A stretch of 64,000 nucleotides of DNA, from the IMG/VR virus record IMGVR_UViG_3300045256_000188, positions 19,426 through 83,425 of that record; one strand, written 5' to 3'. The DNA is from a virus. Below are positions 1 to 64,000 of the stretch, piece after piece. The stretch's first letter is position 1. Each line of letters opens with the position of its first letter. A program made the position numbers and the translations under genes. A model generated the notes under the pieces. The model was not told the origin of the DNA, made no database searches, and saw only the letters and a program-made list of their open reading frames with translations.

Positions 1-258
1 CGACTGACGCTGGAGATGAGCATCGATCGCAGCACTCTTCGTCTCCAGGAAGACCTGGAGCCGGCGGGCCAGTTCCCGCTTGTGGGCTTCCGTTTCCTCA
101 ATGCAGACCTTCTTGGCCTGCTCCACCTTTGCGGTGTAATCCGCCTCATACTGCTCACGGATGGTGGTCTTGTACTGCTCCAGGGACTCGCCGATTGAAG
201 CGACGAGTTCCGCTTTGCAGCCCGCCTTGGTCAGCAGGTCCAAGATCTTCTGGCTCAT
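1..258 (-). CDS. Prohead core scaffold protein, gp22-like (partial)
   Basis: The reading frame runs off the left edge; about 86 codons from the start are visible. It begins MSQKILDLLTKAGCK and continues as a charged, helix-rich, Glu/Lys/Gln-dense sequence typical of prohead core scaffolds. A strong GGAGGAG ribosome binding site lies just upstream (about 266-273). Position supports the call: in T4 the order portal, protease (gp21), scaffold (gp22) is conserved, and this gene follows the protease on the same strand. In the T4 family the scaffold fills the prohead and is then degraded by gp21. Assignment rests mainly on order and composition; no diagnostic motif was seen. Confidence 0.55.
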   Translation of the reverse strand, partial: MSQKILDLLTKAGCKAELVASIGESLEQYKTTIREQYEADYTAKVEQAKKVCIEETEAHKRELARRLQVFLETKSAAIDAHLQRQS

Positions 259-589
259 GATCAAGACTCCTCCGCGAGCAGTTCGAGGTATATTTGCGTG
301 AGGTCAGTTAGTTTAGGATGTACTTCGCGAGTATCCCCGCCAGACACCCTTTACCATCCACGGAGGTCAACGCCTCATAATGGATTTTTGACGACAACCC
401 CCAATTTCTTCAGCACACCAGCCAGCCGACGATCGAACCACTCAGAATGCGGAGCCCACCACTTCTGGGCCTCCCGGGTGTTCGCCGATGATCTTGCAAG
501 CAGCTACACCTGATGCTTGGTAAGGAGAAGCAGGACGCGATGAAGAAGTTGGGCGGTGGGAAGCCGCATCCGATGCAGACGGCGATGGG
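259..589. other. Gene-poor interval between scaffold and remnant gene
   Basis: No convincing gene is seen here apart from the scaffold ribosome binding site at about 266-273. Short open frames occur on both strands but are under 75 codons and lack a good start site. Confidence 0.5.
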
Positions 590-835
590 TTAGTGAGTGG
601 TGTTCTCGTCGCCGTAGCACATCCGCCCTTGTGTGGTGTAGATGAACGCCACCGAACCCGGCTTCAGGAACAGAGAATCCGGGTTCTGGTAGTCCCGATG
701 GTGCCCCGCCAGTTCGTTTTCGTTCGGCTTCTCGGCATTTGACCCAGAAGACGATGGGATTTGTCAGTCAGGATTCGGAATTGCCCGGAGAGGACGTACC
801 CGGCTTTCCCGAATTTGGCGAAGAGAGCCCATATT
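590..835 (-). pseudogene. Small decayed gene downstream of protease
   Basis: Two coding-like stretches lie in different minus-strand frames immediately after the protease stop. The upstream one reads FAKFGKAGYVLSGQF and the downstream one contains LKPGSVAFIYTTQGRMCYGD and stops at 590. They could be halves of one protein of about 85 residues broken by a frameshift near 735. No function is recognised. Compositional look is the only support, so this could also be chance open frame. Confidence 0.3.
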
Positions 836-2789
836 AGCTCCGACGAGATGGCAGCCGGACGGGAACAGTCACCTTCTTGCGGTCCAACCCGAAATAGCCG
901 TTGATCTCCTTGACGAGAAGGTCGTTGTAGACATCCTCGCTGAAGAGCTTCTTCTGCTGAACGATTGGCTTGATCCGCCGGTTAAGTCCTTCCTGAATGT
1001 TCAGGATGGCCCCATGCACCGACGGCTCCGCCACCACATCCCAGGTCACGAAAGTGTAACCCGGCATGACCCGGTAGACGTCCCGACCCTTGTGCTCCAT
1101 CACTTCCATGTCGCCCACGCCGCGGGACGAGATACCGACGCGAACCTTGTGCTCGAACAGACCACGAAGCATCGCCCCACATGGCAGCTTGTGGAGCACT
1201 TCGGCTTCGCCATACACCTTCTTCCCCTCCAACCACACCTTGGTCATCAGGTGGGACAGGCGGTCGAGGTGAATCTTGGCATCGGAGTTACCGGTCCAGA
1301 ATGAACAACCACCGGTTTCCATATAGAAATTGCCGTGGTCCACCGAAACGCAATAAATCCGACCGGTATGGTGGATCTTCTCGATGATAGTAAACCGCGG
1401 ATCTAGACAAACCGATCGCGTCCGCGACACATGAAGCTGATGAAGGGTCCGCTTGTCAACAGCCCGAATGGCTCGGCCGGCGAACATATAATCATTGCTC
1501 GGCTCAACCTTCGACAGCCGGCCGGCACCACCAACTTTGACCAAGCACTCATGCAGGTCCCGAATCAGTCGTTCGGACACGCTGGACACAGCCAGCCTGC
1601 TGTACACCCCTAAATCGAGTTTCTGGACCACAGCGGCGTCAGTCTTGACACTTAGCGAGCGGGAATGACGATCCTCGGCCCGTAGCATCCGACCGTCGCC
1701 AATCGCGAAAGAGTAGATCAGAGCTTCAAGACAATCATCCGACAACGACTTGATATCTTCGGGAATGAATTTATCGGCAACGCCACCTAGACGGCGTAGC
1801 CAATTCGCCAGCCGTGCATCGTTCGTGAGGAACCCGCGTTTGCAGGGGGTCCACTGCAGTTCATTTGACACCCCATCTAGAATTTCAGACACCAATTTGC
1901 GACCATGTGGCGTCTTTTGAGCAATACAAACCCCATTACGACCATTCAGATTGCCCTTGGATAGATAAAGACCCAACAACAGACAGAATTGCCTTGCGTC
2001 CATTACCAGAGGGTTGACGAGATGTGGCTTCTTGAGTTTAAAGGCGTAGGCAGCTTCTACACCAGGGATAGTGTACAAAGATGACTGTGCCACTTTCCTA
2101 CTAGCGGTCTTTGGGATGCGATAATGAGCGTAGCGTTTCCGGTTTAAGTATACGTCCTCGATGGTGGCGTAGATCTGGTGGCCGTGGCGGTCCTCCAGAA
2201 GCAGTCGATGTCCCGGCGTATACGAATCGCTGATGTTGGCGTTATGAATCCTATATGCAGGACCATCGTACGGCTCGTCGATTATCGCGTTGACCCGCGA
2301 TTCCACGAACGAACCGGCGACCCGCGACCAAATCCGGTCACCCACCCGAACTTCTCGGAACTCCTTCCATCCGGAGGTGGTCATCAAACGGAAGTTTGTA
2401 TCCAATCGGCAAGGGTGGTCAAATTCACCGGGGACAGCACGAGCCGCCACATCCTCCTGGATATTGCGGACCGCAGGGATCAGCACATCCTGAGTGCCGT
2501 AGAACCGGCCGTTGGCGTTCTCGACGTCACCGTTCTGGATCAGCCCGCTGATCTTCATGATCGGCTCTTCCCGGCCACCGACCCCCTCGCAGATGGACTG
2601 CTTGATGTCCATCACTTCGAATGGGAAAGTGTCCCGGATTAGCTGCATCCCAGCGGGAATGACGCCAGTCTCGGCGATCAACGCACGGTTGATCACACCC
2701 GACTGGAGCCGGGTGTTCTTGTCTTCGGAGAGAACGCCCTGGCGAACTAGGCCGGGGCTGATTCCCATTACGCGACGGCTAGGTAACAT
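834..2789 (-). CDS. Prohead maturation protease, gp21-like, with one intein
   Basis: Phage head-maturation serine protease of the T4 gp21 type, which degrades the scaffold and trims capsid proteins. The 651-residue precursor has extein residues 1-126 and 502-651, giving a spliced protein of about 276 residues (T4 gp21 is about 212). Motifs: the catalytic His segment GEFDHP at residues 121-126, then LDRLSHLMTKVW, and the catalytic Ser segment VGISSRGVGD after the intein, followed by TWDVVAEPSVHGA near the end, as in gp21. The intein sits two residues after the presumed catalytic His. Start chosen at 2789: AAGGAG lies eight bases upstream. It is preceded by a TnpB remnant and followed by the scaffold gene. 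Confidence 0.85.
   Translation of the reverse strand: MLPSRRVMGISPGLVRQGVLSEDKNTRLQSGVINRALIAETGVIPAGMQLIRDTFPFEVMDIKQSICEGVGGREEPIMKISGLIQNGDVENANGRFYGTQDVLIPAVRNIQEDVAARAVPGEFDHPCRLDTNFRLMTTSGWKEFREVRVGDRIWSRVAGSFVESRVNAIIDEPYDGPAYRIHNANISDSYTPGHRLLLEDRHGHQIYATIEDVYLNRKRYAHYRIPKTASRKVAQSSLYTIPGVEAAYAFKLKKPHLVNPLVMDARQFCLLLGLYLSKGNLNGRNGVCIAQKTPHGRKLVSEILDGVSNELQWTPCKRGFLTNDARLANWLRRLGGVADKFIPEDIKSLSDDCLEALIYSFAIGDGRMLRAEDRHSRSLSVKTDAAVVQKLDLGVYSRLAVSSVSERLIRDLHECLVKVGGAGRLSKVEPSNDYMFAGRAIRAVDKRTLHQLHVSRTRSVCLDPRFTIIEKIHHTGRIYCVSVDHGNFYMETGGCSFWTGNSDAKIHLDRLSHLMTKVWLEGKKVYGEAEVLHKLPCGAMLRGLFEHKVRVGISSRGVGDMEVMEHKGRDVYRVMPGYTFVTWDVVAEPSVHGAILNIQEGLNRRIKPIVQQKKLFSEDVYNDLLVKEINGYFGLDRKKVTVPVRLPSRRS
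1287..2411 (-). mobile_element. Intein in prohead protease (375 aa)
   Basis: Precursor residues 127-501. Starts with Cys (CRLDTNFRLMTTSGW, block A) and ends FWTGN before Ser+1, so the penultimate residue is Gly rather than His. Block F-like YCVSVDHGNFY is present. Degenerate LAGLIDADG motifs are LLGLYLSKGN and LIYSFAIGDG. Insertion is between GEFDHP and SDAKIHLDRL, a break in a motif conserved in gp21 proteins. Confidence 0.85.
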
Positions 2790-2833
2790 TGCGACTCTCC
2801 TTGTGAACTACCCTACCCTCTGCTCGCTCTCGC

Positions 2834-3150
2834 TCACAGAGAGGTGGTGGCTTCGGGTTTCACTGAGAACTGCTTCCTTGCGGAAGGCTGACGCTTCTCT
2901 CCACCCGCTAACCCCGTAGTTCCTACGGTTCTTTTTCCTTCCATCAAGATGTTCTTCGCCGCGTTAAAGTCCCTGTCATGCTCCACCCGACATCCCGGAC
3001 ACACCCAAGACCGGTCGGACAAAGTGAGGGGCTCGTTGACGAAACCACCTTTTCGCTCGCTCTCTGGACTTCGACCCCTTCACCTTCCGGGACAACTCCC
3101 GATGCAGGCGCTTCAACCGCCGCTCCAACGTCCTGTACGGCTTGATGGCG
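2834..3150 (-). pseudogene. TnpB (IS200/IS605-type) remnant with internal deletion
   Basis: The C-terminal part reads LSDRSWVCPGC then EHDRDFNAAKNI, the zinc-ribbon and last RuvC segment of TnpB/OrfB transposon nucleases. Upstream, in a different frame (about 3060-3150), is ERRLKRLHRELSRKVKGSK, the conserved mid-protein segment that normally lies over 100 residues earlier. The catalytic middle is therefore missing and the halves are out of frame. The fragment fills the gap between the 1009-residue head protein and the protease. It cannot encode an active nuclease. No TnpA or clear element ends were found. Confidence 0.8.
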
Positions 3151-3161
3151 GGCCAGGAAGG

Positions 3162-6100
3162 TTACTCGTCAGAGCCCTTCTTGGCGACTGGAGGGTTGGT
3201 GCCGCTGCCGTCATCGACCTTCAGATCCGGCCCGATACCATCGAGCTTGTCATCGGTCTTGCCGGGCACCTTCACGTCCGGCATCTTCCTCTTGTTGTCC
3301 TTCAGCGGGGCCGTGTACTTCGAAGAGGCCGGGGACGTCATGTCCTTGTCTTCGAAGTGAACCCTGTCATCTTCCGAGCCAGCGGGAGCGGGCTTGGCGG
3401 CCGGCTTCTCGGCCGGGGCCGCGGGCTTGGTAGGAGCGGGTTCCATCGCACCGCCCTGGGCCTCGAAGTCCGGCATTGCCTCTTCGCCAGCACCACCGTT
3501 CGGGTCGAGGCCATCCTCCCCGCCACCGGTCTGAGCCTGGGCCGGTTCCGAACCCGCGGCAGCCGGGTCAGTCGCATCCACCGGAGCCATACCATCGTCG
3601 GCACCGGCATCCATCCCGCCACCGGCGGTGTCAAGGCCACCATCACCGCCACCCTGGTCAGCCAGTTCCTGAACTTCGACGTCCGGGGTTACCTCCACCG
3701 ACAGCGAGCCGTCCGGCCCGGCGGTGATCTTGGCGACAGCCTCCTCCAGAGCCCGGTCCTCAGCGTCCGAGATCGGCCGGAGTTGCTCCAGGGAGTTGGC
3801 CAGCCAGCCCACGAACCGGGAGCCATCACCCTCGGTCATGTTGGCCGCGGCGAAAGCGTCCTCGACCAGGTCCTGCGGCACTGGGATCTCGACCGCCCCG
3901 TCTTCCGACAGGATGACCGGCTCCAATCCGGTGTCACCACCGTGATCGAAGATGAACTTCACCCCGGCCATCTCACCCAAGACAGCATCATCCTGCGAAA
4001 CCCCCCAGATGATACCCTCGGCGACAGCCCGCTTCACGTTGATGCGGCCCTCGTTCGTGGAGCCACCTGCCCGGCTGGGCTTCGGAACCTCACGTTCCAG
4101 GTTGGACCGGGCGAAGCCGCGGGGCCGACGGACCGGGATCTTGTACTGATCCTCGTCCACGCACCCGTCGTCCTCGTGCTCGTCGTCCTCGTGCTCGTCG
4201 TCCTCGTGCTCGTCGTCCTTCTTCTTGTCCTTCTTGAGCCAGGGCTTCTCCCACTCCTCAGAAAAGGCGTTGACAACCTGTTCGAGAGCCTTGGGCATCT
4301 TCCCTTCGGGAATCCGCAGGCCAATGGCCTTGATACTGGCCCTGGCCATGTTCTCCAGGTTCTCGCCCAGGGCCTTGCCGACGAGCTTGTGCTCGGTGGC
4401 CAGACGCCGCATGATGCGGATGATCTTGTCGAGGTCGCCCTCGTCGGTGATCACCGGGGCACCGTAATCGGTGAACCGCAGCCCTTCGTTGACGATGAAT
4501 TCGCCCTTCTTCACGGCGTAGGGGTCCGAGTTTTCGGCTAGGAAGTCGCCGTCCCGTTCCAGACCCTGCATCAGCGGCTGAGCACGGGGAGCCAAAGGAG
4601 CCCCGCCTGGGGCCGGAGGAGCCCCGCCGGGAGCCGGAGGAGCCCCGCCGGGAGCGGGAGCACCACCCGGAGGCGGCGGAGCCCCGCCACCGCCGCCCAG
4701 AAGGGCGTCGAGTTCCGGATCGCCCGCACCACCCGCGGCCGGGTCCCCACCCGGCGGCGGAGCACCGCCAGCAGCGGCTGGATCGCCACCCGCGGCGGAT
4801 GTACCACCGATCTGGATGAGCGGACTGTTGATGTTGATGACCGGGGCACCCTGCCCGCCGCCACCTATATCGATTGCCCCGCCACCCGGAGCCATCGGGT
4901 CCATGCCTTCCATGTCGCCCGGTATCTGATCGAAGTTGCCCATCGTCTCGGCCGCCCCCAACTCCTCCTGGATGGTGGCGATGAGGTCTTCGGCCTCGTA
5001 GATGGCAGCGTCGTCAAAGTTCCGCTGCTTGAGCCGGTTGATGAGCCCGTTCAGCTTGGACGACAGTTCGTGAGACTCCTTGATCTTCGGGGTCTTGTTT
5101 CGCAGCACGTCCAGGGTCGTGGCCAGGGCTTCAGCCGCCACTTCCCGGTTACTGATGGCCTCGAAGATGAGGGTTAGAAACTTGTTGTAGGTCGCCTCAA
5201 AGTTCTTGGCGTTCTCCAGTATGTTGACGTTCTCGGCGAGCACCGGGTGTTCGGACTTACGAGCGATGTTCTTCCACTCCTCGACGATCTTGGCCTTGTT
5301 GACCTTGATGTTGGTGCGGTAGAACAGAGTCGCCGTGTCGTCGCACAGTTGCTGGTTGAAGACGGCCTTGGCTGCCAGAGCGTTCTCGACCAGGGTCTGC
5401 GTCTGGCTGCGGGTCAGGAGAGTGAATTCCTCCATCTCATCCAGGAACCCGGCGAGCCCCTTGACGGCTTCTTCAATCTTGTTCTCGGAGATAAGCTTAG
5501 CTGCAGTGTAGATCCGGTCCTGGAACCCCTGGCTCCAGTAGGCGTTCTTGGCCGACTCCAGCATTCGCCGGGCGACGAGCTTGCGTGCGGCCCACTTGGT
5601 CACAGGTAGCTTGACCTGCTCTTCACCGAAGGAGGCAGAGGTGACGTGGCCGTTCTCGACAATCACTCGGTCACGGAGAGACTCCACGATGGCGCTGACC
5701 AACCGGTCTTTCACGTCCTCGCCGATCTCGTCGCCCTTGCTGATGGTGATGCGCCGCAGCACCCCATCCTTGCACTTGACCATGCCGGATTCGGGGACGA
5801 CGCGAGAGGAGAACCGCTGGCTCTTAAGCCGGTTGAAAGCGGTCGCCATCTCCTTCTGGTCATTGGCTTCCAGAGCGTTGATGAGCCGCAAGGCACTCTC
5901 ACTGAAGAGTTCCTGCTTCTCACCCTCCACCACCACGACCGGTCGGATGTTGGTGATGTTCACCTTCCCGTGGTCCCGGCTGTGCTCGGCCACGTAGTAG
6001 GTGTGGGTATCCTGGTCCTCAATGAACAGTTCCTTGGCATGAAGGGCAGCTAGACGCCAGTCCTTACCGGCTTGAGCACCCATTTCCCGGACACGCTCTT

Positions 6101-6191
6101 CAAAGAACGCGACCTTGGCCTGAGCGGAATCGTTTAGGTGACCAAGAAATTTGCGGCTGTCCATGATAACCGCTGCAACCGACTTGCTCAT
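3162..6191 (-). CDS. Large low-complexity head-module protein
   Basis: A 1009-residue protein between portal and protease genes, where T4 has small prohead core genes. The first ~420 residues are alpha-helical and charged. Residues ~440-560 are Gly/Pro/Ala repeats (PGGAPPA type). Then comes a second globular stretch with three tandem DDEHE units near residues 660-675, then a disordered acidic and Ala/Pro-rich tail ending PPVAKKGSDE. No catalytic motif is recognised. The start has AAGAGGTC upstream. Position and composition suggest a prohead core or internal head protein cleaved during maturation, but this is inference; a scaffold or DNA-condensing role is equally open. Confidence 0.55.
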   Translation of the reverse strand: MSKSVAAVIMDSRKFLGHLNDSAQAKVAFFEERVREMGAQAGKDWRLAALHAKELFIEDQDTHTYYVAEHSRDHGKVNITNIRPVVVVEGEKQELFSESALRLINALEANDQKEMATAFNRLKSQRFSSRVVPESGMVKCKDGVLRRITISKGDEIGEDVKDRLVSAIVESLRDRVIVENGHVTSASFGEEQVKLPVTKWAARKLVARRMLESAKNAYWSQGFQDRIYTAAKLISENKIEEAVKGLAGFLDEMEEFTLLTRSQTQTLVENALAAKAVFNQQLCDDTATLFYRTNIKVNKAKIVEEWKNIARKSEHPVLAENVNILENAKNFEATYNKFLTLIFEAISNREVAAEALATTLDVLRNKTPKIKESHELSSKLNGLINRLKQRNFDDAAIYEAEDLIATIQEELGAAETMGNFDQIPGDMEGMDPMAPGGGAIDIGGGGQGAPVININSPLIQIGGTSAAGGDPAAAGGAPPPGGDPAAGGAGDPELDALLGGGGGAPPPPGGAPAPGGAPPAPGGAPPAPGGAPLAPRAQPLMQGLERDGDFLAENSDPYAVKKGEFIVNEGLRFTDYGAPVITDEGDLDKIIRIMRRLATEHKLVGKALGENLENMARASIKAIGLRIPEGKMPKALEQVVNAFSEEWEKPWLKKDKKKDDEHEDDEHEDDEHEDDGCVDEDQYKIPVRRPRGFARSNLEREVPKPSRAGGSTNEGRINVKRAVAEGIIWGVSQDDAVLGEMAGVKFIFDHGGDTGLEPVILSEDGAVEIPVPQDLVEDAFAAANMTEGDGSRFVGWLANSLEQLRPISDAEDRALEEAVAKITAGPDGSLSVEVTPDVEVQELADQGGGDGGLDTAGGGMDAGADDGMAPVDATDPAAAGSEPAQAQTGGGEDGLDPNGGAGEEAMPDFEAQGGAMEPAPTKPAAPAEKPAAKPAPAGSEDDRVHFEDKDMTSPASSKYTAPLKDNKRKMPDVKVPGKTDDKLDGIGPDLKVDDGSGTNPPVAKKGSDE
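4171..4215 (-). repeat. Three perfect 15-nt repeats encoding acidic DDEHE units
   Basis: The unit tcctcgtgctcgtcg is repeated three times exactly and in frame within the large head-module protein. Such repeats expand and contract by slippage. Confidence 0.9.
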
Positions 6192-6200
6192 GATGACCTC

Positions 6201-6574
6201 TTAACGGGTGGCTTCCTGAACGCCGTTGTCTGCCCTTTGGTTACCCCGCTCTCCCCAATGGAGTTTGCGGTGGCAATTAGAACAGAGTTGTCGGCACTTC
6301 TTAATTTCACCAGTAATCCGCTCCATACTGTAGCGTTTGCGAACAGCTACAGAGATGGAGAACTCCTTGACTTGCGGATCGGTATGGTGGAAGTCAATCA
6401 CCGCCGGGTGATCTTCTCCGCAGGCATCACAGGCCAACTCGATCCCTTGAGTGGCCAAACAAACGAAAATTTTTTGCAAGTAGTCTGCAATCCATCGTAA
6501 CGGCTTCAATTACTCGCAAAACACGACCTATCGAGACAACTATCACAATCGGGGCAGTGCTTCTCGTCCGGCAT
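6201..6574 (-). pseudogene. HNH endonuclease gene, stop and frameshift in the N-terminal half
   Basis: The C-terminal half is intact: CDACGEDHPAVIDFHHTDP and CRQLCSNCHRKLHWGERG form a zinc-bound HNH nuclease core. The N-terminal part starts MPDEKHCPDCDSCL at 6574, meets an in-frame TGA at 6506-6508, continues SRYDGLQTTCKK, then must shift frame in an A/T homopolymer near 6464-6480 to reach the HNH core. Family members normally have this CxxC module joined to the core. It sits between portal and head-protein genes, a usual location for free-standing homing endonucleases. An internal start could still give a ~100-residue product. Confidence 0.7.
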
Positions 6575-6611
6575 CAGCACACCCTCCATTACTAATTTTG
6601 ACAAAGGTGGC

Positions 6612-9600
6612 TTACAAGCCACTCACCGCCACCGGTAAGTCGGACTCCGTTATCTCTTCCGAGTCAGACTCCTCAGGCAGATCATGACCCACGGTGATGA
6701 CGTTGTAGACTTCCCGAATTACCTCATCCCGGATGTCCTTAGGTACTGACCACTCGACGAGAAGCCCAGGGTCCTCGCTTGGATCGTACAACAACGGAAC
6801 CTCAAGCCCCTCGGACATCACGATCTGGTTGGGCGTAGGTTTGCCCCTACACAGCCCATCCAACTCCTTGCTCTCCAGCACGGCCTGGAAACCGCTGGTA
6901 AACTCACGGTCCTCCGCAAACAGAGGCTTACCCAACCGATCAGCCCACTTGCGGACCAAGGACATCGCCTTGTTGCGTTGACCACTCTTCTTATACTCAG
7001 CCAGGAGACGCTTATCAGCCTCCCAGTCGAAGCCCGGCAGCTTCGATTCAGGGATAGCGTTGGGGTCGGTCATCGCCGCAGCTTCCGCCCCCGCCGCAGC
7101 AGGGTCAGGAGGAGCCCCACCAGCAGCAGGATCACCACCAGCAGCAGGATCACCACCAGCCGCAGGATCAGCGGGAACATCCAAGCCACCACCCCCACCA
7201 CCCCCACCACCCCCACCACCCCCACCAGCAGCATCCCCACCGCCACTAACTGCCTCAGCGGTCATCTCCTTAAGTTCTTCGATCTCGTCCGGAGACAGAT
7301 CGGTGAAGTTGGTGACAATCCACTCCTTCGGGAACCAGCCCAGAGCTTGCAGGTCGGTCATCACACCCACCCGCGTCTGCCACGTCTCGATCCGGTACAA
7401 TTCCTCCATCGCAGAAGTAGCGGTCAGAGCGATCTCGAATCCCTTCAGATCCTCGACCGGATAACCACGCAAAGCGAGGTGGATGATGGCCACTTTGGTC
7501 AGACCGGTAGCCACCTCCCGTTGAACCCACTGCACCGACTTGGCGAACTCCGAATGCGACTGGCTGAGCGACTTCTCGCTCGCTTCCCCACTGCCCTCCC
7601 CGATACCCACACGAGAGAAGGGGATCTTCATGGGGGCGATCATCTTCTTCTTGAAGTATTCGATATCAGCGATCTTGTCCACGTTCTCGCCACCCGGCAG
7701 CACATCCACGTCCGGACCAGTGCCGTCAGGACGACGCGGCAAGAAGAAATCGTCTTCTTGGATAAGCGGCGAGTACCGCTCGTCGAAACTCCCTGTCGAA
7801 GGGTTGTAGAACCGCTGCCGCTTGAAGTTGCGGGCGATCATCTGCATATATTCAGGCACTTCCTTCGGCGGAATCAAGCCAACCGGGATAGTGAACTTCC
7901 GCTTTTCAGGCGCGCGGGTATTCGCTTGCACATTACCATTGGAGATGAAATTATGGACCTCATCCTCAACAGTAATATCATAGACTAGATCATCACCTAC
8001 CTCCTCTACTCCCAAGATGGCCTCGGAAGCGTTCGAATGCCTCTCACCAGCCCTCACGATATAATCAGGATCTGGCAATTGTCTCTTGGTAAAGTAGAGA
8101 GACCAACCAACGGTGTCCGGCATAACTCTGCCGGGCTCTATCTCGTGACCGCCACTTCGTTCATGCTTCCGCACTAGGCCAACATCCCAGCCCAGGCGAT
8201 GACAAAGTTCCTTGAGGTCCCTCAGCAGCAGCTCGTTGCAGCAATCAACCTCGCAAGACTCGGTATTACCGCCCTCGAACAGTCGGCGATGGCCGTCAGC
8301 ATCAATATAGCCGTCAATGAACGCTTCCTGCACCGAGCGAGGCGACTGGAACACCCACGCCGGAATCCGCTTGTTAGCCGCCCCAGAAATGAAACCATTG
8401 TCAAGCATGAAATCATGCAACGGCTTTGAATTAATCGAAAACGAACCGAGCCTCCCACCAGAATCACCGGAAAAAGTAAGCTGGCCAACAAACGACGCAA
8501 ACAACTTAGCATAATAATCATTGGTGTGGGCATCAGCACCAATAGCAAACCCAACCTGTCTGGTTACGCTGCCAGGACGATTCCGATGTGGCCTCGCCGA
8601 CACGAAGCCGTCACCGACCATGAACCCGAACCACCTAGCAAAGTCTTCGGTAGCCACTTCAGGAATTGTGAAGGCTCTGCTGGCTGATTCGCGACCGCCA
8701 GCGGCCAACGACGACCGATCGAGTGGCACATACTCAGTGTGTTTCACCTGCGGCAGCAAGAAGCGATGATGGCTAGCGATGCCGTTACGCTTAACGATCA
8801 AGTCTTTGACATCAACGTATTCCAAACGAGCTGGGCGGTCCTTGTCTCGTTTATTCGAATAGGACGTCTCGACAAGGATCGGGTGGGTAGCATTACAAAA
8901 GATCTCCCGATGTTGTGAGTAGACGCGATAGATGACGTCCCGCCCATTGCATTGCCAGTCAATTACTTTAGTGACTTTGGGCTGGCCGTCCTTGAAGCAG
9001 TAAACCTCGTCGCCGACCTTGAGATCCTTAATGGGGGTGTGGCCGGTAGGCGTCCACACCAGAGTATCACCCCTAAGGCAGATCCTATAGATAAGAGCAG
9101 CATCCTCCATGAGACGTAACTGCTTAAACGCCTTGCGGCCACCATCAAGAATTGAGTTGTGAACGACAACACCATTGGCGTTGAAATTGTGGAAGCAAGA
9201 GGCGACTTGGATGTCACCGACCTCCAGACGACCGGCACTCTCAGCGCGGACGACATCCTCGGCCATATACGAGTTGGCGTCATCATACTCCGGGTCATGG
9301 ACTACGATCTTGCTACCTGGAACGACGTATTTAGCCGGCACATACCGGCGGAATAACTTGCCGCCAGCCCCGCCCATAACAGCCAAGATCGGGTGATCTT
9401 CACTGACCTCTATAGTCCGATACTTCGTGGTTATCCTCAACCCCGGCTTATAACCGCTGCAAACGGTCTGCCGGACTGTCGTGGCCCTGGGTGTGAGCCC
9501 ATCAAACGAGTAAACGACGTCGCCGCGTGTGAGATCCCGTAGTTGCTTGTACCCACCCGGTACCAGGATGGGTGTACGCATATCGCAACACCGCCCATAC

Positions 9601-11372
9601 GGGTGATAGATGTTCTCGAAGGACGTCAGCCGAAGGTGCATCACCTGCCAGGGGTGCAGGAACACCGGACGCGGCCAGAGGGCATCCATGTAGAAGAAAC
9701 CGATCAGGTCACCGTACCGCGTCTCGATCCGGGTGAAGTTGTAGACGTTCATGAACTTCAGTGATGCCACTGCAGTTCGATGTTGGTCAAGAATCACTTC
9801 GAAGGGAAGATCGCCGTACTTGCACAGGTAGCGAACCGACGGCCTGCAGTAGGTATCCCACTGTAGGGTATTGAAGAATAGTTCCTCAAGCTCCTTCTTC
9901 AGGCGGCGGTTTCGAGCACGGATGATGAGGGTGTGCTTGCGTTCCGGGTCAACCAGGCTGTTGTGAACGATAACCCAGGACGATTCAGTGCCGGCCGCAA
10001 AACAGTGATATCCTGGAACTTCGATGTCGTAAACTGTCTCAGAAACGCCGGCTGGCTCGACGGCGACAACCTTGTGATTTCCGAACGACTTCTGCAAATA
10101 ACGGGATTCGCAGACGGTCGGCCGGCAGTCGTCGCAGTAAGGACTGTAGGCCGCGCCATTCTTGAGAAACCGGCTCGCCGGTTTGACGTCATCACAAGCT
10201 AAGCACAGACGTTCGGATACAGGGACGTAGGCGGAACGCTTATTAGCGTTACGTCTATCGCGATACGCCGTTTCACTCTTGCGGCGCTGATGGTAATCAC
10301 GAAGATATTCCTGACGACACTGCCGACAGACCCACGCCACGCCAGTAATCCGTTCGTTACAGCACGAGCAACGGTGGTGAGCGTCACGGAAAGCGGCCCA
10401 CGTCAGATCGTTGGCCGCCAGGACCCGGCGCAAGACCCGCTCCCCGATATCACAGGCCCCACAGACCCCGGCGATGGTGACCGGACCAGACCAATCGGCC
10501 ATCGCATGGAGTATCTCGTCCAGGGTGATATCGTTGAAACTGTGGTTCTCAGCGCCATACTTCTTGTGGATGATATCATGCTGAGTCTTGGTCATCCCTA
10601 CCAAATTAGACGGAGAATTATTTAGACTGTCAAAATCCTTGTGGTGAACGACCTGCGGGCTATCGTCGTTGAGGTGGTGATAGACCCACCGGTGAGTGCT
10701 GGTGAAATTCTTGCCGTTGAAGAAATACTCATAGGCGGTCGCCGTCGGGTATGGTTTCTCGTCGAATAGGGCGTAACCGTCTTTGGCGCGATATTTCTTC
10801 TTCCGGTATAGGGGTTTGAGGCTGTCGCCGGGGCGCAGATCACCCGCCTGACGATAGGTCCCGGCCTTAGTCATAAAAAGGTGGTCCGAGGTACACTTAA
10901 TACTAGATCCATCATCAAGAACGACGCGGACGATCGGGACATTAATCCCGCTGACACGAGCCCCACGCGCCAACGCGGGGACGTATGAACCAGTCTTGGG
11001 GTCGACTGAATACACCCAGAATTCGTTATCCACTCCTCTATTGGCCAGCTCGGCGATAGTGGGACAGGAACCGTCTAGAAGTGGGATACGCGTATCCCCG
11101 GTCAAGCAGGCTTCATCAGCATAAAGATCCAATGCCAGGGACACTTCCCCGGTCTGATCCATCTGCTCGTAGTCCTTATACCGCTCCAAACGGTTGATCT
11201 GAAGGTTGGTCTGGTCAAGGATCGCCGCCTGATTGTTGAAATCAAGGAACTCGCCGCCAGCCGTCAGCCGGTCTAGATTGGATTGGTCCTGGAAGACCCG
11301 TTCGAAGCTGTAAATCCGACCCTGCCGGGCTAGGGCTCGAATGCGGTCAAAGACCAACCAGTTGCTTGGCAT
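6612..11372 (-). CDS. Portal protein, gp20-like, with three inteins
   Basis: Portal vertex protein: a dodecameric ring at one head corner through which DNA enters. The 1586-residue precursor loses three inteins (383, 145 and 387 residues) to give about 671 residues (T4 gp20: 524). The T4-type sequence RLMEDAALIYRI followed after an intein by TRAPEKRKF is diagnostic of gp20. The C-terminal extension holds a poly-Gly run and Asp-Pro-Ala-Ala-Gly-Gly repeats (about residues 1330-1390), then a globular tail. Exteins are 1-88, 472-594, 740-764 and 1152-1586. The start has AGGGGAG upstream. It lies directly downstream of the terminase across a plus-strand CAP gene. Confidence 0.9.
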   Translation of the reverse strand: MPSNWLVFDRIRALARQGRIYSFERVFQDQSNLDRLTAGGEFLDFNNQAAILDQTNLQINRLERYKDYEQMDQTGEVSLALDLYADEACLTGDTRIPLLDGSCPTIAELANRGVDNEFWVYSVDPKTGSYVPALARGARVSGINVPIVRVVLDDGSSIKCTSDHLFMTKAGTYRQAGDLRPGDSLKPLYRKKKYRAKDGYALFDEKPYPTATAYEYFFNGKNFTSTHRWVYHHLNDDSPQVVHHKDFDSLNNSPSNLVGMTKTQHDIIHKKYGAENHSFNDITLDEILHAMADWSGPVTIAGVCGACDIGERVLRRVLAANDLTWAAFRDAHHRCSCCNERITGVAWVCRQCRQEYLRDYHQRRKSETAYRDRRNANKRSAYVPVSERLCLACDDVKPASRFLKNGAAYSPYCDDCRPTVCESRYLQKSFGNHKVVAVEPAGVSETVYDIEVPGYHCFAAGTESSWVIVHNSLVDPERKHTLIIRARNRRLKKELEELFFNTLQWDTYCRPSVRYLCKYGDLPFEVILDQHRTAVASLKFMNVYNFTRIETRYGDLIGFFYMDALWPRPVFLHPWQVMHLRLTSFENIYHPYGRCCDMRTPILVPGGYKQLRDLTRGDVVYSFDGLTPRATTVRQTVCSGYKPGLRITTKYRTIEVSEDHPILAVMGGAGGKLFRRYVPAKYVVPGSKIVVHDPEYDDANSYMAEDVVRAESAGRLEVGDIQVASCFHNFNANGVVVHNSILDGGRKAFKQLRLMEDAALIYRICLRGDTLVWTPTGHTPIKDLKVGDEVYCFKDGQPKVTKVIDWQCNGRDVIYRVYSQHREIFCNATHPILVETSYSNKRDKDRPARLEYVDVKDLIVKRNGIASHHRFLLPQVKHTEYVPLDRSSLAAGGRESASRAFTIPEVATEDFARWFGFMVGDGFVSARPHRNRPGSVTRQVGFAIGADAHTNDYYAKLFASFVGQLTFSGDSGGRLGSFSINSKPLHDFMLDNGFISGAANKRIPAWVFQSPRSVQEAFIDGYIDADGHRRLFEGGNTESCEVDCCNELLLRDLKELCHRLGWDVGLVRKHERSGGHEIEPGRVMPDTVGWSLYFTKRQLPDPDYIVRAGERHSNASEAILGVEEVGDDLVYDITVEDEVHNFISNGNVQANTRAPEKRKFTIPVGLIPPKEVPEYMQMIARNFKRQRFYNPSTGSFDERYSPLIQEDDFFLPRRPDGTGPDVDVLPGGENVDKIADIEYFKKKMIAPMKIPFSRVGIGEGSGEASEKSLSQSHSEFAKSVQWVQREVATGLTKVAIIHLALRGYPVEDLKGFEIALTATSAMEELYRIETWQTRVGVMTDLQALGWFPKEWIVTNFTDLSPDEIEELKEMTAEAVSGGGDAAGGGGGGGGGGGGGGLDVPADPAAGGDPAAGGDPAAGGAPPDPAAAGAEAAAMTDPNAIPESKLPGFDWEADKRLLAEYKKSGQRNKAMSLVRKWADRLGKPLFAEDREFTSGFQAVLESKELDGLCRGKPTPNQIVMSEGLEVPLLYDPSEDPGLLVEWSVPKDIRDEVIREVYNVITVGHDLPEESDSEEITESDLPVAVSGL
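7184..7228 (-). repeat. Poly-glycine tract in portal C-terminal region
   Basis: On the plus strand this is a run of ccacccc-type units, read on the minus strand as about 14 consecutive Gly codons; it is followed in the protein by several PAAGGD units. It is likely a flexible, slippage-prone linker. Confidence 0.8.
7920..9080 (-). mobile_element. Portal intein 3, LAGLIDADG type (387 aa)
   Basis: Precursor residues 765-1151. Starts CLRGDTLVWTPTGH and ends ISNGNVQAN before Thr+1; the penultimate residue is Ala, not His. LAGLIDADG motifs FGFMVGDGF and FIDGYIDADG indicate a two-motif homing endonuclease. Block F is VYDITVEDEVHNF. It splits the gp20 signature between YRI and TRAPE. Confidence 0.9.
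9156..9590 (-). other. Portal intein 2, mini-intein without endonuclease (145 aa)
   Basis: Precursor residues 595-739. It begins Cys-Cys (CCDMRTPILVPGG), has block B SEDHPIL, and ends NANGVVVHN before Ser+1. At 145 residues there is room only for the splicing domain. It is inserted after HPYGR and before SILDGGRKAF. Confidence 0.9.
9960..11108 (-). mobile_element. Portal intein 1, HNH type (383 aa)
   Basis: Precursor residues 89-471. Starts CLTGDTRIPLLDGS and ends SSWVIVHN before Ser+1. Instead of LAGLIDADG it carries an HNH-like core VVHHKDFDSLNNSPSNLVGM near intein residues 153-172, followed by a region with four CxxC pairs (for example CSCC, CRQC, CLAC, CDDC), a probable zinc-bound DNA-binding module. 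It splits the extein after LDLYADEA. Confidence 0.9.
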
Positions 11373-11455
11373 TACGACTCCCCTAGAGCGATGCGACAGA
11401 GAGTATCTACGGTGAGGTCGCCCTGAGCGTCTATTCGTAAGTTTGAGGGTGTAGA

Positions 11456-12040
11456 ATGCGTCGTCGCGTACTCCCAGGAGCGATCGGGGCCGGACTTCTC
11501 GGCGGTCTGCTGTGGTGGCTCACCGGCAGCCAACCGCCTCCGCCCGCTCCACAACCGCCACCAAACCCGGCTCCCACACCGGCCCCAACCAACACCATCT
11601 CCCAATTACTCGACGCCCACAATCGCTACCGTGCCCAGCACAACGTCCCCGCCTTAGCCCTCAACGCCAAGCTCACCGCTGCCGCCCAGAAGCATGCACG
11701 GTGGATGGCCAACAACCGAAGAATGAGCCACACCGGAGTCGGCGGCTCATCCTTCGCCGACCGCATCAGGGCGGAGGGCTACGACTTCCGGATGGGAGGA
11801 GAGAACATCGCGGCTGGCTATAAGTCCGTCGATGCTGCCATGACCGGCTGGATGAACAGTCCAGGCCACCGGGCCAACATCCTAAACCCAAACTATAAGG
11901 AGGTCGGGCTGGGGGTCGTCAACAACTACTGGTGTACCGTATTCGCTACCCCATTCACCAGCACCAACGCCGTCACCAACTCGATCATCGAACTCCCCGG
12001 TGGCATCCGAGCCGGTGACCTCGACGAATTCGGGCCTTAA
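11456..12040 (+). CDS. CAP/SCP-domain secreted or membrane-anchored protein
   Basis: A 194-residue protein on the strand opposite to the packaging genes. Residues ~8-24 are a hydrophobic segment (signal peptide or anchor) after MRRR; ~26-45 is proline-rich. The rest is a CAP domain: LLDAHNRYRAQH, MSHTG, GENIAAG, MNSPGHRANIL and EVGLGVV are the usual bacterial CAP blocks. CAP domains of bacterial SCP-like proteins are extracellular; activity here is unknown. The gene lies between the portal and terminase starts/ends and overlaps the terminase end by 4 nt (convergent). A role at the cell surface or on the virion is inference; it looks like an acquired gene. Confidence 0.8.
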   Translation: MRRRVLPGAIGAGLLGGLLWWLTGSQPPPPAPQPPPNPAPTPAPTNTISQLLDAHNRYRAQHNVPALALNAKLTAAAQKHARWMANNRRMSHTGVGGSSFADRIRAEGYDFRMGGENIAAGYKSVDAAMTGWMNSPGHRANILNPNYKEVGLGVVNNYWCTVFATPFTSTNAVTNSIIELPGGIRAGDLDEFGP

Positions 12041-15000
12041 TCCTTGTCGTAAAAGAAACGCTTTGGGGTGACCAACGGCTTACCCTGGCTGATTGGGATA
12101 CTACCCAGCGACAAAGTATAAGCATCAAGCTGCCGCTGGGCCGAAGTCTCCGGTAGCTCCGTCGGGGCCAGGGTCATGGGCATCAAAAGCCCAGGCCCGC
12201 CGCGTGCCGCGAACGTCTCCTGCAGATCTACTCGCGACGTATCGGACAGAATCTTCGGCCCCGTCTGGCTCTTGAAATCACCACCATTCGGCCCCATCGG
12301 AACGAGGTTCCCGGCGTCGATAATGTAAGCATCAGCGGCCCCCACCAGGGCCATACCGCATGCCATCACCAAGTCGTCGAAATTACCAGCCCCGTCCTCC
12401 GCCTCAGTCTTCATTGTGTCCTTACCAGACCGGTCACGCTTTCGCACATAGGTCTGGAACTGTTTGAGCAATCGCTTAGAAAAGACCGTGTAGCCGTCTT
12501 CCTCGTTATCACGGATGCAGTCGATGAGGAACTTGTTGAGTGTGGGCTTCGACGCAGTAGTGGTCAAGAAACCGTAGGGAGCCACCTTGAGTGGCCGAGC
12601 CCGCTGCCCAGACCACATCGGACGGGGCTTGTCGTTGATATCCTTCTTACGCCAGATTCGTGGATACATGATGTCGTGACGGAGCATGTCGATGAGAGTG
12701 TCGCCGCCATTGTTCCGCTCGATTACCGCCAGAGCACAGTTATACCACCGCCCAATCCGGTCGATGAACTTCACAAATTCCCGCGGCAGGCAGTGAGCCA
12801 TAAACTCAGCCACTTGTTGGCGGGTGATGACATCGAAGACCTCGATAGCCGAATAGTCACGGCCCTTACCGGTCGCGATGTCCACCCCCATCACGTAGGA
12901 ATGGGCCGGAGTACCAGGGTCGATGATCGTATTGCCCCGCTTCTTCATCGGGGTCGCCAGTACCGGCTTCTCCCAGACCCATAGACCCTCGTTGGGATCC
13001 CTAAACGAGAAGTCCAATTCCTCGGTGCTACCGGTGACAGGGTGCACGTAAACCTGAAGTCCCTCGACCTTGTACTTGGGCTCTTTGAGGGTGGTCTGGA
13101 CGTGGGCCAGAACCTCCTTGGAGAGCACCGTGTTACCGGAGCCGACGAACTGTGCGAGCACTTCTTGTTCGAACTTCCAGGCTTCACCCTGTTCTTGCAG
13201 TGCCCGATATTGGTCTTCCAGCCACGGTGACCACCACTGCCCGTACTTCACGGGATCGAGGCGGATCGGCCCGTGCTTGGGGTGCTGGATGATCTGGCCC
13301 TTGGCCTCCAAGATACCGTCACACGGAGCAATCCGGCGGTTCTCTTTGGACAGAGGATCGACATACTCGATCGCCCAATCCATATCCCACCAGTTGATGA
13401 TACATGGGTTGAACTGGTTGACGCCGGCTTCCGCGTCAGTGACTGTACTCCAGTACCAGTTACCGACGCCATTGGTATTATGCGAGACGAAACCGTTGGA
13501 GATGAACGTATGGTCACCTGGAATCGTGAAGTCATACGTCTCTGCGCTCGAAACATCGACATTCTTAACTTCGTCCCAAAAAATAGACTCATCGGTCAAT
13601 GACTGTAGAGCCTTAAATGACAGATAGGTGTTATGGTCTGGGGCTAGCACATCGACCAGTTTACGGAGTACGGAGCGCTCGGTAAGATCCTTAGCCCGTT
13701 TCTTGAATAACAGATTCGGAGTGTTGATTCCGCGACGCTTCAGCTCGCCGATAGACAGTCCGGACTCCTGCCGCAAACGCGCGAGCCAAAAACGGACATT
13801 AGGGACGAATTCTCTTCTGGAGAGTGTCTTGTTCGAATTGGCCGTCTTCCTATCCAGCCCGAAACCGATGAGATCATAGAATTTATCGATCTCTCCGGAC
13901 GGGACAATCAACTGCCACGACTCCCGACAGTCAGACATGTAGCTGCGTCCGTTGAGGTCGAAAGTCTTCGTGTGTGCCGGATGATATTCTTCGCGAGTGA
14001 TGATCCCAAAATTAAGGAGTATTGCCCGCACTTGTTTGATGAGTTGCCGCGAGGTGGACGTATATCCGACCTCTCCGTTGCGTGAGCGACTGTGACCATC
14101 GCCGTCGTACAACCCACGCAAGAATGCGGCGATGATGCCTTTGGAACACGACCAGAGACGCCGTGGGATTTCTTTATCCGGTGCCGTTCCGGGGACACAC
14201 CCGAGCCATCTGAGGAACCTAACAAAACAACGATTGTAACAACTGATATGCGCAGACCGACTCTCCGGCATCCAGACTAGGCCCCACCGGTTGGATGTCA
14301 GCCAGTCATGGGTCTCGCGATCATCACTGGTAACCGTGACATAATCGTCATTGATGTAGCCTTCAGCGACAATTAGGCCGACCATGGCCGCCAATTCATC
14401 GTCAATCTTGCCGACGTTGAATGACGATGACGCATGCGTGCCCGGACCGTCGCTGAAGTTCAGGTCGTCATCGTCCCCGAACTGCATCATCCCGCGTTTG
14501 ATTGGTATAAAGTCACCGGGCCTAATTTGATCGGCGTAGGTCCAACCCGCCATCTCTCCCTCACGACAGAGCCAGACACGATGCTTGGTGTGGGCTTCTA
14601 GCTCATAGCCCATTTTGGAAGTGATACGACGAGTCTCTTCGGCTCGCCGTTTGTAGAATGCACTAGGTTGTTGTAAACCTCGCCGCCCGAACACAGCCGG
14701 GCCGACATACAGCTTGTATTCATACCCACCCTCTTCACCGACATAGTCGCCGTCAAAATCGCCGATGCGGCACATACCCTTGTTCGTCCACACCAGCGAG
14801 TCGCCGGCCACGCACGTACTGATGACGATGACGTTACCACCGTGCTGCAGGGTGTTGTGACTCACCATCCCGTTAGCGAGATAGGTATTGTTGTGAGGAA
14901 CAGAAATATCAAATGTCTCAGTTTCACCGCTCTTTACAGCAGCGACAGTGTCGAAAAAGAACCCTCGCTGGATATAAGAGGACAAGCGATCCGTTAGACC

Positions 15001-17709
15001 AAATTCGTTAGCCAGCTCACGAACCAAAGCCAATCGTACCACTCCAGACCGGCGGATTCTATGGAGATTCCACTTGCGAGCATCTGGGCATTGACGGAAT
15101 GTCCCACCAGCAATCAATTTCTTGAGAACGGCAGTGGCGAACTCATAGACAAGCACTGGATGATCTATCTCGGCGAATTCGTTGGAGCCGCAAAAAGCGT
15201 CGAGGGCAGCCTGCTTCCTGTCCGTGATAAAACCAATCAAGTCCCGATATTTTAGTTTGCTCGCAGCGTCCCAAATATCGACTCGCCAATATGGCTCACC
15301 GCCATAACGCTGCTCGTTTCGGTCCGGAACTTTAGCCGGCTCGACCAGGCAACGGCGGCTGATGATACCCAGAGCATGTAACGCGATCTGGACTTGTTCA
15401 GCCAGCAACTCCGATGTGGTGGACAACCCAAGCTTCAGGCCGGTTGACGACTGATAACACCAGCCGTCCGAATCAAACAACCCCCGCAAGAACGCACAGA
15501 GAACCTTGGTGTCCGACTTGAGGATCATTTGGGGGATTTGTGCATTCTGCGGCTTACTCTTACTGGCCAGCCCATTACGGACTAGCAGCTCACAAAATTC
15601 AGCCGAGTTCAGACGTAGATTCTCAGTGTCGAACTCCGTCTCAGCATACGCTGTGGTCGTGAGGCCCAAAGGCAGACCGTTGAATTTGGCTATAACAGCG
15701 TCCCTGGTGGCCGCATCTTGGGGGTCGAAAACAATCTTGAAACGCTTGGGCCTGGAGCGACTGAGGCTTCCGTCACCGATATAAAGACCTAAGATCTCGG
15801 CGAGATCCGGAGATAACTCGATGCCATTATCGAGGTATTGACGTTTGCCGACGAACTGACCTGGGAGACTAACAAGGATATCTCCTGGGCTGATATCACC
15901 TAGTTCTCTCCAGACGTAGTTCCCAACTTCATCGATAACCCGTAAACGGTGGTGGTGCGTGCCTTCGATCTGGAATCCAAGCGACGTATCAACGATCGTG
16001 GTGGGTTTACGTCCGGAGACGTAAGCCTTATCACTATACTGATAGCCATTGTCGGTCGCGACACTGATGCTATGATCTTTCCACGGATCTCCACCTCGTG
16101 CCAGGTCGCCTACCTTAACCAACCCCTCTGCCGTCTGGATGAGTGTATTATACCTAGTGCAAGGCCAACCACCAGCCCACATGATATCCATAGACGGGAT
16201 GAACGCCGCTTCGTCAATGATGTTCAGCGAGGAGGCGTTCGACCGGAGGACGTCGGGGTGGCTGGTGAGGCTCTTGATCTTAGAGCCGTTCGGGAAGAAT
16301 AGCTCGTGCTCGTTGTTCTTGACCGGCTTCCACAACTCTTGCATCCAGGGCGGCAGGTGCTCGAATAGGAAGACGATCTGTTCACGCAAGAAGTTCATCG
16401 CGTCATTGTCGGTACGGGACACGATAAGAATCGTCTTGTGTGGATGGAACATCGCAAACCAGAGTGCGAATGCCCCAGCGATCTTCGAGATGCCAGCCTG
16501 ACGGCAATTATGTGCGACGACACCATCAACAATGAAGTTGTATTTGTCAACCTCAAGATCGTAGACCAACGCCTTCCCGGCCGGCTTCACGGACTTGACC
16601 TGCCCCTTGACCCGCTTTCGGAAGAAGCCTTTGGTCGTAGGAGTGTATCGCGGTTCCTTGCCGTATATCCCGATCTGGTCTACGAAGCGGCTGAAGTTGT
16701 CAGTTCCGAAGATCCGCAGTTTGGCCAATGAATTATCAGTGGCCGGATAAAATTTAGCGTCGATCCCGAACCGGCTCAACAGCTGCTTGACTTGATGTAG
16801 CAGCAAGGCCGACTCCGACCTCAGCCCCACCTCATTGCAGTGCTTACCGCTGTACCAACCGCCCCCAGCGAAGATGCGATTCAGAAGCACGGCCAGCGAA
16901 GCATTATTCCAGCTGAAGACACATTCCGGGAGCCGTTTGTTCTCGGCCTTGTGGCCCCACATCCCGATCGATTTGAGCCACTTGCGGGCCGCCGTATCGG
17001 AAGAAAGCACGCGATACAAGTCTTTCTTACTCTTCCCACTTCCGGCTTTGTTGTGCAGTTTGATGCGTAGGCGTTTGGCGAACCTTTTCTGAAAGTGCCG
17101 CTGATATTCAAGCAAGTATTTCCGACAGGTATTGGTGAAATGGAACTGATGGCCGCTACCGGAGCCGCTGTAACAGCCATCGGTCACCAGATAACCAATT
17201 ATGATAGCTTCTGACTCGTCGGCGTCCAGATACCGCTGCGGTTCGTGAACCTCGACCAGGACGTCGTTGGGGGTGAAGTCCTTGGCTTCCATCCAGCGAC
17301 GGCGTGTCAGAAACGAATGATCAGGAGTGCAATCGGAACGGTGGCCAGTCTTGGTCCGCACCGTGACGATGTCCCTCTCACCATTACACCAGGCCGCTGT
17401 GACCTTACCGATCACTACGGCACCGGTGCGTTGGTCGTACGAATAGACCTCATCCCCCTTCTTGACAGCCTCGATCGGCTTGGGGCCGGTAGGCGTCCAG
17501 ACCATCGATCCGGCCGCGAAACACTTGCGGAAAATGTTCAGGCGGTGCTTGCGGAACGACTTAATGGCCTTTAGCTGGTACTTGAACGGGAAGAAGGGAA
17601 TGATACCCGCGGACGGGTGCTTCACCTTCCCCAGGTTACGCAAGAACCACGCCATCGACAATTGGCAACGACGGATCACCTCACGTTGTTGTGCGTTGAC
17701 CACTACCAT
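12037..17709 (-). CDS. Terminase large subunit, gp17-like, with three inteins
   Basis: DNA-packaging motor: N-terminal ATPase and C-terminal RNase H-like nuclease. The 1890-residue precursor minus three inteins is about 669 residues (T4 gp17: 610). Exteins are 1-62, 402-516, 953-965 and 1412-1890. ATPase: CRQAGISK stands in the Walker A position, SLNIIDEAAFIP is Walker B plus the catalytic Glu, and VIVISTTNGVGN (after splicing) is the coupling motif. Nuclease: VMGVDIATGKGRDYSAI, VIERNNGG and a late DGAGNFDDLVMA provide acidic residues. The start codon overlaps the preceding gene's stop (TAATG). The missing canonical GKT in Walker A is as in T4-type variants where this loop is atypical. Confidence 0.92.
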   Translation of the reverse strand: MVVVNAQQREVIRRCQLSMAWFLRNLGKVKHPSAGIIPFFPFKYQLKAIKSFRKHRLNIFRKCFAAGSMVWTPTGPKPIEAVKKGDEVYSYDQRTGAVVIGKVTAAWCNGERDIVTVRTKTGHRSDCTPDHSFLTRRRWMEAKDFTPNDVLVEVHEPQRYLDADESEAIIIGYLVTDGCYSGSGSGHQFHFTNTCRKYLLEYQRHFQKRFAKRLRIKLHNKAGSGKSKKDLYRVLSSDTAARKWLKSIGMWGHKAENKRLPECVFSWNNASLAVLLNRIFAGGGWYSGKHCNEVGLRSESALLLHQVKQLLSRFGIDAKFYPATDNSLAKLRIFGTDNFSRFVDQIGIYGKEPRYTPTTKGFFRKRVKGQVKSVKPAGKALVYDLEVDKYNFIVDGVVAHNCRQAGISKIAGAFALWFAMFHPHKTILIVSRTDNDAMNFLREQIVFLFEHLPPWMQELWKPVKNNEHELFFPNGSKIKSLTSHPDVLRSNASSLNIIDEAAFIPSMDIMWAGGWPCTRYNTLIQTAEGLVKVGDLARGGDPWKDHSISVATDNGYQYSDKAYVSGRKPTTIVDTSLGFQIEGTHHHRLRVIDEVGNYVWRELGDISPGDILVSLPGQFVGKRQYLDNGIELSPDLAEILGLYIGDGSLSRSRPKRFKIVFDPQDAATRDAVIAKFNGLPLGLTTTAYAETEFDTENLRLNSAEFCELLVRNGLASKSKPQNAQIPQMILKSDTKVLCAFLRGLFDSDGWCYQSSTGLKLGLSTTSELLAEQVQIALHALGIISRRCLVEPAKVPDRNEQRYGGEPYWRVDIWDAASKLKYRDLIGFITDRKQAALDAFCGSNEFAEIDHPVLVYEFATAVLKKLIAGGTFRQCPDARKWNLHRIRRSGVVRLALVRELANEFGLTDRLSSYIQRGFFFDTVAAVKSGETETFDISVPHNNTYLANGMVSHNTLQHGGNVIVISTCVAGDSLVWTNKGMCRIGDFDGDYVGEEGGYEYKLYVGPAVFGRRGLQQPSAFYKRRAEETRRITSKMGYELEAHTKHRVWLCREGEMAGWTYADQIRPGDFIPIKRGMMQFGDDDDLNFSDGPGTHASSSFNVGKIDDELAAMVGLIVAEGYINDDYVTVTSDDRETHDWLTSNRWGLVWMPESRSAHISCYNRCFVRFLRWLGCVPGTAPDKEIPRRLWSCSKGIIAAFLRGLYDGDGHSRSRNGEVGYTSTSRQLIKQVRAILLNFGIITREEYHPAHTKTFDLNGRSYMSDCRESWQLIVPSGEIDKFYDLIGFGLDRKTANSNKTLSRREFVPNVRFWLARLRQESGLSIGELKRRGINTPNLLFKKRAKDLTERSVLRKLVDVLAPDHNTYLSFKALQSLTDESIFWDEVKNVDVSSAETYDFTIPGDHTFISNGFVSHNTNGVGNWYWSTVTDAEAGVNQFNPCIINWWDMDWAIEYVDPLSKENRRIAPCDGILEAKGQIIQHPKHGPIRLDPVKYGQWWSPWLEDQYRALQEQGEAWKFEQEVLAQFVGSGNTVLSKEVLAHVQTTLKEPKYKVEGLQVYVHPVTGSTEELDFSFRDPNEGLWVWEKPVLATPMKKRGNTIIDPGTPAHSYVMGVDIATGKGRDYSAIEVFDVITRQQVAEFMAHCLPREFVKFIDRIGRWYNCALAVIERNNGGDTLIDMLRHDIMYPRIWRKKDINDKPRPMWSGQRARPLKVAPYGFLTTTASKPTLNKFLIDCIRDNEEDGYTVFSKRLLKQFQTYVRKRDRSGKDTMKTEAEDGAGNFDDLVMACGMALVGAADAYIIDAGNLVPMGPNGGDFKSQTGPKILSDTSRVDLQETFAARGGPGLLMPMTLAPTELPETSAQRQLDAYTLSLGSIPISQGKPLVTPKRFFYDKD
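13477..14814 (-). mobile_element. Terminase intein 3, LAGLIDADG type (446 aa)
   Basis: Precursor residues 966-1411. Starts CVAGDSLVWTNKG, ends ISNGFVSHN before Thr+1. LAGLIDADG motifs: MVGLIVAEGY and FLRGLYDGDG. It also has a helical insert before block F, ETYDFTIPGDHTF. It interrupts the coupling motif between VIVIST and TNGVGN. Confidence 0.92.
14854..16161 (-). mobile_element. Terminase intein 2, LAGLIDADG type (436 aa)
   Basis: Precursor residues 517-952. Starts CTRYNTLIQTAEG, ends LANGMVSHN before Thr+1. LAGLIDADG motifs: ILGLYIGDGS and FLRGLFDSDG. Block F: TFDISVPHNNTYL. It lies 17 residues after the Walker B DEA and only 13 extein residues from intein 3. Confidence 0.92.
16507..17523 (-). 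mobile_element. Terminase intein 1 (339 aa) in Walker A
   Basis: Precursor residues 63-401. Starts CFAAGSMVWTPTG, ends VDGVVAHN before Cys+1. Two weak LAGLIDADG motifs: IIIGYLVTDG and LLNRIFAGGG; the second lacks its acidic residue, so nuclease activity is doubtful. It splits the nucleotide-binding loop between IFRK and CRQAGISK. Confidence 0.9.
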
Positions 17710-18422
17710 TAGTATTCATCATCCCCACTGGATTCCAACGGATTGTTGTTGAGAAGATCCACCAGCGACTTATCAGCTTGGGCAGAGACGTTAGTATTCT
17801 GGATCAAGTTGTTGTTCTGAACCTGAACGCCAGCTTTGGTTGCCGCCAACAACTTAGCCTTAGCTTCGAGGGCCTTGATAGCTGTCAAGTTTACCGTCGC
17901 TTTGATCTCCAGTGCTTTGGTGAGGTTATCTACCCACATCCGTGATGGGTTCTGCCCAGCATTTATTGCTTTCTGAATTTCACCACGACACAAATTGATG
18001 GCGTCCTGCGTTTCTTGACGATCATGTCTAGTGCCCTGGACCACTTCTTCGGCGATTGCATCAAACTGCTCAAATTGCTTGCGAATGTCCACCACCGGTT
18101 CCGGCGGCGGAGGTGGTGGAGTTGACTCCTCGGCGGTCACCAGCTGAGGGAGGATATCGAGGCGACGGACCTCGGAAGTCTGGGGCGGAGTAGCTGGGGG
18201 TTCGTCGAGCTTGTCGGCAGCGGGGTTCGGGGCCATCTCGATAGGCGGGGAGGCATCACCATCTACGCCGGGGACCTCGGCCACCATACGGCCGGTCAAG
18301 TACTCGTCTGTTTCGTCCAGTTCACCTAGCAAGCCCTTCATCTCGTCGTCGAGGTCATCGACGTCTTGCGGCGGACCCTCGGTATCAAACTGGTCGTCAG
18401 GGTCGATGGGAATATCTGGCAT
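17709..18422 (-). CDS. Unknown protein upstream of terminase, possible small subunit
   Basis: A 237-residue protein whose stop overlaps the terminase start by one base. The N-terminal half is acidic and proline-rich, with a PPPPPPEP run near residue 105. The C-terminal half is helical and Ala/Lys-rich (roughly residues 125-215) with ALEAKAKLLAATKAG, and the tail is Asn/acidic. Position directly before gp17 is where the small terminase subunit (gp16) lies, and a helical oligomerisation core would fit, but no helix-turn-helix or family motif is recognised. The call as small subunit is inference from order only. Confidence 0.5.
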   Translation of the reverse strand: MPDIPIDPDDQFDTEGPPQDVDDLDDEMKGLLGELDETDEYLTGRMVAEVPGVDGDASPPIEMAPNPAADKLDEPPATPPQTSEVRRLDILPQLVTAEESTPPPPPPEPVVDIRKQFEQFDAIAEEVVQGTRHDRQETQDAINLCRGEIQKAINAGQNPSRMWVDNLTKALEIKATVNLTAIKALEAKAKLLAATKAGVQVQNNNLIQNTNVSAQADKSLVDLLNNNPLESSGDDEY

Positions 18423-18423
18423 A

Positions 18424-19068
18424 TTAGCCCAGCTTTTGAGTGAGAGCGTACAACCAGTCTCGGTCTACACCCGGCCGGCTCATCAACTTACCAGCCAAGG
18501 TTTTCACGTACAGCCTGTTGGGGACTTCGGCCATAACCTCAGGTGTGAGGGGTTGGCCGATATGCTCGGCCAGGAACTTCAGAGCGGGCTGGAACTTCTC
18601 CGGCACCTTAGCCTCCTTAAGGGAGGCTGCCATTGTCTTCTCCTGGGTCCGGGCGGAGTGGGCGTGAGCGATACGGGCCCGGCCATGCGACTGCTGGTTG
18701 ACCGGTTGCCGCTTGGGTTGGACGCGAGCCGCCATTGTCAGCGTCTTGAGGGGATCAGTCTCGTTGTCGATGTGACTGTCGGTCGGGTTGGTGATTGTCC
18801 GACGACGTACACGATCCCGGATAGCTTCAGGGGTGCTCTCGCCGATCATAGTCCTAGAGATCAGCTTATTGAAGTCTTCGCATGTAACCGAGCCAGAGTC
18901 GATCCGTTCGATTACCGACTCCAGGGCAGCGTCAAGTTCCCGCTTCTTTGGCTGGATCATATCCTCTACCCCATATGGTTTGCCCGGACTATGTATCTTT
19001 ACGGGCCGCAGGAATCCTGCCATATCTTTGGTAAAGACAACAACGTCCGTATTAGAGCCAGTAACCAA
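18424..19068 (-). CDS. Unknown protein
   Basis: A 214-residue basic protein immediately upstream of the terminase operon. Not recognised. The middle (about 105-145) is rich in Arg, Gln, His and Lys and may be disordered or bind nucleic acid; the last 70 residues look globular and end in VDRDWLYALTQKLG. The start is ambiguous: the furthest Met gives 214 residues, but Met37 (MIQPKKRELD) has GGGGTAGAGGAT in front of it and is a good alternative. It is divergent from the plus-strand gene beginning 19 nt away, so promoters for both strands must lie in or across this short gap. Confidence 0.6.
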   Translation of the reverse strand: MVTGSNTDVVVFTKDMAGFLRPVKIHSPGKPYGVEDMIQPKKRELDAALESVIERIDSGSVTCEDFNKLISRTMIGESTPEAIRDRVRRRTITNPTDSHIDNETDPLKTLTMAARVQPKRQPVNQQSHGRARIAHAHSARTQEKTMAASLKEAKVPEKFQPALKFLAEHIGQPLTPEVMAEVPNRLYVKTLAGKLMSRPGVDRDWLYALTQKLG

Positions 19069-19086
19069 CCATCCGCGAGGCCCTAA

Positions 19087-19680
19087 ATGCTACGTCGCCA
19101 GGAGCGTAAGCTCAAAATCAAAGTAACCGACAGTCTCCGCATCCGCATGCTCGACGTCGCCCGGCAGTTCGACATCAACAAGGGTGGCCACTACGACGGC
19201 TCCGGCGGGATGGTCGTTAACGTCTGGTGTGCCCCAGACGACAAGCCGGTCTGCTGGGACGTGCCCATCAACCAGGGCGGACTAGACTATCCGCGGGAGT
19301 TCGTCGGCACCATCCGCTTCGAGCTACTGACAGACGACACCTACCAACTCGAACTGGAAGCGCTCCCTTACGAACTGTACCGAGAACGGGAACGGCCCCG
19401 CAAGCCCTCGGAAGCCGAACTGGGCCAGTGCCTCAACTGGATCGAGGTCAAGGCTCAGGAACTACTACGGCTGGCTGACCTGCACCCGGACATCGTGGGC
19501 CTTAAATGCCCCTTCTGCAACTACATCCACCCAACGGGCGAGCTACTCAACGACATGCTCACCCACATCCAGGATGTCCACGGTACGTCTATCCTGGGCC
19601 TGACCCTAAGTGACCCGCCCTATATCACCGTGGACGGCGGAGCCAAACACAACCTCGAACCTGCTGAGCAGTTCGTATGA
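19087..19680 (+). CDS. Unknown protein with C2H2-like zinc finger
   Basis: A 197-residue protein, plus strand, GCGAGG ribosome binding site seven bases upstream of ATG. Residues ~1-130 form an unrecognised domain. Residues ~140-162 carry CPFCNY then H at suitable spacing (MLTHIQDVHG), a C2H2-type finger. The extended C-terminal tail ends AEQFV. It overlaps the next gene by 4 nt (ATGA), so the two form a small operon opposite to the main transcription direction. A nucleic-acid-binding or regulatory role is only a guess from the finger. Confidence 0.65.
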   Translation: MLRRQERKLKIKVTDSLRIRMLDVARQFDINKGGHYDGSGGMVVNVWCAPDDKPVCWDVPINQGGLDYPREFVGTIRFELLTDDTYQLELEALPYELYRERERPRKPSEAELGQCLNWIEVKAQELLRLADLHPDIVGLKCPFCNYIHPTGELLNDMLTHIQDVHGTSILGLTLSDPPYITVDGGAKHNLEPAEQFV

Positions 19681-20060
19681 TTCAGCGGGAGCGTGCCTGG
19701 GGATTGGACGACGGTGGCCTACTGGCGGTGCTGGCTAACGACCTGCACTTGAAAGTATCCTACGGGGTGTTCCAGTCCAAGCAGTACGTCTTGAGCCGGC
19801 TAAACTTAGCCGGCAAGATACTCTACTGCTCCTGTCGTATCAGCACAGAAGGCACCGACGTGATGTTGACCGGTTCGAACGGTCAGGAAATGGTTGTCAA
19901 CATCGCCGACCCCAACAGCATCGAGAAGTTGGAGAAAGCCATCAAGGACGACAACTTCATGCTGGTTGCCGGTCCTAAGACCGAGCAAAAAATCATCGAG
20001 ATGGAGCGAGATGTGTTCGGCCTAGAAGATTTACTCTTCAAGATGAAGAGTACGATCTAG
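19677..20060 (+). CDS. Unknown protein
   Basis: A 127-residue protein in the same small plus-strand operon as the zinc-finger gene, translationally coupled by ATGA. Sequence has an alternating pattern suggesting a compact alpha/beta fold, with VLANDLHLKVSYGVF and a C-terminal helix. No family recognised. It ends convergently with the sigma-factor gene, overlapping it by 4 nt. Confidence 0.55.
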   Translation: MIQRERAWGLDDGGLLAVLANDLHLKVSYGVFQSKQYVLSRLNLAGKILYCSCRISTEGTDVMLTGSNGQEMVVNIADPNSIEKLEKAIKDDNFMLVAGPKTEQKIIEMERDVFGLEDLLFKMKSTI

Positions 20061-21049
20061 GACTCGTCCTCGTTGTCGTCCGCGCTACGTCGCCATCCGG
20101 CCCGCTGCCCATCAGCACCACGGTTCAGATTCGAGTCAGTCAGTTCCATACTCCGCAATTTCGTCAACTGGATGAAGTTGGTGACCGTAGCCCGGGATAG
20201 CCCGGTGCGGTCTACCAGCTTACCAATGATCCCATCGTGCGGCCGGTCGTCGTTCTCGGCAATCCAGGCGATTGCTTCGATGATCTGCAGGTGATCGTTG
20301 TGGTACTTCCACAATTCGCGGGCTTCGTTGAGGAACCTCTCCATCACCCCCGACACCGGCCGGCTCTTGGTCCCAAGGTGGTTAACGTAAGAGCCGGAGT
20401 TCTTGCGGTCCCGGCCCTCTTTCTTGATATAGGCCAAGATTACCGTTCGGGCGATCTGGCTCCACATGTTGAAGACTTTGGATATGCCGCGGAACAGTAC
20501 CGTCTCAGAACCACCATATCTGCCCTGCTTGGGCTCGACGCCCGGTGATGCATTCAGGAGGGCTTGGCAATGTGGGCAGCGACGGCCGCGGTGGAGACTG
20601 ATAACCTCCTCAATCGTCTTGATACCATACTCCTTGTCGCCCGGTTGGTAGAGCAGGGAGTCGGAGGGGCGTTCTGGGTTGAAGCAAACCCGACAGTGTG
20701 GGCGTGCTCGATACTTGTAGAGGGTCCGCTCGATTTGAACCCAGGCAGTCTGGAGAAGGTCACCGAAAGCGGACTCTTCTTGGCCTGGGTAGATGGTGTG
20801 GAGGCCCTGCTTGCGGATTATTTGGCGGATGAGTTCGGTGGCGTGACTCATGATCTGGTCACGCAGAACTACCTTCGTGCAACCCGTCCAAATGTATAGC
20901 GTTAGCTGCCATTCGACTTCTTCATTAATGAAATACAATTTACGTTGCGGCGTCACCACCGGTGGCGGGCACGGGGGGACTTGGCTGCTTGGAGGCTGGG
21001 ACAAGCAGCTTTCGTCGGATTTTGAATCTACTTTTAACGAGTTCTGCAC
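20057..21049 (-). CDS. Late-transcription sigma factor, gp55-like
   Basis: Resembles T4 gp55 and related phage late sigma factors that direct host RNA polymerase to late promoters. After a proline-rich 35-residue start, it has RKLYFINEEVEW, then LRDQIMSHATELIRQIIR, then GDLLQTAWVQIERTLYKY, which corresponds to sigma region 2. A four-Cys insertion (CRVC ... CPHC, residues ~119-160) suggests a zinc site. A C-terminal segment, IIGKLVDRTGLSRATVTNFI, is a helix-turn-helix that could act as region 4. The longest frame overlaps the helicase end by 110 nt; a GTG at 20959 gives a protein starting just before RKLYF and is plausible. I could not locate a convincing TATAAATA late promoter by eye. Confidence 0.75.
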   Translation of the reverse strand: MQNSLKVDSKSDESCLSQPPSSQVPPCPPPVVTPQRKLYFINEEVEWQLTLYIWTGCTKVVLRDQIMSHATELIRQIIRKQGLHTIYPGQEESAFGDLLQTAWVQIERTLYKYRARPHCRVCFNPERPSDSLLYQPGDKEYGIKTIEEVISLHRGRRCPHCQALLNASPGVEPKQGRYGGSETVLFRGISKVFNMWSQIARTVILAYIKKEGRDRKNSGSYVNHLGTKSRPVSGVMERFLNEARELWKYHNDHLQIIEAIAWIAENDDRPHDGIIGKLVDRTGLSRATVTNFIQLTKLRSMELTDSNLNRGADGQRAGWRRSADDNEDES

Positions 21050-24000
21050 CGTCCACGCTCCCGCCAGGAAATACGACCTTGGTAGGGTAGCCGGCTTGGA
21101 CTATCACCTTGAGCCGGGCCTTCGAGTGATCGTATAGGTACCGGTTGCAGCGGAAGAAGAAGTCGTAAATCTTGCTTTCGCCGCGACGGTTCCGCCGAAG
21201 GGCACGGCCGATCTTTTGAATGAACTCCGATTGGAGCTTACCCCCCGACGCGATTATCAGGTTCTCGCAACCTCCCTGCAGGTCAAGACCCCGGTTAATA
21301 ATCTTCCCGCCGATAAGTACATCCAGTTCCCGCCGTTCGAACGCACGCAATGCCTCATCACGTTTACGCTGCGGCGTCTTCCCGAAGATGAACTTCACCC
21401 TGAGTCCGGTCAGATTCACAGCCTCTTCCAACTTGAAACCCAACGCCTCCCGGTCCACCAGCACTAGTGTCCCATCCATCGGGTCCCGTTTACACCGCTT
21501 GCACAACTTCGCCACGATCGTGTGGAAGCGGACACTCTCAGTAATGTGCTCGTTGTAGGCGATGTCGTAAGCCGACGCCTCGTTGATATCCCCATCCAGC
21601 CCGCAGGCCAACATGTGGTATTCGCAAGGAATGATCCGGCCCAGCTTCGTCAGGTTCTCCCGCGTCTCCTGGAAAATCACACTGCCCAAGTGCTCCTGCA
21701 CCACCATCGCCTCGACCGGCTTGGCCGGATCGAACGGAGTACCAGAGTTGTGAACCAGCACACCATCAGCATAGAAGTTTGAGGCCGGATTGACGTCCAG
21801 AACGTCATACATTCTGACCTCTTTGCCGGTATCGACGACTTCAATCACCGACGTTTTAGCTTTTCGACAGAGATAAACGGGAACACCTTTCCATGAGGAC
21901 AAGCTGTGATCGTCAAAAGAGAACGGGATAAAAGCCGCATTGGGTATCACTACGTCATCACCGTTCGATGCGACGACTGTCCTGCAGTATACCAGTGCCC
22001 GGTGGACCGCCCAACCTATCAGATCCGGACTTTTGGTAGGCATCTGTGTCCGCAGTGCATCCAGAAATTGCCACACATCGTTGAGAGAAGAAGACGGGCT
22101 ATGGAGGCCACAAAAGAAAAGATGTTGCGAGATCACGGCGTGGAAAACTGGTTTTCCGTCGCAGAGCACCAGAAAACCGCGAAGTCCACTAGGCAACGGC
22201 TGTACGGCAGTGAGTCGTTCAACAATCAAAAACGGCGTAGGGAGACCTGCCTCGGCAGATACGGCGTTGACCACCCGATGAAACTGAAGGGCATGGTCCA
22301 GAGAGTCCAAAACACTATGATGGAGCGTTACGGCTGTCCCATCATCTTCCAAGCACCCGATAAGATCCAACGACGATTGAAGATATTCAAGCAGCGTTTC
22401 GGCGGCAACCCCGTCAACGACCCTTCCGTTCGACAGAAAATTAGCCGCACTCTCGCTGAAGGATACAGCAGTGGCAGACTCAAATTCCCGACCAAATTCA
22501 AGACCGGATACTACCTCGACCGGCATGGGCGGTTGTTGTATTACGCCTCGTCTTATGAACTCCTGTTTCTCCAGTTCCTCGACGGGCACGGCATTGCGTT
22601 CACCACGCAAGAACCCAGAATCGGCTATGAATTCGAGGGGAGACGCCAATACGTGATCGATTTCTGTACCGACGAGTGCTTGATCGAGGTAGGACCGCGT
22701 AAACTCAAGGCCCGGCCACGCAATGTGGCCAAGATCCACGCCGGGGTCGCTTTTGCCCAGAAAGTCGGTAAGCGATATAAGCTTCTCGACGAGACGATCA
22801 TCTTGAGTCTGGATAATTTGACCTGGGCTGATATCTTGAACTCTGATGTAGCGTCCCAGATCGTCAGCGATAAGGTGATCACCTGACGCCCCTAGCCGCG
22901 TACCGTCGCTGAATAAGACCTCCCATAACCTCTTAAAGCCGCTGTCAACAACTGTCCCGACCCCAAAAACATCCCTACCATTCGATCGGCACAGGACGTC
23001 AACCACCTGACCGTCGCCGAACGAACTCAACTTTCTACATCCATCTTTAGTGACCACAGACACATCGCCTGGCAAGCAGAACCCATACCGCCGCCGGCCT
23101 CTGAAATAGAAGCGGAACAGGTTCTTCCACGGATCGGACACAGCCTTGTCGCAATTATGAACTAACAAGCCGTTCGCTTCAAAACAAGCTGGACCGGGGA
23201 CAGTCAAATCAATCAAGCGTGCGGGATCAGCCAACTCGACGGTTTTAACTATTTCAACCGCATAATCACAGAGACTGGTGTCCACTCGTTTAGAAGCAAG
23301 GCGATTTTGCAAATTCCGCACATAACCACGCCATAGATCATCACCTCGCTGGCGACGATCCCACGCCGTCTTGCTGTCTATGCCAGCGAACGCCGCCACT
23401 TTGGCGTCACTAACACCGAATAAATTTTTGGCAGCAGCATAATTGGCCGGTACCACCGCGATCAAATTGTCAATTGATTTTTGCCATTTAACCAACCTTA
23501 TAAGACTAATTTTGTTACGATTGCCAGGAGACACACCGGTAGTGTTGGTCCCTAGGATTCTAGCCAGTTTGACTGGGGGCAGACCAGCTTCCCGCCAGTG
23601 AGCCAACCATGGTTGCGGATCAATTCGTCGTTCACTGTCCACAACCGAAGAGAGCACGGGTTTGCTCTGTTTTCGGCTGAAACCAAAACCAACCAGTCGA
23701 TGCCACTTCCTAAAATTTTCGCCAGATACGGCAACCCGCCACAGTTTAGCGTGTTGTGCACGATCACGCTTATTACTAATGAACACACTAGAGCCAATTC
23801 CTAAATAAGCCATGAGTTTCTGAGCGAAATTCATCAATGCCCAATCGATTGAGTCACAAGTCACGGAGCTTGGATAAGACGACCCTTTTGCATCAAATAA
23901 TCCACGCAATAAGCTAGCCGCAGCGTCGGTGCTGGGAACCACAAATCGTGGATCGATCGACCCCATCTTACGTCCGGGTTTGAACCCAAGCTGTTTCAAC

Positions 24001-25289
24001 CATGCTGTTAAGGCTGACGACTTGATTATAAACACAAAATCGCCACGGCGATTGAAACCAGATTTAAATGACCCAGACCAGGCGACAGCCATCGCCACAC
24101 CAACAGCATGCCAGTCGTCAACATCTTTCCGAACTGCGAAGCGTACTCGCTCATTATCCAAAAAATGGCCATCTCCGATAAACAGACCGAGGTGGTACCA
24201 AGAGTCTATGATTGTGGTGGTAGCAATCTCCGGGCGAGGGGCCAACAGCAAGTCGCCGGGGACGAGATCGCAAGCATGACGATAGTCGCATCGGCCATTA
24301 ACTAAAACAGCACATGGATGGTTGTGCGAAGTCCGCAAAATTATACCAGTCGTGGTTGTAACGTTGACAGTAGCTTCTACCTTTTCGGACCACCCACTAA
24401 TTCGATAATACTTATCATTGACGCGAGCCATTACAACTTGACCAGTCTGCAAACGTTCTACCACCACTGCGGCTCGTTCGAGACCTCCGTCGGTGACTAT
24501 TACAGTGTCTTCGTGAACGCACTCGTCCACAATAATCATTTCGGCCTTGCGGACGTACTCGATCAGCACCTTAGCATTCTTGCGACGGGTCTTGAACGCC
24601 TTGAACTTCTTATCCCACTGTTCCATCCGTTTCTGGAACGAGATATCGCCTTCCCCCATCTTCTGGGTAGGGACCTCCGGTGGCTTGGTAGGCAATGTAA
24701 GTGACTGGATAGAACCGATGACCACCATCTGGCCATTGGGCCGCTTCCCAGCGTAGAACATGCCGACTTCTTCGGCCACATCCCGCAGTTCCAGCCGCTC
24801 CTTGAGTTGCTTTACTACAATCACTTGGTCAGCGAGGATGATCGTCGGGCAAGGAATAGCCTTGCAAGTGCCGGCGATGAGTTCGCCCTTACCGCCGCCG
24901 GTTGGTATGTCGATAATACCGCACTCGACCCTGACGGTCTTTCGGATGCAGTCGATCTGGTACTGCTCCAGCTTGATGCCGGGCAGGAAATTCTCGTCGA
25001 TGGTATCAGGATCGACTGTTTGGTAATTCCAAGCTGGGCGAAGATCGCGAACTGAGAGGGGTAGGTTGTGCTTGTTGCAAACACCACGGAGCATCGACAG
25101 GAATGGGCGGGCCATTCGCCGCCGGCCGCGATTGTACTTGCGGAACACCCCATCCCAATTCGCCATCTGGGTTGGGTCAACATAACGGCCCGGTCGACTA
25201 ACACTGAACTCTTCCCAAAGGATGTTCTCCTCGGCGTCCGTGATGTTGTCGAAGTAAATCCACTGGTTGTCGTTGAGTATGGCGATCAC
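20940..25289 (-). CDS. UvsW-like superfamily 2 helicase with two inteins
   Basis: ATP-dependent DNA helicase of the T4 UvsW type (recombination, fork repair, R-loop removal). The 1449-residue precursor minus inteins (456 and 444) gives about 549 residues (UvsW: 503). Exteins are 1-256, 713-737 and 1182-1449. Motif I: DIPTGGGKGELIAG (~128-141). Motif II: EMIIVDE joined after splicing to CDKA, a DEAD-box variant DECD. Motif III region: YGF joined to SGTPFD. Motifs V and VI: NRGLDLQG and QKIGRALRR. The start is GTG with AGAGG eight bases upstream. The C-terminal ~40 residues are disordered. Confidence 0.9.
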   Translation of the reverse strand: MIAILNDNQWIYFDNITDAEENILWEEFSVSRPGRYVDPTQMANWDGVFRKYNRGRRRMARPFLSMLRGVCNKHNLPLSVRDLRPAWNYQTVDPDTIDENFLPGIKLEQYQIDCIRKTVRVECGIIDIPTGGGKGELIAGTCKAIPCPTIILADQVIVVKQLKERLELRDVAEEVGMFYAGKRPNGQMVVIGSIQSLTLPTKPPEVPTQKMGEGDISFQKRMEQWDKKFKAFKTRRKNAKVLIEYVRKAEMIIVDECVHEDTVIVTDGGLERAAVVVERLQTGQVVMARVNDKYYRISGWSEKVEATVNVTTTTGIILRTSHNHPCAVLVNGRCDYRHACDLVPGDLLLAPRPEIATTTIIDSWYHLGLFIGDGHFLDNERVRFAVRKDVDDWHAVGVAMAVAWSGSFKSGFNRRGDFVFIIKSSALTAWLKQLGFKPGRKMGSIDPRFVVPSTDAAASLLRGLFDAKGSSYPSSVTCDSIDWALMNFAQKLMAYLGIGSSVFISNKRDRAQHAKLWRVAVSGENFRKWHRLVGFGFSRKQSKPVLSSVVDSERRIDPQPWLAHWREAGLPPVKLARILGTNTTGVSPGNRNKISLIRLVKWQKSIDNLIAVVPANYAAAKNLFGVSDAKVAAFAGIDSKTAWDRRQRGDDLWRGYVRNLQNRLASKRVDTSLCDYAVEIVKTVELADPARLIDLTVPGPACFEANGLLVHNCDKAVSDPWKNLFRFYFRGRRRYGFCLPGDVSVVTKDGCRKLSSFGDGQVVDVLCRSNGRDVFGVGTVVDSGFKRLWEVLFSDGTRLGASGDHLIADDLGRYIRVQDISPGQIIQTQDDRLVEKLISLTDFLGKSDPGVDLGHIAWPGLEFTRSYLDQALVGTEIDHVLASPLEFIADSGFLRGERNAVPVEELEKQEFIRRGVIQQPPMPVEVVSGLEFGREFESATAVSFSESAANFLSNGRVVDGVAAETLLEYLQSSLDLIGCLEDDGTAVTLHHSVLDSLDHALQFHRVVNAVSAEAGLPTPFLIVERLTAVQPLPSGLRGFLVLCDGKPVFHAVISQHLFFCGLHSPSSSLNDVWQFLDALRTQMPTKSPDLIGWAVHRALVYCRTVVASNGDDVVIPNAAFIPFSFDDHSLSSWKGVPVYLCRKAKTSVIEVVDTGKEVRMYDVLDVNPASNFYADGVLVHNSGTPFDPAKPVEAMVVQEHLGSVIFQETRENLTKLGRIIPCEYHMLACGLDGDINEASAYDIAYNEHITESVRFHTIVAKLCKRCKRDPMDGTLVLVDREALGFKLEEAVNLTGLRVKFIFGKTPQRKRDEALRAFERRELDVLIGGKIINRGLDLQGGCENLIIASGGKLQSEFIQKIGRALRRNRRGESKIYDFFFRCNRYLYDHSKARLKVIVQAGYPTKVVFPGGSVDGAELVKSRFKIRRKLLVPASKQPSPPVPATGGDAAT
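21894..21908 (+). promoter_or_regulatory. Ribosome binding site and GTG start of the antisense endonuclease
   Basis: The sequence tgaggacaagctgtg combines an in-frame TGA, a GAGGA Shine-Dalgarno core and a GTG start at six-base spacing. It decides the start of the antisense gene and argues that it is translated. Confidence 0.75.
21906..22886 (+). CDS. Homing endonuclease (Vsr/PD-(D/E)XK-like) encoded antisense inside an intein
   Basis: A 326-residue ORF opposite to the helicase. GTG start with GAGGA six bases upstream and an in-frame TGA at 21894-21896, so this is the first possible start. Residues 22-51 form a four-Cys zinc ribbon (CDDC ... CPQC). Residues ~75-150 carry repeated YG-type modules (HGVENWFS, LYGSESFN, RYGVDHPM, RYGCPIIF) typical of DNA-binding regions in phage homing endonucleases. 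Residues ~215-265 match a very-short-patch-repair/PD-(D/E)XK nuclease core: SYELLFLQFL, YVIDF and LIEVGP give Glu218, Asp252 and Glu261. All Leu and Ser codons avoid TTA, CTA and TCA, as needed to keep the antisense intein frame open. Family assignment by eye. Confidence 0.85.
   Translation: MIVKRERDKSRIGYHYVITVRCDDCPAVYQCPVDRPTYQIRTFGRHLCPQCIQKLPHIVERRRRAMEATKEKMLRDHGVENWFSVAEHQKTAKSTRQRLYGSESFNNQKRRRETCLGRYGVDHPMKLKGMVQRVQNTMMERYGCPIIFQAPDKIQRRLKIFKQRFGGNPVNDPSVRQKISRTLAEGYSSGRLKFPTKFKTGYYLDRHGRLLYYASSYELLFLQFLDGHGIAFTTQEPRIGYEFEGRRQYVIDFCTDECLIEVGPRKLKARPRNVAKIHAGVAFAQKVGKRYKLLDETIILSLDNLTWADILNSDVASQIVSDKVIT
23154..24521 (-). mobile_element. Helicase intein 1, LAGLIDADG type (456 aa)
   Basis: Precursor residues 257-712. 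Starts CVHEDTVIVTDGG, ends ANGLLVHN before Cys+1. LAGLIDADG motifs HLGLFIGDG and LLRGLFDAKG (second motif with Lys after Ala). A long helical segment precedes block F. Insertion splits the DEAD-type box between Asp-Glu and Cys-Asp. Confidence 0.92.
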
Positions 25290-25510
25290 TCGATGACCTC
25301 TTTATCTCGCCATCCATCACAACTCGCCGCCGGTCATTACCGAATTTGACTTCTCCTTCAACCGGTAACACCGTTCTGACAAGGTATCTACTAATACCAG
25401 TGACAGATGGGATCTCTTTGATCGATTTACCTTCGGTGACCAAATCGCAAATACAACGGGAGCCTGGGATGAATACCCCCCAGGCCCCGTTGGTGCCGCA
25501 ACCACATACC
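25290..25510 (-). other. Intergenic stretch with HTH-like open frame
   Basis: Between reductase stop and helicase start one minus-strand frame is open and reads CGCGTNGAWGVF, then CICDLVTEGKSIKEI, then TGISRYLVRTVLP, resembling a small zinc-site plus helix-turn-helix protein. No ATG, GTG or TTG start was found in the interval itself; the frame continues into both neighbours. It may be a remnant of a mobile-element DNA-binding module or a small overlapping gene. Confidence 0.3.
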
Positions 25511-28500
25511 CTACGTGGGCATGGCGCACTTGTCGTTGTCGCAGAACTGCGAACCCACCGCCTCGTACAGATACTCCGAGTAATCGGCGTTACCGAGCTT
25601 GGAGTTGTACTCCTCAACTTCCGCGGCCTCACACGGAATGTATGGGGCCTGGGCGTAGCCATGGTCTACGTGCGGCAGGAAACTGATGCCCTTGAGTTGG
25701 TCCTCAAAAGCTTCCAGCACGCGGGCAATGTCCGCGGCCTCGTGCGGCTTAAACTTCACGGTACACGACACTTGGTTATCGGCCCAATACCGCTGGTAAT
25801 CCACGGCGTTCTGCATCTGTTCCCAGATGCTAACTTCGCCGACTGGCCGGACGCCCGATTCGCCCTTGACGCCGAAGTAGACCACCACGGTCCGGTCCGG
25901 GTCAGACAGCACCGGCTCGACCTTGAAACCCGCCTCGCGGAGGATCTTGACCAGGACCGAGTCCTTGGCGACCCGCACCAACCGCCAGTAGGTGCCGGCT
26001 TCGGGATGGTGGATGCCGGGGGAGACGCCCACGACCAGACTGACGGTGTTATGGCTTTTCACCGCCCCCGCATAGTACCAGTGACTATTATCGACCTCGA
26101 CATCATATGTGCGTTGCCGTTCGCCTTGGGTTACAGCCACCACTTTGCCAAATAATCTGTTCTTCTTGCCAACTTGGTGTGTCCATGGTAAATCGGCAAC
26201 GGCGTCTTCCACACACTTATTGCAGTGTTTAGCGAACAACGCGAAGCGGTCGTCCACGGTGTGTTTCATCCCAGACAAGGACCACATTCTTCGCACGCCT
26301 TGATGATTGCGTCCCTTAGCGTTAAGCGACCTACTGAAAACAAGACCAACGGCCAACGCCACATCCTGAACGTGCCGAGCAAATAAATCCCCAGACATTG
26401 AAATGATTGGATACTGATCAGACGCCCGCCGACCAATGCAGCCATCGGAATCACACAGCCCAGCCAGGAAGGCCAAGATGTCTTCGTAGCTTGAACTGCG
26501 TATGCATTTCGGGATCAAATCAGCATTGCTCTTGATTTTCAGACAGTCGTTAATCAAGAGCCAGTGCCACAGCAACTTGGAACCAACTTCGAGAACGAAA
26601 GCATCACGACCTTGGGAAGCCCGTGTGATTTTCGTCTCGACTCCGAATTGCTCCAGAATAACCCTTTGGGCTTTGTGTAAATTAGACAGATTTTGATCGG
26701 TGTACCGCATCCTGAATTTCAGGAACGATTGTGAACCGTCGCCCCACATGTATCCGAGCAACCACGCTAGATCCGGGTTCATGTGCGTTGGTTGCTCAAT
26801 GGCTGCGACCGGACCACGCATCGACACGTGCCTAGATGATAGTTTGCAGAGGGCAGCATGGTTGCGACACGAATAAATACCAGGAGTCAGTTGCACGATG
26901 TCGCCAGGCAACAGTTCGTCGGCACGTTTCCAGTCGTTGACCTGGCTTAATTTCCGCTTCTTACCTCGGTCGTATCGTGACACTACGAACCATTGATGGT
27001 TTGGAGTCGACTCAAGCATGAAATTGTAGTTGAGTTTGACCTTCACGACATCAGATAAGCCGTTGTCATAGGTCTTGGTGATGCGATCACCGATTGCCGT
27101 GGCAACTCCAGCCATCATCGACCGACTAGAATCGATTCCATCTCCCTGAACAGCGATCACTTCTTTGGTCATATCACACCACCGTTCCCCATCCTGATGG
27201 CCAGACATCTCGAACAGCTCTTCGAGGGTCAGCAGACCGGCGGATGTTGTCGTCAGTGCATGCCAGGGCCGACAGCCGCTAGGCTTGACCGACGTGACCT
27301 TGATCGACTTCGGAACGCACATCCATTCCGAGTAGATCTGGTCCCAACGGCGGATCTCATTGTAGCCGGCATCGCAGAAGTCCTTGAGGACCGTGCGACG
27401 ACCAAACTTGGCGAACGCTTCCACGATCCCCGACTGGCTCAGGCCGATCCGCCGGTTGCGGAGGGTGACCTGATTCGTCCGGCGATTGTGGGTTGGCAGC
27501 AGGGTGACGGTCTTGGCGTACAGGTAGGCGAACTTGAGGGTCCGCATGTAGTCGTTGGCATCATCGTGGTTCGATGGGAACGTCTCCACGAGATTACATT
27601 GGTAAGTGATGACGTTCCCGAATACACCCATGTGGTTGTCCGGCTCATCAAAGCAATAAGTAGTATGCAGACCAGGAAGTTTCTCGACGGCAACCACATA
27701 CTGCTTTTGGGCGACATCGATTCCGCGATTCGAGTATCGTGGATTCGGCTTAATCCGGCTACCGATCTTAGTTGCTCGCTTCACCCTGGTTGGGATTTCT
27801 CCGCACTCGAAGCTCGGAATCTGAATGTACCAGAGGTCGTTCTGTCGCACCCCCTTGTTCGTCACTTGCCCAGCCGGGTGATAAAAATTGACGGAGGCGT
27901 GGTTGATCCCAGCCCTGCGTAGGAGTAGTTGGGCATCACGAATCTTGGCTTCCAAACCGTAGATCCGATAGCTGTGAGTATTAGCCTGCTTACACACGCA
28001 ACCGTCCGACTCGATCCAACCGGCGATGAACTCCAAGATGCTCTCACGATCGAAAGCCATCACCCACGCCGGTAAGCCGGCGTTCTTGTCGCGAAGTTCT
28101 CTGAGCTGATCGGAAGTCATACAGTCTCGAAGATTGATGCGATTATACGGGTCGCCGTAACCATCCTTATTCTGTGGTTTGTACCAACGACCTCCCATGT
28201 CCAGCGTCTTGAGTTTGGCCTTTTGGCCACAGGCGACGGCCATGGGGCGGGTATAGCGTGGCCGATTCACGAGATCACCATCGCCAGTAGCATAGCCCAT
28301 TTCAAAAGCGTTAGAGACTTTGTTACCAGCGACCCGGCCCAGAGAGAAACCCAGCACGCGGTCTCCAGGCTGTAATTGTAGGGTTCCAACACGTCGATAG
28401 ACCCGTTTTCCAACAGGCCGCACCGACCATCCGTGATTGCCGGTAGCATCCAGATAAGAACCGTCGGAGAAGTGAACTCGATATAGTTCGCGGTCGCTCC

Positions 28501-31500
28501 CAGTGACGCGGGGCGTGACTTTCGACCAACTATCGCCGTTCCAGACTTCGACAATCTTACCAACCACGGCGTCGATCCGGCGGATGCCATCCCGGAGCTG
28601 TAATTTAGTGTCACCACTGACACACAGCTCGTACGACTCCAGGGACTGCTCCATGCATTGACCAATTATTATCCCATTGACAACAACTTTATTATGCCCC
28701 GGTTCGGTAAGACAGAAAGTCTCCTCCTCACCGACACGCTCAACAGACATGACCATCGCAAACAGTTTCGGTAAAGAGTTGCGGCTACCATGGTGGTCGG
28801 CCAACCAAGATGTAGCCTTTTCGGTTTTCGAAGCCTGTATAAAACCGATCTGATTCATGAACAGCTGAACGTTAGTACGACCGGAGATTATTAGTTCGTG
28901 GCCACCATTTCCATCGTTCATAAGTCTGGTGGTAACCGCTTGTCTTCGCAGGACGCTAGAATTGATCCCAAACTGCCTAAGCAACAGTTGACATTCATTC
29001 AAGAATGACTTCGATTTCTGGCCGGCCCTGATAGAGATTGATAGTTTGTAGTTGCTAATCTGTACACCACCGTCCGCACTAAAGAAGCCCCTAAGGAAAG
29101 CTGCCACTGTTTCGCGAGTGCCACCCCAAATAGATGTAGGGACCCTGTGCTTGTCGCCTGGAACAACACCGTCACTATTAAGCAATCGACCCAGGACATT
29201 GGACCTGATCGATTTCTGCCGATGGCTGAAATGCTCCTGACGGCGTTCACTGCCATCGAAATCGGGAGACTGATCACTGGATTGATTGTGCCGATGATAG
29301 ACATCCAATAGATTACGGCGCAACACCGGTAAGACCTCTTCGATATCGTCCTGATGACAGGCCACAAACGCCGTCACCTGACCATCACGCTGTTGTGACA
29401 GTGAGCCATCTCCGATCACCCAGCCAGCCAATTCAGCATAGTGCGGATCGCTGAATTGCCCGAATGCTGGCACGAAATGAAGTGGCAAACGGTGACCCGG
29501 AACCAATTCACATAGCCGTACCCTGTGCTCAACCATATCATCATCCAAGACTACGAAGACATGATCAGCGGTGGCGTCGATATACTGACCATTACTAAGC
29601 ATCACGCGGAATATTTCAGCACGTTCGCTAGTTCGATAAACATTGGTAGCAGTAACCACACCAGCATGGTTTACTACTCTGAGTGTGCCATGCTTGTCAA
29701 CGGATGGTTGACCGCTATACTCCTGAAACCCACCACTTACCCACAGTTCGCGCATCGTGCGATATCCGTTCTCGGTCAACAACCTCATGGCTCCCGCAAA
29801 ACAAGGGTTCGCCCCCATCACGCGGCCATCCACACCGGGCTTGAGGCCGTCCACCATCCGCCCGTAGTCGCGGACGTTGTTGAGCCAGATGATACCCGGC
29901 TCGCCGTTGACGCCGATCTGCTGACCGACAGGACGGTAATCCATGCCGAGCTTGGCGAAGATCGAGTTGTTGGATGCCCAGCGGTGGTGGTTAAGGGCGT
30001 TCCAGGTCTGGATTGCCGGCAGCAACCGCTCATCCGGGATGTCCTTACCGGCGAAGTCGTCCTTGGTGGCCGAGTTCCGCTTGGCGGCGTAAATCTTGCC
30101 CGTAACTTCGAACCACGCATCCATGTCCTGCGGCAGCAGGGTCTTGGTCGGGTTCTTCATCGAGCAGTACGCTTCGTCGTCGGCGTCACCGAAGGCGATT
30201 TCGGCGGTGTTATGCACCAAACGCCCCTCCGCCACGAACTCGCTGCGGTCCGGCACGGACAGATCGTAGGTCTCGACGGTCACTCCCTCGTCCACGACTG
30301 AGGTCACCGCCACCGGAATCAGACCCTTTGTCTTCAGGCCCAGCGTAGTAGCACTTGAATAGGTCATCTGTTCCTGTTGCGGCGTCCAGGTTCGGCCGTA
30401 GTCAGCATACATCACACTCTTGCTGACCATCTCCGTCGGGTAGCCGAAATCGTGGCCGCTGGCCCGTCCCATCTCGCGAAGCTGCTTGACCGCATGGGGC
30501 TGGACATGCTGGCGGAAACCGGCGATGGCATACTCGCCCAGCAACGAGATCTCCCATTTGGCCTGGCCAGCAGCGTCGGCCTTCTTACGGAGCCGCAATT
30601 TGGTCGGGATACCAAGGCTTGAGTATACGGCCTGCACCTGCCGTAGGAAGTCACGATATACGCTAGTCACCAGGGTGGTTGGACGGTTCTTGGTGGAACC
30701 GTCGCTGTCCAGCAGCCCGGCGAGGTAGGCAGATCTGATCTCCGGGATCCCCATGCGGATACAGGCCGGTACGTCAAGGGGCTTACGGGCCTGCTTAACG
30801 TGAGTGTACAAATAGTGGGCCAGTCGCTTGGAAATGACACGGATCTTGCGACAATTATCTTGGCTGCGTTGCTCGCCGGGGGCGTCGAAACCGAAGGCCG
30901 CAAATCCGGCGTTCACTTTGGCGGTGATACCATCATGGTATTCGTCTCGATTTACGGGGATCGTCACCGAGGCTCCATGGTACTTGCGGCCCTTGTGGGC
31001 ACGCCCAGGATACACGTAGCCGCCGCCATGTACGGCCCCCAGGAACCACGCCACGTCCGTGGTCAGACCGGGGACGATCAGGGTTGACCCGCGGCCGGAT
31101 AGGTCACTGTAGCCGGGCAGGACGGTATCGGTACCGGGGATGACGGCATCCACGAACACCATTCGGTCACCGGCCCGGAGTTCGTGGGCACGCTTCCACT
31201 CGTATTGGTCCAGGCCGCTCATCACGGCGATCCGGTGCCTGTCGGTGCAGCGGAACGGCCCCATCAGACTGTTGATGGTCACCACCCGCTGAACCCCCTG
31301 GGCCACGTTTTCGGCGACCGGGTAATAGCCGTCGGCGGTGAGGACTAAATCACCGACCTGTACCTGTTCGATCGGGACCAACCCGCGTTTGAGGTGAACC
31401 AGGGTGCCCTTGGGCAAGCACCGACGGACATTCCCAGCAACCACGCAACGACCAATGTAGTTCATCAAGTCGGTGATGTCCACCGAATCGAGGGTCTGGC

Positions 31501-34432
31501 CGATCTTCCGGTCCAGGTGGGCTCGAATGAGGACGTGCAGTTCGATCAGGATACTAGGGCCGCTGGCCTTGCCGCCAAAGCCCTTGATGTCCGACCCTTC
31601 CTTTCGAATCTGGGAATAGTCGAACTCGACGATGCCTTCCTTGTAGGCCACGGTGTAGGAGCGGATCAGGTGGCGTACCGAGTCAACCCAGCCCTCGCGG
31701 GAGTCTGGGATGACAAACGGCCGAATGATGCTTGGATTGGGCTGGTAGATGTTGATCTTGCCAGCACCCTTGGTATCAAACCCGACGCCCACGCCGAGCA
31801 TCGACATGTCCATGAGGAAGCAGAACGGCTCAGCCGGGTCTGACTCCGACAGATCGGAGGTCGAGACGAAGCCGCAGTTCCGGGAATGGATACCGTCAGC
31901 GAGAGCAAATGAGTGGTAATCTGGAACCTGTGGGCAGAAGACTTCTTCGTACCGGTCGGTTGGCTCCACTGACTTGACGCGCCAGTGATATACAGGCCGC
32001 GTCCGGTGACTGGACCAGGACTCGAATCGACGGCGATGTTCTTTCAGCAAGAAGAACTCAGGCCGTAAATGAGACCCCATAAGCCCAATCTCATAACTGT
32101 CGAAGGTCTTAACTTCCCCATCATGCTTGACAACTTGATGGCTCTTGATGATAGAATATGTGCCAATACCAAGAACGGCACACACGTCACGCACGACTAG
32201 AAGATTGGACTTCTTACTGCTGCTAATCCTGATACAGTTGCCTTTCTTGTTGATCTTCCCGTCAGCAGCGAAGTAACCGGCGAGCCAGCCATAGAGATAA
32301 CTGCTCGACTCACGCAGAGACGGTGGTTCTTTGAAGAATCGCGGAAGATCCGCGACTCGCACCGCCCCACCCTCACACTTGTCGGGATGATCGGTAGTCG
32401 GGCAAGAGTTGAAGTACTTGAGCAGTTCCCTATCCTTGTGGCCACACAGATAAATAGATGCTCCGCTGTGACCAGCTGCCGGGGTATTGCCGTCACCATA
32501 CGTGATCCCGTGGGCGATGCCAAAGTTACTTGGCCGAAGTTCACCACCGATGCCACGTCCAAACAGGTATCGCAGGCAATCAACGCCGGGTTTGAGGTCC
32601 TTAGTAGTGCAGATGCGATAAGGAGCCGTTCTCCGCCTCTTGGCTGTGATGACAGCCACACTCACACCATCGGACTGACTGGCATGGTTTGCCGGTGCGA
32701 ACCGGCGATCACGTGCGTACCACTCATGATCAGCGGTAGCGTAGATGATCTTCTCTGAACCAGAACGCTCAAGAGTGATTTTCCATAGTTGTTGCACCCC
32801 AAACGATTTGATAGGTGCTTCAACCCAGCGTCCACCCTCGGTCAGTAGCGTCTGGACGGTGCCAGCCAATTCACCTATGGGCTTGATGCCGTCGCGAGTA
32901 ACAATCTCCTCTTCGGCCGGGAGACAGTTCCCGGTCAAGATGTTGTCTTCGAGGACGAAACATCCCTTGCCAGGAACTGTGGCACAATATACTTCCTCTT
33001 CCCGATCAGTTTCTTCGACCGATTCCACGATCCATTTTTCGCGATGGCTACCGCCGCGTTCCTTCCAGGCCAGGAATCGCTGGCGGTGATGAGACAGCAG
33101 GAAGAAGTCTTCGGTCAGGTGCTCCAATTTCAGGTACACCCGGTATCCAACGAATTCGCGGCGGTCACCGCGGTGGTTCACCACATGCATGCCCTGTTGT
33201 ACTAGACCGGTGCCGATACCGAGAACAGCACAGACCTCACGTACCAGTTCCATGTTCTCCTGTTTCGAGGAATGGATAAACGCCGTACATGCCTTCTTAT
33301 TGATAGAGCCGTCAGCAGCGAAATATCCGGCCAGCCAACCGTACAAGTACGCCTTACACTCACGCAGATCCGGCGGCGACTTATAGTGGCGTGGCAGATC
33401 AGCCACCCGGATCGCGCCCTCCTTGCCCTTGCGTGGGTCGAAACTCGTCGGCGATTTCGAGAAGAACTCTAGTAATTCAAAGTTCTTCTTGCCGCAGAGA
33501 TAGAGATAGCTGCCGGTGCTCTTATCCTTGTGACCGAGCGTCCCATCGCCAAAGCAGATGCCATGGGCGATGCCGAACTGCGACGGTCGAACGCTCTGAA
33601 CGCCTTGCCCATAGACCATCTGAAGCTCGTGCCCGATCTCCAGATTGCGTGTAAGCGTTTCCTGGAACGGCCCCTTACGCCGGATGTGACGAAGCCGTTC
33701 GTCCCGGTCCACTCCGGCCGGGATTCGATTCAGTGCTGGTCTAGCGAACCAGCGGTGATCAGGGGTGGCGTAGATGACCTTGCGAGTCCTGAACCGCTTC
33801 AGGACTATTTTCATCAGTTTCTGTCTGCCGAAACTGCGGATTGGTGCATCTACCCACTCACCGTTGCTAGTCATCAACATCTGAGTGGTACCGGCCAGCT
33901 CCCCAATGGGCTTGATCCCATCTCTGGTGATGATCCGTGTGTTGAATTCCAGACAGTTGTTCAAGGCGGCGGAGCCCCGTTCCCACATGAACTTGGTGCC
34001 CATCATCCAGAGCCCGCGGCCCGGCGGCAGGAACTTGAAGTCCCACATCCGCTGAAACATCTCCTGGGCACTGGCCTGGGCTTTTTCAGCGGTCCAGGGG
34101 ATGTGCAGGTGATTGCAGTGTCGCCGCTGGATCTCGTAGCAGCCTTCAACGACCCGCTGGACGACGTCGAGGAACGTCTCCTTGCTGCCGTCCTCCTTGA
34201 GGCGGGAGTAGGTGCGGTAGAAGACGAATTCACCGAGTCCGCTGAAGCCGAATTTGGGCTTCTTCCCCTTGTACCCCTTGAGGAATGCCGGATCGAGGGT
34301 GAAATGAGCTTCTCCCTGTCCGCCGCCGAGATACTTCTCGGCGATGTTATAGATCTCGGCTTGCGGAGACAGGGGGATAGCGGGGCCATTCCCCACGGCC
34401 GCTGGCCGCAGGTTCAAGAGGATAACAGACAC
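25511..34432 (-). CDS. nrdJ: Class II (cobalamin-dependent) ribonucleotide reductase with six inteins
   Basis: Adenosylcobalamin-dependent ribonucleoside reductase, making dNTPs for phage replication without a separate radical subunit. The precursor from GTG 34432 is 2973 residues; removing inteins of 343, 350, 404, 382, 342 and 409 leaves about 743, matching monomeric RTPR (L. leichmannii enzyme, 739). Extein signatures after splicing: AALNN-CGFVST, GNVRR-TAEIAFG, GANP-CMEQSLESYEL-CNLVET, VKPSG-TVSLVVG. The cysteines after the first, third and fourth junctions correspond to Cys119, Cys408 (thiyl radical) and Cys419 in RTPR numbering. The GTG start has GGAGAG upstream and overlaps the preceding gene by 19 nt; the frame stays open upstream to 34642 but that part looks non-coding. 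Confidence 0.92.
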   Translation of the reverse strand: MSVILLNLRPAAVGNGPAIPLSPQAEIYNIAEKYLGGGQGEAHFTLDPAFLKGYKGKKPKFGFSGLGEFVFYRTYSRLKEDGSKETFLDVVQRVVEGCYEIQRRHCNHLHIPWTAEKAQASAQEMFQRMWDFKFLPPGRGLWMMGTKFMWERGSAALNNCLEFNTRIITRDGIKPIGELAGTTQMLMTSNGEWVDAPIRSFGRQKLMKIVLKRFRTRKVIYATPDHRWFARPALNRIPAGVDRDERLRHIRRKGPFQETLTRNLEIGHELQMVYGQGVQSVRPSQFGIAHGICFGDGTLGHKDKSTGSYLYLCGKKNFELLEFFSKSPTSFDPRKGKEGAIRVADLPRHYKSPPDLRECKAYLYGWLAGYFAADGSINKKACTAFIHSSKQENMELVREVCAVLGIGTGLVQQGMHVVNHRGDRREFVGYRVYLKLEHLTEDFFLLSHHRQRFLAWKERGGSHREKWIVESVEETDREEEVYCATVPGKGCFVLEDNILTGNCLPAEEEIVTRDGIKPIGELAGTVQTLLTEGGRWVEAPIKSFGVQQLWKITLERSGSEKIIYATADHEWYARDRRFAPANHASQSDGVSVAVITAKRRRTAPYRICTTKDLKPGVDCLRYLFGRGIGGELRPSNFGIAHGITYGDGNTPAAGHSGASIYLCGHKDRELLKYFNSCPTTDHPDKCEGGAVRVADLPRFFKEPPSLRESSSYLYGWLAGYFAADGKINKKGNCIRISSSKKSNLLVVRDVCAVLGIGTYSIIKSHQVVKHDGEVKTFDSYEIGLMGSHLRPEFFLLKEHRRRFESWSSHRTRPVYHWRVKSVEPTDRYEEVFCPQVPDYHSFALADGIHSRNCGFVSTSDLSESDPAEPFCFLMDMSMLGVGVGFDTKGAGKINIYQPNPSIIRPFVIPDSREGWVDSVRHLIRSYTVAYKEGIVEFDYSQIRKEGSDIKGFGGKASGPSILIELHVLIRAHLDRKIGQTLDSVDITDLMNYIGRCVVAGNVRRCLPKGTLVHLKRGLVPIEQVQVGDLVLTADGYYPVAENVAQGVQRVVTINSLMGPFRCTDRHRIAVMSGLDQYEWKRAHELRAGDRMVFVDAVIPGTDTVLPGYSDLSGRGSTLIVPGLTTDVAWFLGAVHGGGYVYPGRAHKGRKYHGASVTIPVNRDEYHDGITAKVNAGFAAFGFDAPGEQRSQDNCRKIRVISKRLAHYLYTHVKQARKPLDVPACIRMGIPEIRSAYLAGLLDSDGSTKNRPTTLVTSVYRDFLRQVQAVYSSLGIPTKLRLRKKADAAGQAKWEISLLGEYAIAGFRQHVQPHAVKQLREMGRASGHDFGYPTEMVSKSVMYADYGRTWTPQQEQMTYSSATTLGLKTKGLIPVAVTSVVDEGVTVETYDLSVPDRSEFVAEGRLVHNTAEIAFGDADDEAYCSMKNPTKTLLPQDMDAWFEVTGKIYAAKRNSATKDDFAGKDIPDERLLPAIQTWNALNHHRWASNNSIFAKLGMDYRPVGQQIGVNGEPGIIWLNNVRDYGRMVDGLKPGVDGRVMGANPCFAGAMRLLTENGYRTMRELWVSGGFQEYSGQPSVDKHGTLRVVNHAGVVTATNVYRTSERAEIFRVMLSNGQYIDATADHVFVVLDDDMVEHRVRLCELVPGHRLPLHFVPAFGQFSDPHYAELAGWVIGDGSLSQQRDGQVTAFVACHQDDIEEVLPVLRRNLLDVYHRHNQSSDQSPDFDGSERRQEHFSHRQKSIRSNVLGRLLNSDGVVPGDKHRVPTSIWGGTRETVAAFLRGFFSADGGVQISNYKLSISIRAGQKSKSFLNECQLLLRQFGINSSVLRRQAVTTRLMNDGNGGHELIISGRTNVQLFMNQIGFIQASKTEKATSWLADHHGSRNSLPKLFAMVMSVERVGEEETFCLTEPGHNKVVVNGIIIGQCMEQSLESYELCVSGDTKLQLRDGIRRIDAVVGKIVEVWNGDSWSKVTPRVTGSDRELYRVHFSDGSYLDATGNHGWSVRPVGKRVYRRVGTLQLQPGDRVLGFSLGRVAGNKVSNAFEMGYATGDGDLVNRPRYTRPMAVACGQKAKLKTLDMGGRWYKPQNKDGYGDPYNRINLRDCMTSDQLRELRDKNAGLPAWVMAFDRESILEFIAGWIESDGCVCKQANTHSYRIYGLEAKIRDAQLLLRRAGINHASVNFYHPAGQVTNKGVRQNDLWYIQIPSFECGEIPTRVKRATKIGSRIKPNPRYSNRGIDVAQKQYVVAVEKLPGLHTTYCFDEPDNHMGVFGNVITYQCNLVETFPSNHDDANDYMRTLKFAYLYAKTVTLLPTHNRRTNQVTLRNRRIGLSQSGIVEAFAKFGRRTVLKDFCDAGYNEIRRWDQIYSEWMCVPKSIKVTSVKPSGCRPWHALTTTSAGLLTLEELFEMSGHQDGERWCDMTKEVIAVQGDGIDSSRSMMAGVATAIGDRITKTYDNGLSDVVKVKLNYNFMLESTPNHQWFVVSRYDRGKKRKLSQVNDWKRADELLPGDIVQLTPGIYSCRNHAALCKLSSRHVSMRGPVAAIEQPTHMNPDLAWLLGYMWGDGSQSFLKFRMRYTDQNLSNLHKAQRVILEQFGVETKITRASQGRDAFVLEVGSKLLWHWLLINDCLKIKSNADLIPKCIRSSSYEDILAFLAGLCDSDGCIGRRASDQYPIISMSGDLFARHVQDVALAVGLVFSRSLNAKGRNHQGVRRMWSLSGMKHTVDDRFALFAKHCNKCVEDAVADLPWTHQVGKKNRLFGKVVAVTQGERQRTYDVEVDNSHWYYAGAVKSHNTVSLVVGVSPGIHHPEAGTYWRLVRVAKDSVLVKILREAGFKVEPVLSDPDRTVVVYFGVKGESGVRPVGEVSIWEQMQNAVDYQRYWADNQVSCTVKFKPHEAADIARVLEAFEDQLKGISFLPHVDHGYAQAPYIPCEAAEVEEYNSKLGNADYSEYLYEAVGSQFCDNDKCAMPT
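26048..27274 (-). mobile_element. Reductase intein F, LAGLIDADG type (409 aa)
   Basis: Starts CRPWHALTTTSAG, ends AGAVKSHN before Thr+1. LAGLIDADG motifs LLGYMWGDGS and FLAGLCDSDG; block F TYDVEVDNSHWYY. It splits VKPSG from TVSLVVGVSPG, a conserved substrate/phosphate-binding loop of class II reductases. Confidence 0.92.
27599..28624 (-). mobile_element. Reductase intein E, LAGLIDADG type, C-terminal Gln (342 aa)
   Basis: Starts CVSGDTKLQLRDG, ends GVFGNVITYQ before Cys+1, so the last residue is Gln, not Asn. LAGLIDADG motifs FEMGYATGDG and FIAGWIESDG. It sits directly before the cysteine equivalent to RTPR Cys419 and just 11 extein residues after intein D. Confidence 0.9.
28658..29803 (-). 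mobile_element. Reductase intein D, LAGLIDADG type, C-terminal Gln (382 aa)
   Basis: Starts CFAGAMRLLTENG, ends VVVNGIIIGQ before Cys+1; again Gln in place of Asn and Gly as penultimate residue. LAGLIDADG motifs LAGWVIGDGS and FLRGFFSADGG. It splits GANP from CMEQSL at the thiyl-radical cysteine. Confidence 0.9.
30209..31420 (-). mobile_element. Reductase intein C, LAGLIDADG type (404 aa)
   Basis: Starts CLPKGTLVHLKRG, ends AEGRLVHN before Thr+1. Motifs FLGAVHGGGY (degenerate) and YLAGLLDSDG. Block F TYDLSVPDRSEF. It separates AGNVRR from TAEIAFG. Confidence 0.9.
31877..32926 (-). mobile_element. Reductase intein B, second of a back-to-back pair (350 aa)
   Basis: Starts CLPAEEEIVTRDGIKPIGEL immediately after the last residue of intein A, and ends ADGIHSRN before Cys+1 (CGFVST). 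LAGLIDADG motifs GIAHGITYGDG and YGWLAGYFAADG. It shares long collinear similarity with intein A, including TRDGIKPIGELAGT. Its first Cys doubles as the +1 residue of intein A. Confidence 0.9.
32927..33955 (-). mobile_element. Reductase intein A, first of a back-to-back pair (343 aa)
   Basis: Starts CLEFNTRIITRDGIKPIGEL after extein GSAALNN, and ends LEDNILTGN directly followed by intein B. LAGLIDADG motifs GIAHGICFGDG and YGWLAGYFAADG. Block B YATPDHRWF. The pair occupies the site of the cysteine equivalent to RTPR Cys119. Confidence 0.9.
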
Positions 34433-35085
34433 GGTTCTCTCCAGTCTTGCTCGAAGATGTCGCGGGCTTGGTTGAGGTTTCCCTGATCCTTCAGGAATTC
34501 CTGCCACAGGATGTACAATTCGGTCTGCCTGGGTAACAATCCCCGTTCGTCTGGGTAGTCGCGGTTGAGTCGAGCCAGAACTTTGGAGCAGGACCGCGAC
34601 AGTGCGAGATAGAGCGGTGTGATACGGGACGCCTGGAACCACATAGTCAGGTTACAAAACCCGTCAGGGTCTGCCCGACTTGATAGCACTTCCACGGCGT
34701 TGCCATCGCCAATTTTCTTGCTGAGCCAGGACTTGATGTGCCGGAGGGAATCGGTCGTTCGCGTGTTGTTGTTGGACTCTTCTTGCAGTTCCTCGTAGCA
34801 CAGATCCAGCATGTTGTGCTGGTGCAGTACTGCGAGTCCCTTGTTCAGCAGTCCCTTCTCTTTCGCGAGCCGCACGGCGATGTCGATGAACTTCTTCGCC
34901 GCTTCATCCGGTAGTTCCCACTCCTCAAACTTTTTAGCGATGGCCGTCGCATACCGCCACTGGTAAGTCTTGGACGGGTCCGTACCGGCCGGGAGGCTCA
35001 GCCTACGGCCTTGCCGTAGATAGGCTTCTGAGCACCAGGACCAGACGTCGAGCACCCGGTTGTCGTCCACTTGCGACCTCTTCAT
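34414..35085 (-). CDS. Unknown helical protein upstream of the reductase
   Basis: A protein of 223 residues, start at MKRSQVDDNRVLD. The frame is open 60 codons further upstream but that part overlaps the neighbouring plus-strand gene and looks non-coding. It is mostly alpha-helical with repeated helix pairs of ~35 residues (for example DEAAKKFIDIAVRLAKEKG, LNRDYPDERGLLPRQ), reminiscent of tetratricopeptide-like scaffolds, but no consensus repeat is clear. It ends inside the reductase start (19-nt overlap), so the two are co-transcribed. Function unknown. Confidence 0.65.
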   Translation of the reverse strand: MKRSQVDDNRVLDVWSWCSEAYLRQGRRLSLPAGTDPSKTYQWRYATAIAKKFEEWELPDEAAKKFIDIAVRLAKEKGLLNKGLAVLHQHNMLDLCYEELQEESNNNTRTTDSLRHIKSWLSKKIGDGNAVEVLSSRADPDGFCNLTMWFQASRITPLYLALSRSCSKVLARLNRDYPDERGLLPRQTELYILWQEFLKDQGNLNQARDIFEQDWREPCLLSS

Positions 35086-35110
35086 GCGGATGTCAATACA
35101 AGGAGCTTCG

Positions 35111-35488
35111 ATGACTGACAAGCCCGCACTCCCAGACAAGCAGAAGGCCAAGAATGCACCAGATGTGGCCACCACTATCGATGCCCCAGCAGTGGCCCAA
35201 AACGGGGTTGGCGAGGGTGCTTCCGACCCTCGCCAGGACAGTTTTGACGCTCGATTCGCGAAGCTAACCAATGGATTTGGTCAAGCCTGCGAACAGGAGG
35301 GTGTCGAAATCGCGATAGCTATCGCCATCCACCCGGAAGAGAAGCACCCCATCATATTCATGCGGGGCCACCAATACGACGTCGGGGTGCTCTTAGCAGA
35401 CGTGCTTCGGCAGTTCTCACGACGGCTGATCGGGCCTCTCAACGCCAACCCGAACTACGAGCCAGAAGAAGACGAGAACGACGAATGA
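35111..35488 (+). CDS. Unknown small acidic-tailed protein
   Basis: A 125-residue protein starting MTDKPALPDKQKAK, with AAGGAG six bases upstream of the ATG; this ribosome binding site decides the start over an upstream Met. The N-terminal 45 residues are disordered; residues ~55-110 look globular (VEIAIAIAIHPEEKHP, YDVGVLLADVL); the end is NYEPEEDENDE. No family recognised. It converges on the broken pyrF and overlaps its 3' end. Confidence 0.6.
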   Translation: MTDKPALPDKQKAKNAPDVATTIDAPAVAQNGVGEGASDPRQDSFDARFAKLTNGFGQACEQEGVEIAIAIAIHPEEKHPIIFMRGHQYDVGVLLADVLRQFSRRLIGPLNANPNYEPEEDENDE

Positions 35489-36221
35489 GATAGTAGGGCG
35501 TCCCGGATCTCGGTGTAGACCTGCCGAGCCGCCGTTTCTCGCGTATACCCGTCCGGCGGATTGGTGATCGGCCGACCCACCACGATCATGTCGGCCCCGG
35601 CCTTCATCGCCTCCGCCGGGGTCATTACCCACTTCTGGTCATTTGCTGCCGCCCACTCAGGGCGGATACCGGGAGTGATCTTCTTGAACTTGTCGAACAG
35701 CCCCTCTTGCTTGAGGTGCTCCAGGTCTTTTGACGAACAGATCAGAGCCTCGATACCCGCTTCATGAGCCCGCCGAACCAGCAGACCGACCCCACTGCAT
35801 CTGCGTCCGACCGGCCGTGCATATCGAAACCGAGCGATGACAAATCTTGAGCGTCCATCGAGGTAAGCACCGTCACCGCTGCCACCGTCATGGCCTTTCC
35901 TGCCGCTTCCTTGGCCTTCCGCATTGCCTCGACGCCCGCCGTGGCGTGCATGTTAATGAGATCAACGGAAAGGCCACGGAACACACGAACGGCCCGTTCC
36001 ACAGTGGTTGGGGTGTCATTCAGTTTAATGTCGTAGAAGACCTTCCCGCCATACTGCTTGATCCAGCCGATCACCTTGGCCGCTTCCTGGCTGGCGATCA
36101 GTTCCAGACCCACCTTGTACCAACCCACGTGTTGGTGAGTCTATTCGATCACCAGCAGAGCACTGGAAACATCAGGTACGTCCAGAGCCACGATGATCCG
36201 GTCCGCGATCGCGTCAGCCAT
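35455..36221 (-). pseudogene. pyrF: Orotidine 5'-phosphate decarboxylase gene with amber stop and frameshift
   Basis: OMP decarboxylase makes UMP in pyrimidine synthesis. From ATG 36221 the frame reads RIIVALDVPDVSSALLVIE, hits TAG at codon 27, and continues in frame VGWYKVGLELI, GGKVFYDIKLNDTP (active-site Asp-x-Lys-x-x-Asp), VDLINMHATAGVEAM. Near 35790 the frame breaks; the next frame continues LLVRRAHEAGIEALICSS, KKITPGIRPEWA and AGADMIVVGRPIT, the phosphate-binding end. So the whole ~255-residue enzyme is present but broken twice. One-base change would restore the second break. Internal starts could produce only inactive pieces. A phage pyrF is uncommon, and decay suggests it is no longer needed. 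Confidence 0.85.
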
Positions 36222-36224
36222 CCG

Positions 36225-36626
36225 TCACCTCGGATTTGAGAGAAGTGCCATGATATCTACTTTGGTGGTTGCATCCACCTGTTCATAGCACTTACTCAAC
36301 ACGCGGAACAAAGGCGTAGACGAATCGATCTCCCACCGGTATACGGTGATCATGAACTCCTTACCACTCGACATGTTCAAGCAGATCGGAACCAGAGCCC
36401 GCATGCTGGCACCCTTCAAGTTCTCCATCAAAAACTTGATGAAAACATCAGTCTTGGGATCGTCGTCATCAATGTAAGTGCGGAGGGACCCTTCAATACC
36501 GCGGAGAACCTGATCCCAACTGAAACAGGGATAGACACAATCAGCATCCTGGTGATACACCAGGGCCCACAGAACAATCACTTGACCTTTAAGGTCGGGA
36601 GAGATGTCAGTCTGTTGAGTAGGCAT
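36225..36626 (-). CDS. Unknown protein
   Basis: A 133-residue protein overlapping the cupin gene by 49 nt. No family recognised. It looks like a small alpha/beta protein with DDDDPKTDVFIKFLME in the middle and a hydrophobic core around MRALVPICLNM. The long overlap with the preceding gene is unusual for this phage; an internal start (Met at ~36440, MENLKGASM) is less likely because the upstream sequence looks coding. Confidence 0.55.
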   Translation of the reverse strand: MPTQQTDISPDLKGQVIVLWALVYHQDADCVYPCFSWDQVLRGIEGSLRTYIDDDDPKTDVFIKFLMENLKGASMRALVPICLNMSSGKEFMITVYRWEIDSSTPLFRVLSKCYEQVDATTKVDIMALLSNPR

Positions 36627-37003
36627 TCAGGTAGCTCGCCTAACCTAGAGACGTCAAGTTTGCCGCCCTCGACCAGTCGGACGATATCGTCCCGCCGCAC
36701 CTGCCCACCCCTGTCCGAGAAGTATTCCTCGAACATGGCCCCCGACTTATGCACAATAAACATGTGCGGCACTAGCGAGGCTACGTCATAAGTATTTCCA
36801 GGCCCCAGGTGCGTCCGTATTACAAATGGCCCGAAAAACTCAACGATCTCTACCAACCCAGAAGTGACCGTGAACCTATTGGCCCGATGGCGATGGAAAT
36901 GCATCGAACAATACCCTCCCGCCACGATCTCCAACTCATGGCAGGAGTAGAACGGACTATCGACAAGCTCCTTGGTCCGACCCCAGACCTTATCCACCCA
37001 CAT
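36578..37003 (-). CDS. Cupin-fold protein
   Basis: A 141-residue protein beginning MWVDKVWGRTKELVDSPFYS. Residues ~26-75 carry the cupin metal-binding pattern: GGYCSMHFHRHRANRF provides His residues and the next strand TVTSGLVEIVE follows as in small cupins and mannose-6-phosphate isomerase-type domains; a second half has VPHMFIVHKSG. The last 40 residues are an extra helical tail. Enzyme versus binding role cannot be decided. It overlaps the baseplate gene by 14 nt and the following gene by 49 nt. Confidence 0.7.
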   Translation of the reverse strand: MWVDKVWGRTKELVDSPFYSCHELEIVAGGYCSMHFHRHRANRFTVTSGLVEIVEFFGPFVIRTHLGPGNTYDVASLVPHMFIVHKSGAMFEEYFSDRGGQVRRDDIVRLVEGGKLDVSRLGELPECLLNRLTSLPTLKVK

Positions 37004-38633
37004 GGTTGGCCCCTTGCCGGCCCGACTTGATACCGCCCGGCGGCGGATTCTTCTCGTAGTAGTAAGTGATCTTCCGGGAACCCATCACGATCAACTCGTT
37101 GAAACCGACACCTGACTTGTTAGTCGGGTCCGCTGGCTTCCCCGTCGGTAGGATGTTCCCAGCCGGCTGAAAAACATCCACATAGGCAATCCCGTCGATC
37201 CGCTTGATCGTCTCGATGAAGTTCGACAGGTAGAACGGCAGTCCCATCTCCCACTTCGTGATATCGAAGTAACTGGTGATCGCCGTCTCCACCCGTTCCT
37301 TCACCACGGAGGCGTCAGCGTTCCGGTTAACGATGACCGTCATCTCCACATCAACCGGCCGGATCGCCCCATCCAAGACAACCACATGGTCAGTCAGAAC
37401 ATTCAGGTCGTTGAAGTAGGTCACCAGACCCGCCTTCAGGCCCGCATTCGGGGCCACCGGCAGACCATCCGGCCCTTCAGCCAGAGCGTACATCTCGACC
37501 CGGTTGGCGTTCTTGCTCGTGCGGATTGTCGCCAGTGACTTCGAAATCGCCCCGAAGACCGGGTGGCTGAAGCTTGATGCCGCCTGTGCGTAGTCCTCGG
37601 CGGTCACAATCGACCGCTGCAAGGCGAAGTCACGGGGAGCCCGTTTCTTGGCTGCTTCCAAGCTCTCGCGGTCCGTACCACCAGCCGATGGCGAAATGTT
37701 CCGGAATCGCACGGAAGTAGCAGCGTTAGCTGGCGGCAGAGGCGTCACCTGCCGGGTCGTGTCAATCTGGCCCACCCCGATCCGGCCACGAATACCACCA
37801 CCGGCCCGGTAGCGGAATTGGATCAACGATCCGGACACCGGAGCTTGGCCGGTCACATCATCCCCGAACCGGAACTTTACCTTGTCTTCGATGAAGATGA
37901 CTTCTACCACCTTATCGGTCGGGCCGTATCGCTCGATCGGTTCGGTAATGACCTTCCATTCTTCGGTAGTGTTCCCGACCGTGACCGTGACAAAGATCGG
38001 CGATTCAAGGATGTTGGCATCCTGGACGGTATAAGTCTGGTTCCCACCACCGGCACTCGTCACCACCACAGGACCGGCAAACACCCCCTCCAAACCATAG
38101 GCGATGACGCCCCGCTTACCAGCGGGGATGACCACCTTGCTCTTCCAGTCCCCAGGTGCCCGGTAGACTTCATAGGTGACAGAGGAGCCATCCGGCCCGT
38201 TCACCGTGAAGCTAGTGCCCGGCTCAATCTCGATGTCGGTGAAAGTCGGCTGGTCCACGCTGACTTCAATATCAACGACCGCTGGGGTCTGCCGCTTAAT
38301 CCGTTGGTTGATGAGAGCAAGGTGGTTAACCACCGCTTCTTCAGTCTGGGACGTGGGTAAGGTGGCTTCATTGGCCAGGATGTCACCCCGCAGCGACAGT
38401 TTGCCGACGCCCGACGAGAAGATTTCAAGGAGCATCATCATACCGTTGGAGGCGATGAAGTCGTTGAAATCGTCGGGGAAGTAGGTCTTGATATACTCGA
38501 TGCCGGCACGCCGAGCAGTGGTGAAGTCCAGCCCAGAAAAGTCCAACCGCCGCAAGTTGGGCGGCGGCAGAACAACCCCGAACTCGTCTGGCGTGTTCGG
38601 CAGGTCGAATAGGGTCGAACGGCTATCAGCCAT
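36990..38633 (-). CDS. Baseplate wedge protein, gp6/baseplate J-like
   Basis: A 547-residue baseplate wedge protein. The region ~270-480 matches the baseplate J/gp6 fold: RFGDDVTGQAPVSGSLIQ, RYRAGGG, ISPSAGGTDRESLEAAK, TAEDYAQAAS, and a C-terminal DVFQPAGNI. In T4 gp6 forms the ring of the wedge that triggers sheath contraction. It is followed upstream by the gp25-like gene with a one-base overlap, the standard order gp25-gp6 seen in contractile systems. The N-terminal ~120 residues (STLFDLPNTPDEFG) are probably the wedge core helix bundle. Confidence 0.85.
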   Translation of the reverse strand: MADSRSTLFDLPNTPDEFGVVLPPPNLRRLDFSGLDFTTARRAGIEYIKTYFPDDFNDFIASNGMMMLLEIFSSGVGKLSLRGDILANEATLPTSQTEEAVVNHLALINQRIKRQTPAVVDIEVSVDQPTFTDIEIEPGTSFTVNGPDGSSVTYEVYRAPGDWKSKVVIPAGKRGVIAYGLEGVFAGPVVVTSAGGGNQTYTVQDANILESPIFVTVTVGNTTEEWKVITEPIERYGPTDKVVEVIFIEDKVKFRFGDDVTGQAPVSGSLIQFRYRAGGGIRGRIGVGQIDTTRQVTPLPPANAATSVRFRNISPSAGGTDRESLEAAKKRAPRDFALQRSIVTAEDYAQAASSFSHPVFGAISKSLATIRTSKNANRVEMYALAEGPDGLPVAPNAGLKAGLVTYFNDLNVLTDHVVVLDGAIRPVDVEMTVIVNRNADASVVKERVETAITSYFDITKWEMGLPFYLSNFIETIKRIDGIAYVDVFQPAGNILPTGKPADPTNKSGVGFNELIVMGSRKITYYYEKNPPPGGIKSGRQGANHVGG

Positions 38634-39025
38634 TACGTCCTCCCCGTCAGGAAGTGCTCGACGGTCAGGACCCGCTTGAGATCCTTCTTGAGCCGGACCA
38701 CGACCTTGATGTTGATGCCATTACGTTCATCGTCCCGATCGATAGTCACCTCCTCGACGGTCACCCGCTTATCGGTCTCCGTGATGGCGTCGATAATCTG
38801 GCTACGCAGAATGTCGATGTCAGAGGACGTGGACTGCTCGAACACGAATGACCGAAGCGGCACCCCATACAGAGGCCGCATAACCCGCTCGCCCGGCACC
38901 GTCAGGAGTAGCTGCAGGATGTCGTTCTTGATGAGCCGATCGTCCTCCTGGCGAGACAGGACGTTCTGCGGCCCCCCCAAGAAGGGTGGGTTGAAGCCAA
39001 AGAATATAGCCTTTGATTTAGCCAT
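38633..39025 (-). CDS. Baseplate wedge protein gp25-like (GPW family)
   Basis: A 130-residue GPW/gp25 family protein, usual length for the family. Features: NDILQLLLTVPGERVMRP near residues 33-50, GVPLRSFVFEQ, then ITETDKRVTVEEVTID and a final beta-strand KVVVRLKKDL. The family is lysozyme-like in name only; it is the conserved sheath initiator that connects baseplate to sheath. Its stop/start junctions with both neighbours overlap by one base, so it sits in the middle of a translationally coupled baseplate operon. Confidence 0.9.
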   Translation of the reverse strand: MAKSKAIFFGFNPPFLGGPQNVLSRQEDDRLIKNDILQLLLTVPGERVMRPLYGVPLRSFVFEQSTSSDIDILRSQIIDAITETDKRVTVEEVTIDRDDERNGINIKVVVRLKKDLKRVLTVEHFLTGRT

Positions 39026-39750
39026 TACTTCAGCACCATCGCAACTGCCCGCAGTTGCACCAGGACAGCCTCAGCATCGGCGGCGTAGCCGTTAGCGGCC
39101 TCGATCGCCTTGTCGCGGGCGGCTGTGGCTTCAGCCCGCTTCTTCTTGAGTTTGGTGATAAGATCAGCCACGTCCGAAGATGACTTGGCGATAACCTCCA
39201 GAGCTTTAATAGTTCGGTTCGTCTCGTTGATGAGCTTCTGCTGTAGGTTGATATCCACTTCAGCGTCAGCCCGCTGCTGTTTCAGCTTGTTCAACTGGTC
39301 GGTCAAATCAGAATGGGTCTTAAGGGACGCCATAGCGATGGTCGCTTGCTCCTCCTCCGTGACTCCCAAAGCGTCATAGTCGAAGATGTTGTTATTGTGT
39401 TGGATCTCCGTCACAGCACTGACTAGCATCGGCTCGACCGCCGCCGTGTCCGACTCCTCGAATTCCAGCACCTGCCCAATCTCGAACTGCTTGGAGTTAC
39501 TACCCACCGCCCGCCGCCGCGAACTGGAGATGCTGAAGATCAGGTCCCCCAAATACTTGCGGTTGTCCAGCGGAGTGATGGGTTCAGGCTTGTCCCGGCC
39601 GCGGTCCACTAGACCGACCGGGATCTTGGGGAACACAAGGTTAGTGCGGGGCGGGGTTGTGTTCGATATCGTGAACGTAACATTCCCCCGGTCCTGCGGA
39701 TTCACCGGCAGGACATCACGGTATAGACCGGTTGGGAATTTGACGATCAC
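39025..39750 (-). CDS. Unknown baseplate-module protein with coiled coil
   Basis: A 241-residue protein. The N-terminal ~120 residues are beta-rich with KFPTGLYRDVLP and KYLGDLIFSISS; residues ~140-235 are a long heptad-like coiled coil (LTDQLNKLKQQRADAEV, ITKLKKKRAEATAARDK). It lies between the gp25-like and gp5-like genes, one base overlap with the former. Probably a baseplate structural component; identity with a specific T4 protein is not clear. Confidence 0.55.
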   Translation of the reverse strand: MIVKFPTGLYRDVLPVNPQDRGNVTFTISNTTPPRTNLVFPKIPVGLVDRGRDKPEPITPLDNRKYLGDLIFSISSSRRRAVGSNSKQFEIGQVLEFEESDTAAVEPMLVSAVTEIQHNNNIFDYDALGVTEEEQATIAMASLKTHSDLTDQLNKLKQQRADAEVDINLQQKLINETNRTIKALEVIAKSSSDVADLITKLKKKRAEATAARDKAIEAANGYAADAEAVLVQLRAVAMVLK

Positions 39751-39760
39751 TGCCTACCCC

Positions 39761-42010
39761 CTAACTTGTCGGGTGCTCGATTTCGTCCCGCGGGCACTCC
39801 TCAAATGGCTCATTGTAAGTTTGGCCACGGTCCGTCGGCTCCAGCTTCGGCACATCCGGCGGATTCACCCTCCCCACACGAGCCCCACCCGGCCGTTGAC
39901 AACCAGTTGTGGTCCGACCCTTGACGCGGACGCGGACATTGAGCCGCACTGGCACGCTCTTATTACCCACCTTGACCTTACCGCTGGCAGACCCAGTGCC
40001 GACCCCCACCACTTTGTGGGTGCAGATTTGGGCCATAATCCGTCGGCCGAAGTAGGTCTTATTGGTCCGAACCCCACCCCCGTTAATAGTGAGCCTAGTA
40101 CCACCAGCCTCCATCCGAATCGCACGCTGGGCGTACATGTCAATGGTGCCGTTGGATGAGATCTTCACATCCCTCTTGGCGATGATGTTCACATTCGTCT
40201 TAGCGAAGATGGTAATTTCACCTTCGTTGTTGTAAATGGCAATCCGCCGACCTTTCTCATCCATCCATATGAACATCTTCTTACCCTTGCGGGCACGCCA
40301 AATACCAAGTTTCTCCTGCTTACTCCACCACATCCCGCGGTGCTGAGAATCGACAATCTCCGTCCAGGGACCATCCCCAGACCGCCCGTCCCGCATCTCC
40401 ACGCCCTGCTGGAACTTGGACCCCGATTTCTCAGCCGGCATCATCGGCCGGGGACCGCCACCACCACGAGTCTTCAAACGGATATATTCGTTATCGTGAT
40501 CGAGCTTCAGGTGATGGGAGGTCTTCTCCGGGTTCCGCATCATAGCGGGCTTCCCGATGAACTCGTTCTCTTTGATCCCCTCCCACTTCCTGGCCCATTT
40601 CTTACCAAGTGAGGCCGACAGTAGCACGTACTGGTAGCGGTCGTTCATCTCCATAGTGAGACCCATCGGGGTGCCCCACATGGTGTGATTCGCCTTGTCG
40701 TTCTCGTTGAACTCCCAGAAGTAACCCTTCCCCTTACCACCGCGTGGAACAGCTTTCACCGACGGTTCACGCCGTCCCTTGATTAGAACGCCGTTGCCGT
40801 GCGGGTCACTCCGCTTGTCGGCACGTTTGTCATCGGAACCACGGTCATCGAGCACGAACTTGAAACCGTGCCGCGTGACCATCCGCATCCAGCGGGCATC
40901 CTTATCCTTCCAGTATTGATCTTCCTTCTCGGACCGCGGCCCCATCTCTTCGGTGATCTTCCGCTTGACGAATTGATCTTCTTCAGGGTCGAATCCCTTG
41001 TCGTACGCTTGGAATAGCATACCGCCTTTGGTGCGGAGCTTGATCCAGCGGAAATCGTTTTCCGATTCCTCAGACAAGATGCGGCGAGGACCGTACTCAT
41101 CACTCCGCGATTTTGACTTGATTGGTCCCTGTTGTGCCCAGCCAGTGTCCCGCATCTCGAACTTGGAACCATAGCGGTTCATGATAGAAACGCGGCGGTG
41201 ATCACCCTTCGGCTCACCCTCATTGAGCACTTTCTGTAGGCACTTCCACCGCTTGATCTCATACTTCTCATCCTTTTTGAACGAGCCCTCGAACTCGCCG
41301 AGTTCGCCGCCATCCTCGTCCTTTTTCCAGTGATAGCCCTGGTCCGACATGATGAACATAGAGCCGTACTTCGTCACACGAGCCATATACTTCTTGTCGG
41401 GGTCGTTCACCTCCGGCGTTTGTCGCTTCTGCTCGAATTTAGCCTTCTGAACGGCATCGTGGTCCGGTGGCGGCGGCGGGTCCTTGTGTTCTTCGGGGAA
41501 AAAGCCCACGGACGAGTGAATGTCCAAGTTGCCGTAGCGATCCTGCCAGCCGTGGGCCATCGGCCGCCCGTCCTTCGGCAGGTACTGCTCGTCGTAGTCG
41601 TTGGGGCGGTCGGCTGGTTTGCCGTCCTCATTCACCGATAGTGGCGTCTTTTGGAAGATTTGTGGGTAGGCGTAATACTTGCGACGGGTAGGTGTGGCGA
41701 AGCCAGTCCAGATTGGTCCGTACGGGTGCTGCTTTTCGAAGGTAATCCAGATCCAGTCGCCGATACAGGGGTGTGAGAATCGCCCAGCCCGTTGGCCACC
41801 CAGGTCAAAGGCGGGAACGGCCCAGGGGCAGTCCTCGGCTTCGAGATCGAAATCGTGCATGTCCGGGCACTTGAATCGTACCCGATACATGTTAAGGGGG
41901 TCGTTGGTTTCGACGACCAGAGCACGGAAATGCCCAGGGAACCGCTCCCAGAGGGTCCGGGTGCGGTGTCCGAAAAACTTTCCCCAAACGACGTTTAGGT
42001 TATCGGCCAC
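39761..42010 (-). CDS. Central spike protein, gp5/VgrG-like
   Basis: A 749-residue spike-complex protein. Residues ~20-110 form an OB-fold of gp5 type: YRVRFKCPDMHDFDLE, PWAVPAFD, PCIGDWIWITFE, GPIWTGFA. The middle (~190-520) has repeated segments of the kind RYGSKFEMRDTGW, each about 40-60 residues, not seen in T4 gp5. Residues ~570-660 form a beta-helix (NNEGEITIFAKTNVNIIAK, SSNGTIDMYAQ, AIRMEAGG) as in gp5C/VgrG needles. The tail is basic and ends CPRDEIEHPTS. No lysozyme domain was seen in it, unlike T4 gp5, so cell-wall digestion must be elsewhere. Confidence 0.8.
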   Translation of the reverse strand: MADNLNVVWGKFFGHRTRTLWERFPGHFRALVVETNDPLNMYRVRFKCPDMHDFDLEAEDCPWAVPAFDLGGQRAGRFSHPCIGDWIWITFEKQHPYGPIWTGFATPTRRKYYAYPQIFQKTPLSVNEDGKPADRPNDYDEQYLPKDGRPMAHGWQDRYGNLDIHSSVGFFPEEHKDPPPPPDHDAVQKAKFEQKRQTPEVNDPDKKYMARVTKYGSMFIMSDQGYHWKKDEDGGELGEFEGSFKKDEKYEIKRWKCLQKVLNEGEPKGDHRRVSIMNRYGSKFEMRDTGWAQQGPIKSKSRSDEYGPRRILSEESENDFRWIKLRTKGGMLFQAYDKGFDPEEDQFVKRKITEEMGPRSEKEDQYWKDKDARWMRMVTRHGFKFVLDDRGSDDKRADKRSDPHGNGVLIKGRREPSVKAVPRGGKGKGYFWEFNENDKANHTMWGTPMGLTMEMNDRYQYVLLSASLGKKWARKWEGIKENEFIGKPAMMRNPEKTSHHLKLDHDNEYIRLKTRGGGGPRPMMPAEKSGSKFQQGVEMRDGRSGDGPWTEIVDSQHRGMWWSKQEKLGIWRARKGKKMFIWMDEKGRRIAIYNNEGEITIFAKTNVNIIAKRDVKISSNGTIDMYAQRAIRMEAGGTRLTINGGGVRTNKTYFGRRIMAQICTHKVVGVGTGSASGKVKVGNKSVPVRLNVRVRVKGRTTTGCQRPGGARVGRVNPPDVPKLEPTDRGQTYNEPFEECPRDEIEHPTS

Positions 42011-42022
42011 AAGTCATTCCTA

Positions 42023-42334
42023 CTACAGAAGCTCGGGTAGAACAATCGCGTCAACCGGATACTCGATCGTGTCACCAGTTCGTGGCCAGTTGAGGGGGTC
42101 ACGCACCTTATTGAAGGCGATCAGGACCCAATCCAGCAAGGGTGTGCTGTAGATCTGGTTGGAGATAAGATCAGGGCGACCTTCCAGGGCACTAGTGACC
42201 CGGAAAACGCCGATGTTCTCCTCGTCTGGCCGCTCCTTGAGGAATGAGAAGCTGACCCAACGACCGTATGTCTCCTTGCCCTCCACGATTGTAGGAGGGG
42301 TTTTCTTGAAACGGGAGAACGTGTCGAGGTCCAT
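42023..42334 (-). CDS. Baseplate wedge protein gp53-like
   Basis: A 103-residue protein with the gp53/LysM-like pattern: residues 60-85 IYSTPLLDWVLIAFNKVRD then PLNWPRTGDTIEYP. In T4 gp53 links the baseplate wedges to the hub. It is near the shorter end of the family. Its neighbours (spike and tube-cap genes) fit. The N-terminal strand region FRVTSALEGRPDLISNQ is also typical. Confidence 0.75.
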   Translation of the reverse strand: MDLDTFSRFKKTPPTIVEGKETYGRWVSFSFLKERPDEENIGVFRVTSALEGRPDLISNQIYSTPLLDWVLIAFNKVRDPLNWPRTGDTIEYPVDAIVLPELL

Positions 42335-42344
42335 AGCCTACCCC

Positions 42345-42917
42345 TTAGTACCACTTCGTCTCTTCCTCCCGCTTCAGACCCTTGAGGTCCTGCGTCTCCA
42401 CTTTGCTACCCCTGGTCCAGAGTCGCAGTTCAATCGTGATATCGGTGCGGAGCGGGTACGCTTTATCGTAATTCTTGTTGCCACCGGTGCAGTGAGTCAC
42501 AATCGTCTCAGAGTGCTTCACGTCCACACTCTTGATGCGGCACGACATGGTGTCTGAGCCACCGAAGTTCCACATCTTGAAGAAGACGATCAGGTTACGC
42601 TGGCCCTGGACATTAGGGTCTTTGGTCCGGGCGAAGTAACCACGCATGATCTTAACTTGCTCGGCCACTTTATCCGTGGTCCACTCCTGACTACCATCGA
42701 CGATGTAGGTCCACGTGAGACTGATCTCACGCGGTCCGGACCTCTGGTAGACGGCCACCGGTTCCGTGCCGGGCAAATTGCCCTCGTGCCACTCGCCCTT
42801 ACGACTGTCGCTCGTAATCTTGGGTGGGAACTGGAAGACAATCTTGGGGCCATTGTTGAACTGCATGGTGACAGCATCAGCAAGGCCCCGGTCGAACTCA
42901 GTAATTTGTGCTGGCAT
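42345..42917 (-). CDS. Tail tube cap/initiator-like protein (CIS tube family)
   Basis: A 190-residue protein, with KIVFQFPPKITSDSR, REISLTWTYIVDG, and a final beta-rich tail with WTRGSKVETQDLK. The pattern of an opening FxFPP strand and an SLTW strand resembles tube-initiator proteins of contractile systems (Afp/PVC tube adaptor, T4 gp48/gp54 level). It is placed between the tape-measure and gp53-like genes, as expected for the tube-baseplate adaptor. The exact T4 counterpart is uncertain. Confidence 0.6.
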   Translation of the reverse strand: MPAQITEFDRGLADAVTMQFNNGPKIVFQFPPKITSDSRKGEWHEGNLPGTEPVAVYQRSGPREISLTWTYIVDGSQEWTTDKVAEQVKIMRGYFARTKDPNVQGQRNLIVFFKMWNFGGSDTMSCRIKSVDVKHSETIVTHCTGGNKNYDKAYPLRTDITIELRLWTRGSKVETQDLKGLKREEETKWY

Positions 42918-42919
42918 GG

Positions 42920-45900
42920 TTACCTAGCCCATGAGTTAAGTTCGCTACCAAGACCATGGTCACCCTTGTTCATCCCAGGCAAGTAAGCCTGCAGGATGGC
43001 GACGATCTCAGACAGTTCACCCTTACCGCCGGCCGTCATCTCTCCGAGCTTCTCGTCAATAGCTACCAGGGTTTCGCTCACCTTCACCAGTATCTTCGTG
43101 CTCTCATCCTGTGCCTCACGTGCCTCCCCATCGGTTCTATCCATGACCTGGACAGTACTGATAGCCTCAGATCGCACCGTCTCCTCGATCCCGGCCTCCC
43201 CCGCCGCTCGGATCGCCGGCATCGCCTTGGTTACTACCGCCGTCTCGATCCGGCTGGACGCATTCTCCAGTAGATTAGCGTAGTTGTCTAGCATATCGGC
43301 CAGTTTGCCGACGTCATCAGTCAAGTTCAACCCCTGACCAAACGCGGTAATCGTCTCGGTCAGTTCCTTGAGGATAGCGTTCAGCCGCTCCGCCGGTCCC
43401 TGGAAGGCCCGGACACCCTCATCGAGCTTGGAGGCGGCGACCGTTAGGTCGCTGCCCAACTTCTCGATGTCTGGGATTGCTCCCAGAGCCTCGTCCGCCA
43501 TCTCCCGCAGACCCTTCAGCGGGGTATTGTTGAGGGCCTGGAACGAGTCAGCCAGAAGCGACATCGCCGCCCCGACCTTCTCCACCCGGTCAATGGTCTT
43601 GGAGAAGCGGAAGACCGCAAACTCCAGCACCATCAGCCCGCCGTAGATCGCCCAGGCCGCCGGCCTCATCATGTTCCCAGCGATCATTAACATCACCGCC
43701 GAATCGATCATCCATCCGGCCGCGATCGACAGCACAATCGCCCCGAAGGTGAGGCCCCCGCTCGCGTAGATCGCCATATCCCCAGCCACAGCCAGGGTGA
43801 ACATAGCGTCCATGATATTGAGGGCCGCCATCGGGAGCAGGACACCCGCCACCACCAACTGGATGGCCGCCACGAAGATATTCCTCGCAGCGATCGACAG
43901 GAAGATCGACCCGACCAGGATGATGGCCATCGCACCCAGGTAGAGGACCGATGTGTAGAGGATAACCATCGAAGCCTCGGCCAGAGCCAGGGCCGCCGGT
44001 AGCAGCACGAACGAGGCGAGCAGCAGGACAGAGGACCCCGACAAGAGCAGGAGGCCGGCGGACAGCGACATCTCCGCGGCCGGCAGCAGGAACTGCATCG
44101 CCGTCAGCAGGAGGTTGGCAGCCGGAGCCATCACCACGCCACCGACCAGGAGCAGAACCGCAGCAACCAGCAGGAACTGGACACCCCACAGAATCATCGC
44201 GATGCCCGTCGCCAGGGGGACACCGGAGATCGCCATGAGCAGGGCCGCCGGCAGCAGCTTCAGTGCCGCTTCCAGAAGGATCGTCGCCCCAATAAGGACC
44301 TGCACCGAAGCCGTCAGCATCACCGAGGCCAGTGACCCCAGCATCCCCACCGCCATCTGCAGGATGATCGTCCCGAACAGCAGCGGGAACACCCCCTCCT
44401 GCAGAGCACGCCCAACGATCGAGATGTAGATGCAACCCAACACCAGTTGGAGCGAAGCAATCCGGAGCATGAGTCCGGCCGGGAACATGGCGTTAGCCGC
44501 CTCTGTCACCTTCGGCATCAACCCCTTCAGGACGTCAAGACTGGAGTCGATCTGCCCGGCCGAGTCGCCCAGCAGCGACGACGCCGTGACGAGAGCCTGA
44601 GCCCCCGCCAGCATCATCATCCCGCCGATGCCGATCCTCATCCCGATTCCGAGCATCTCGTTCGAAGAGTCCGACAGGAAAGCCAGACCGATCGCAAGCA
44701 TGATCCCCGCCGCGACCAGGGCCACGCCACCGATCGAGAGGAGGATACCTGCCACCACCATGAAGACCCCGGCCCCCGCCAGCATAATCGAGCCAAGCAG
44801 AATCTGGGCAGCACCCTCGATGTAGCCGGTGCCGGCCTGGATGAACAGCAACACCGCCTGGACCAAGAGTTGTCCGGCCTGGAGCAGAAGGTAGGATCCG
44901 ATGAACATCATCACGCCACCGATCATCATCATGACGCCCGTCGTTATGAGGGCAACGGCCCCAGCCTTCATCAGGGAAGCACCGATAGCCAGGGCGATCC
45001 CAACCCCGAACATCATCGGAGTGGACAGCCCCAGCAGCAGGAGTCCAGCGTAGAGGGCGGCACCGCCGATCATGATGCCGACACCGCCGATCATGATGGC
45101 GACACCGGCGAAGAGCAGGAGCCCCGCCCCGACCGCCATCAGAGCCCCACTCGCTAGCAATGCCACGCCGGCTACGAAAAGTCCTACGGCAACCGCGGCG
45201 ATCACCAGGACCGCCGCCGCCAGGAGAATCCCACCGATGAGGAGGGCGACACCCGCGGCGGCGAACAGGGCTGCCGCCGCCACGAGCTTGATGGCCCCCT
45301 GGAGTATTGCCCCGGCGATAGCTGGGATCGCGTCCGCCCCGATCATCTTAATGGCCGCCGCCATCAAGTAGAAGGCCGCTGCGGTGATGAGGGCGGCCAC
45401 TGCGATGACCACCATCCCGATAGCTAGGGCGTAGATGCCGGGGATGGCCATCATAGCCAGGGCACCCAGAGCCACGATCGCCAGACCCAGCACGAAGAAC
45501 TTGGCGATAAGCTCGAAGGTTAGGACCGTAGACAGGATCTGGAAACCCTGTGCCGCCATGAAGATCCCGACGCCCATCATCAGGGCGGCCAGACCTACCA
45601 CGAAGATCGCGATGGCCAGGACAATCAGGCCCAGAGCCACCGGACCCTGGACCAGCATGGCGAGCCCGACGAGCACCAGCCCCAGGAGCCCAATTGCGAT
45701 AATCATCCCGATCAAGGCGGGGATTGCCACCCAGCCCATCTCGGCGACGATCCGGACACCCATCGCGAAGAAGTAGGCACCGATACCGGCCATCATGAGG
45801 GCCAGACCGACTGCGAGCAACGGCCCGACCACGCTCTTGACCGAGTTGCCCAGGGCCGCCAGACCCTGCCCGATCGAGGACAGGATGATGACGATGGCCT

Positions 45901-47782
45901 CCCCGACAGCCCTCGCGAGGATGAGGATCATATTGGCGAAGGCTTGGACGCGCGCGGTCATCCGGCCCATCAGCCCGCCGAAGCTACCAAAGCCGGCAGC
46001 GAACGAGCCAATGGCCCACGATACCACCACGAAAGCGATTCCCAAGGCTAGCACGATCTTGACAGCCCGCTTGATGAATGTAACCACCTCCCCAACGACC
46101 GGGATCTGCTCTAGACAGGAGATGACTTCGCCGATTTTGTTGATGACGTAACCCAGACCCTTCAACAACCAAACGAGTCCTCTGATGAGTGGAGTGAGGG
46201 CGTTAGTGATGAAGACCAAGACCCGCTGGTAGAAAGAGGTCCAGATAGCAGTCAGTTCCTTCATGGCACCGGTGAAGGCTTTGTTGGCCTCCGCCAGCTG
46301 CTTCTGTAGGTCTAATTCCTCCCGGAAGGCTTCCGCGGACCCTTCGAGGCTAAGTAGATACTCCTGCTCAGTGCCAATCAATTCTTTACGGGCACGAATA
46401 GCCATCAGCGCAGCATCCCTGCTGATCTTCAGTTCTCTGGCCAGTATATCCAACTGCTCCGACTGTGCTGTGCTTAATTGCTGGCCAGATTCGATTGCTG
46501 GTATCAAACTCTCATCGATTTGATCGGCGAATTCACGAACACCGATAGTAAGTGCCCGATATTTATCCTCCAAACTGGCATCTACACTGGTACCCAACTT
46601 GCTCCAGAGACTCTCCGCCTCCACTCCAGTGGACTGGAATGCCTTCAACAAGTCTTGGGACGCCTGTTCTGACATCCCCATCTGCTTCCCCATCCCCGCT
46701 AGAGCGAGTGCAGCGATCTGGAATTTTTCAGGGGCGTCTTTACCGAAATAAGCGGCCTGCTCGGCACCGGAGAGCCGCTGATTGTTCATCATGCGGGTAA
46801 CATCTTCGGTGCTCAGTCCGAGCTTCCGCTGGGCGGCAGCGACGGTGGCGATATTCTTAGAGATCTGGTCTGCGGTAAGGCCCGCACTGCGGAGGTTACG
46901 GGTATAGCGAGCCCAGGTATCGATACCCACGCCGGTCACCCGCGTGGCCATCCCGACGTCCTTGGCGAGCTTATCCAGAGACTCCCGCGGGGTCTTGACG
47001 TCGGCCAACGCCCGGTAGGCTTCAATGGCGTCCGCCTGGAAGACGCCGGTTTCCATCGACATAGCACGAGCCGAGTCGAGGAGTTGCATCTGGCTGCCAT
47101 AGAGCCGATAATTGGTGGTAACGAACTTCTCGGTATCCTCGTCGGCTTTCTTGACTAGCTGCCAGATAGTCTTCCACTGGAGGGATAGCTTCTCGCCTTC
47201 CTCTCCGGCTTCTTTGAGTTTCTTGACTTTTTGGTCTGCTTCCTTATTGATGAGAGCAATAAGATCAAGGTCTGTACGTAAGAATCCATTTTGGGCCTCG
47301 TGGCCTTTATTCTTCTCCAGCACAGCTTCAATGACTTTCTGCGTAAATCCGAGGAACTCTTCTTGAAGTTCGATGTGCTCCATCAAGTACTTGGTCAGAT
47401 CCTTGTTGAGTTTATCCATATCCTCTGCGATCTCGAATCCTTTCTTTGAATTCTTTAATTGCTCTTCTCCTGTATCGAACTGATCCCTGAGTTCCTTGGT
47501 AGCCTCCCCCAAATTCGTTTCCACCTTGAGAGTCCTGGCCTCCATCTCGGCGAGATGCTTGCCAATATCGCCGAGATGGGCGGCAGCCTCACTAGCAATC
47601 TGGCCTAGATTTTGGATTGCCTTCTGTGCCGCTGAGGATACTTCTCCTTCGAGATCAATTACCTGCTGGCCGAAATTATCGAGAGTATCGAAGGCTTGCT
47701 GGGCTTCGAAGGCAAGCTGAATCGACAATGCATAAGTGTTGACGTCAGTCGGCATTGTCGCTCCTACCGTTCGGTGATACAA
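42920..47782 (-). CDS. Tape measure protein with very long hydrophobic core
   Basis: A 1620-residue tail-length determinant. Residues 1-~520 are charged, alpha-helical and coiled-coil-like (for example AQKAIQNLGQIASEAAAHLG; LKVETNLGEATKELRDQF) with the MNNQRLSGAEQAAYFGKDAP segment found in tape measures. Residues ~527-1394 are nearly uninterrupted hydrophobic helices with repeated GxxxxAGxxLLxxG-type patterns. The last ~225 residues are amphipathic again. Position (between hub and tube genes) and length support the assignment; the gene follows directly on from the tube-adaptor gene. No peptidase or lytic domain was noticed. Confidence 0.85.
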   Translation of the reverse strand: MYHRTVGATMPTDVNTYALSIQLAFEAQQAFDTLDNFGQQVIDLEGEVSSAAQKAIQNLGQIASEAAAHLGDIGKHLAEMEARTLKVETNLGEATKELRDQFDTGEEQLKNSKKGFEIAEDMDKLNKDLTKYLMEHIELQEEFLGFTQKVIEAVLEKNKGHEAQNGFLRTDLDLIALINKEADQKVKKLKEAGEEGEKLSLQWKTIWQLVKKADEDTEKFVTTNYRLYGSQMQLLDSARAMSMETGVFQADAIEAYRALADVKTPRESLDKLAKDVGMATRVTGVGIDTWARYTRNLRSAGLTADQISKNIATVAAAQRKLGLSTEDVTRMMNNQRLSGAEQAAYFGKDAPEKFQIAALALAGMGKQMGMSEQASQDLLKAFQSTGVEAESLWSKLGTSVDASLEDKYRALTIGVREFADQIDESLIPAIESGQQLSTAQSEQLDILARELKISRDAALMAIRARKELIGTEQEYLLSLEGSAEAFREELDLQKQLAEANKAFTGAMKELTAIWTSFYQRVLVFITNALTPLIRGLVWLLKGLGYVINKIGEVISCLEQIPVVGEVVTFIKRAVKIVLALGIAFVVVSWAIGSFAAGFGSFGGLMGRMTARVQAFANMILILARAVGEAIVIILSSIGQGLAALGNSVKSVVGPLLAVGLALMMAGIGAYFFAMGVRIVAEMGWVAIPALIGMIIAIGLLGLVLVGLAMLVQGPVALGLIVLAIAIFVVGLAALMMGVGIFMAAQGFQILSTVLTFELIAKFFVLGLAIVALGALAMMAIPGIYALAIGMVVIAVAALITAAAFYLMAAAIKMIGADAIPAIAGAILQGAIKLVAAAALFAAAGVALLIGGILLAAAVLVIAAVAVGLFVAGVALLASGALMAVGAGLLLFAGVAIMIGGVGIMIGGAALYAGLLLLGLSTPMMFGVGIALAIGASLMKAGAVALITTGVMMMIGGVMMFIGSYLLLQAGQLLVQAVLLFIQAGTGYIEGAAQILLGSIMLAGAGVFMVVAGILLSIGGVALVAAGIMLAIGLAFLSDSSNEMLGIGMRIGIGGMMMLAGAQALVTASSLLGDSAGQIDSSLDVLKGLMPKVTEAANAMFPAGLMLRIASLQLVLGCIYISIVGRALQEGVFPLLFGTIILQMAVGMLGSLASVMLTASVQVLIGATILLEAALKLLPAALLMAISGVPLATGIAMILWGVQFLLVAAVLLLVGGVVMAPAANLLLTAMQFLLPAAEMSLSAGLLLLSGSSVLLLASFVLLPAALALAEASMVILYTSVLYLGAMAIILVGSIFLSIAARNIFVAAIQLVVAGVLLPMAALNIMDAMFTLAVAGDMAIYASGGLTFGAIVLSIAAGWMIDSAVMLMIAGNMMRPAAWAIYGGLMVLEFAVFRFSKTIDRVEKVGAAMSLLADSFQALNNTPLKGLREMADEALGAIPDIEKLGSDLTVAASKLDEGVRAFQGPAERLNAILKELTETITAFGQGLNLTDDVGKLADMLDNYANLLENASSRIETAVVTKAMPAIRAAGEAGIEETVRSEAISTVQVMDRTDGEAREAQDESTKILVKVSETLVAIDEKLGEMTAGGKGELSEIVAILQAYLPGMNKGDHGLGSELNSWAR
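43600..46200 (-). other. Hydrophobic repeat region in tape measure
   Basis: About 870 consecutive codons encode Ala/Gly/Leu/Ile/Val/Met-rich helices with few charges, enough for more than twenty membrane spans. Small internal repeats of roughly 20-30 residues occur (VLIGGILLAAAVLVI; MMMIGGVMMFIGSYLL). Confidence 0.85.
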
Positions 47783-47800
47783 TAAACCGTCTACTTACCT

Positions 47801-48339
47801 TTGCATTCTCAAACTATATCCAACCAACCATTGTCGCAACAACGGCACCCTCTAGGCCCCACAGCGAGCCATAAACCAATTCCCATCGGCACGCAGTTCG
47901 GGGCTCTCAGAATCGATTCAGAGCCCTTCCGGATCGAAGAACGCCACCCTAGCCATATCTATTATGACTGCACATGCGAATATGGGAAACAACGACCATT
48001 TTATGTCTGTCGTCTGACCACCAAGACCGACCCCGCTCGCTCTTGCGGATGTGGGGCGGACGGTCCAATGGAGAGTCGGATTTGTGCTACTCCCGACTGT
48101 GGACGAATCAGCAAACGTGGTCGTTTATGCGGGAAATGTGCTTACCGCAGAGATGGAAAGACCCAGCATACTACGTGGATTAATGGGCAACCGATAAAGA
48201 CTCAATGTACACAGCCACAATAGATAGAATCAAATCAAAACAGGGATACATACCAGGAAATGTTCAATTGGTCTGCCACGCGATAAATATAGCGAAAGGC
48301 CCCTGGGACGATCGGCAATTCCGCAACTTTTTACACTAA
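47801..48339 (+). pseudogene. HNH-type homing endonuclease with frameshift
   Basis: The first 140 codons carry a zinc-rich module: YYDCTCEYGKQR, SCGCGADGP, ICATPDCGR, LCGKCAYRR. The open frame ends at 48223, but another frame beginning near 48190 continues DSMYTATIDRIKSKQGYIPG then NVQLVCHAINIAKG, the conserved C-terminal core of phage HNH endonucleases with the catalytic Asp/Asn positions. One single-base shift near 48185-48200 separates them. The gene stands alone on the plus strand between tape measure and an unknown gene. No obvious slippery site was found, so decay is the likeliest reading. Confidence 0.75.
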
Positions 48340-48345
48340 CTCAAA

Positions 48346-48687
48346 TCAATGGCGCTTCCAGAATTCGTCAGCCAGCAGCCACCCACGGACCCAGCCTCGC
48401 ATGAAATCGCCTATGGTCGGCGTCGGTTCAAACTTGCCCTCGGCCTTGAGGACGGTCATCCGGTAGTAAGCGGCCCGCACCTTCACTGAATGCCAGTGCT
48501 CGGTCAAGCACGGGTAGTTGAGGTTGGCAGCGAGTTGAAGCTCGCCGTTGACCCGCATCAGATCCTCGTAGTTCATCGCCAGGATGTCGTTGAGGATTTG
48601 TTCCTCGCGGGCATCGCGGATGTCGAAATTGATGCGGGGGTCCACGTAAGGGAAACGCATGTCTTGTTCCGGTTGTAGGGTGGTCAT
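48346..48687 (-). CDS. Unknown protein between hub and tape measure
   Basis: A 113-residue protein with PYVDPRINFDIRDAREEQI at the start and a helical C-terminal half ending GWLLADEFWKRH. Not recognised. Position between hub and tape measure is where tail-assembly chaperones often lie, but no frameshift site or characteristic chaperone motif is seen. Confidence 0.55.
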   Translation of the reverse strand: MTTLQPEQDMRFPYVDPRINFDIRDAREEQILNDILAMNYEDLMRVNGELQLAANLNYPCLTEHWHSVKVRAAYYRMTVLKAEGKFEPTPTIGDFMRGWVRGWLLADEFWKRH

Positions 48688-48769
48688 GTATCGTCCTCTG
48701 AGTCGCTGTGGCAGATACCCACAACCGGGTTAATGCATGCGGACTGCTCCACGCAACGTTGATAAATAA

Positions 48770-50074
48770 CTATCGGCCGCCGCCTCCCACCTTCTTGCCT
48801 TCCGCATCATAGTCGAACCGTGAACAGTACAGGTCGGTCAACCACTCCTGCATTGTCACGATGTGGTGGAATCCGTAGACCAACCAGTTGCCAGTCGTCC
48901 ACCAGAAATCCTCACCACCATCCCGCTTACCCGCGGTCCACTTGATGAAGATGGTGTCCACCCCCAGGCCCTCGGTGGAAGACCACTCACCGTGGCCAAG
49001 CACCCTAAACTTGGCCCGCAGTAGAGCATTAGTCATGTTCAACCACATCGCTCGACCGCGGCCGTCAATATAGTCTTGGAAGTTGATACCCAAGTCCCCG
49101 GCCGAATAGATCTCAGGAATAGACGTGACCGACGACCAACCAGCGGCCTTGTTCCCAATCGAATCGACGGGCTTGGTGAAAGACTGGTCGTCGGTCACAC
49201 GAACAATCTGCTTATTCGAAGTGTTCGAGTCCTTGGTGAAGACCTTCTTCTGTTTACTGTCGGTGATCTTGTCCAGGTAGTGCCCGGAGACGGCGGCACT
49301 TCCGGCAGTAACCAGGGCTTGTTGGACGATGCTGAGGGCGTTGTCAGCCTTGAGGCTGACCTCCTGGATGGTATCGTTGGCCCCAGACGTGAAGTAACGG
49401 TAGAAAGCCCGTTGCTTTGATGGGAGGGACGCCTGTTCCTTGATGATAAGCCGGGTGCCGTCCATCTGGATCATCCATTGCGTCTGCTTCTGGGTGATCG
49501 CCGCCGACCAGTCTGTGAGACTGGAAATGAAGGTCTTCGGGTCCTGACGCAGGAGCCACCACTTGTTGAACTCAGAATCGGTAGTCCGGCCGATTTCGAG
49601 GTTGATACCGGGAGCGTAGTCAGACACCACTTTCTGGATCACTTGATCCACCCGCCCCTTATAGCAGTCACCCCCGGCATCACCACAGTTCAGATACCAT
49701 GACGGCGGGTCGATGGCGATGAACTCCAGGTTCCCGACGTCGGCTGGGCCGCCAACGGTATCCAGGGATATCAGAATAGCAGTCTGGGTGCGGGTGGCGG
49801 TTTCCGGGTAGGTGCCGTCCGGCCCCTGCAGAATCTGGAAGGTGATCTGGACTGGTTTGGTCCGCGTCTCCTTGAAATATCCTTCCTCGATGAGTCTCGA
49901 CAGAAGATTATAGTGGGCATCGAACAGCTTAGCTCGAACGATATAGCCGCCGTTCACCATCCCACGGAACTCAAAGCTCCGGAAAAGGTCGCCATAGTTC
50001 TTCCCAGGCAGTCCGCCTAGCTCGAAGGTGAGCTTGATTTGCGGACGTGCTTTGGATTTTGGTTCCAGTGGCAT
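48770..50074 (-). CDS. Baseplate hub protein, gp27-like
   Basis: A 434-residue protein similar in layout to gp27/VgrG N-terminal hubs: two tube-like beta domains joined by a linker. Residues ~45-130: FRGMVNGGYIVRAKLFD, ITFQILQG, LEFIAIDPPSWYLN. Then VDQVIQKVVSDYAPGINLEI, KWWLLRQDPKTFISSLTDW, and MIQMDGTRLIIKEQ typical of hub domains. The C-terminus (TGNWLVYGFHHIVTMQ) is beta-rich, ending in Gly-rich residues. It sits upstream of the tape-measure gene, the usual neighbour. T4 gp27 is 391 residues. Confidence 0.75.
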   Translation of the reverse strand: MPLEPKSKARPQIKLTFELGGLPGKNYGDLFRSFEFRGMVNGGYIVRAKLFDAHYNLLSRLIEEGYFKETRTKPVQITFQILQGPDGTYPETATRTQTAILISLDTVGGPADVGNLEFIAIDPPSWYLNCGDAGGDCYKGRVDQVIQKVVSDYAPGINLEIGRTTDSEFNKWWLLRQDPKTFISSLTDWSAAITQKQTQWMIQMDGTRLIIKEQASLPSKQRAFYRYFTSGANDTIQEVSLKADNALSIVQQALVTAGSAAVSGHYLDKITDSKQKKVFTKDSNTSNKQIVRVTDDQSFTKPVDSIGNKAAGWSSVTSIPEIYSAGDLGINFQDYIDGRGRAMWLNMTNALLRAKFRVLGHGEWSSTEGLGVDTIFIKWTAGKRDGGEDFWWTTGNWLVYGFHHIVTMQEWLTDLYCSRFDYDAEGKKVGGGGR

Positions 50075-50107
50075 GATCCCTCCCCTGTAGACTTAAGTAC
50101 ATAGGCT

Positions 50108-50453
50108 ATGATGTTACCGGGCAGCTTCGACCACGACACCAAAGCGAGTGTGTAATTCTGCCTAGCACAAGGATGCTGGCCGATGGGCAGTCGTTTCTAC
50201 CGCACCGCCAGTGACGAATCCGATTGGGACTTCCTCAGCACCGATGGGGCCGGATTTAAGGGCTGGACCCGCCAGCCGCACCCCGGGCTTCGACACCAAC
50301 TTAGTGTGTTACTACCACCGCGGAATAATGCAAGTCAAGATAGTCAAGGACTTGAAGAAGCAGATCATCTTCAAAAACTACCTTGGGCCACTCTTCAACC
50401 CCTTCCCTAAGAGCTTCCGCCCCAGCTTGTTCCACTGGTTCGACCAAATAACT
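50108..50453 (+). pseudogene. Degenerate first copy of a tandem nucleotidyltransferase-like gene
   Basis: From ATG 50108 the frame reads MMLPGSFDHDTKASV, a TAA at 50153-50155, then FCLAQGCWPMGSRFYRTAS, DESDWDF and stops being collinear near 50280, where a one-base shift leads to FDTNLVCYYHRG and VKIVKDLKKQIIFKNYLG. It is a diverged duplicate of the next gene, where the same positions read DFCVGLGCWPMGSRYYGT, NADWDF and VQIQLVENLKVQIMLRN. The stop plus frameshift make it non-functional as a single protein; the open frame continues into the second copy. Confidence 0.75.
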
Positions 50454-50918
50454 ATGCTATTACACGCCGACTACGACAAGACAACGAAAGACGCGGTGGA
50501 CTTCTGCGTCGGTCTTGGTTGCTGGCCAATGGGTAGCCGATACTACGGCACCAACGCCCCAAATGCCGATTGGGATTTCTTCGACCTGTACAGCGAAGAA
50601 CTGAAAGCGAAATTCCTGGCCGACGGTTGGGTCTATTCGCCACCACAGGAGTCTGTCCCAAATGCGGTGTGTTTCTTCACCAAGCCGGGGGCCAACGTTC
50701 AGATTCAACTTGTTGAGAATCTGAAAGTCCAGATCATGCTGCGGAATTGCCTGAAGTACTGGCTGACAGTCTTCCCGAAAAGCCACCGTTATATGGCCAT
50801 TTGGAGCTTCTACACGATCATCCAACAAACCTTGCTGTCAGAGCCAGAATTCTACGCTGAACCGCAGAACTCCGATAAAACGCTCATCTACAGCGACAAC
50901 GATTTCTGGAAAAATTGA
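50454..50918 (+). CDS. Nucleotidyltransferase-like protein, second copy
   Basis: A 154-residue protein starting MLLHADYDKTTKDAVDF. The motif WPMGSRYYGTNAPNADWDFF matches the GSR-x-x-G-x-x-x-x-x-x-D-x-D-x core of minimal nucleotidyltransferases (catalytic Asp pair). It continues with ESVPNAVCFFTKPGAN, and a helical C-terminal half MAIWSFYTIIQQTLL. The frame is also open upstream into the first copy, so a longer fused product from 50211 cannot be excluded, but the start at 50454 matches the start of the first copy. Substrate unknown; such folds add nucleotides to RNA, proteins or antibiotics. Confidence 0.6.
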   Translation: MLLHADYDKTTKDAVDFCVGLGCWPMGSRYYGTNAPNADWDFFDLYSEELKAKFLADGWVYSPPQESVPNAVCFFTKPGANVQIQLVENLKVQIMLRNCLKYWLTVFPKSHRYMAIWSFYTIIQQTLLSEPEFYAEPQNSDKTLIYSDNDFWKN

Positions 50919-51196
50919 TGGATCTGGTCTTTGTTCGCTACGTTCCGAAGGATACCATGATGCTCCTGGTGGATCTAGGAACCCGGAACAACAAGTTGTG
51001 CGGGCTCGTCTCCGAGAAAATATCAGACGGTGAACGGGCCAAGATTATGTCGTCGCGGACGGTTCTCGACGCCATGAGCGTGGAACGGAAAATTCAGTGG
51101 CTCCGCGACCACTGCCCAGTCGCATACAAGACGGCCTACCGCGAAATCCACAATTCGAACGCCCAGATTCTGTCTCGCCATACTATGTCAAAGTAA
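50918..51196 (+). CDS. Unknown small protein
   Basis: A 92-residue basic protein (start ATG overlapping the preceding stop as TGATG, so co-translated). Sequence MDLVFVRYVPKDTMML at the start; SSRTVLDAMSVERKIQWL in the middle. Not recognised. Its 3' end converges with a decayed HNH gene on the other strand. Confidence 0.5.
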   Translation: MDLVFVRYVPKDTMMLLVDLGTRNNKLCGLVSEKISDGERAKIMSSRTVLDAMSVERKIQWLRDHCPVAYKTAYREIHNSNAQILSRHTMSK

Positions 51197-51705
51197 CCGT
51201 AGCTTTCCTCTTTGTCTCGTGAGGGCACTCTCCATACACTGATTTAGCCCAATTACAATTCATACAAAGAGCCTGGAGGTCGGTGCTGATTGCCGTCATT
51301 GTTGATGTGGTCCAAAGTTAGAAACTCGAAGCTCTCGCCACAGCACTTGCAGGTCGTGCCGTAATGGTCGAAAACCGTACGACGGAGTTTAGCGTAATAT
51401 CTCTTAAAAATGGGTCGATTGGCATCCAGATTGTTACTACGCCATTCACTCACCGCTCTTTTCGCTTTGTCCTTTTTGGCTAGACGATACAATCTTGCAT
51501 TCTCTCTAGCCCGTTGCAAACATTTCTCACACCCTCTCTTGCCAGGGGCCGGTGGGCATGCCCCACACATCGGGCACAGCCCACCCGCGACTTTCTGTAC
51601 TCTAGCGGCGGCTTTCAAGATTGACCCCAGAACTTGTTGTTGGCACAGAACGTCGCAACGGTGTATTTCAACACACGGCCATTCCCGACACAAGGTAGTC
51701 AACAT
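51183..51705 (-). pseudogene. HNH endonuclease with frameshift near the nuclease core
   Basis: Zinc ribbon LCPMCGACPPAPGKRGCEKC, basic linker, then TTCKCCGESFEFLTLDHINN with DGNQHR, the first half of the HNH motif. The frame then ends PPGSLYEL at 51253, while the overlapping frame reads LQALCMNCNWAKSVYGECPH and stops at 51183, the missing second half (Asn and Cys pair). A one-base shift separates the halves, and the stretch normally between them (~20 residues in the related intact gene at 53.7-54.3 kb) is absent. The start is uncertain because the 5' part overlaps the opposite-strand gene. Confidence 0.7.
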
Positions 51706-52282
51706 GTGGCACAACAAGTCTACGAAAGAAACCATGAATGAGTCGAAACCCCGCCGTCTGACGCTTAAGGACGAGGGAGCCGTCAAAAAGATCCAAGACT
51801 GGTGGAAGTACATCCAGCAAGAGTGGAAAGAAGTCATCGACTGGTGCGGCTTCGCGCCCGGCTCCGACCTGGAAAAGACCGCCTATTTCATGATGATGGG
51901 ATTCATGACCCAGGACACCCGCCACATCAAGATAGTCATGCCGAACTGTTCTCGTGAATGGTTGCAATTCCGGCGTGAACGTGCCCGCAAATATGGCATC
52001 TGGTGCGGCAACCGCACCCTCAGGGCGGAGTGGTTCAACCTCGCCGACAAGAAGGACATGTCGGCAGAAGTGTCGTTCCTCGTGAACGTCATGGTGATCA
52101 ACGGCGACATGGAAGTGGTCAAGCAGTACAACCACAAAACCGGGAAGTATGAACGGGCCTACCGTCTCAGCAAGGAAGGACTGGTGTGGGCTCGCCAACT
52201 ACTTAAAGAGCCGGAGCGTCTGCCCCGACCTTCCAAGAAAGAACTCGACCGCTACGCTGACGACGAGAACCCCAATGGCTGA
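51704..52282 (+). CDS. Unknown protein
   Basis: A 192-residue protein. The open frame extends upstream to 51410 but those codons are antisense to the HNH gene; starts MWHNKSTKETMNES at 51704 (AAGG upstream) or MNESKPRRL at 51734 are more realistic. Sequence GAVKKIQDWWKYIQQEWKE is helical; later KNR-type segment CGNRTLRAEWFNLADKK and the basic end KRLPRP-like tail. No family recognised. It overlaps the next gene by 8 nt (ATGGCTGA). Confidence 0.55.
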   Translation: MWHNKSTKETMNESKPRRLTLKDEGAVKKIQDWWKYIQQEWKEVIDWCGFAPGSDLEKTAYFMMMGFMTQDTRHIKIVMPNCSREWLQFRRERARKYGIWCGNRTLRAEWFNLADKKDMSAEVSFLVNVMVINGDMEVVKQYNHKTGKYERAYRLSKEGLVWARQLLKEPERLPRPSKKELDRYADDENPNG

Positions 52283-52571
52283 GGAAATGCCGATCTTAAA
52301 AGCACTCCGGCGGCTCATCACACCACAATTTATCAAGCCGGAGTGGATTATCTGGACCAAGAGCAAACGATTCTACGAATGGGAGTTCCAGCCGGACGGC
52401 TTCTGCCGTGAGCATTCACTCACCATCGACTTCAACCACTCGCACGGCGGCGTGCGAGTGTATATCCAGAACCATCTAGGAAAAGAGCAGTACTTCGACA
52501 TCCCGTGGGCAGATCCAGAATGCGACACCAAGGTCGTAAAGATGCTCAAGGATTGGTTCGTGATGCTATGA
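52275..52571 (+). CDS. Unknown small protein
   Basis: A 98-residue protein starting MAEEMPILKALRRLI, coupled to the preceding gene. Mixed alpha/beta with EPEWIIW-like aromatic patches (KPEWIIWTKSKRFYEWEF) and HSHGGVRVYIQNHLG. Not recognised. The frame upstream of this Met is open but lies inside the previous gene, hence the start. Confidence 0.5.
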   Translation: MAEEMPILKALRRLITPQFIKPEWIIWTKSKRFYEWEFQPDGFCREHSLTIDFNHSHGGVRVYIQNHLGKEQYFDIPWADPECDTKVVKMLKDWFVML

Positions 52572-52602
52572 CAGGAAGGCGGGCTCGACACCGCCGACTT
52601 CC

Positions 52603-53736
52603 CTAACCCGTCAGTCGGTGGAGAGCGGCCAGATTCTTAGCGGTGATTGGTAGGATGCCCTTATCGTGCCGGGCACGCACTTCTTCCCGGCTCACCTTCA
52701 ACTCTTCTAGAATCTCGTTCCAGTCCTTGGTATATTTCGTCTCGTCGCCCTTCTGGAATGGCAGCTTCGGAGGCAGACTGTAGTAGAGCTTGTAGCCTTC
52801 GCCATTCAGTAACTTGGCGTTGGAGATAACGCTTTTGATCCCGGCCTTATCATTGTCCGGGGATAAGATGATGCCTTTCCGTGGCCCCAAGATGCGGATT
52901 TTGGCGATCTGGGCCGGGGTGAGCACGGCACCACCGGAAGCCATGGCCTGTTCACCTAGGGTATACTGGCCGAAGATGCTCTCGGTGATGATGAGGTAGC
53001 TGGCACTTTCGCAGTCGTCGAAACCGTAGAGGAAATCGCCTTTCGACCCTTCCGTTTCTCCGGTGACCTGTCCCTTGCGGTCGTAGATCACCTTGTCCGG
53101 GAATCGGTAGATCTTATTGAAGCGATTTCGGCTCTGCCAGCACACGAGGTTGCCGAATTCGTAGTACGGCCAGTAGCAGTCCATACTGAGGTAGTGGATG
53201 TCGTAGCGGTCGATGTCCTCGATCGAGTAACCCCGCTTCTTGAGCCATGAAATGATAATGGCGGCTTGCGGGTCATCTTGATTGGAGGCCAGCCGCTCCG
53301 TGCCATCAGGAAGGGTCACGATGACTTTCCGGATGGCCTCTGTGGTGCTATGCCGATTTTCGGGCCGCAGGTAGCTCCCGATGTCAACGGACGTACCGAG
53401 AACCTCACGGAGGGCGTCGGCGTAGGAGCATTTTCGGTAAAGCTTGACGAATTTGATGAAGCTGCAGTTTCGCTTTTTGGTGGTAGGGTTGATCGGCCCT
53501 GCCCACTCATCGCCAGTCCAACAATGCACCACCCCCATTGTTGGATTAATGTTCATCTTGAAGGACTGATCTGCATCGAATGGATTACAAATCAGCAACT
53601 CCTCACCACCTTTCCTTTCTTTGTAATCGAAGTTTCGCGCTACCCATGCCCTGATCTTGACTTCTGGGAGTCTCTTGCCATGGCCGCTCTTAAATCGATC
53701 TAGGGCTGCTTGGTATTTTGAGTTTGGTGCGGACAT
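52603..53736 (-). CDS. DNA primase, gp61/DnaG-like
   Basis: A 377-residue primase that makes RNA primers for lagging-strand synthesis. N-terminal zinc-binding-like region ~48-75 (LLICNPFDADQSFKMN; VVHCWTGDEWAG). Toprim catalytic core ~245-310: YLIITESIFGQY supplies the Glu, ASGGAVLT, and IILSPDNDKAG supplies the DxD metal-binding pair. The C-terminal ~60 residues are helical. T4 gp61 is 342 residues. The gene's first codons overlap the HNH gene's end by 37 nt. A short relic of a second primase N-terminus lies upstream (54.35-54.47 kb). Confidence 0.8.
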   Translation of the reverse strand: MSAPNSKYQAALDRFKSGHGKRLPEVKIRAWVARNFDYKERKGGEELLICNPFDADQSFKMNINPTMGVVHCWTGDEWAGPINPTTKKRNCSFIKFVKLYRKCSYADALREVLGTSVDIGSYLRPENRHSTTEAIRKVIVTLPDGTERLASNQDDPQAAIIISWLKKRGYSIEDIDRYDIHYLSMDCYWPYYEFGNLVCWQSRNRFNKIYRFPDKVIYDRKGQVTGETEGSKGDFLYGFDDCESASYLIITESIFGQYTLGEQAMASGGAVLTPAQIAKIRILGPRKGIILSPDNDKAGIKSVISNAKLLNGEGYKLYYSLPPKLPFQKGDETKYTKDWNEILEELKVSREEVRARHDKGILPITAKNLAALHRLTG

Positions 53737-54299
53737 GATCCACCATTATGATGGCGAGCAGCATTACAGTTATAGCACAAAACCCGGTAGCCAACAGGGT
53801 AACCATTGTTCTTTAACCAGCGGTAAATCGATACTCCGCCATGGCCTATTTCCCGCCGGTGTCTGTTTCCACCACCATCGATATGGTCGATCGTGAGGAA
53901 GTCAAGCACACTTGACTGTTCTGGACACCCAGGACAAGAACAATGCGGCCCTCCATAAGCCACAAAAGCGGCCAATTTGAGAACAACTGCAGCCGCACGA
54001 CGCTTAGAACCACATGTCGCACAGCGATACTTGGTGAAACCACAGGGGGAGGAACACTCCTTACAGACACCATCAATCCGTTCCTGTCGTGAACGTTTTA
54101 GTGAAGAAGAGAATATTTTAGCACATTCTTCACAACGCTTCTGGTCAATAACCGGCGGCATGCGGCCACAAGTAACACAGAGACGATCGCGGCTCCGCCG
54201 CTCTCGCTGCCTTTTCATCTGAGCCAAGTGCAAATCTAGGTGGTGCTGACATCTTGATTTACCTGGCACGGCCTCTCGCTTACATCGTGAGCATAGCAT
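53700..54299 (-). CDS. Free-standing HNH endonuclease (intact)
   Basis: About 199 residues from Met MLCSRCKREAVPGK (the frame is open 11 codons further up to 54332). Three zinc pairs: CSRC, CVTC ... CEEC, CKEC ... CATC, then the HNH core LDFLTIDHIDGGGNRHR with WLKNNGYPVGYRVLCYNCNAARH. All HNH residues (Asp-His, Asn, His-Asn) are present, unlike its three decayed relatives here. It sits between two copies of a primase N-terminus, suggesting it homed into the primase locus. Likely a site-specific nicking or cutting enzyme that spreads with flanking DNA. Confidence 0.8.
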   Translation of the reverse strand: MLCSRCKREAVPGKSRCQHHLDLHLAQMKRQRERRSRDRLCVTCGRMPPVIDQKRCEECAKIFSSSLKRSRQERIDGVCKECSSPCGFTKYRCATCGSKRRAAAVVLKLAAFVAYGGPHCSCPGCPEQSSVLDFLTIDHIDGGGNRHRREIGHGGVSIYRWLKNNGYPVGYRVLCYNCNAARHHNGGSCPHQTQNTKQP

Positions 54300-54346
54300 G
54301 TTCGGCCCTCCCCCCACCCACCTTTGACTCAAATACGACGAGTGGG

Positions 54347-54466
54347 CTAGTCGAAGTTGCGTTCGATCCAGGCGATGATTTTGGCGGGCGGTATTTGCTT
54401 CCCCCGCCCGCCTGCCACTTTGCCACGGAAGAATTGAAGATCGTATTTATTGCCTTTGGTAGCCAT
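54347..54466 (-). pseudogene. Short relic of a primase N-terminus
   Basis: A 39-codon frame from ATG 54466 reads NKYDLQFFRGK then GKQIPPAKIIAWIERNFD and stops with TAG. It aligns with the start of the primase (NSKYQAALDRFK, GKRLPEVKIRAWVARNFD) and stops exactly where the primase continues YKERKGG. The HNH gene lies between relic and primase. It is diverged at DNA level, so it is not a recent copy. It might still be translated as a small peptide. Confidence 0.65.
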
Positions 54467-54487
54467 GTCGCTCAAATACGCCCCGCC

Positions 54488-54504
54488 CAGGGGCTACACC
54501 CCTG
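54488..54504 (-). terminator. Hairpin after coiled-coil gene
   Basis: caggggctacacccctg forms a 6-bp perfect stem with a 5-nt loop just downstream of the membrane coiled-coil gene. No U-run follows on the minus strand, so it may be a weak terminator or processing stem. Confidence 0.3.
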
Positions 54505-54513
54505 TAGGGCATG

Positions 54514-55002
54514 CTACTTCTTAATAGAAATCGAGACCACGATGTCAATCACAGCCACCACAAAACCGGCGACGGCCCCTAGCATGATGACTTTAGCCTT
54601 GAAACTGGTGAGTTCCTTGTCGATCTTCTCCAGCTTCTTCTCGGTCTTTTCGAGGTCATTCTCGTGTTTGGTGATTGTCTTCTTCAGTTCACCAATCTGC
54701 TTCTCGTGGCGAGTTTCGACTTCCTTGGCCTTCTTGGCTGCTTCTTCCTCGATATCTCGGATTTTCTTCTCGAAGTCGTCGTCCATAGTTCGTACGGTGT
54801 CCCGTAGTTTGTCAAGGATGTGGGCCTTGGCATCGTTTAGGGCCTGGGCCATGGCCATCTGGGTGTTTTGACCCTGAGTTTGGGTAACTGCCACCTGAGT
54901 GCCCAGCCGTTCCAATTCTGCCAAGACAAGACGACGATATTCGGCCCACCCATTCTGGCCGTCTCCGTTAGGCACGGTCTTGTTCGCAGTTGTTGCAGCC
55001 AT
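54514..55002 (-). CDS. Coiled-coil protein with C-terminal membrane anchor
   Basis: A 162-residue protein. Residues ~20-130 form a long charged coiled coil (KKIRDIEEEAAKKAKEVE, LEKTEKKLEKIDKELTSF), followed by one hydrophobic span near residues 138-157 (MLGAVAGFVVAVIDIVV) and a short basic tail. Such topology could belong to a virion-tail, lysis or membrane-associated protein. No spanin or holin signature is evident. It overlaps the start of the next upstream gene (PAS protein) by 35 nt. Confidence 0.65.
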   Translation of the reverse strand: MAATTANKTVPNGDGQNGWAEYRRLVLAELERLGTQVAVTQTQGQNTQMAMAQALNDAKAHILDKLRDTVRTMDDDFEKKIRDIEEEAAKKAKEVETRHEKQIGELKKTITKHENDLEKTEKKLEKIDKELTSFKAKVIMLGAVAGFVVAVIDIVVSISIKK

Positions 55003-55462
55003 TAGCTCTCCAGGTGAGTCGTGAACTGGCTTCTGGACAGCTTAGGCACGTCGCGGGCACCAGTCGTCCGATCAGGTTGGAGGTGCCTCCCCGCCACTTC
55101 GTCGCAGAGAACTCCACCACTCGGTAGTGTCCGTCAGCGTGACGAGTGCGGCACACGAGCCCATTCAGATCGTGGGTAACCAGATGGCCGACCGCTTCCC
55201 GCATCGCCGGCTGGTCTTCCGGATGGATGAGATGCAACCAAGGCGTCTCCTCCATCGTCTCTTCTGTCCACCCTAGTATTTTCTGCCAGGATTGATTAAC
55301 TTGTAGGAAAAACCCATCAATGCTGATGACGGCCAGAAGGTCTGGTGATAGGTCGAAGAAACTCTGCAGCAGACCTTCGTGGCCTTCAAGTGTGTCACAC
55401 AGTTCCCGCAGGCGTAGCAAGCCCACGGGAGCTTCGAGAACCTGTGGCATGATTATCCTCAC
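54968..55462 (-). CDS. PAS-domain protein
   Basis: A 164-residue single-domain protein: FDLSPDLLAVISIDGFFL, VNQSWQKILGWTEETMEE, WLHLIHPEDQPAMREA then CRTRHADGHYRVVEFSATKW. This is a PAS fold of the sensory kinase type, with ligand pocket, PAC-like end and no output domain. The C-terminal ~35 residues have CLSCPEA and GCNNCEQ, maybe a zinc pair. PAS proteins sense small molecules, redox or light; in a phage this is unusual. It lies between a structural gene (4-nt overlap, ATGA) and the coiled-coil gene, so is probably late-expressed. Confidence 0.75.
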   Translation of the reverse strand: MRIIMPQVLEAPVGLLRLRELCDTLEGHEGLLQSFFDLSPDLLAVISIDGFFLQVNQSWQKILGWTEETMEETPWLHLIHPEDQPAMREAVGHLVTHDLNGLVCRTRHADGHYRVVEFSATKWRGGTSNLIGRLVPATCLSCPEASSRLTWRANGCNNCEQDRA

Positions 55463-56322
55463 GCGATGGTGACAATGAATTTTTTGCTGACCCGCGTCGA
55501 ACCGTCCGGAAGAGCCAGAGTCAAGAAATACCAGTAGGTGCCCTTGAGGAAGCGAGTCGTGTCAAGGTCGTACTGGACCACCCATGGGTGGGTACGGTAG
55601 GACCCCTGCCGAATGCCAATCCGACATTCTTCCTTATCAACTAGAACCTCGTGGTTCTGAGTCATAATCGTGATGGTCGGTTGCAAGAACGGAATCAGCG
55701 GCACCACCAGATTGTAGTTGAAGTCGTAAAGCGGCAGTGGGATGATCCCCACTTCCATCGGCCGCTTCTCAGGCGAGTTGAACTTGTTGTCGAGAGGTTC
55801 GAAGTCGAACCGCACCGTCTGCAACCCATCCTGGCAGAACCAGTTTTCTGGGTACACCCAGAAACGGTGGCAACATTTGAGCAGTTGGGCCTGAACTTCG
55901 ACGTCATCGAGTTCGTCAGCGGTCGGGCTGGTGCCGTTCTCAACCGGGTTGGTCGGGAAGTAGTACCAGAGGTCGAAGTAAATGTCGGGAACGACGGAAT
56001 CGACGGGGACGAGGTACGGCAGATGGTACTTGCCCGGCTTGTAGACACCGGAGGCAGATGGCTCTGTACCACAGGCTCCAGTTGGGTCCTCGATCTCGTC
56101 ACGGCATAGGGGTGCCGGATAGAGGGCGTCTGTTGGTTCAGCGATGGGGATAGTGGCGACGAGGTTGTGTGGCAGGATCTGGGTCTTATAGATCTCCACC
56201 TTGTAGATGGCGAAGGGGTCCGTGGGCTTCCCACTGTTGTAGAAGTCCACGTTGAGATCTACGACTTGCCCACGACGGGCACTGATCCGCGGTAGTGCGT
56301 TGGCCAGCTCGGGACACGCCAT
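55459..56322 (-). CDS. Unknown structural-type protein
   Basis: A 287-residue beta-rich protein: GQVVDLNVDFYNSGKPTD, DLWYYFPTNPVENGT, VVQYDLDTTRFLKGTYWY, LALPDGSTRVSKKFIVTIA. The pattern of Ig-like strands and Pro/Tyr-rich segments resembles tail or neck decoration proteins; several Cys residues (ELLKCCHRFW-like region). No family recognised. It starts with GGAGG upstream and comes after a hairpin (56362-56394) and before the PAS gene. Confidence 0.5.
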   Translation of the reverse strand: MACPELANALPRISARRGQVVDLNVDFYNSGKPTDPFAIYKVEIYKTQILPHNLVATIPIAEPTDALYPAPLCRDEIEDPTGACGTEPSASGVYKPGKYHLPYLVPVDSVVPDIYFDLWYYFPTNPVENGTSPTADELDDVEVQAQLLKCCHRFWVYPENWFCQDGLQTVRFDFEPLDNKFNSPEKRPMEVGIIPLPLYDFNYNLVVPLIPFLQPTITIMTQNHEVLVDKEECRIGIRQGSYRTHPWVVQYDLDTTRFLKGTYWYFLTLALPDGSTRVSKKFIVTIA

Positions 56323-56361
56323 TGTCCGGTCCTCCTAGCTGACTTTATCTTTGTACACAGA

Positions 56362-56394
56362 ACGAGCCCGAACACTTATTGTGTCCGGGCTCGT
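56362..56394 (-). terminator. Strong hairpin between baseplate-chaperone and structural gene
   Basis: acgagcccg and cgggctcgt form a 9-bp arm, continued by acac/gtgt after a mismatch, with a 5-nt loop ttatt. It lies after the gp26-like/chaperone frame and before the next ribosome binding site. Without a clear U-tract it may act as terminator, attenuator or RNA-processing stem. Confidence 0.55.
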
Positions 56395-56407
56395 GAAATG
56401 CTGGTGA

Positions 56408-56678
56408 CTACCATCGGCGTCTCGACATGCTGGGCCGGGAGATCGACGGTCGGGACGGCATACTTGGTTTGCGGACCGAGCCCATCTGTTGCTTTTCTCG
56501 CTCCGCCTTCTCCTTGTACTCCCGCTCCAACCGCTTGATGTACCAAGCCCTCTCTTCCGCTGGCATCTGGGCTTGTTCGAACAGGCTGAGGCCGCCGTAC
56601 TCCTTAAGCTGAAATCGTTGCTCCATCAACTGATGCCACGCCCGGTCGAACTCCTCAGGACTTTGCCGGGCGAAAAAA
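56408..56678 (-). CDS. Frameshift-linked C-terminal extension of the gp26-like protein
   Basis: After the T6 run on the minus strand (plus strand 56673-56678) this frame reads FFARQSPEEFDRAW, MEQRFQLKEYGGLSLFEQ, MPAEERAWYIKRLEREYKEK and ends SRPSMSRRRW. There is no good start codon at its beginning, but it is coding-like and lies in the +1 (equivalently -2) frame relative to the gp26-like gene, whose own frame ends ~30 nt later. Tail chaperone genes of many phages make such fused products. Translation might alternatively begin at an internal ATG (MEQRFQL). Confidence 0.6.
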
Positions 56679-57719
56679 GGATTCCGTAATCGGAAGCTCC
56701 ACGGTAAATTCGTTCCCGCACTCCGGGCAGGTAACGGCGACAGTGTTGTCGATACCGGGGGTGTTCTCCCGCAGCCATTCCCGCACGGCAGCGGTGTCCT
56801 GAGCGTGCATCTTGTTGATGAACGCACGGACGGTAAAGAGATCGCCGACACCCATGACATTGACGATGATCTTCTCCAAGTTCTGAGAGATCGTGTCGTC
56901 GAGTTGCTGGTTCTGGGACGCCTGAGCCCGCGGGTCAGCCCCGCCCCGCATCTCACTCATGCGGCTCGGCCGCGTCTTGACGCCGCCCGGTTGGGCGAAC
57001 ATCTTCTTGCGGGCCTTCCGCTTGGCCAGCATGTCGTTCGCGTCCGCCGCCCGCAGGAATCGCACGCCGACCCACGTCTCCTTGCCGGTGGCCTTGGTGA
57101 GCCACGGCAATACTACCTTTGCCGGCTCCGACACGCCCGGCTTCGGCGTCACGATCGTCGCCGCCAGTTCATTCAGGTCGTACTGGTGAGTGCTGACTGC
57201 GTTGCAGTTCGGGTTCGGGCAGGTGATGGCGAACTCGTATATGTTCCCGTGGGTGATACCCCGCAGGAAGTACAGCAGGAAGATCCGGTCGCCAAGTAGC
57301 AGATCTTCAGGGGAGAATCCGAGTGGGAACTTCACGCACTCCCGGAACAGGTAGTCGATCGATTGACCGCTCTGAGCCAGACGCTGGGTCCCCAGGATCT
57401 TCTCGGCCGTCTGACCCATGGCCCGAACGTGGACCAAGCCGTCCGGCCAGCCGTAGAAGCGGCCCTGCGACGGGAGGTAGCACTCCTCCCAGGGGATGAG
57501 CTTCTCTTCCGGGGCCTGGAGCAGGCTGTTGACGAAATCCTCGTTGGTCTGGCCGGGGGTGACCAGTTCGCGGAGGTCGGGAACCGCTGTTGCGATGTGG
57601 TTCAGCGGTTCGTCATCACCGCCGGCAGCGGCCGGAGCACCCGGCTTGGTCGGCGGCTTCCCCGGTGGAGCAGAGCCGTTGAGGTCCAGTTCCTCTTCGG
57701 GCAGGTGATCTTTTGGCAT
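56655..57719 (-). CDS. Baseplate hub/assembly protein, gp26-like (T4_baseplate family)
   Basis: A 354-residue protein from MPKDHLPEEELD. The open frame reaches 57794 but only via TTG; the ATG at 57719 is preferred. Disordered Pro/Ala linker near 20-40, then LIPWEECYLPSQGRFYGW, LFRECVKFPLGFSPEDLL, LLYFLRGITHGNIYEF, and two zinc-like pairs CPNPNC and CPECGNEF. The last part ENTPGIDNTVAVTC, ELPITESFF is as in T4-type baseplate proteins. The gene ends in a T6 homopolymer where a second frame continues. It lies among gp19-like tube genes and is probably a tail-assembly component. Confidence 0.75.
   Translation of the reverse strand: MPKDHLPEEELDLNGSAPPGKPPTKPGAPAAAGGDDEPLNHIATAVPDLRELVTPGQTNEDFVNSLLQAPEEKLIPWEECYLPSQGRFYGWPDGLVHVRAMGQTAEKILGTQRLAQSGQSIDYLFRECVKFPLGFSPEDLLLGDRIFLLYFLRGITHGNIYEFAITCPNPNCNAVSTHQYDLNELAATIVTPKPGVSEPAKVVLPWLTKATGKETWVGVRFLRAADANDMLAKRKARKKMFAQPGGVKTRPSRMSEMRGGADPRAQASQNQQLDDTISQNLEKIIVNVMGVGDLFTVRAFINKMHAQDTAAVREWLRENTPGIDNTVAVTCPECGNEFTVELPITESFFRPAKS
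56673..56678 (-). promoter_or_regulatory. Candidate programmed frameshift site (T6 run)
   Basis: In the gp26-like frame the minus strand reads tcc-ttt-ttt-cgc; slipping by +1 (or -2) at the T6 run yields ttt-ttc-gcc, joining to the downstream frame. The zero frame ends 18 nt later. Confidence 0.45.
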
Positions 57720-57769
57720 TGGCTTGTCCCGCGGCAACAGATGGATACCATCTCGTACGGCAATATCTA

Positions 57770-58297
57770 CTACGCCGGGTTCTCGACAGCCCAATCATAG
57801 GTGATGGTTGCTTCAACCAACTTAACGTCGCTCGATGTGTAGGTGAGGTCCCCGTGCCGAATTTGGCTTGGCCACGAGTTTATCAGCCGCCAGCGATTCT
57901 CAGATTGGCCGGTTGGCAGATAATAGACGATGTTCGACTGCCGCTTGTAGTGGTTGGCGTCTGCAAGGCCACAATCTGGGCTCCAGACGTTGTTCCTCCA
58001 TTTCTTCATAATGTCGAGCAGACCGATAGAGTCATACCAGGAGACTTTGATGTCCTCCCAAGTGACGCTCTTGGCGAACTTGTATTCGAGACTGGACCCC
58101 TGGTACGTCTCCTTGTTCACCGTGAAGGTCGGCAGGCTGCAATCCTTAAGGCAGATCAGCGGTGAGTTGTTCCGCCAGTCGCCGCCATCCTCGAAGAGGT
58201 CGTCGATCTCCCAGAAATAGTTGTAGTAATATTCCCGACGGCTCTCGACCGTCTTGCGGTGACCGCCCCCAAAGTCTTGAATGACAAATCCAGGCAT
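57770..58297 (-). CDS. gp19-like tail tube paralogue 3
   Basis: A 175-residue member of the T4 tail-tube family. The start MPGFVIQDFGGGHRKTVESR, middle KVSWYDSIG..MKKWRNNVW region and end STDVKLVEATITYDWAVENP follow the same pattern as the two paralogues upstream. One-base overlap with the preceding gene. Its slight divergence and loss of some aromatic residues suggest a tube-cap or specialised ring rather than the main tube. Confidence 0.7.
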   Translation of the reverse strand: MPGFVIQDFGGGHRKTVESRREYYYNYFWEIDDLFEDGGDWRNNSPLICLKDCSLPTFTVNKETYQGSSLEYKFAKSVTWEDIKVSWYDSIGLLDIMKKWRNNVWSPDCGLADANHYKRQSNIVYYLPTGQSENRWRLINSWPSQIRHGDLTYTSSDVKLVEATITYDWAVENPA

Positions 58298-58878
58298 TAC
58301 CGGCCCCTCCCGCTTTCCTTCGCTCGTGCGTAGGCCAGAGTGACTGCGATGGTTGAGATGTCAGTGTCGGAGTAGGACAAATCCGACGGGCTCACCTTCA
58401 TGGGCCAAGCGTCGTAGATGTTGTAGGTCCAGACGGGGGAGCCATCCCCGTCAAGCATCTGGAGGGTGGCGTTCTTGAGGTACTGCGACGGCGGGTTGTG
58501 GAGACTAGTGACGATGTTCACCATCGTCTTGGCGTGCCACTCGTAGATGAGCTTGGCACAGGTGCTCTCAAGACTGCCGTTGTCGCTGCCGTCTAGCTTC
58601 TCGTAGAAGCTGAACTCCACTTCTTTCCAGTGAGTTTTACCGGGCCGCGAGATCTCGGTCTGGCTGGAATGGATGACGATTTTGTCATATTCTGGCGACG
58701 GGCGTGTGCATTTTTCCAGGAACAGTAAGATCCCGTTATCGAGTTGGCCCAGCGGTTCAAGGACTTCGAGCAAATAGCGGTGCCGCCGTGCCGTCTCGAC
58801 GGTATTGCTCGGCTGCCCCCTTTGGTCGGGGTTGGTTGGACAGCCAGGGGACTGGTTTGGGATATTGAATCCTGGCAT
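58297..58878 (-). CDS. gp19-like tail tube paralogue 2
   Basis: A 193-residue tail-tube family protein: MPGFNIPNQSPGCPTNPD start, LLEVLEPLGQLDNGILL, EISRPGKTHWKEVEFSFYE, PMKVSPSDLSYSDTDISTIA. It is longer than paralogue 3 because of a Pro/Asn-rich insertion after residue 8. A hairpin lies in front of it, after the first paralogue. Probably one of the tube-terminating or cap proteins. Confidence 0.7.
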   Translation of the reverse strand: MPGFNIPNQSPGCPTNPDQRGQPSNTVETARRHRYLLEVLEPLGQLDNGILLFLEKCTRPSPEYDKIVIHSSQTEISRPGKTHWKEVEFSFYEKLDGSDNGSLESTCAKLIYEWHAKTMVNIVTSLHNPPSQYLKNATLQMLDGDGSPVWTYNIYDAWPMKVSPSDLSYSDTDISTIAVTLAYARAKESGRGR

Positions 58879-58895
58879 AGTAACCTATATACGGT

Positions 58896-58922
58896 ACGGG
58901 GGAGGCTTACCACCTCCCCCGT
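58896..58922 (-). terminator. Hairpin after main tail-tube gene
   Basis: acgggggagg-cttacca-cctcccccgt: a perfect 10-bp GC-rich stem with a 7-nt loop just after the first tube gene. No U-tract follows on the minus strand. It likely limits read-through or stabilises the upstream abundant tube mRNA. Confidence 0.6.
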
Positions 58923-58947
58923 AGATTTAGCTAGTTGTAACGCCCGA

Positions 58948-59532
58948 TTAGATCTGCGGGCAGTTCGGAGCGATGGGCTGCGGGGCCGGAGCGCCCACGC
59001 AGTTCCGGACGGCCCGGTCGTACCGCATGGTGGCCTCGATCGTCTGGATGTCGGTCGAGGTGTAGTCCAGTTCCTGCCAGTTGCAGTTCGCCGGCCACGT
59101 GCCGAGCATGGTCCAGGACTCGCTGGTCTGGCCGGTCCCGTCGATCATCAGCAGACTGGCGGTCCGCTTGTAAAGCCGCGGGTGAGCGACCTTGATGGAT
59201 TGCATGTTGACGACGGTTTCGATCCACATGTAGATGCCGCGGGACACGTCGGGGTCCTGCTGGACGTCGTACCATGTGAGGGTAACCGGGTCCCAATCCT
59301 GCTTACCAGCGAAGCGGGCCACTTCCTGGTTGTGGTGCATTTCCGGCTCTTCGAACTTGAAGCTCGGTCGGCTGGCACTCTGGAGGACCAGAAGTTCAGC
59401 CTGAGAGAACGCACCCGTTCCCCGACCGATAGTTTCGAACACCCACCGGTGCTTACGGCGAGTTTCGAGGGTGTTCGACGGACCTTGAGCGGAGTAACCG
59501 CCCCCGTAGGGCATGATGTTGAAGCCTGGCAT
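58948..59532 (-). CDS. Tail tube protein, gp19-like (main copy)
   Basis: A 194-residue T4 gp19-type tube protein: MPGFNIMPYGGGYSAQGPSN, KHRWVFETIGRGTGAFSQAE, ARFAGKQDWDPVTLTWYD, YTSTDIQTIEATMRYDRAV. It stacks as hexamer rings around the tape measure inside the sheath. I take this as the main tube because it is first of the three, has a strong GGAG upstream, and is followed by a hairpin that would favour its expression. Paralogues downstream share the N-terminal MPGF and C-terminal beta-strand. Confidence 0.8.
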   Translation of the reverse strand: MPGFNIMPYGGGYSAQGPSNTLETRRKHRWVFETIGRGTGAFSQAELLVLQSASRPSFKFEEPEMHHNQEVARFAGKQDWDPVTLTWYDVQQDPDVSRGIYMWIETVVNMQSIKVAHPRLYKRTASLLMIDGTGQTSESWTMLGTWPANCNWQELDYTSTDIQTIEATMRYDRAVRNCVGAPAPQPIAPNCPQI

Positions 59533-59595
59533 TGTGTTCTCCGATTCCCCTGGGGGTTAGGAACTACAGGTATCTTTTCCCAGATGACCGCCTGC

Positions 59596-61014
59596 TTACT
59601 CGAAGTACCCGTCGATGTTCACAGATCCCTGTATAATCTGAGAGACTGTGGCTGTACCCACCGGCATCCGCAGAATGACTGCAAACTGGCGACCGGCTTC
59701 ACAGACGACCGGAGTCTGAAATTGGCGGGCGATTTGAGCCACGTTAGCACCAACTGCGGCCCCGACCGGGAAAGACTGAGAACCGAGTGTACTCCTGATA
59801 AAGGCTCCAGTGTTCAGGTTAGCCGCCGTTCCGTTAACACCCAGACCCCACACCATCAGAGTTGGAGTTACGGCAACAGGCGCACCAGTATTCCAGGCAT
59901 CAATCGAGATCCCGGTCACTACTAGCTGATATGGTGATGGCACCGTGAAGCTAAACAACAGATAATCGGTCACCGCACCAGCCACGGCAGCGAACTGAAA
60001 CAGCCCACCAAGCGTGGTATATCCAGCAGCAGTGTTGGAGAGCGTTGCCGACGTCGGGGCTGCACTGTTAGCGAACTGAGCAGTCTGCGTCAAGGCAGTA
60101 GGAGAATATAGAGCCGACTTGCCCATCGACGCCAAGACGTGCGGCCAAGGTTTATTCCAGTTGGCGTCCAGAGCAAAAACGTAGGCATCGGTTAAGAGGA
60201 AAACCGGAGCCGACGTCGGAGCGATTACCCCGTTGAAGAGGCGGCAGAAGATCGGTAGATGGGTAACCGCCCACAGTCGTGGCTGACCCAGAGGGACTGT
60301 CAGTTTTTGTTCGCTGAGAACAATCCCGGTGTTACTATCCTGGATAGTGAACTGCACCGAGTCATCATCAGCGATGATGTCGAAGATATAGTAGTTGGTA
60401 CCAACCAACGACCCCGCGACATTGGTGCCGGTGATGTCGGTGCCGTTAATGGTCAAGACCGGTCGGACAGCACCGCCAGAGGTAAACTGCCAGTAGGCAC
60501 CGTTCGCGATCGAGGTTGTACCAGACGGCATACCAAACCCAAGTTCGGCCACCGAGTTCGCCACCGTCGAAATACGAGCACGGAACCGTACAACTAACGG
60601 CGTTTTTTGTGTTTTAAGAAACTGCTTGAGAGAGATGAACGTCGTGACAGCATTAGCGGTTGTCAGACTGGTGCTGTTTAGGTTGATACCGGTAGCAGTC
60701 TGGGCGGTCACGAAAGTTGTGTTCGTGTTAACCCAAGCTGCCGTGTTTAAAACGGCCCCTTCGACCGGTTCGTGGAACAGAGTGTTGTGCCACGTCGTGC
60801 CAAGCGACCCGATCCGGTCAGTACGAGCTACCCGGAAGTTACCGTCATTCCAACCACCGATTGGAATCCCAGCCTTGTTGATACCGTTGTCACTCAGTTT
60901 GTCGGTAAGACTGATCGGATTGCCGCTGGCGTCGTATAGGACAGCACGGGCACCCTTCGCACCTGGATCGATCGTCAGAAGATCACTGGACGCCCCGCTC
61001 TGGATCTGTGCCAT
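59596..61014 (-). CDS. Unknown tail-surface or fibre-associated protein
   Basis: A 472-residue beta-rich protein. The start MAQIQSGASSDLLTIDPG (61014) is preferred to the Met four codons earlier, which overlaps the next gene's stop. Sequence is Ser/Thr/Gly/Ala-rich with repeated strand patterns (LNSTSLTTANAVTTF, VVRFRARISTVANSVAEL, GTNYYIFDIIADDDSVQF), and a concanavalin/lectin-like sandwich cannot be ruled out. Opening residues TIDPGAKGARAVLYDASG resemble phage appendage proteins. No catalytic site. Located with fibre genes. Confidence 0.55.
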   Translation of the reverse strand: MAQIQSGASSDLLTIDPGAKGARAVLYDASGNPISLTDKLSDNGINKAGIPIGGWNDGNFRVARTDRIGSLGTTWHNTLFHEPVEGAVLNTAAWVNTNTTFVTAQTATGINLNSTSLTTANAVTTFISLKQFLKTQKTPLVVRFRARISTVANSVAELGFGMPSGTTSIANGAYWQFTSGGAVRPVLTINGTDITGTNVAGSLVGTNYYIFDIIADDDSVQFTIQDSNTGIVLSEQKLTVPLGQPRLWAVTHLPIFCRLFNGVIAPTSAPVFLLTDAYVFALDANWNKPWPHVLASMGKSALYSPTALTQTAQFANSAAPTSATLSNTAAGYTTLGGLFQFAAVAGAVTDYLLFSFTVPSPYQLVVTGISIDAWNTGAPVAVTPTLMVWGLGVNGTAANLNTGAFIRSTLGSQSFPVGAAVGANVAQIARQFQTPVVCEAGRQFAVILRMPVGTATVSQIIQGSVNIDGYFE

Positions 61015-61018
61015 GGTA

Positions 61019-61333
61019 TCACCCAATCAGGTAGTTGACGTTGTATTTGCCAGTTACTGGCCCAGGGACAGCATGCAGGAACAAGGTGATAACCCCGCTC
61101 GCTGACACGTAACCAGAGCCGATAATAGCGTCCATTTCATTCTCATCCACCGCTCGGCCGGTCGCCGCCGCTCCAGACTGCACAATCATAACCTTCTGAG
61201 TCACAAGAGCCCCAACATGGTTCACCGTAACCTTCAGACTATAGAGTGGGGTAGTACCGAAATCCACCTCTACAGTGTAGAAAGTGGTCCCGGTAACTTC
61301 AGGCGGCAAGAAGCGAGCATCAAGCTTCGCCAT
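61019..61333 (-). CDS. Unknown small structural-type protein
   Basis: A 104-residue protein: LPPEVTGTTFYTVEVDFG, ALVTQKVMIVQSGAAA, YVSASGVITLFLHAVPG. Small beta-sandwich-like. Its final residues share flavour with the preceding fibre-like proteins. It overlaps the upstream fibre gene by one base. Likely a fibre attachment or capping subunit, inferred from context only. Confidence 0.5.
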   Translation of the reverse strand: MAKLDARFLPPEVTGTTFYTVEVDFGTTPLYSLKVTVNHVGALVTQKVMIVQSGAAATGRAVDENEMDAIIGSGYVSASGVITLFLHAVPGPVTGKYNVNYLIG

Positions 61334-62619
61334 TAGGCGTCGTACTCCACGGTGAGTTTATCACCACTCGCCAATACCCCATCCAAGGCCAGACCGTTCC
61401 AAGTAACGCGAGTGACAACCGTACCATCCATAGCGTAATCATCGCCATAGAACTGAGCCGGTGCCCCTTTAATCAGCAGGATAACACGCCCTGCAGCGGC
61501 CGGGGCATTTGCCAGGGTCACGTACTTATTCGTGATGTCACCAGCGGCTAACGTAAAAGTTTCGACCCGCCGCGTCACGCTCAACTGACCAAGCTTGGTG
61601 TCGATACCCTTGAGGTGGGAGGTCAAGTCATCGACGCTGGTACTAAAAGTAGCCACCGTCGCCGGAGTATAGTTGGTCGGGTCCCAGGTAATGTTGAGCT
61701 TATCGCCATCGATCTCGACCGAACCACCGGTGATGAAGGCGGAAGCGACCACACTAATGGCCGTGCCACTGCCACCGGTGAGCCCATTACCAAGAGCCGA
61801 CGAGTTGATTTGAGTGGCGGTGATGGCACCATTAACCAGGGTGATGCCGCTGCCACCGACACTGAAGAACGAGGGATTGACGTTGACGGTGACGCTGTCG
61901 GCCCCGACCGTCAGCGAGTTGTTCCCCGCCACAAAGTCGATGGTGTTACCCGTCTTGGTAAGACCAGCCCCAGCGATCACCTGTCCGGCCCCGCTGAACT
62001 GCACCCAGGCCAGGGCTGTGGTGCCCAGCGTGATCGTTCCGTCGGTGGTCAGCACCCAACCGGTATCAGCGTTGACCGTACCCTCTTCGACGAAGACGAA
62101 AGTACCAGCCGAAAGCTTAGCGGCGGTGTCGGCGTCGGTAGCCCGGCTCCAGGCCCCAGCCGCAACGACGTAGATGCCATTCTGGGCACCAGAACTCTGG
62201 TCTTTCACCAGAATGCGGTCCCCGGCGATAAGCACCACCCCGTCAACAGTCTGGGTGCCGCTGAGGGTCAGGTTCGCAGTCGAAGCAGCCCGGACACTGG
62301 CCTTGACATCCAGCCCTTGAATCGCTGCATCGACGTACGCCTTGCGAACTAGCTGATTAGCACTGGTCGGATCGGCGGAGGCGGTTGGTAGGTTAGAACC
62401 GAAATCCCAGATCGCCGAGATAGTCCTGGTAAGATCGGTACGGGCGATAGTCGCCCCGTCTGCCAACATCGAATAGGCGATGCCGGCGGCCTTGACGTTG
62501 ATACCGTTGTTGGTCTTCTCCAGGGCACCAGCCGCGTCTAGTAGCACGGTTAGGGCGTTGGAGATCGAGGTCAACGACTGCGGGTCGTAGTTGATAAACT
62601 TCGCGAGGGTCTTACTCAT
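61333..62619 (-). CDS. Tail fibre-like protein
   Basis: A 428-residue protein with a well-known phage fibre pattern: AYVDAAIQGLDVKASVRA, LSGTQTVDGVVLIAGDRILV, SSGAQNGIYVVAAGAWSRAT, DADTAAKLSAGTFVFVEEGT and DGTITLGTTALAWVQFSG. The C-terminal third (VTRRVETFTLAAGDITNKYV) ends as a receptor-type tip and is repeated in the next gene. Probably a host-recognition fibre. Overlaps the upstream gene by 4 nt (ATGA). Confidence 0.8.
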   Translation of the reverse strand: MSKTLAKFINYDPQSLTSISNALTVLLDAAGALEKTNNGINVKAAGIAYSMLADGATIARTDLTRTISAIWDFGSNLPTASADPTSANQLVRKAYVDAAIQGLDVKASVRAASTANLTLSGTQTVDGVVLIAGDRILVKDQSSGAQNGIYVVAAGAWSRATDADTAAKLSAGTFVFVEEGTVNADTGWVLTTDGTITLGTTALAWVQFSGAGQVIAGAGLTKTGNTIDFVAGNNSLTVGADSVTVNVNPSFFSVGGSGITLVNGAITATQINSSALGNGLTGGSGTAISVVASAFITGGSVEIDGDKLNITWDPTNYTPATVATFSTSVDDLTSHLKGIDTKLGQLSVTRRVETFTLAAGDITNKYVTLANAPAAAGRVILLIKGAPAQFYGDDYAMDGTVVTRVTWNGLALDGVLASGDKLTVEYDA

Positions 62620-63431
62620 GGCAACCTCTGATAATTAAATGTAATGTTGTCACCAGCCTCTAGAAGTCCATCCAGGCTGAAACCAGACCAAGTAACTTTC
62701 TTCGGATTGTCTCCAGCCACTGCCCAGGCATAACCTTGGCGTTGAAATGCCGCCCCTTGGATAGTCATAATCACACTGCCAGCCAGAGGCACCTGAGCTA
62801 ATAGCACGAATTTGTTGGCGATGTCCGTCACAGTCAACGTCATGTTCTCGCTTACGTGAATGTGACCAAGGGCCGCCGGACGAACAGGAGCGAGTCCCAA
62901 AGAGATGGCGGTGGCCGTGACTGCCTGACCGATAGGTTGGACGACAGTAGCGGGGCGGCCAACCACCATTGACCCATCTGGCCCAAGGTAATAAGCGGCC
63001 CCCTGGACAAGATTAGCTGTTCCTACCGGATATGTCCAATCGTTAAGATCGACAATTCCAGTAGTGACGATACGACCATCATTACCAACATTGATTGCTT
63101 CTGCGGCCAAACCAATAGCCGGTAGGCTCAAATCAGCATTCGAGGCTAGCACCACACCACCAACCACACTAGCGACCGGTTGACCACGGCGGATCTGGGC
63201 GGCACTTACATTCCGCTGGCTGATGATACCAGTAGCGACAGTTGTATCAGTCGGCTGGCCAGCCCCAACCAACTTCCATTCGGTGGTGGTCGAGACATAC
63301 CAGTCACTACCCACCACGGCCATATCGCCTTGACAGGTAGCTGTGGGGAGGTCGCTGATAAAATCACAGATGTAGTAACGGGCAGTTCTACCGGCTCTGT
63401 TGGTGGGCAGGATGCAAGTAGTGCGTGCCAT
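62616..63431 (-). CDS. Tail fibre-associated protein
   Basis: A 271-residue protein from MARTTCILPTNRAGRTARYY (63431, TAATG overlap with the upstream gene; the frame is open nine codons earlier). Middle: GQPVASVVGGVVLASNADLS, VQGAAYYLGPDGSMVVG. The C-terminal ~75 residues, NMTLTVTDIANKFVLLAQVP to ITFNYQRLP, match the end of the fibre gene (FTLAAGDITNKYVTLANAPA), so the two share an attachment or trimerisation end domain. Confidence 0.7.
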   Translation of the reverse strand: MARTTCILPTNRAGRTARYYICDFISDLPTATCQGDMAVVGSDWYVSTTTEWKLVGAGQPTDTTVATGIISQRNVSAAQIRRGQPVASVVGGVVLASNADLSLPAIGLAAEAINVGNDGRIVTTGIVDLNDWTYPVGTANLVQGAAYYLGPDGSMVVGRPATVVQPIGQAVTATAISLGLAPVRPAALGHIHVSENMTLTVTDIANKFVLLAQVPLAGSVIMTIQGAAFQRQGYAWAVAGDNPKKVTWSGFSLDGLLEAGDNITFNYQRLP

Positions 63432-64000
63432 TAGTACCTCACCATAATGGCTTCGCAAATCACATCGTCAGCCGCTAAAGGACTCTCATCTCCATGGGCA
63501 TACACTTCAAGTAACCAATCCACTCCAACCACACCAGAGACATGAGTGGATCGAGTATTCTGAGGTGAGTTCCCCACCAGACCATCTGTAATAATCGGGT
63601 GGCTGGTCCCATCCGGGTCAACGGCGATAGTCCCTGAGAAACTCCAATCTAAACCGTTAGGAGCAGTAGTCAGATCGTTCTCACCGAATTGCGTGCCATT
63701 AAGGTATAGGTGGGCACTCTTGGACTTATCATTAGCCGCGAACGTTCCCCATACCCTGAACAATATGGCAGTATTCCCATCGAGAGCATCGGTGGGGATT
63801 GGTAGACTAGCCAAAAACTGTGGATTCGTACCGGAGTCCGTTGTGACAAATGGTCCGATTGTGGTAAGAGTCCGCATATGCCCGGAGCCACCTGAATTAC
63901 CGGCAGCACCGTCAGTCAACCATGCCAGATATTCCTTGAGACGATCACCCTTGCTGATGTTGTTCAAGGCGTCGATCGCCTTTTCTGGAACGTTCAGTTC
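63431..64000 (-). CDS. Unknown fibre-module protein (partial at right edge)
   Basis: The frame runs off the right edge: the sequence before the first possible TTG (63967) is coding-like (ELNVPEKAIDALNNISKG) and continues the frame, so the true start is beyond 64000. Visible part ~189 codons: GDRLKEYLAWLTDGAAG, FRVWGTFAANDKSKSAHLY, HVSGVVGVDWLLEVYAHGDE. Beta-rich; no family recognised. One-base overlap with the downstream gene. Confidence 0.6.
   Translation of the reverse strand, partial: ELNVPEKAIDALNNISKGDRLKEYLAWLTDGAAGNSGGSGHMRTLTTIGPFVTTDSGTNPQFLASLPIPTDALDGNTAILFRVWGTFAANDKSKSAHLYLNGTQFGENDLTTAPNGLDWSFSGTIAVDPDGTSHPIITDGLVGNSPQNTRSTHVSGVVGVDWLLEVYAHGDESPLAADDVICEAIMVRY

Follow-up and report, generated by a model that had tools for sequence, protein, structure and literature searches.

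Inteins located at the active sites of their host proteins have been described (PMC5050341, PMC5874633, PMC8772380), and an intein before a catalytic cysteine of a reductase is not new in itself, because the annotated Thermobifida phage P318 has one. The P318 reductase (MK240575, AZU97367.1) is a class II enzyme with an intein resembling inteins a and b of this study at LFN^CWHS, the equivalent of Cys119 in the ribonucleoside triphosphate reductase RTPR, but this is its only intein, and none interrupts the Cys408 and Cys419 equivalents (NPCGEIPLEEWEAC). In the class Ia NrdA of a Staphylococcus phage (MZ643272), an intein lies between NL and CSEI, directly before a cysteine that we take, by its motif, to be the class I radical cysteine; this protein differs from ours in belonging to class I and in having one intein, only 24% identical to intein b. 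The intein of Aquifex aeolicus NrdB is also positioned within a reductase active-site motif, between the metal ligands Glu228 and His231 with ligation at Leu229-Cys230, although it is a single intein in a class I small subunit (PMC8772380). With respect to number, Trichodesmium likewise has several inteins in one reductase gene; four are reported, the highest number that we found cited for a reductase, compared with six in the present gene (PMC1635734).

Here, we analyzed a stretch of 64,000 nucleotides (the window) from a metagenomic contig, the virus record IMGVR_UViG_3300045256_000188 of 83,425 bases. The minus strand contains an intact reductase ORF of 2,973 aa (34432-25511) inside an enclosing frame (34642-25511) of 3,043 codons without a stop, and GGAGAG is located just upstream of its probable start. 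The precursor consists of six exteins and six LAGLIDADG intein-like insertions (Table 1). Two of them, a and b, stand in direct tandem at the Cys119 site, so the six inteins occupy five sites. As originally predicted, intein sequence accounts for 75.0% of the precursor (2,230 aa), and the computed spliced product of 743 aa aligns with its orthologues, and with the RTPR structure 1L1L, without gaps at the junctions.

Table 1. Exteins, inteins and junction features of the reductase gene, in order of translation (window coordinates).
Feature	Position	Strand	Description
extein 1	33956..34432	-	spliced residues 1-159; probable start GTG 34432; end ...SAALNN
intein a	32927..33955	-	343 aa, CLEFNTR...NILTGN; first of tandem, Cys119 site
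a/b junction	32924..32929	-	AAC|TGT: final Asn of a followed by Cys1 of b
intein b	31877..32926	-	350 aa, CLPAEEE...GIHSRN; second of tandem, directly after a
codon of extein Cys160	31874..31876	-	equivalent of RTPR Cys119; +1 residue of intein b
extein 2	31421..31876	-	spliced residues 160-311
intein c	30209..31420	-	404 aa, NVRR^[CLPK...LVHN]^TAEIAFG; +1 Thr312, equivalent of RTPR Ser320
extein 3	29804..30208	-	spliced residues 312-446
intein d	28658..29803	-	382 aa, GANP^[CFAG...IIGQ]^CMEQ; ends in Gln
extein 4	28625..28657	-	11 residues, CMEQSLESYEL; Cys447, equivalent of RTPR Cys408 (thiyl radical site); Glu449, equivalent of Glu410
intein e	27599..28624	-	342 aa, SYEL^[CVSG...ITYQ]^CNLVET; ends in Gln
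extein 5	27275..27598	-	spliced residues 458-565; Cys458, equivalent of RTPR Cys419
intein f	26048..27274	-	409 aa, KPSG^[CRPW...KSHN]^TVSLVVG; +1 Thr566, equivalent of RTPR Thr552
extein 6	25511..26047	-	spliced residues 566-743 and stop; CDNDKC (Cys734, Cys739)

The sole PDB sequence match of the spliced protein was 1L1L, a ribonucleoside triphosphate reductase (E 7.8e-89), on which the alignment placed the intein +1 residues at C119 (a and b), S320 (c), C408 (d), C419 (e) and T552 (f). The cysteines of CGFVST, CMEQ and CNLVET (spliced residues 160, 447 and 458) had been assigned to RTPR Cys119, Cys408 and Cys419, and the alignment to 1L1L confirmed all three. The spacing of 11 between Cys447 and Cys458 is that of 408 to 419 in 1L1L, Glu449 aligns with Glu410, the N406-P-C408-x-E410 motif is present as NPCME at 445-449, and the C-terminal Cys pair (CDNDKC, 734-739) is invariant in 11/11 exteins. 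The spliced protein scored 113.2 bits against RNR_Alpha PF17975 (cut-off 26.4) and 47.1 bits against the class II insertion domain RNR-II_ins_dom PF21995 (cut-off 27). Its score of 316.3 bits against the RTPR equivalog TIGR02505 was under the curated cut-off of 340.05, as was that of the intein-less relative L001 (332.5 bits), so we named the protein RTPR-like and did not file it as a TIGR02505 equivalog. When the genome was searched with the Pfam barrel domain PF02867, nothing scored above the cut-off, because the reductase gene is interrupted, and megablast of isolate phages gave no match. Judged from these sequence comparisons, the enzyme appears to be an RTPR-like monomeric, B12-type class II reductase of a diverged phage branch.

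In nine viral loci, the reductase is 70-74% identical to that of the window along most of the sequence; no intein is present in eight of these (L001-L007, L009), and further reductase matches in L010 and L011 are cut by contig ends. Eleven exteins align gap-free across the five junctions of the window, and the exact splice boundaries are directly supported because the intein-less orthologues align without junction gaps. In accordance with the original prediction, an intein ends directly before each catalytic cysteine and two further inteins interrupt TAEIAFG and TVSLVVG. At the empty Cys119 site, the DNA of the relatives reads ...AACAAC|TGC....

All six inteins start with Cys1 and end with Asn (a, b, c, f) or Gln (d, e), and the +1 residue is Cys after a, b, d and e and Thr after c and f. 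Read from the sequence, the block B Thr-x-x-His motifs are TPDH, TADH, TDRH, TADH, TGNH and TPNH from a to f, and TxxH was invariant across 34 rows of the a/b family. Inteins a and b both keep Cys1, TxxH, the family block F [YF]C, the terminal Asn and the LAGLIDADG motifs. The AlphaFold2 model of intein a (pLDDT 91.6) had the PI-SceI intein 1ef0 as its best PDB match by Foldseek (E 3.6e-13), and that of intein b (pLDDT 89.2) showed the same order of elements as a. In the case of c-f, the Hint/LAGLIDADG class was assigned from LAGLIDADG_3 matches (that of e below the cut-off) and same-site alleles only. Against Pfam Intein_splicing, five of the six inteins scored under the cut-off and e had no match. 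The penultimate His is absent in a (Gly), b (Arg), d (Gly) and e (Tyr); penultimate Gly is common within the a/b family, and splicing without this His has been published (Chen, Benner and Perler 2000, as cited in PMC8772380). The GC3 of the extein is 0.82, in contrast with 0.50-0.75 for the inteins (a, 0.66; b, 0.56), which is compatible with separate and fairly recent acquisition of the inteins.

To see how the five sites are occupied elsewhere, we surveyed the relatives for alleles, and single inteins were found at each of the three cysteines, as the original prediction had proposed checking. A single Cys119-site intein is present in L012-L016, in the distant NrdJ genes L018, L042-L044, L056 and L126-L128, and in a Bradymonadaceae MAG (L155). 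Those of L012-L016 (IMG/VR) and L155 share the site ALNN^C[GA]F and the lineage of a and b, but there is always one intein at the Cys119 site; the only further site occupied is c in L012-L014 and d in L016. Alleles at the c site (Ser320) are 66-74% identical (L012-L014, L083, L087, L088, L091, L092), those at the d site (Cys408) about 47% (L016, L105, L120, L125, L129), and the e site (Cys419) has one allele, in L008, at 63%; none was found at the f site (Thr552) among the surveyed relatives. Each catalytic-cysteine site is thus occupied elsewhere, one or two at a time, and all three only in the window. The survey counted 72 intein-free loci, an upper limit because inteins were missed in L015, L094 and, one, in L016, and some contigs were counted twice. 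In L131 (9001-11772), a related NrdJ is interrupted by an insert of about 770 bp around extein positions 258-267, possibly a further intein site. In Roseobacter phage CRP-7 (L154, 1582-4200), nrdJ is present as two ORFs with another ORF between the halves, and the first half ends ...NQFC-stop, at the Cys419 equivalent.

By alignment, then, all three catalytic cysteines are the predicted +1 splice nucleophiles of inteins. The original prediction had emphasized this double role, which is chemically right; however, it follows from the rule for the +1 residue together with homing to conserved motifs, and it is seen singly in relatives and in annotated phages. Five random sites would cover the three catalytic cysteines with a chance of about 8e-4 over the 43 invariant Cys/Ser/Thr, or 9e-5 over all 89, in a model that ignores homing to conserved DNA. 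These low figures are not evidence of design, because conserved DNA is what homing endonucleases choose as their target and only Cys, Ser or Thr can serve as the +1 residue (PMC4031507). The gene concentrates a general rule in one enzyme, namely that inteins land before catalytic or metal-binding cysteines. The a/b family follows this rule as well: its bacterial inteins (L155-L217) lie mostly in DnaG-like (H/Y/F^CFGC, zinc-type CxxC) and RtcB-like (N/S^CHHN) genes, named by motif only, and end in LTGN directly before metal- or catalysis-type cysteines.

The most unusual feature, which the original prediction did not bring out, is the tandem pair at the Cys119 site. Between ALNN and CGFVST lie two complete inteins with zero extein residues between them, a ending GGGAAC and b beginning TGTCTC, so that Cys1 of b must double as the +1 nucleophile of a. 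The two are 49% identical in protein over the full length and 52% in DNA, with a longest shared word of 14 bp, and the three junctions (outer 5', a/b and outer 3') have AACTG in common. Inteins at one site are normally taken as mutually exclusive, since an occupied site no longer offers the homing target. Of about 110 a/b-like inteins (45 viral loci, 63 bacterial and a few from the reductase survey), collected non-exhaustively by degenerate patterns, only the window carries two adjacent full-length copies. Junction scans that covered few spellings with VHN^CLxGDT gave one viral match, in which extein VHN precedes a single intein, and zero matches in bacterial and archaeal genomes. A scan with LTGN^CF[AS]G gave 16 stretches and no tandem, the sole a/b-like one being a single intein before extein CFAG. 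The latter (L134, 1374 bp) places its a/b-like intein at LMN^CFAGPR, before a conserved cysteine, in what appears to be a reductase of another type. We found no second example of a head-to-tail intein pair at one site in the genomes surveyed. A literature search likewise found no paper on naturally tandem inteins; it covered few subscription papers and is weak evidence of absence. As an allelic head-to-tail pair, a and b show that a second intein can accumulate at an occupied site.

Considering the tandem together with the five sites, we regard it as very probable, on sequence grounds, that a phage RTPR-like reductase has been colonized by six homing inteins at five sites and is restored by protein splicing, with the Cys119 pair most likely derived from joined alleles. 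The trees bear on the last part. The Cys119-site inteins of this NrdJ group, seven in all (a, b and L012-L016), formed one clade (99/94 and 97/92 in two trees), within which b joined L012-L014 and a stood apart in three trees (97/95; 99/95; 87/93). Because of this grouping, stacking of two alleles is favored, and the trees lean to it over local duplication without settling the origin. A duplication of one intein in place, with later divergence of the copies, is a possible but doubtful origin. It would account for the homology of a and b along their whole length and for their membership in one Cys119-site lineage with L012-L016 and L155, and the AU test does not reject a and b as a sister pair (p 0.226 with the 99/95 tree and 0.056 with the 87/93 tree). 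Duplication fits poorly, however, with the three trees in which b joins the single inteins of L012-L014 and leaves a out, with an identity of b to them (56-57%) higher than that to a, and with the unequal GC3 of a and b. No close relatives of intein b alone or of intein f were found in the viral contigs searched. For the stacking of alleles, the most likely route would be recombination at AACTG between an a-bearing and a b-bearing genome, joining two allelic inteins of the NrdJ-Cys119 lineage into an in-frame tandem. We also considered whether the homing site had been re-targeted at the junction 3' of a, and do not favor this. By eye, the 15 bases upstream agree with the empty site in the last 3-4 only, and ordinary re-homing is less likely because the end of a does not reproduce the upstream half of that site. 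It is hardly credible that a chimeric assembly or gene decay accounts for the tandem or for the six-intein frame as a whole, although the source is a metagenomic contig and the tandem was observed once. The enclosing frame has zero stops, conservation extends to every catalytic residue and to the C-terminal Cys pair, and alleles of c, d and e sit at identical positions elsewhere. A common a/b word of at most 14 bp could not mislead an assembler, and a k-mer assembler could not have joined the alleles, given how little sequence the a/b junction has in common with the outer junctions of either one. We therefore rejected an assembly chimera.

The gene anatomy, the mapping of the sites, the empty sites of orthologues, the splicing residues and the intein models are observed; that the inteins splice, in which order, that they home and how the tandem arose we infer, with splicing modeled on the class 1 mechanism. 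LAGLIDADG homing endonucleases would target conserved DNA and thereby put each site on a strictly conserved motif, and since the +1 residue must be Cys, Ser or Thr, the three active-site cysteines would be natural landing places. Each catalytic thiol would act first as the +1 nucleophile, through a branched ester and then an S-to-N shift, and afterwards as a reductase thiol. In the tandem, a would splice with ...ALNN as its N-extein and Cys1 of b as +1, whereas b would splice with a, or ALNN once a is gone, as its N-extein and the catalytic Cys119 equivalent as +1. Cys1 of b would hence serve both as the +1 nucleophile for a and as the N-terminal nucleophile for b's own splicing. Alternatively, the N-terminal site of a may pair with the C-terminal site of b, and both would leave as one 693-aa piece; such one-step excision is conceivable because both inner junctions look alike. 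Either order and the joint removal would give the same ALNN-CGFVST product, so the tandem would make no difference to the enzyme as long as one of these routes works. The absolute dependence of dNTP synthesis on six splicing events, stated in the original prediction, is not supported, as a host reductase may suffice and a and b could leave as one unit. The pair is a natural case for testing whether neighboring splicing elements work one after the other, compete or mispair, and the intein set may supply fast split-intein parts.

It is improbable, in our estimation, that the double intein acts as a relay or a 693-aa unit and forms, with the other two cysteine sites, an ordered and possibly redox-gated activation switch during infection. 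We consider quite improbable the related proposal that the inteins are a gate, in which the catalytic thiols are buried or mis-spaced until splicing and the phage times or redox-controls the reductase. All three catalytic cysteines are indeed among the +1 residues, control by redox state or metals has been reported for other inteins (PMC6195587, PMC7360933), and the Aquifex NrdB intein improves iron loading (PMC8772380). Nevertheless, a gate is not needed for the role of the enzyme, because close relatives with reductases 70-74% identical have no intein, and single sites have been gained or lost independently among relatives, as expected for mobile elements.

The same virus carries further insertions and ORFs of note. 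In the part of the contig that lies to the left of the window, a 587-aa ORF (L132, 15322-17085, minus strand), read by eye, combines a LAGLIDADG-like part (LGFMLADG, VRGYFDGDG) with a DNA-methylase-like C-terminal part. Within the window, the ORF at 42920-47782 (minus strand) encodes 1,620 aa with a very long hydrophobic middle and a weak Pfam match only, possibly a tape-measure protein. A portal-like (gp20) ORF (6612-11372, minus strand; spliced length 671) has three intein-like insertions at 9960-11108 (HNH motif), 9156-9590 (mini-intein, 145 aa) and 7920-9080 (LAGLIDADG). The ORF at 12037-17709 (minus strand; spliced length 669) resembles a terminase large subunit by eye, its Pfam matches being intein domains only; it contains inteins at 16507-17523, 14854-16161 and 13477-14814, the second and third separated by 13 extein residues. 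In the UvsW-like helicase (20940-25289, minus strand; spliced length 549), the two inteins, at VDE^C (23154-24521) and GF^SGTP (21747-23078), are both on helicase motifs. Together with the reductase, the window contains 14 intein candidates in four genes.
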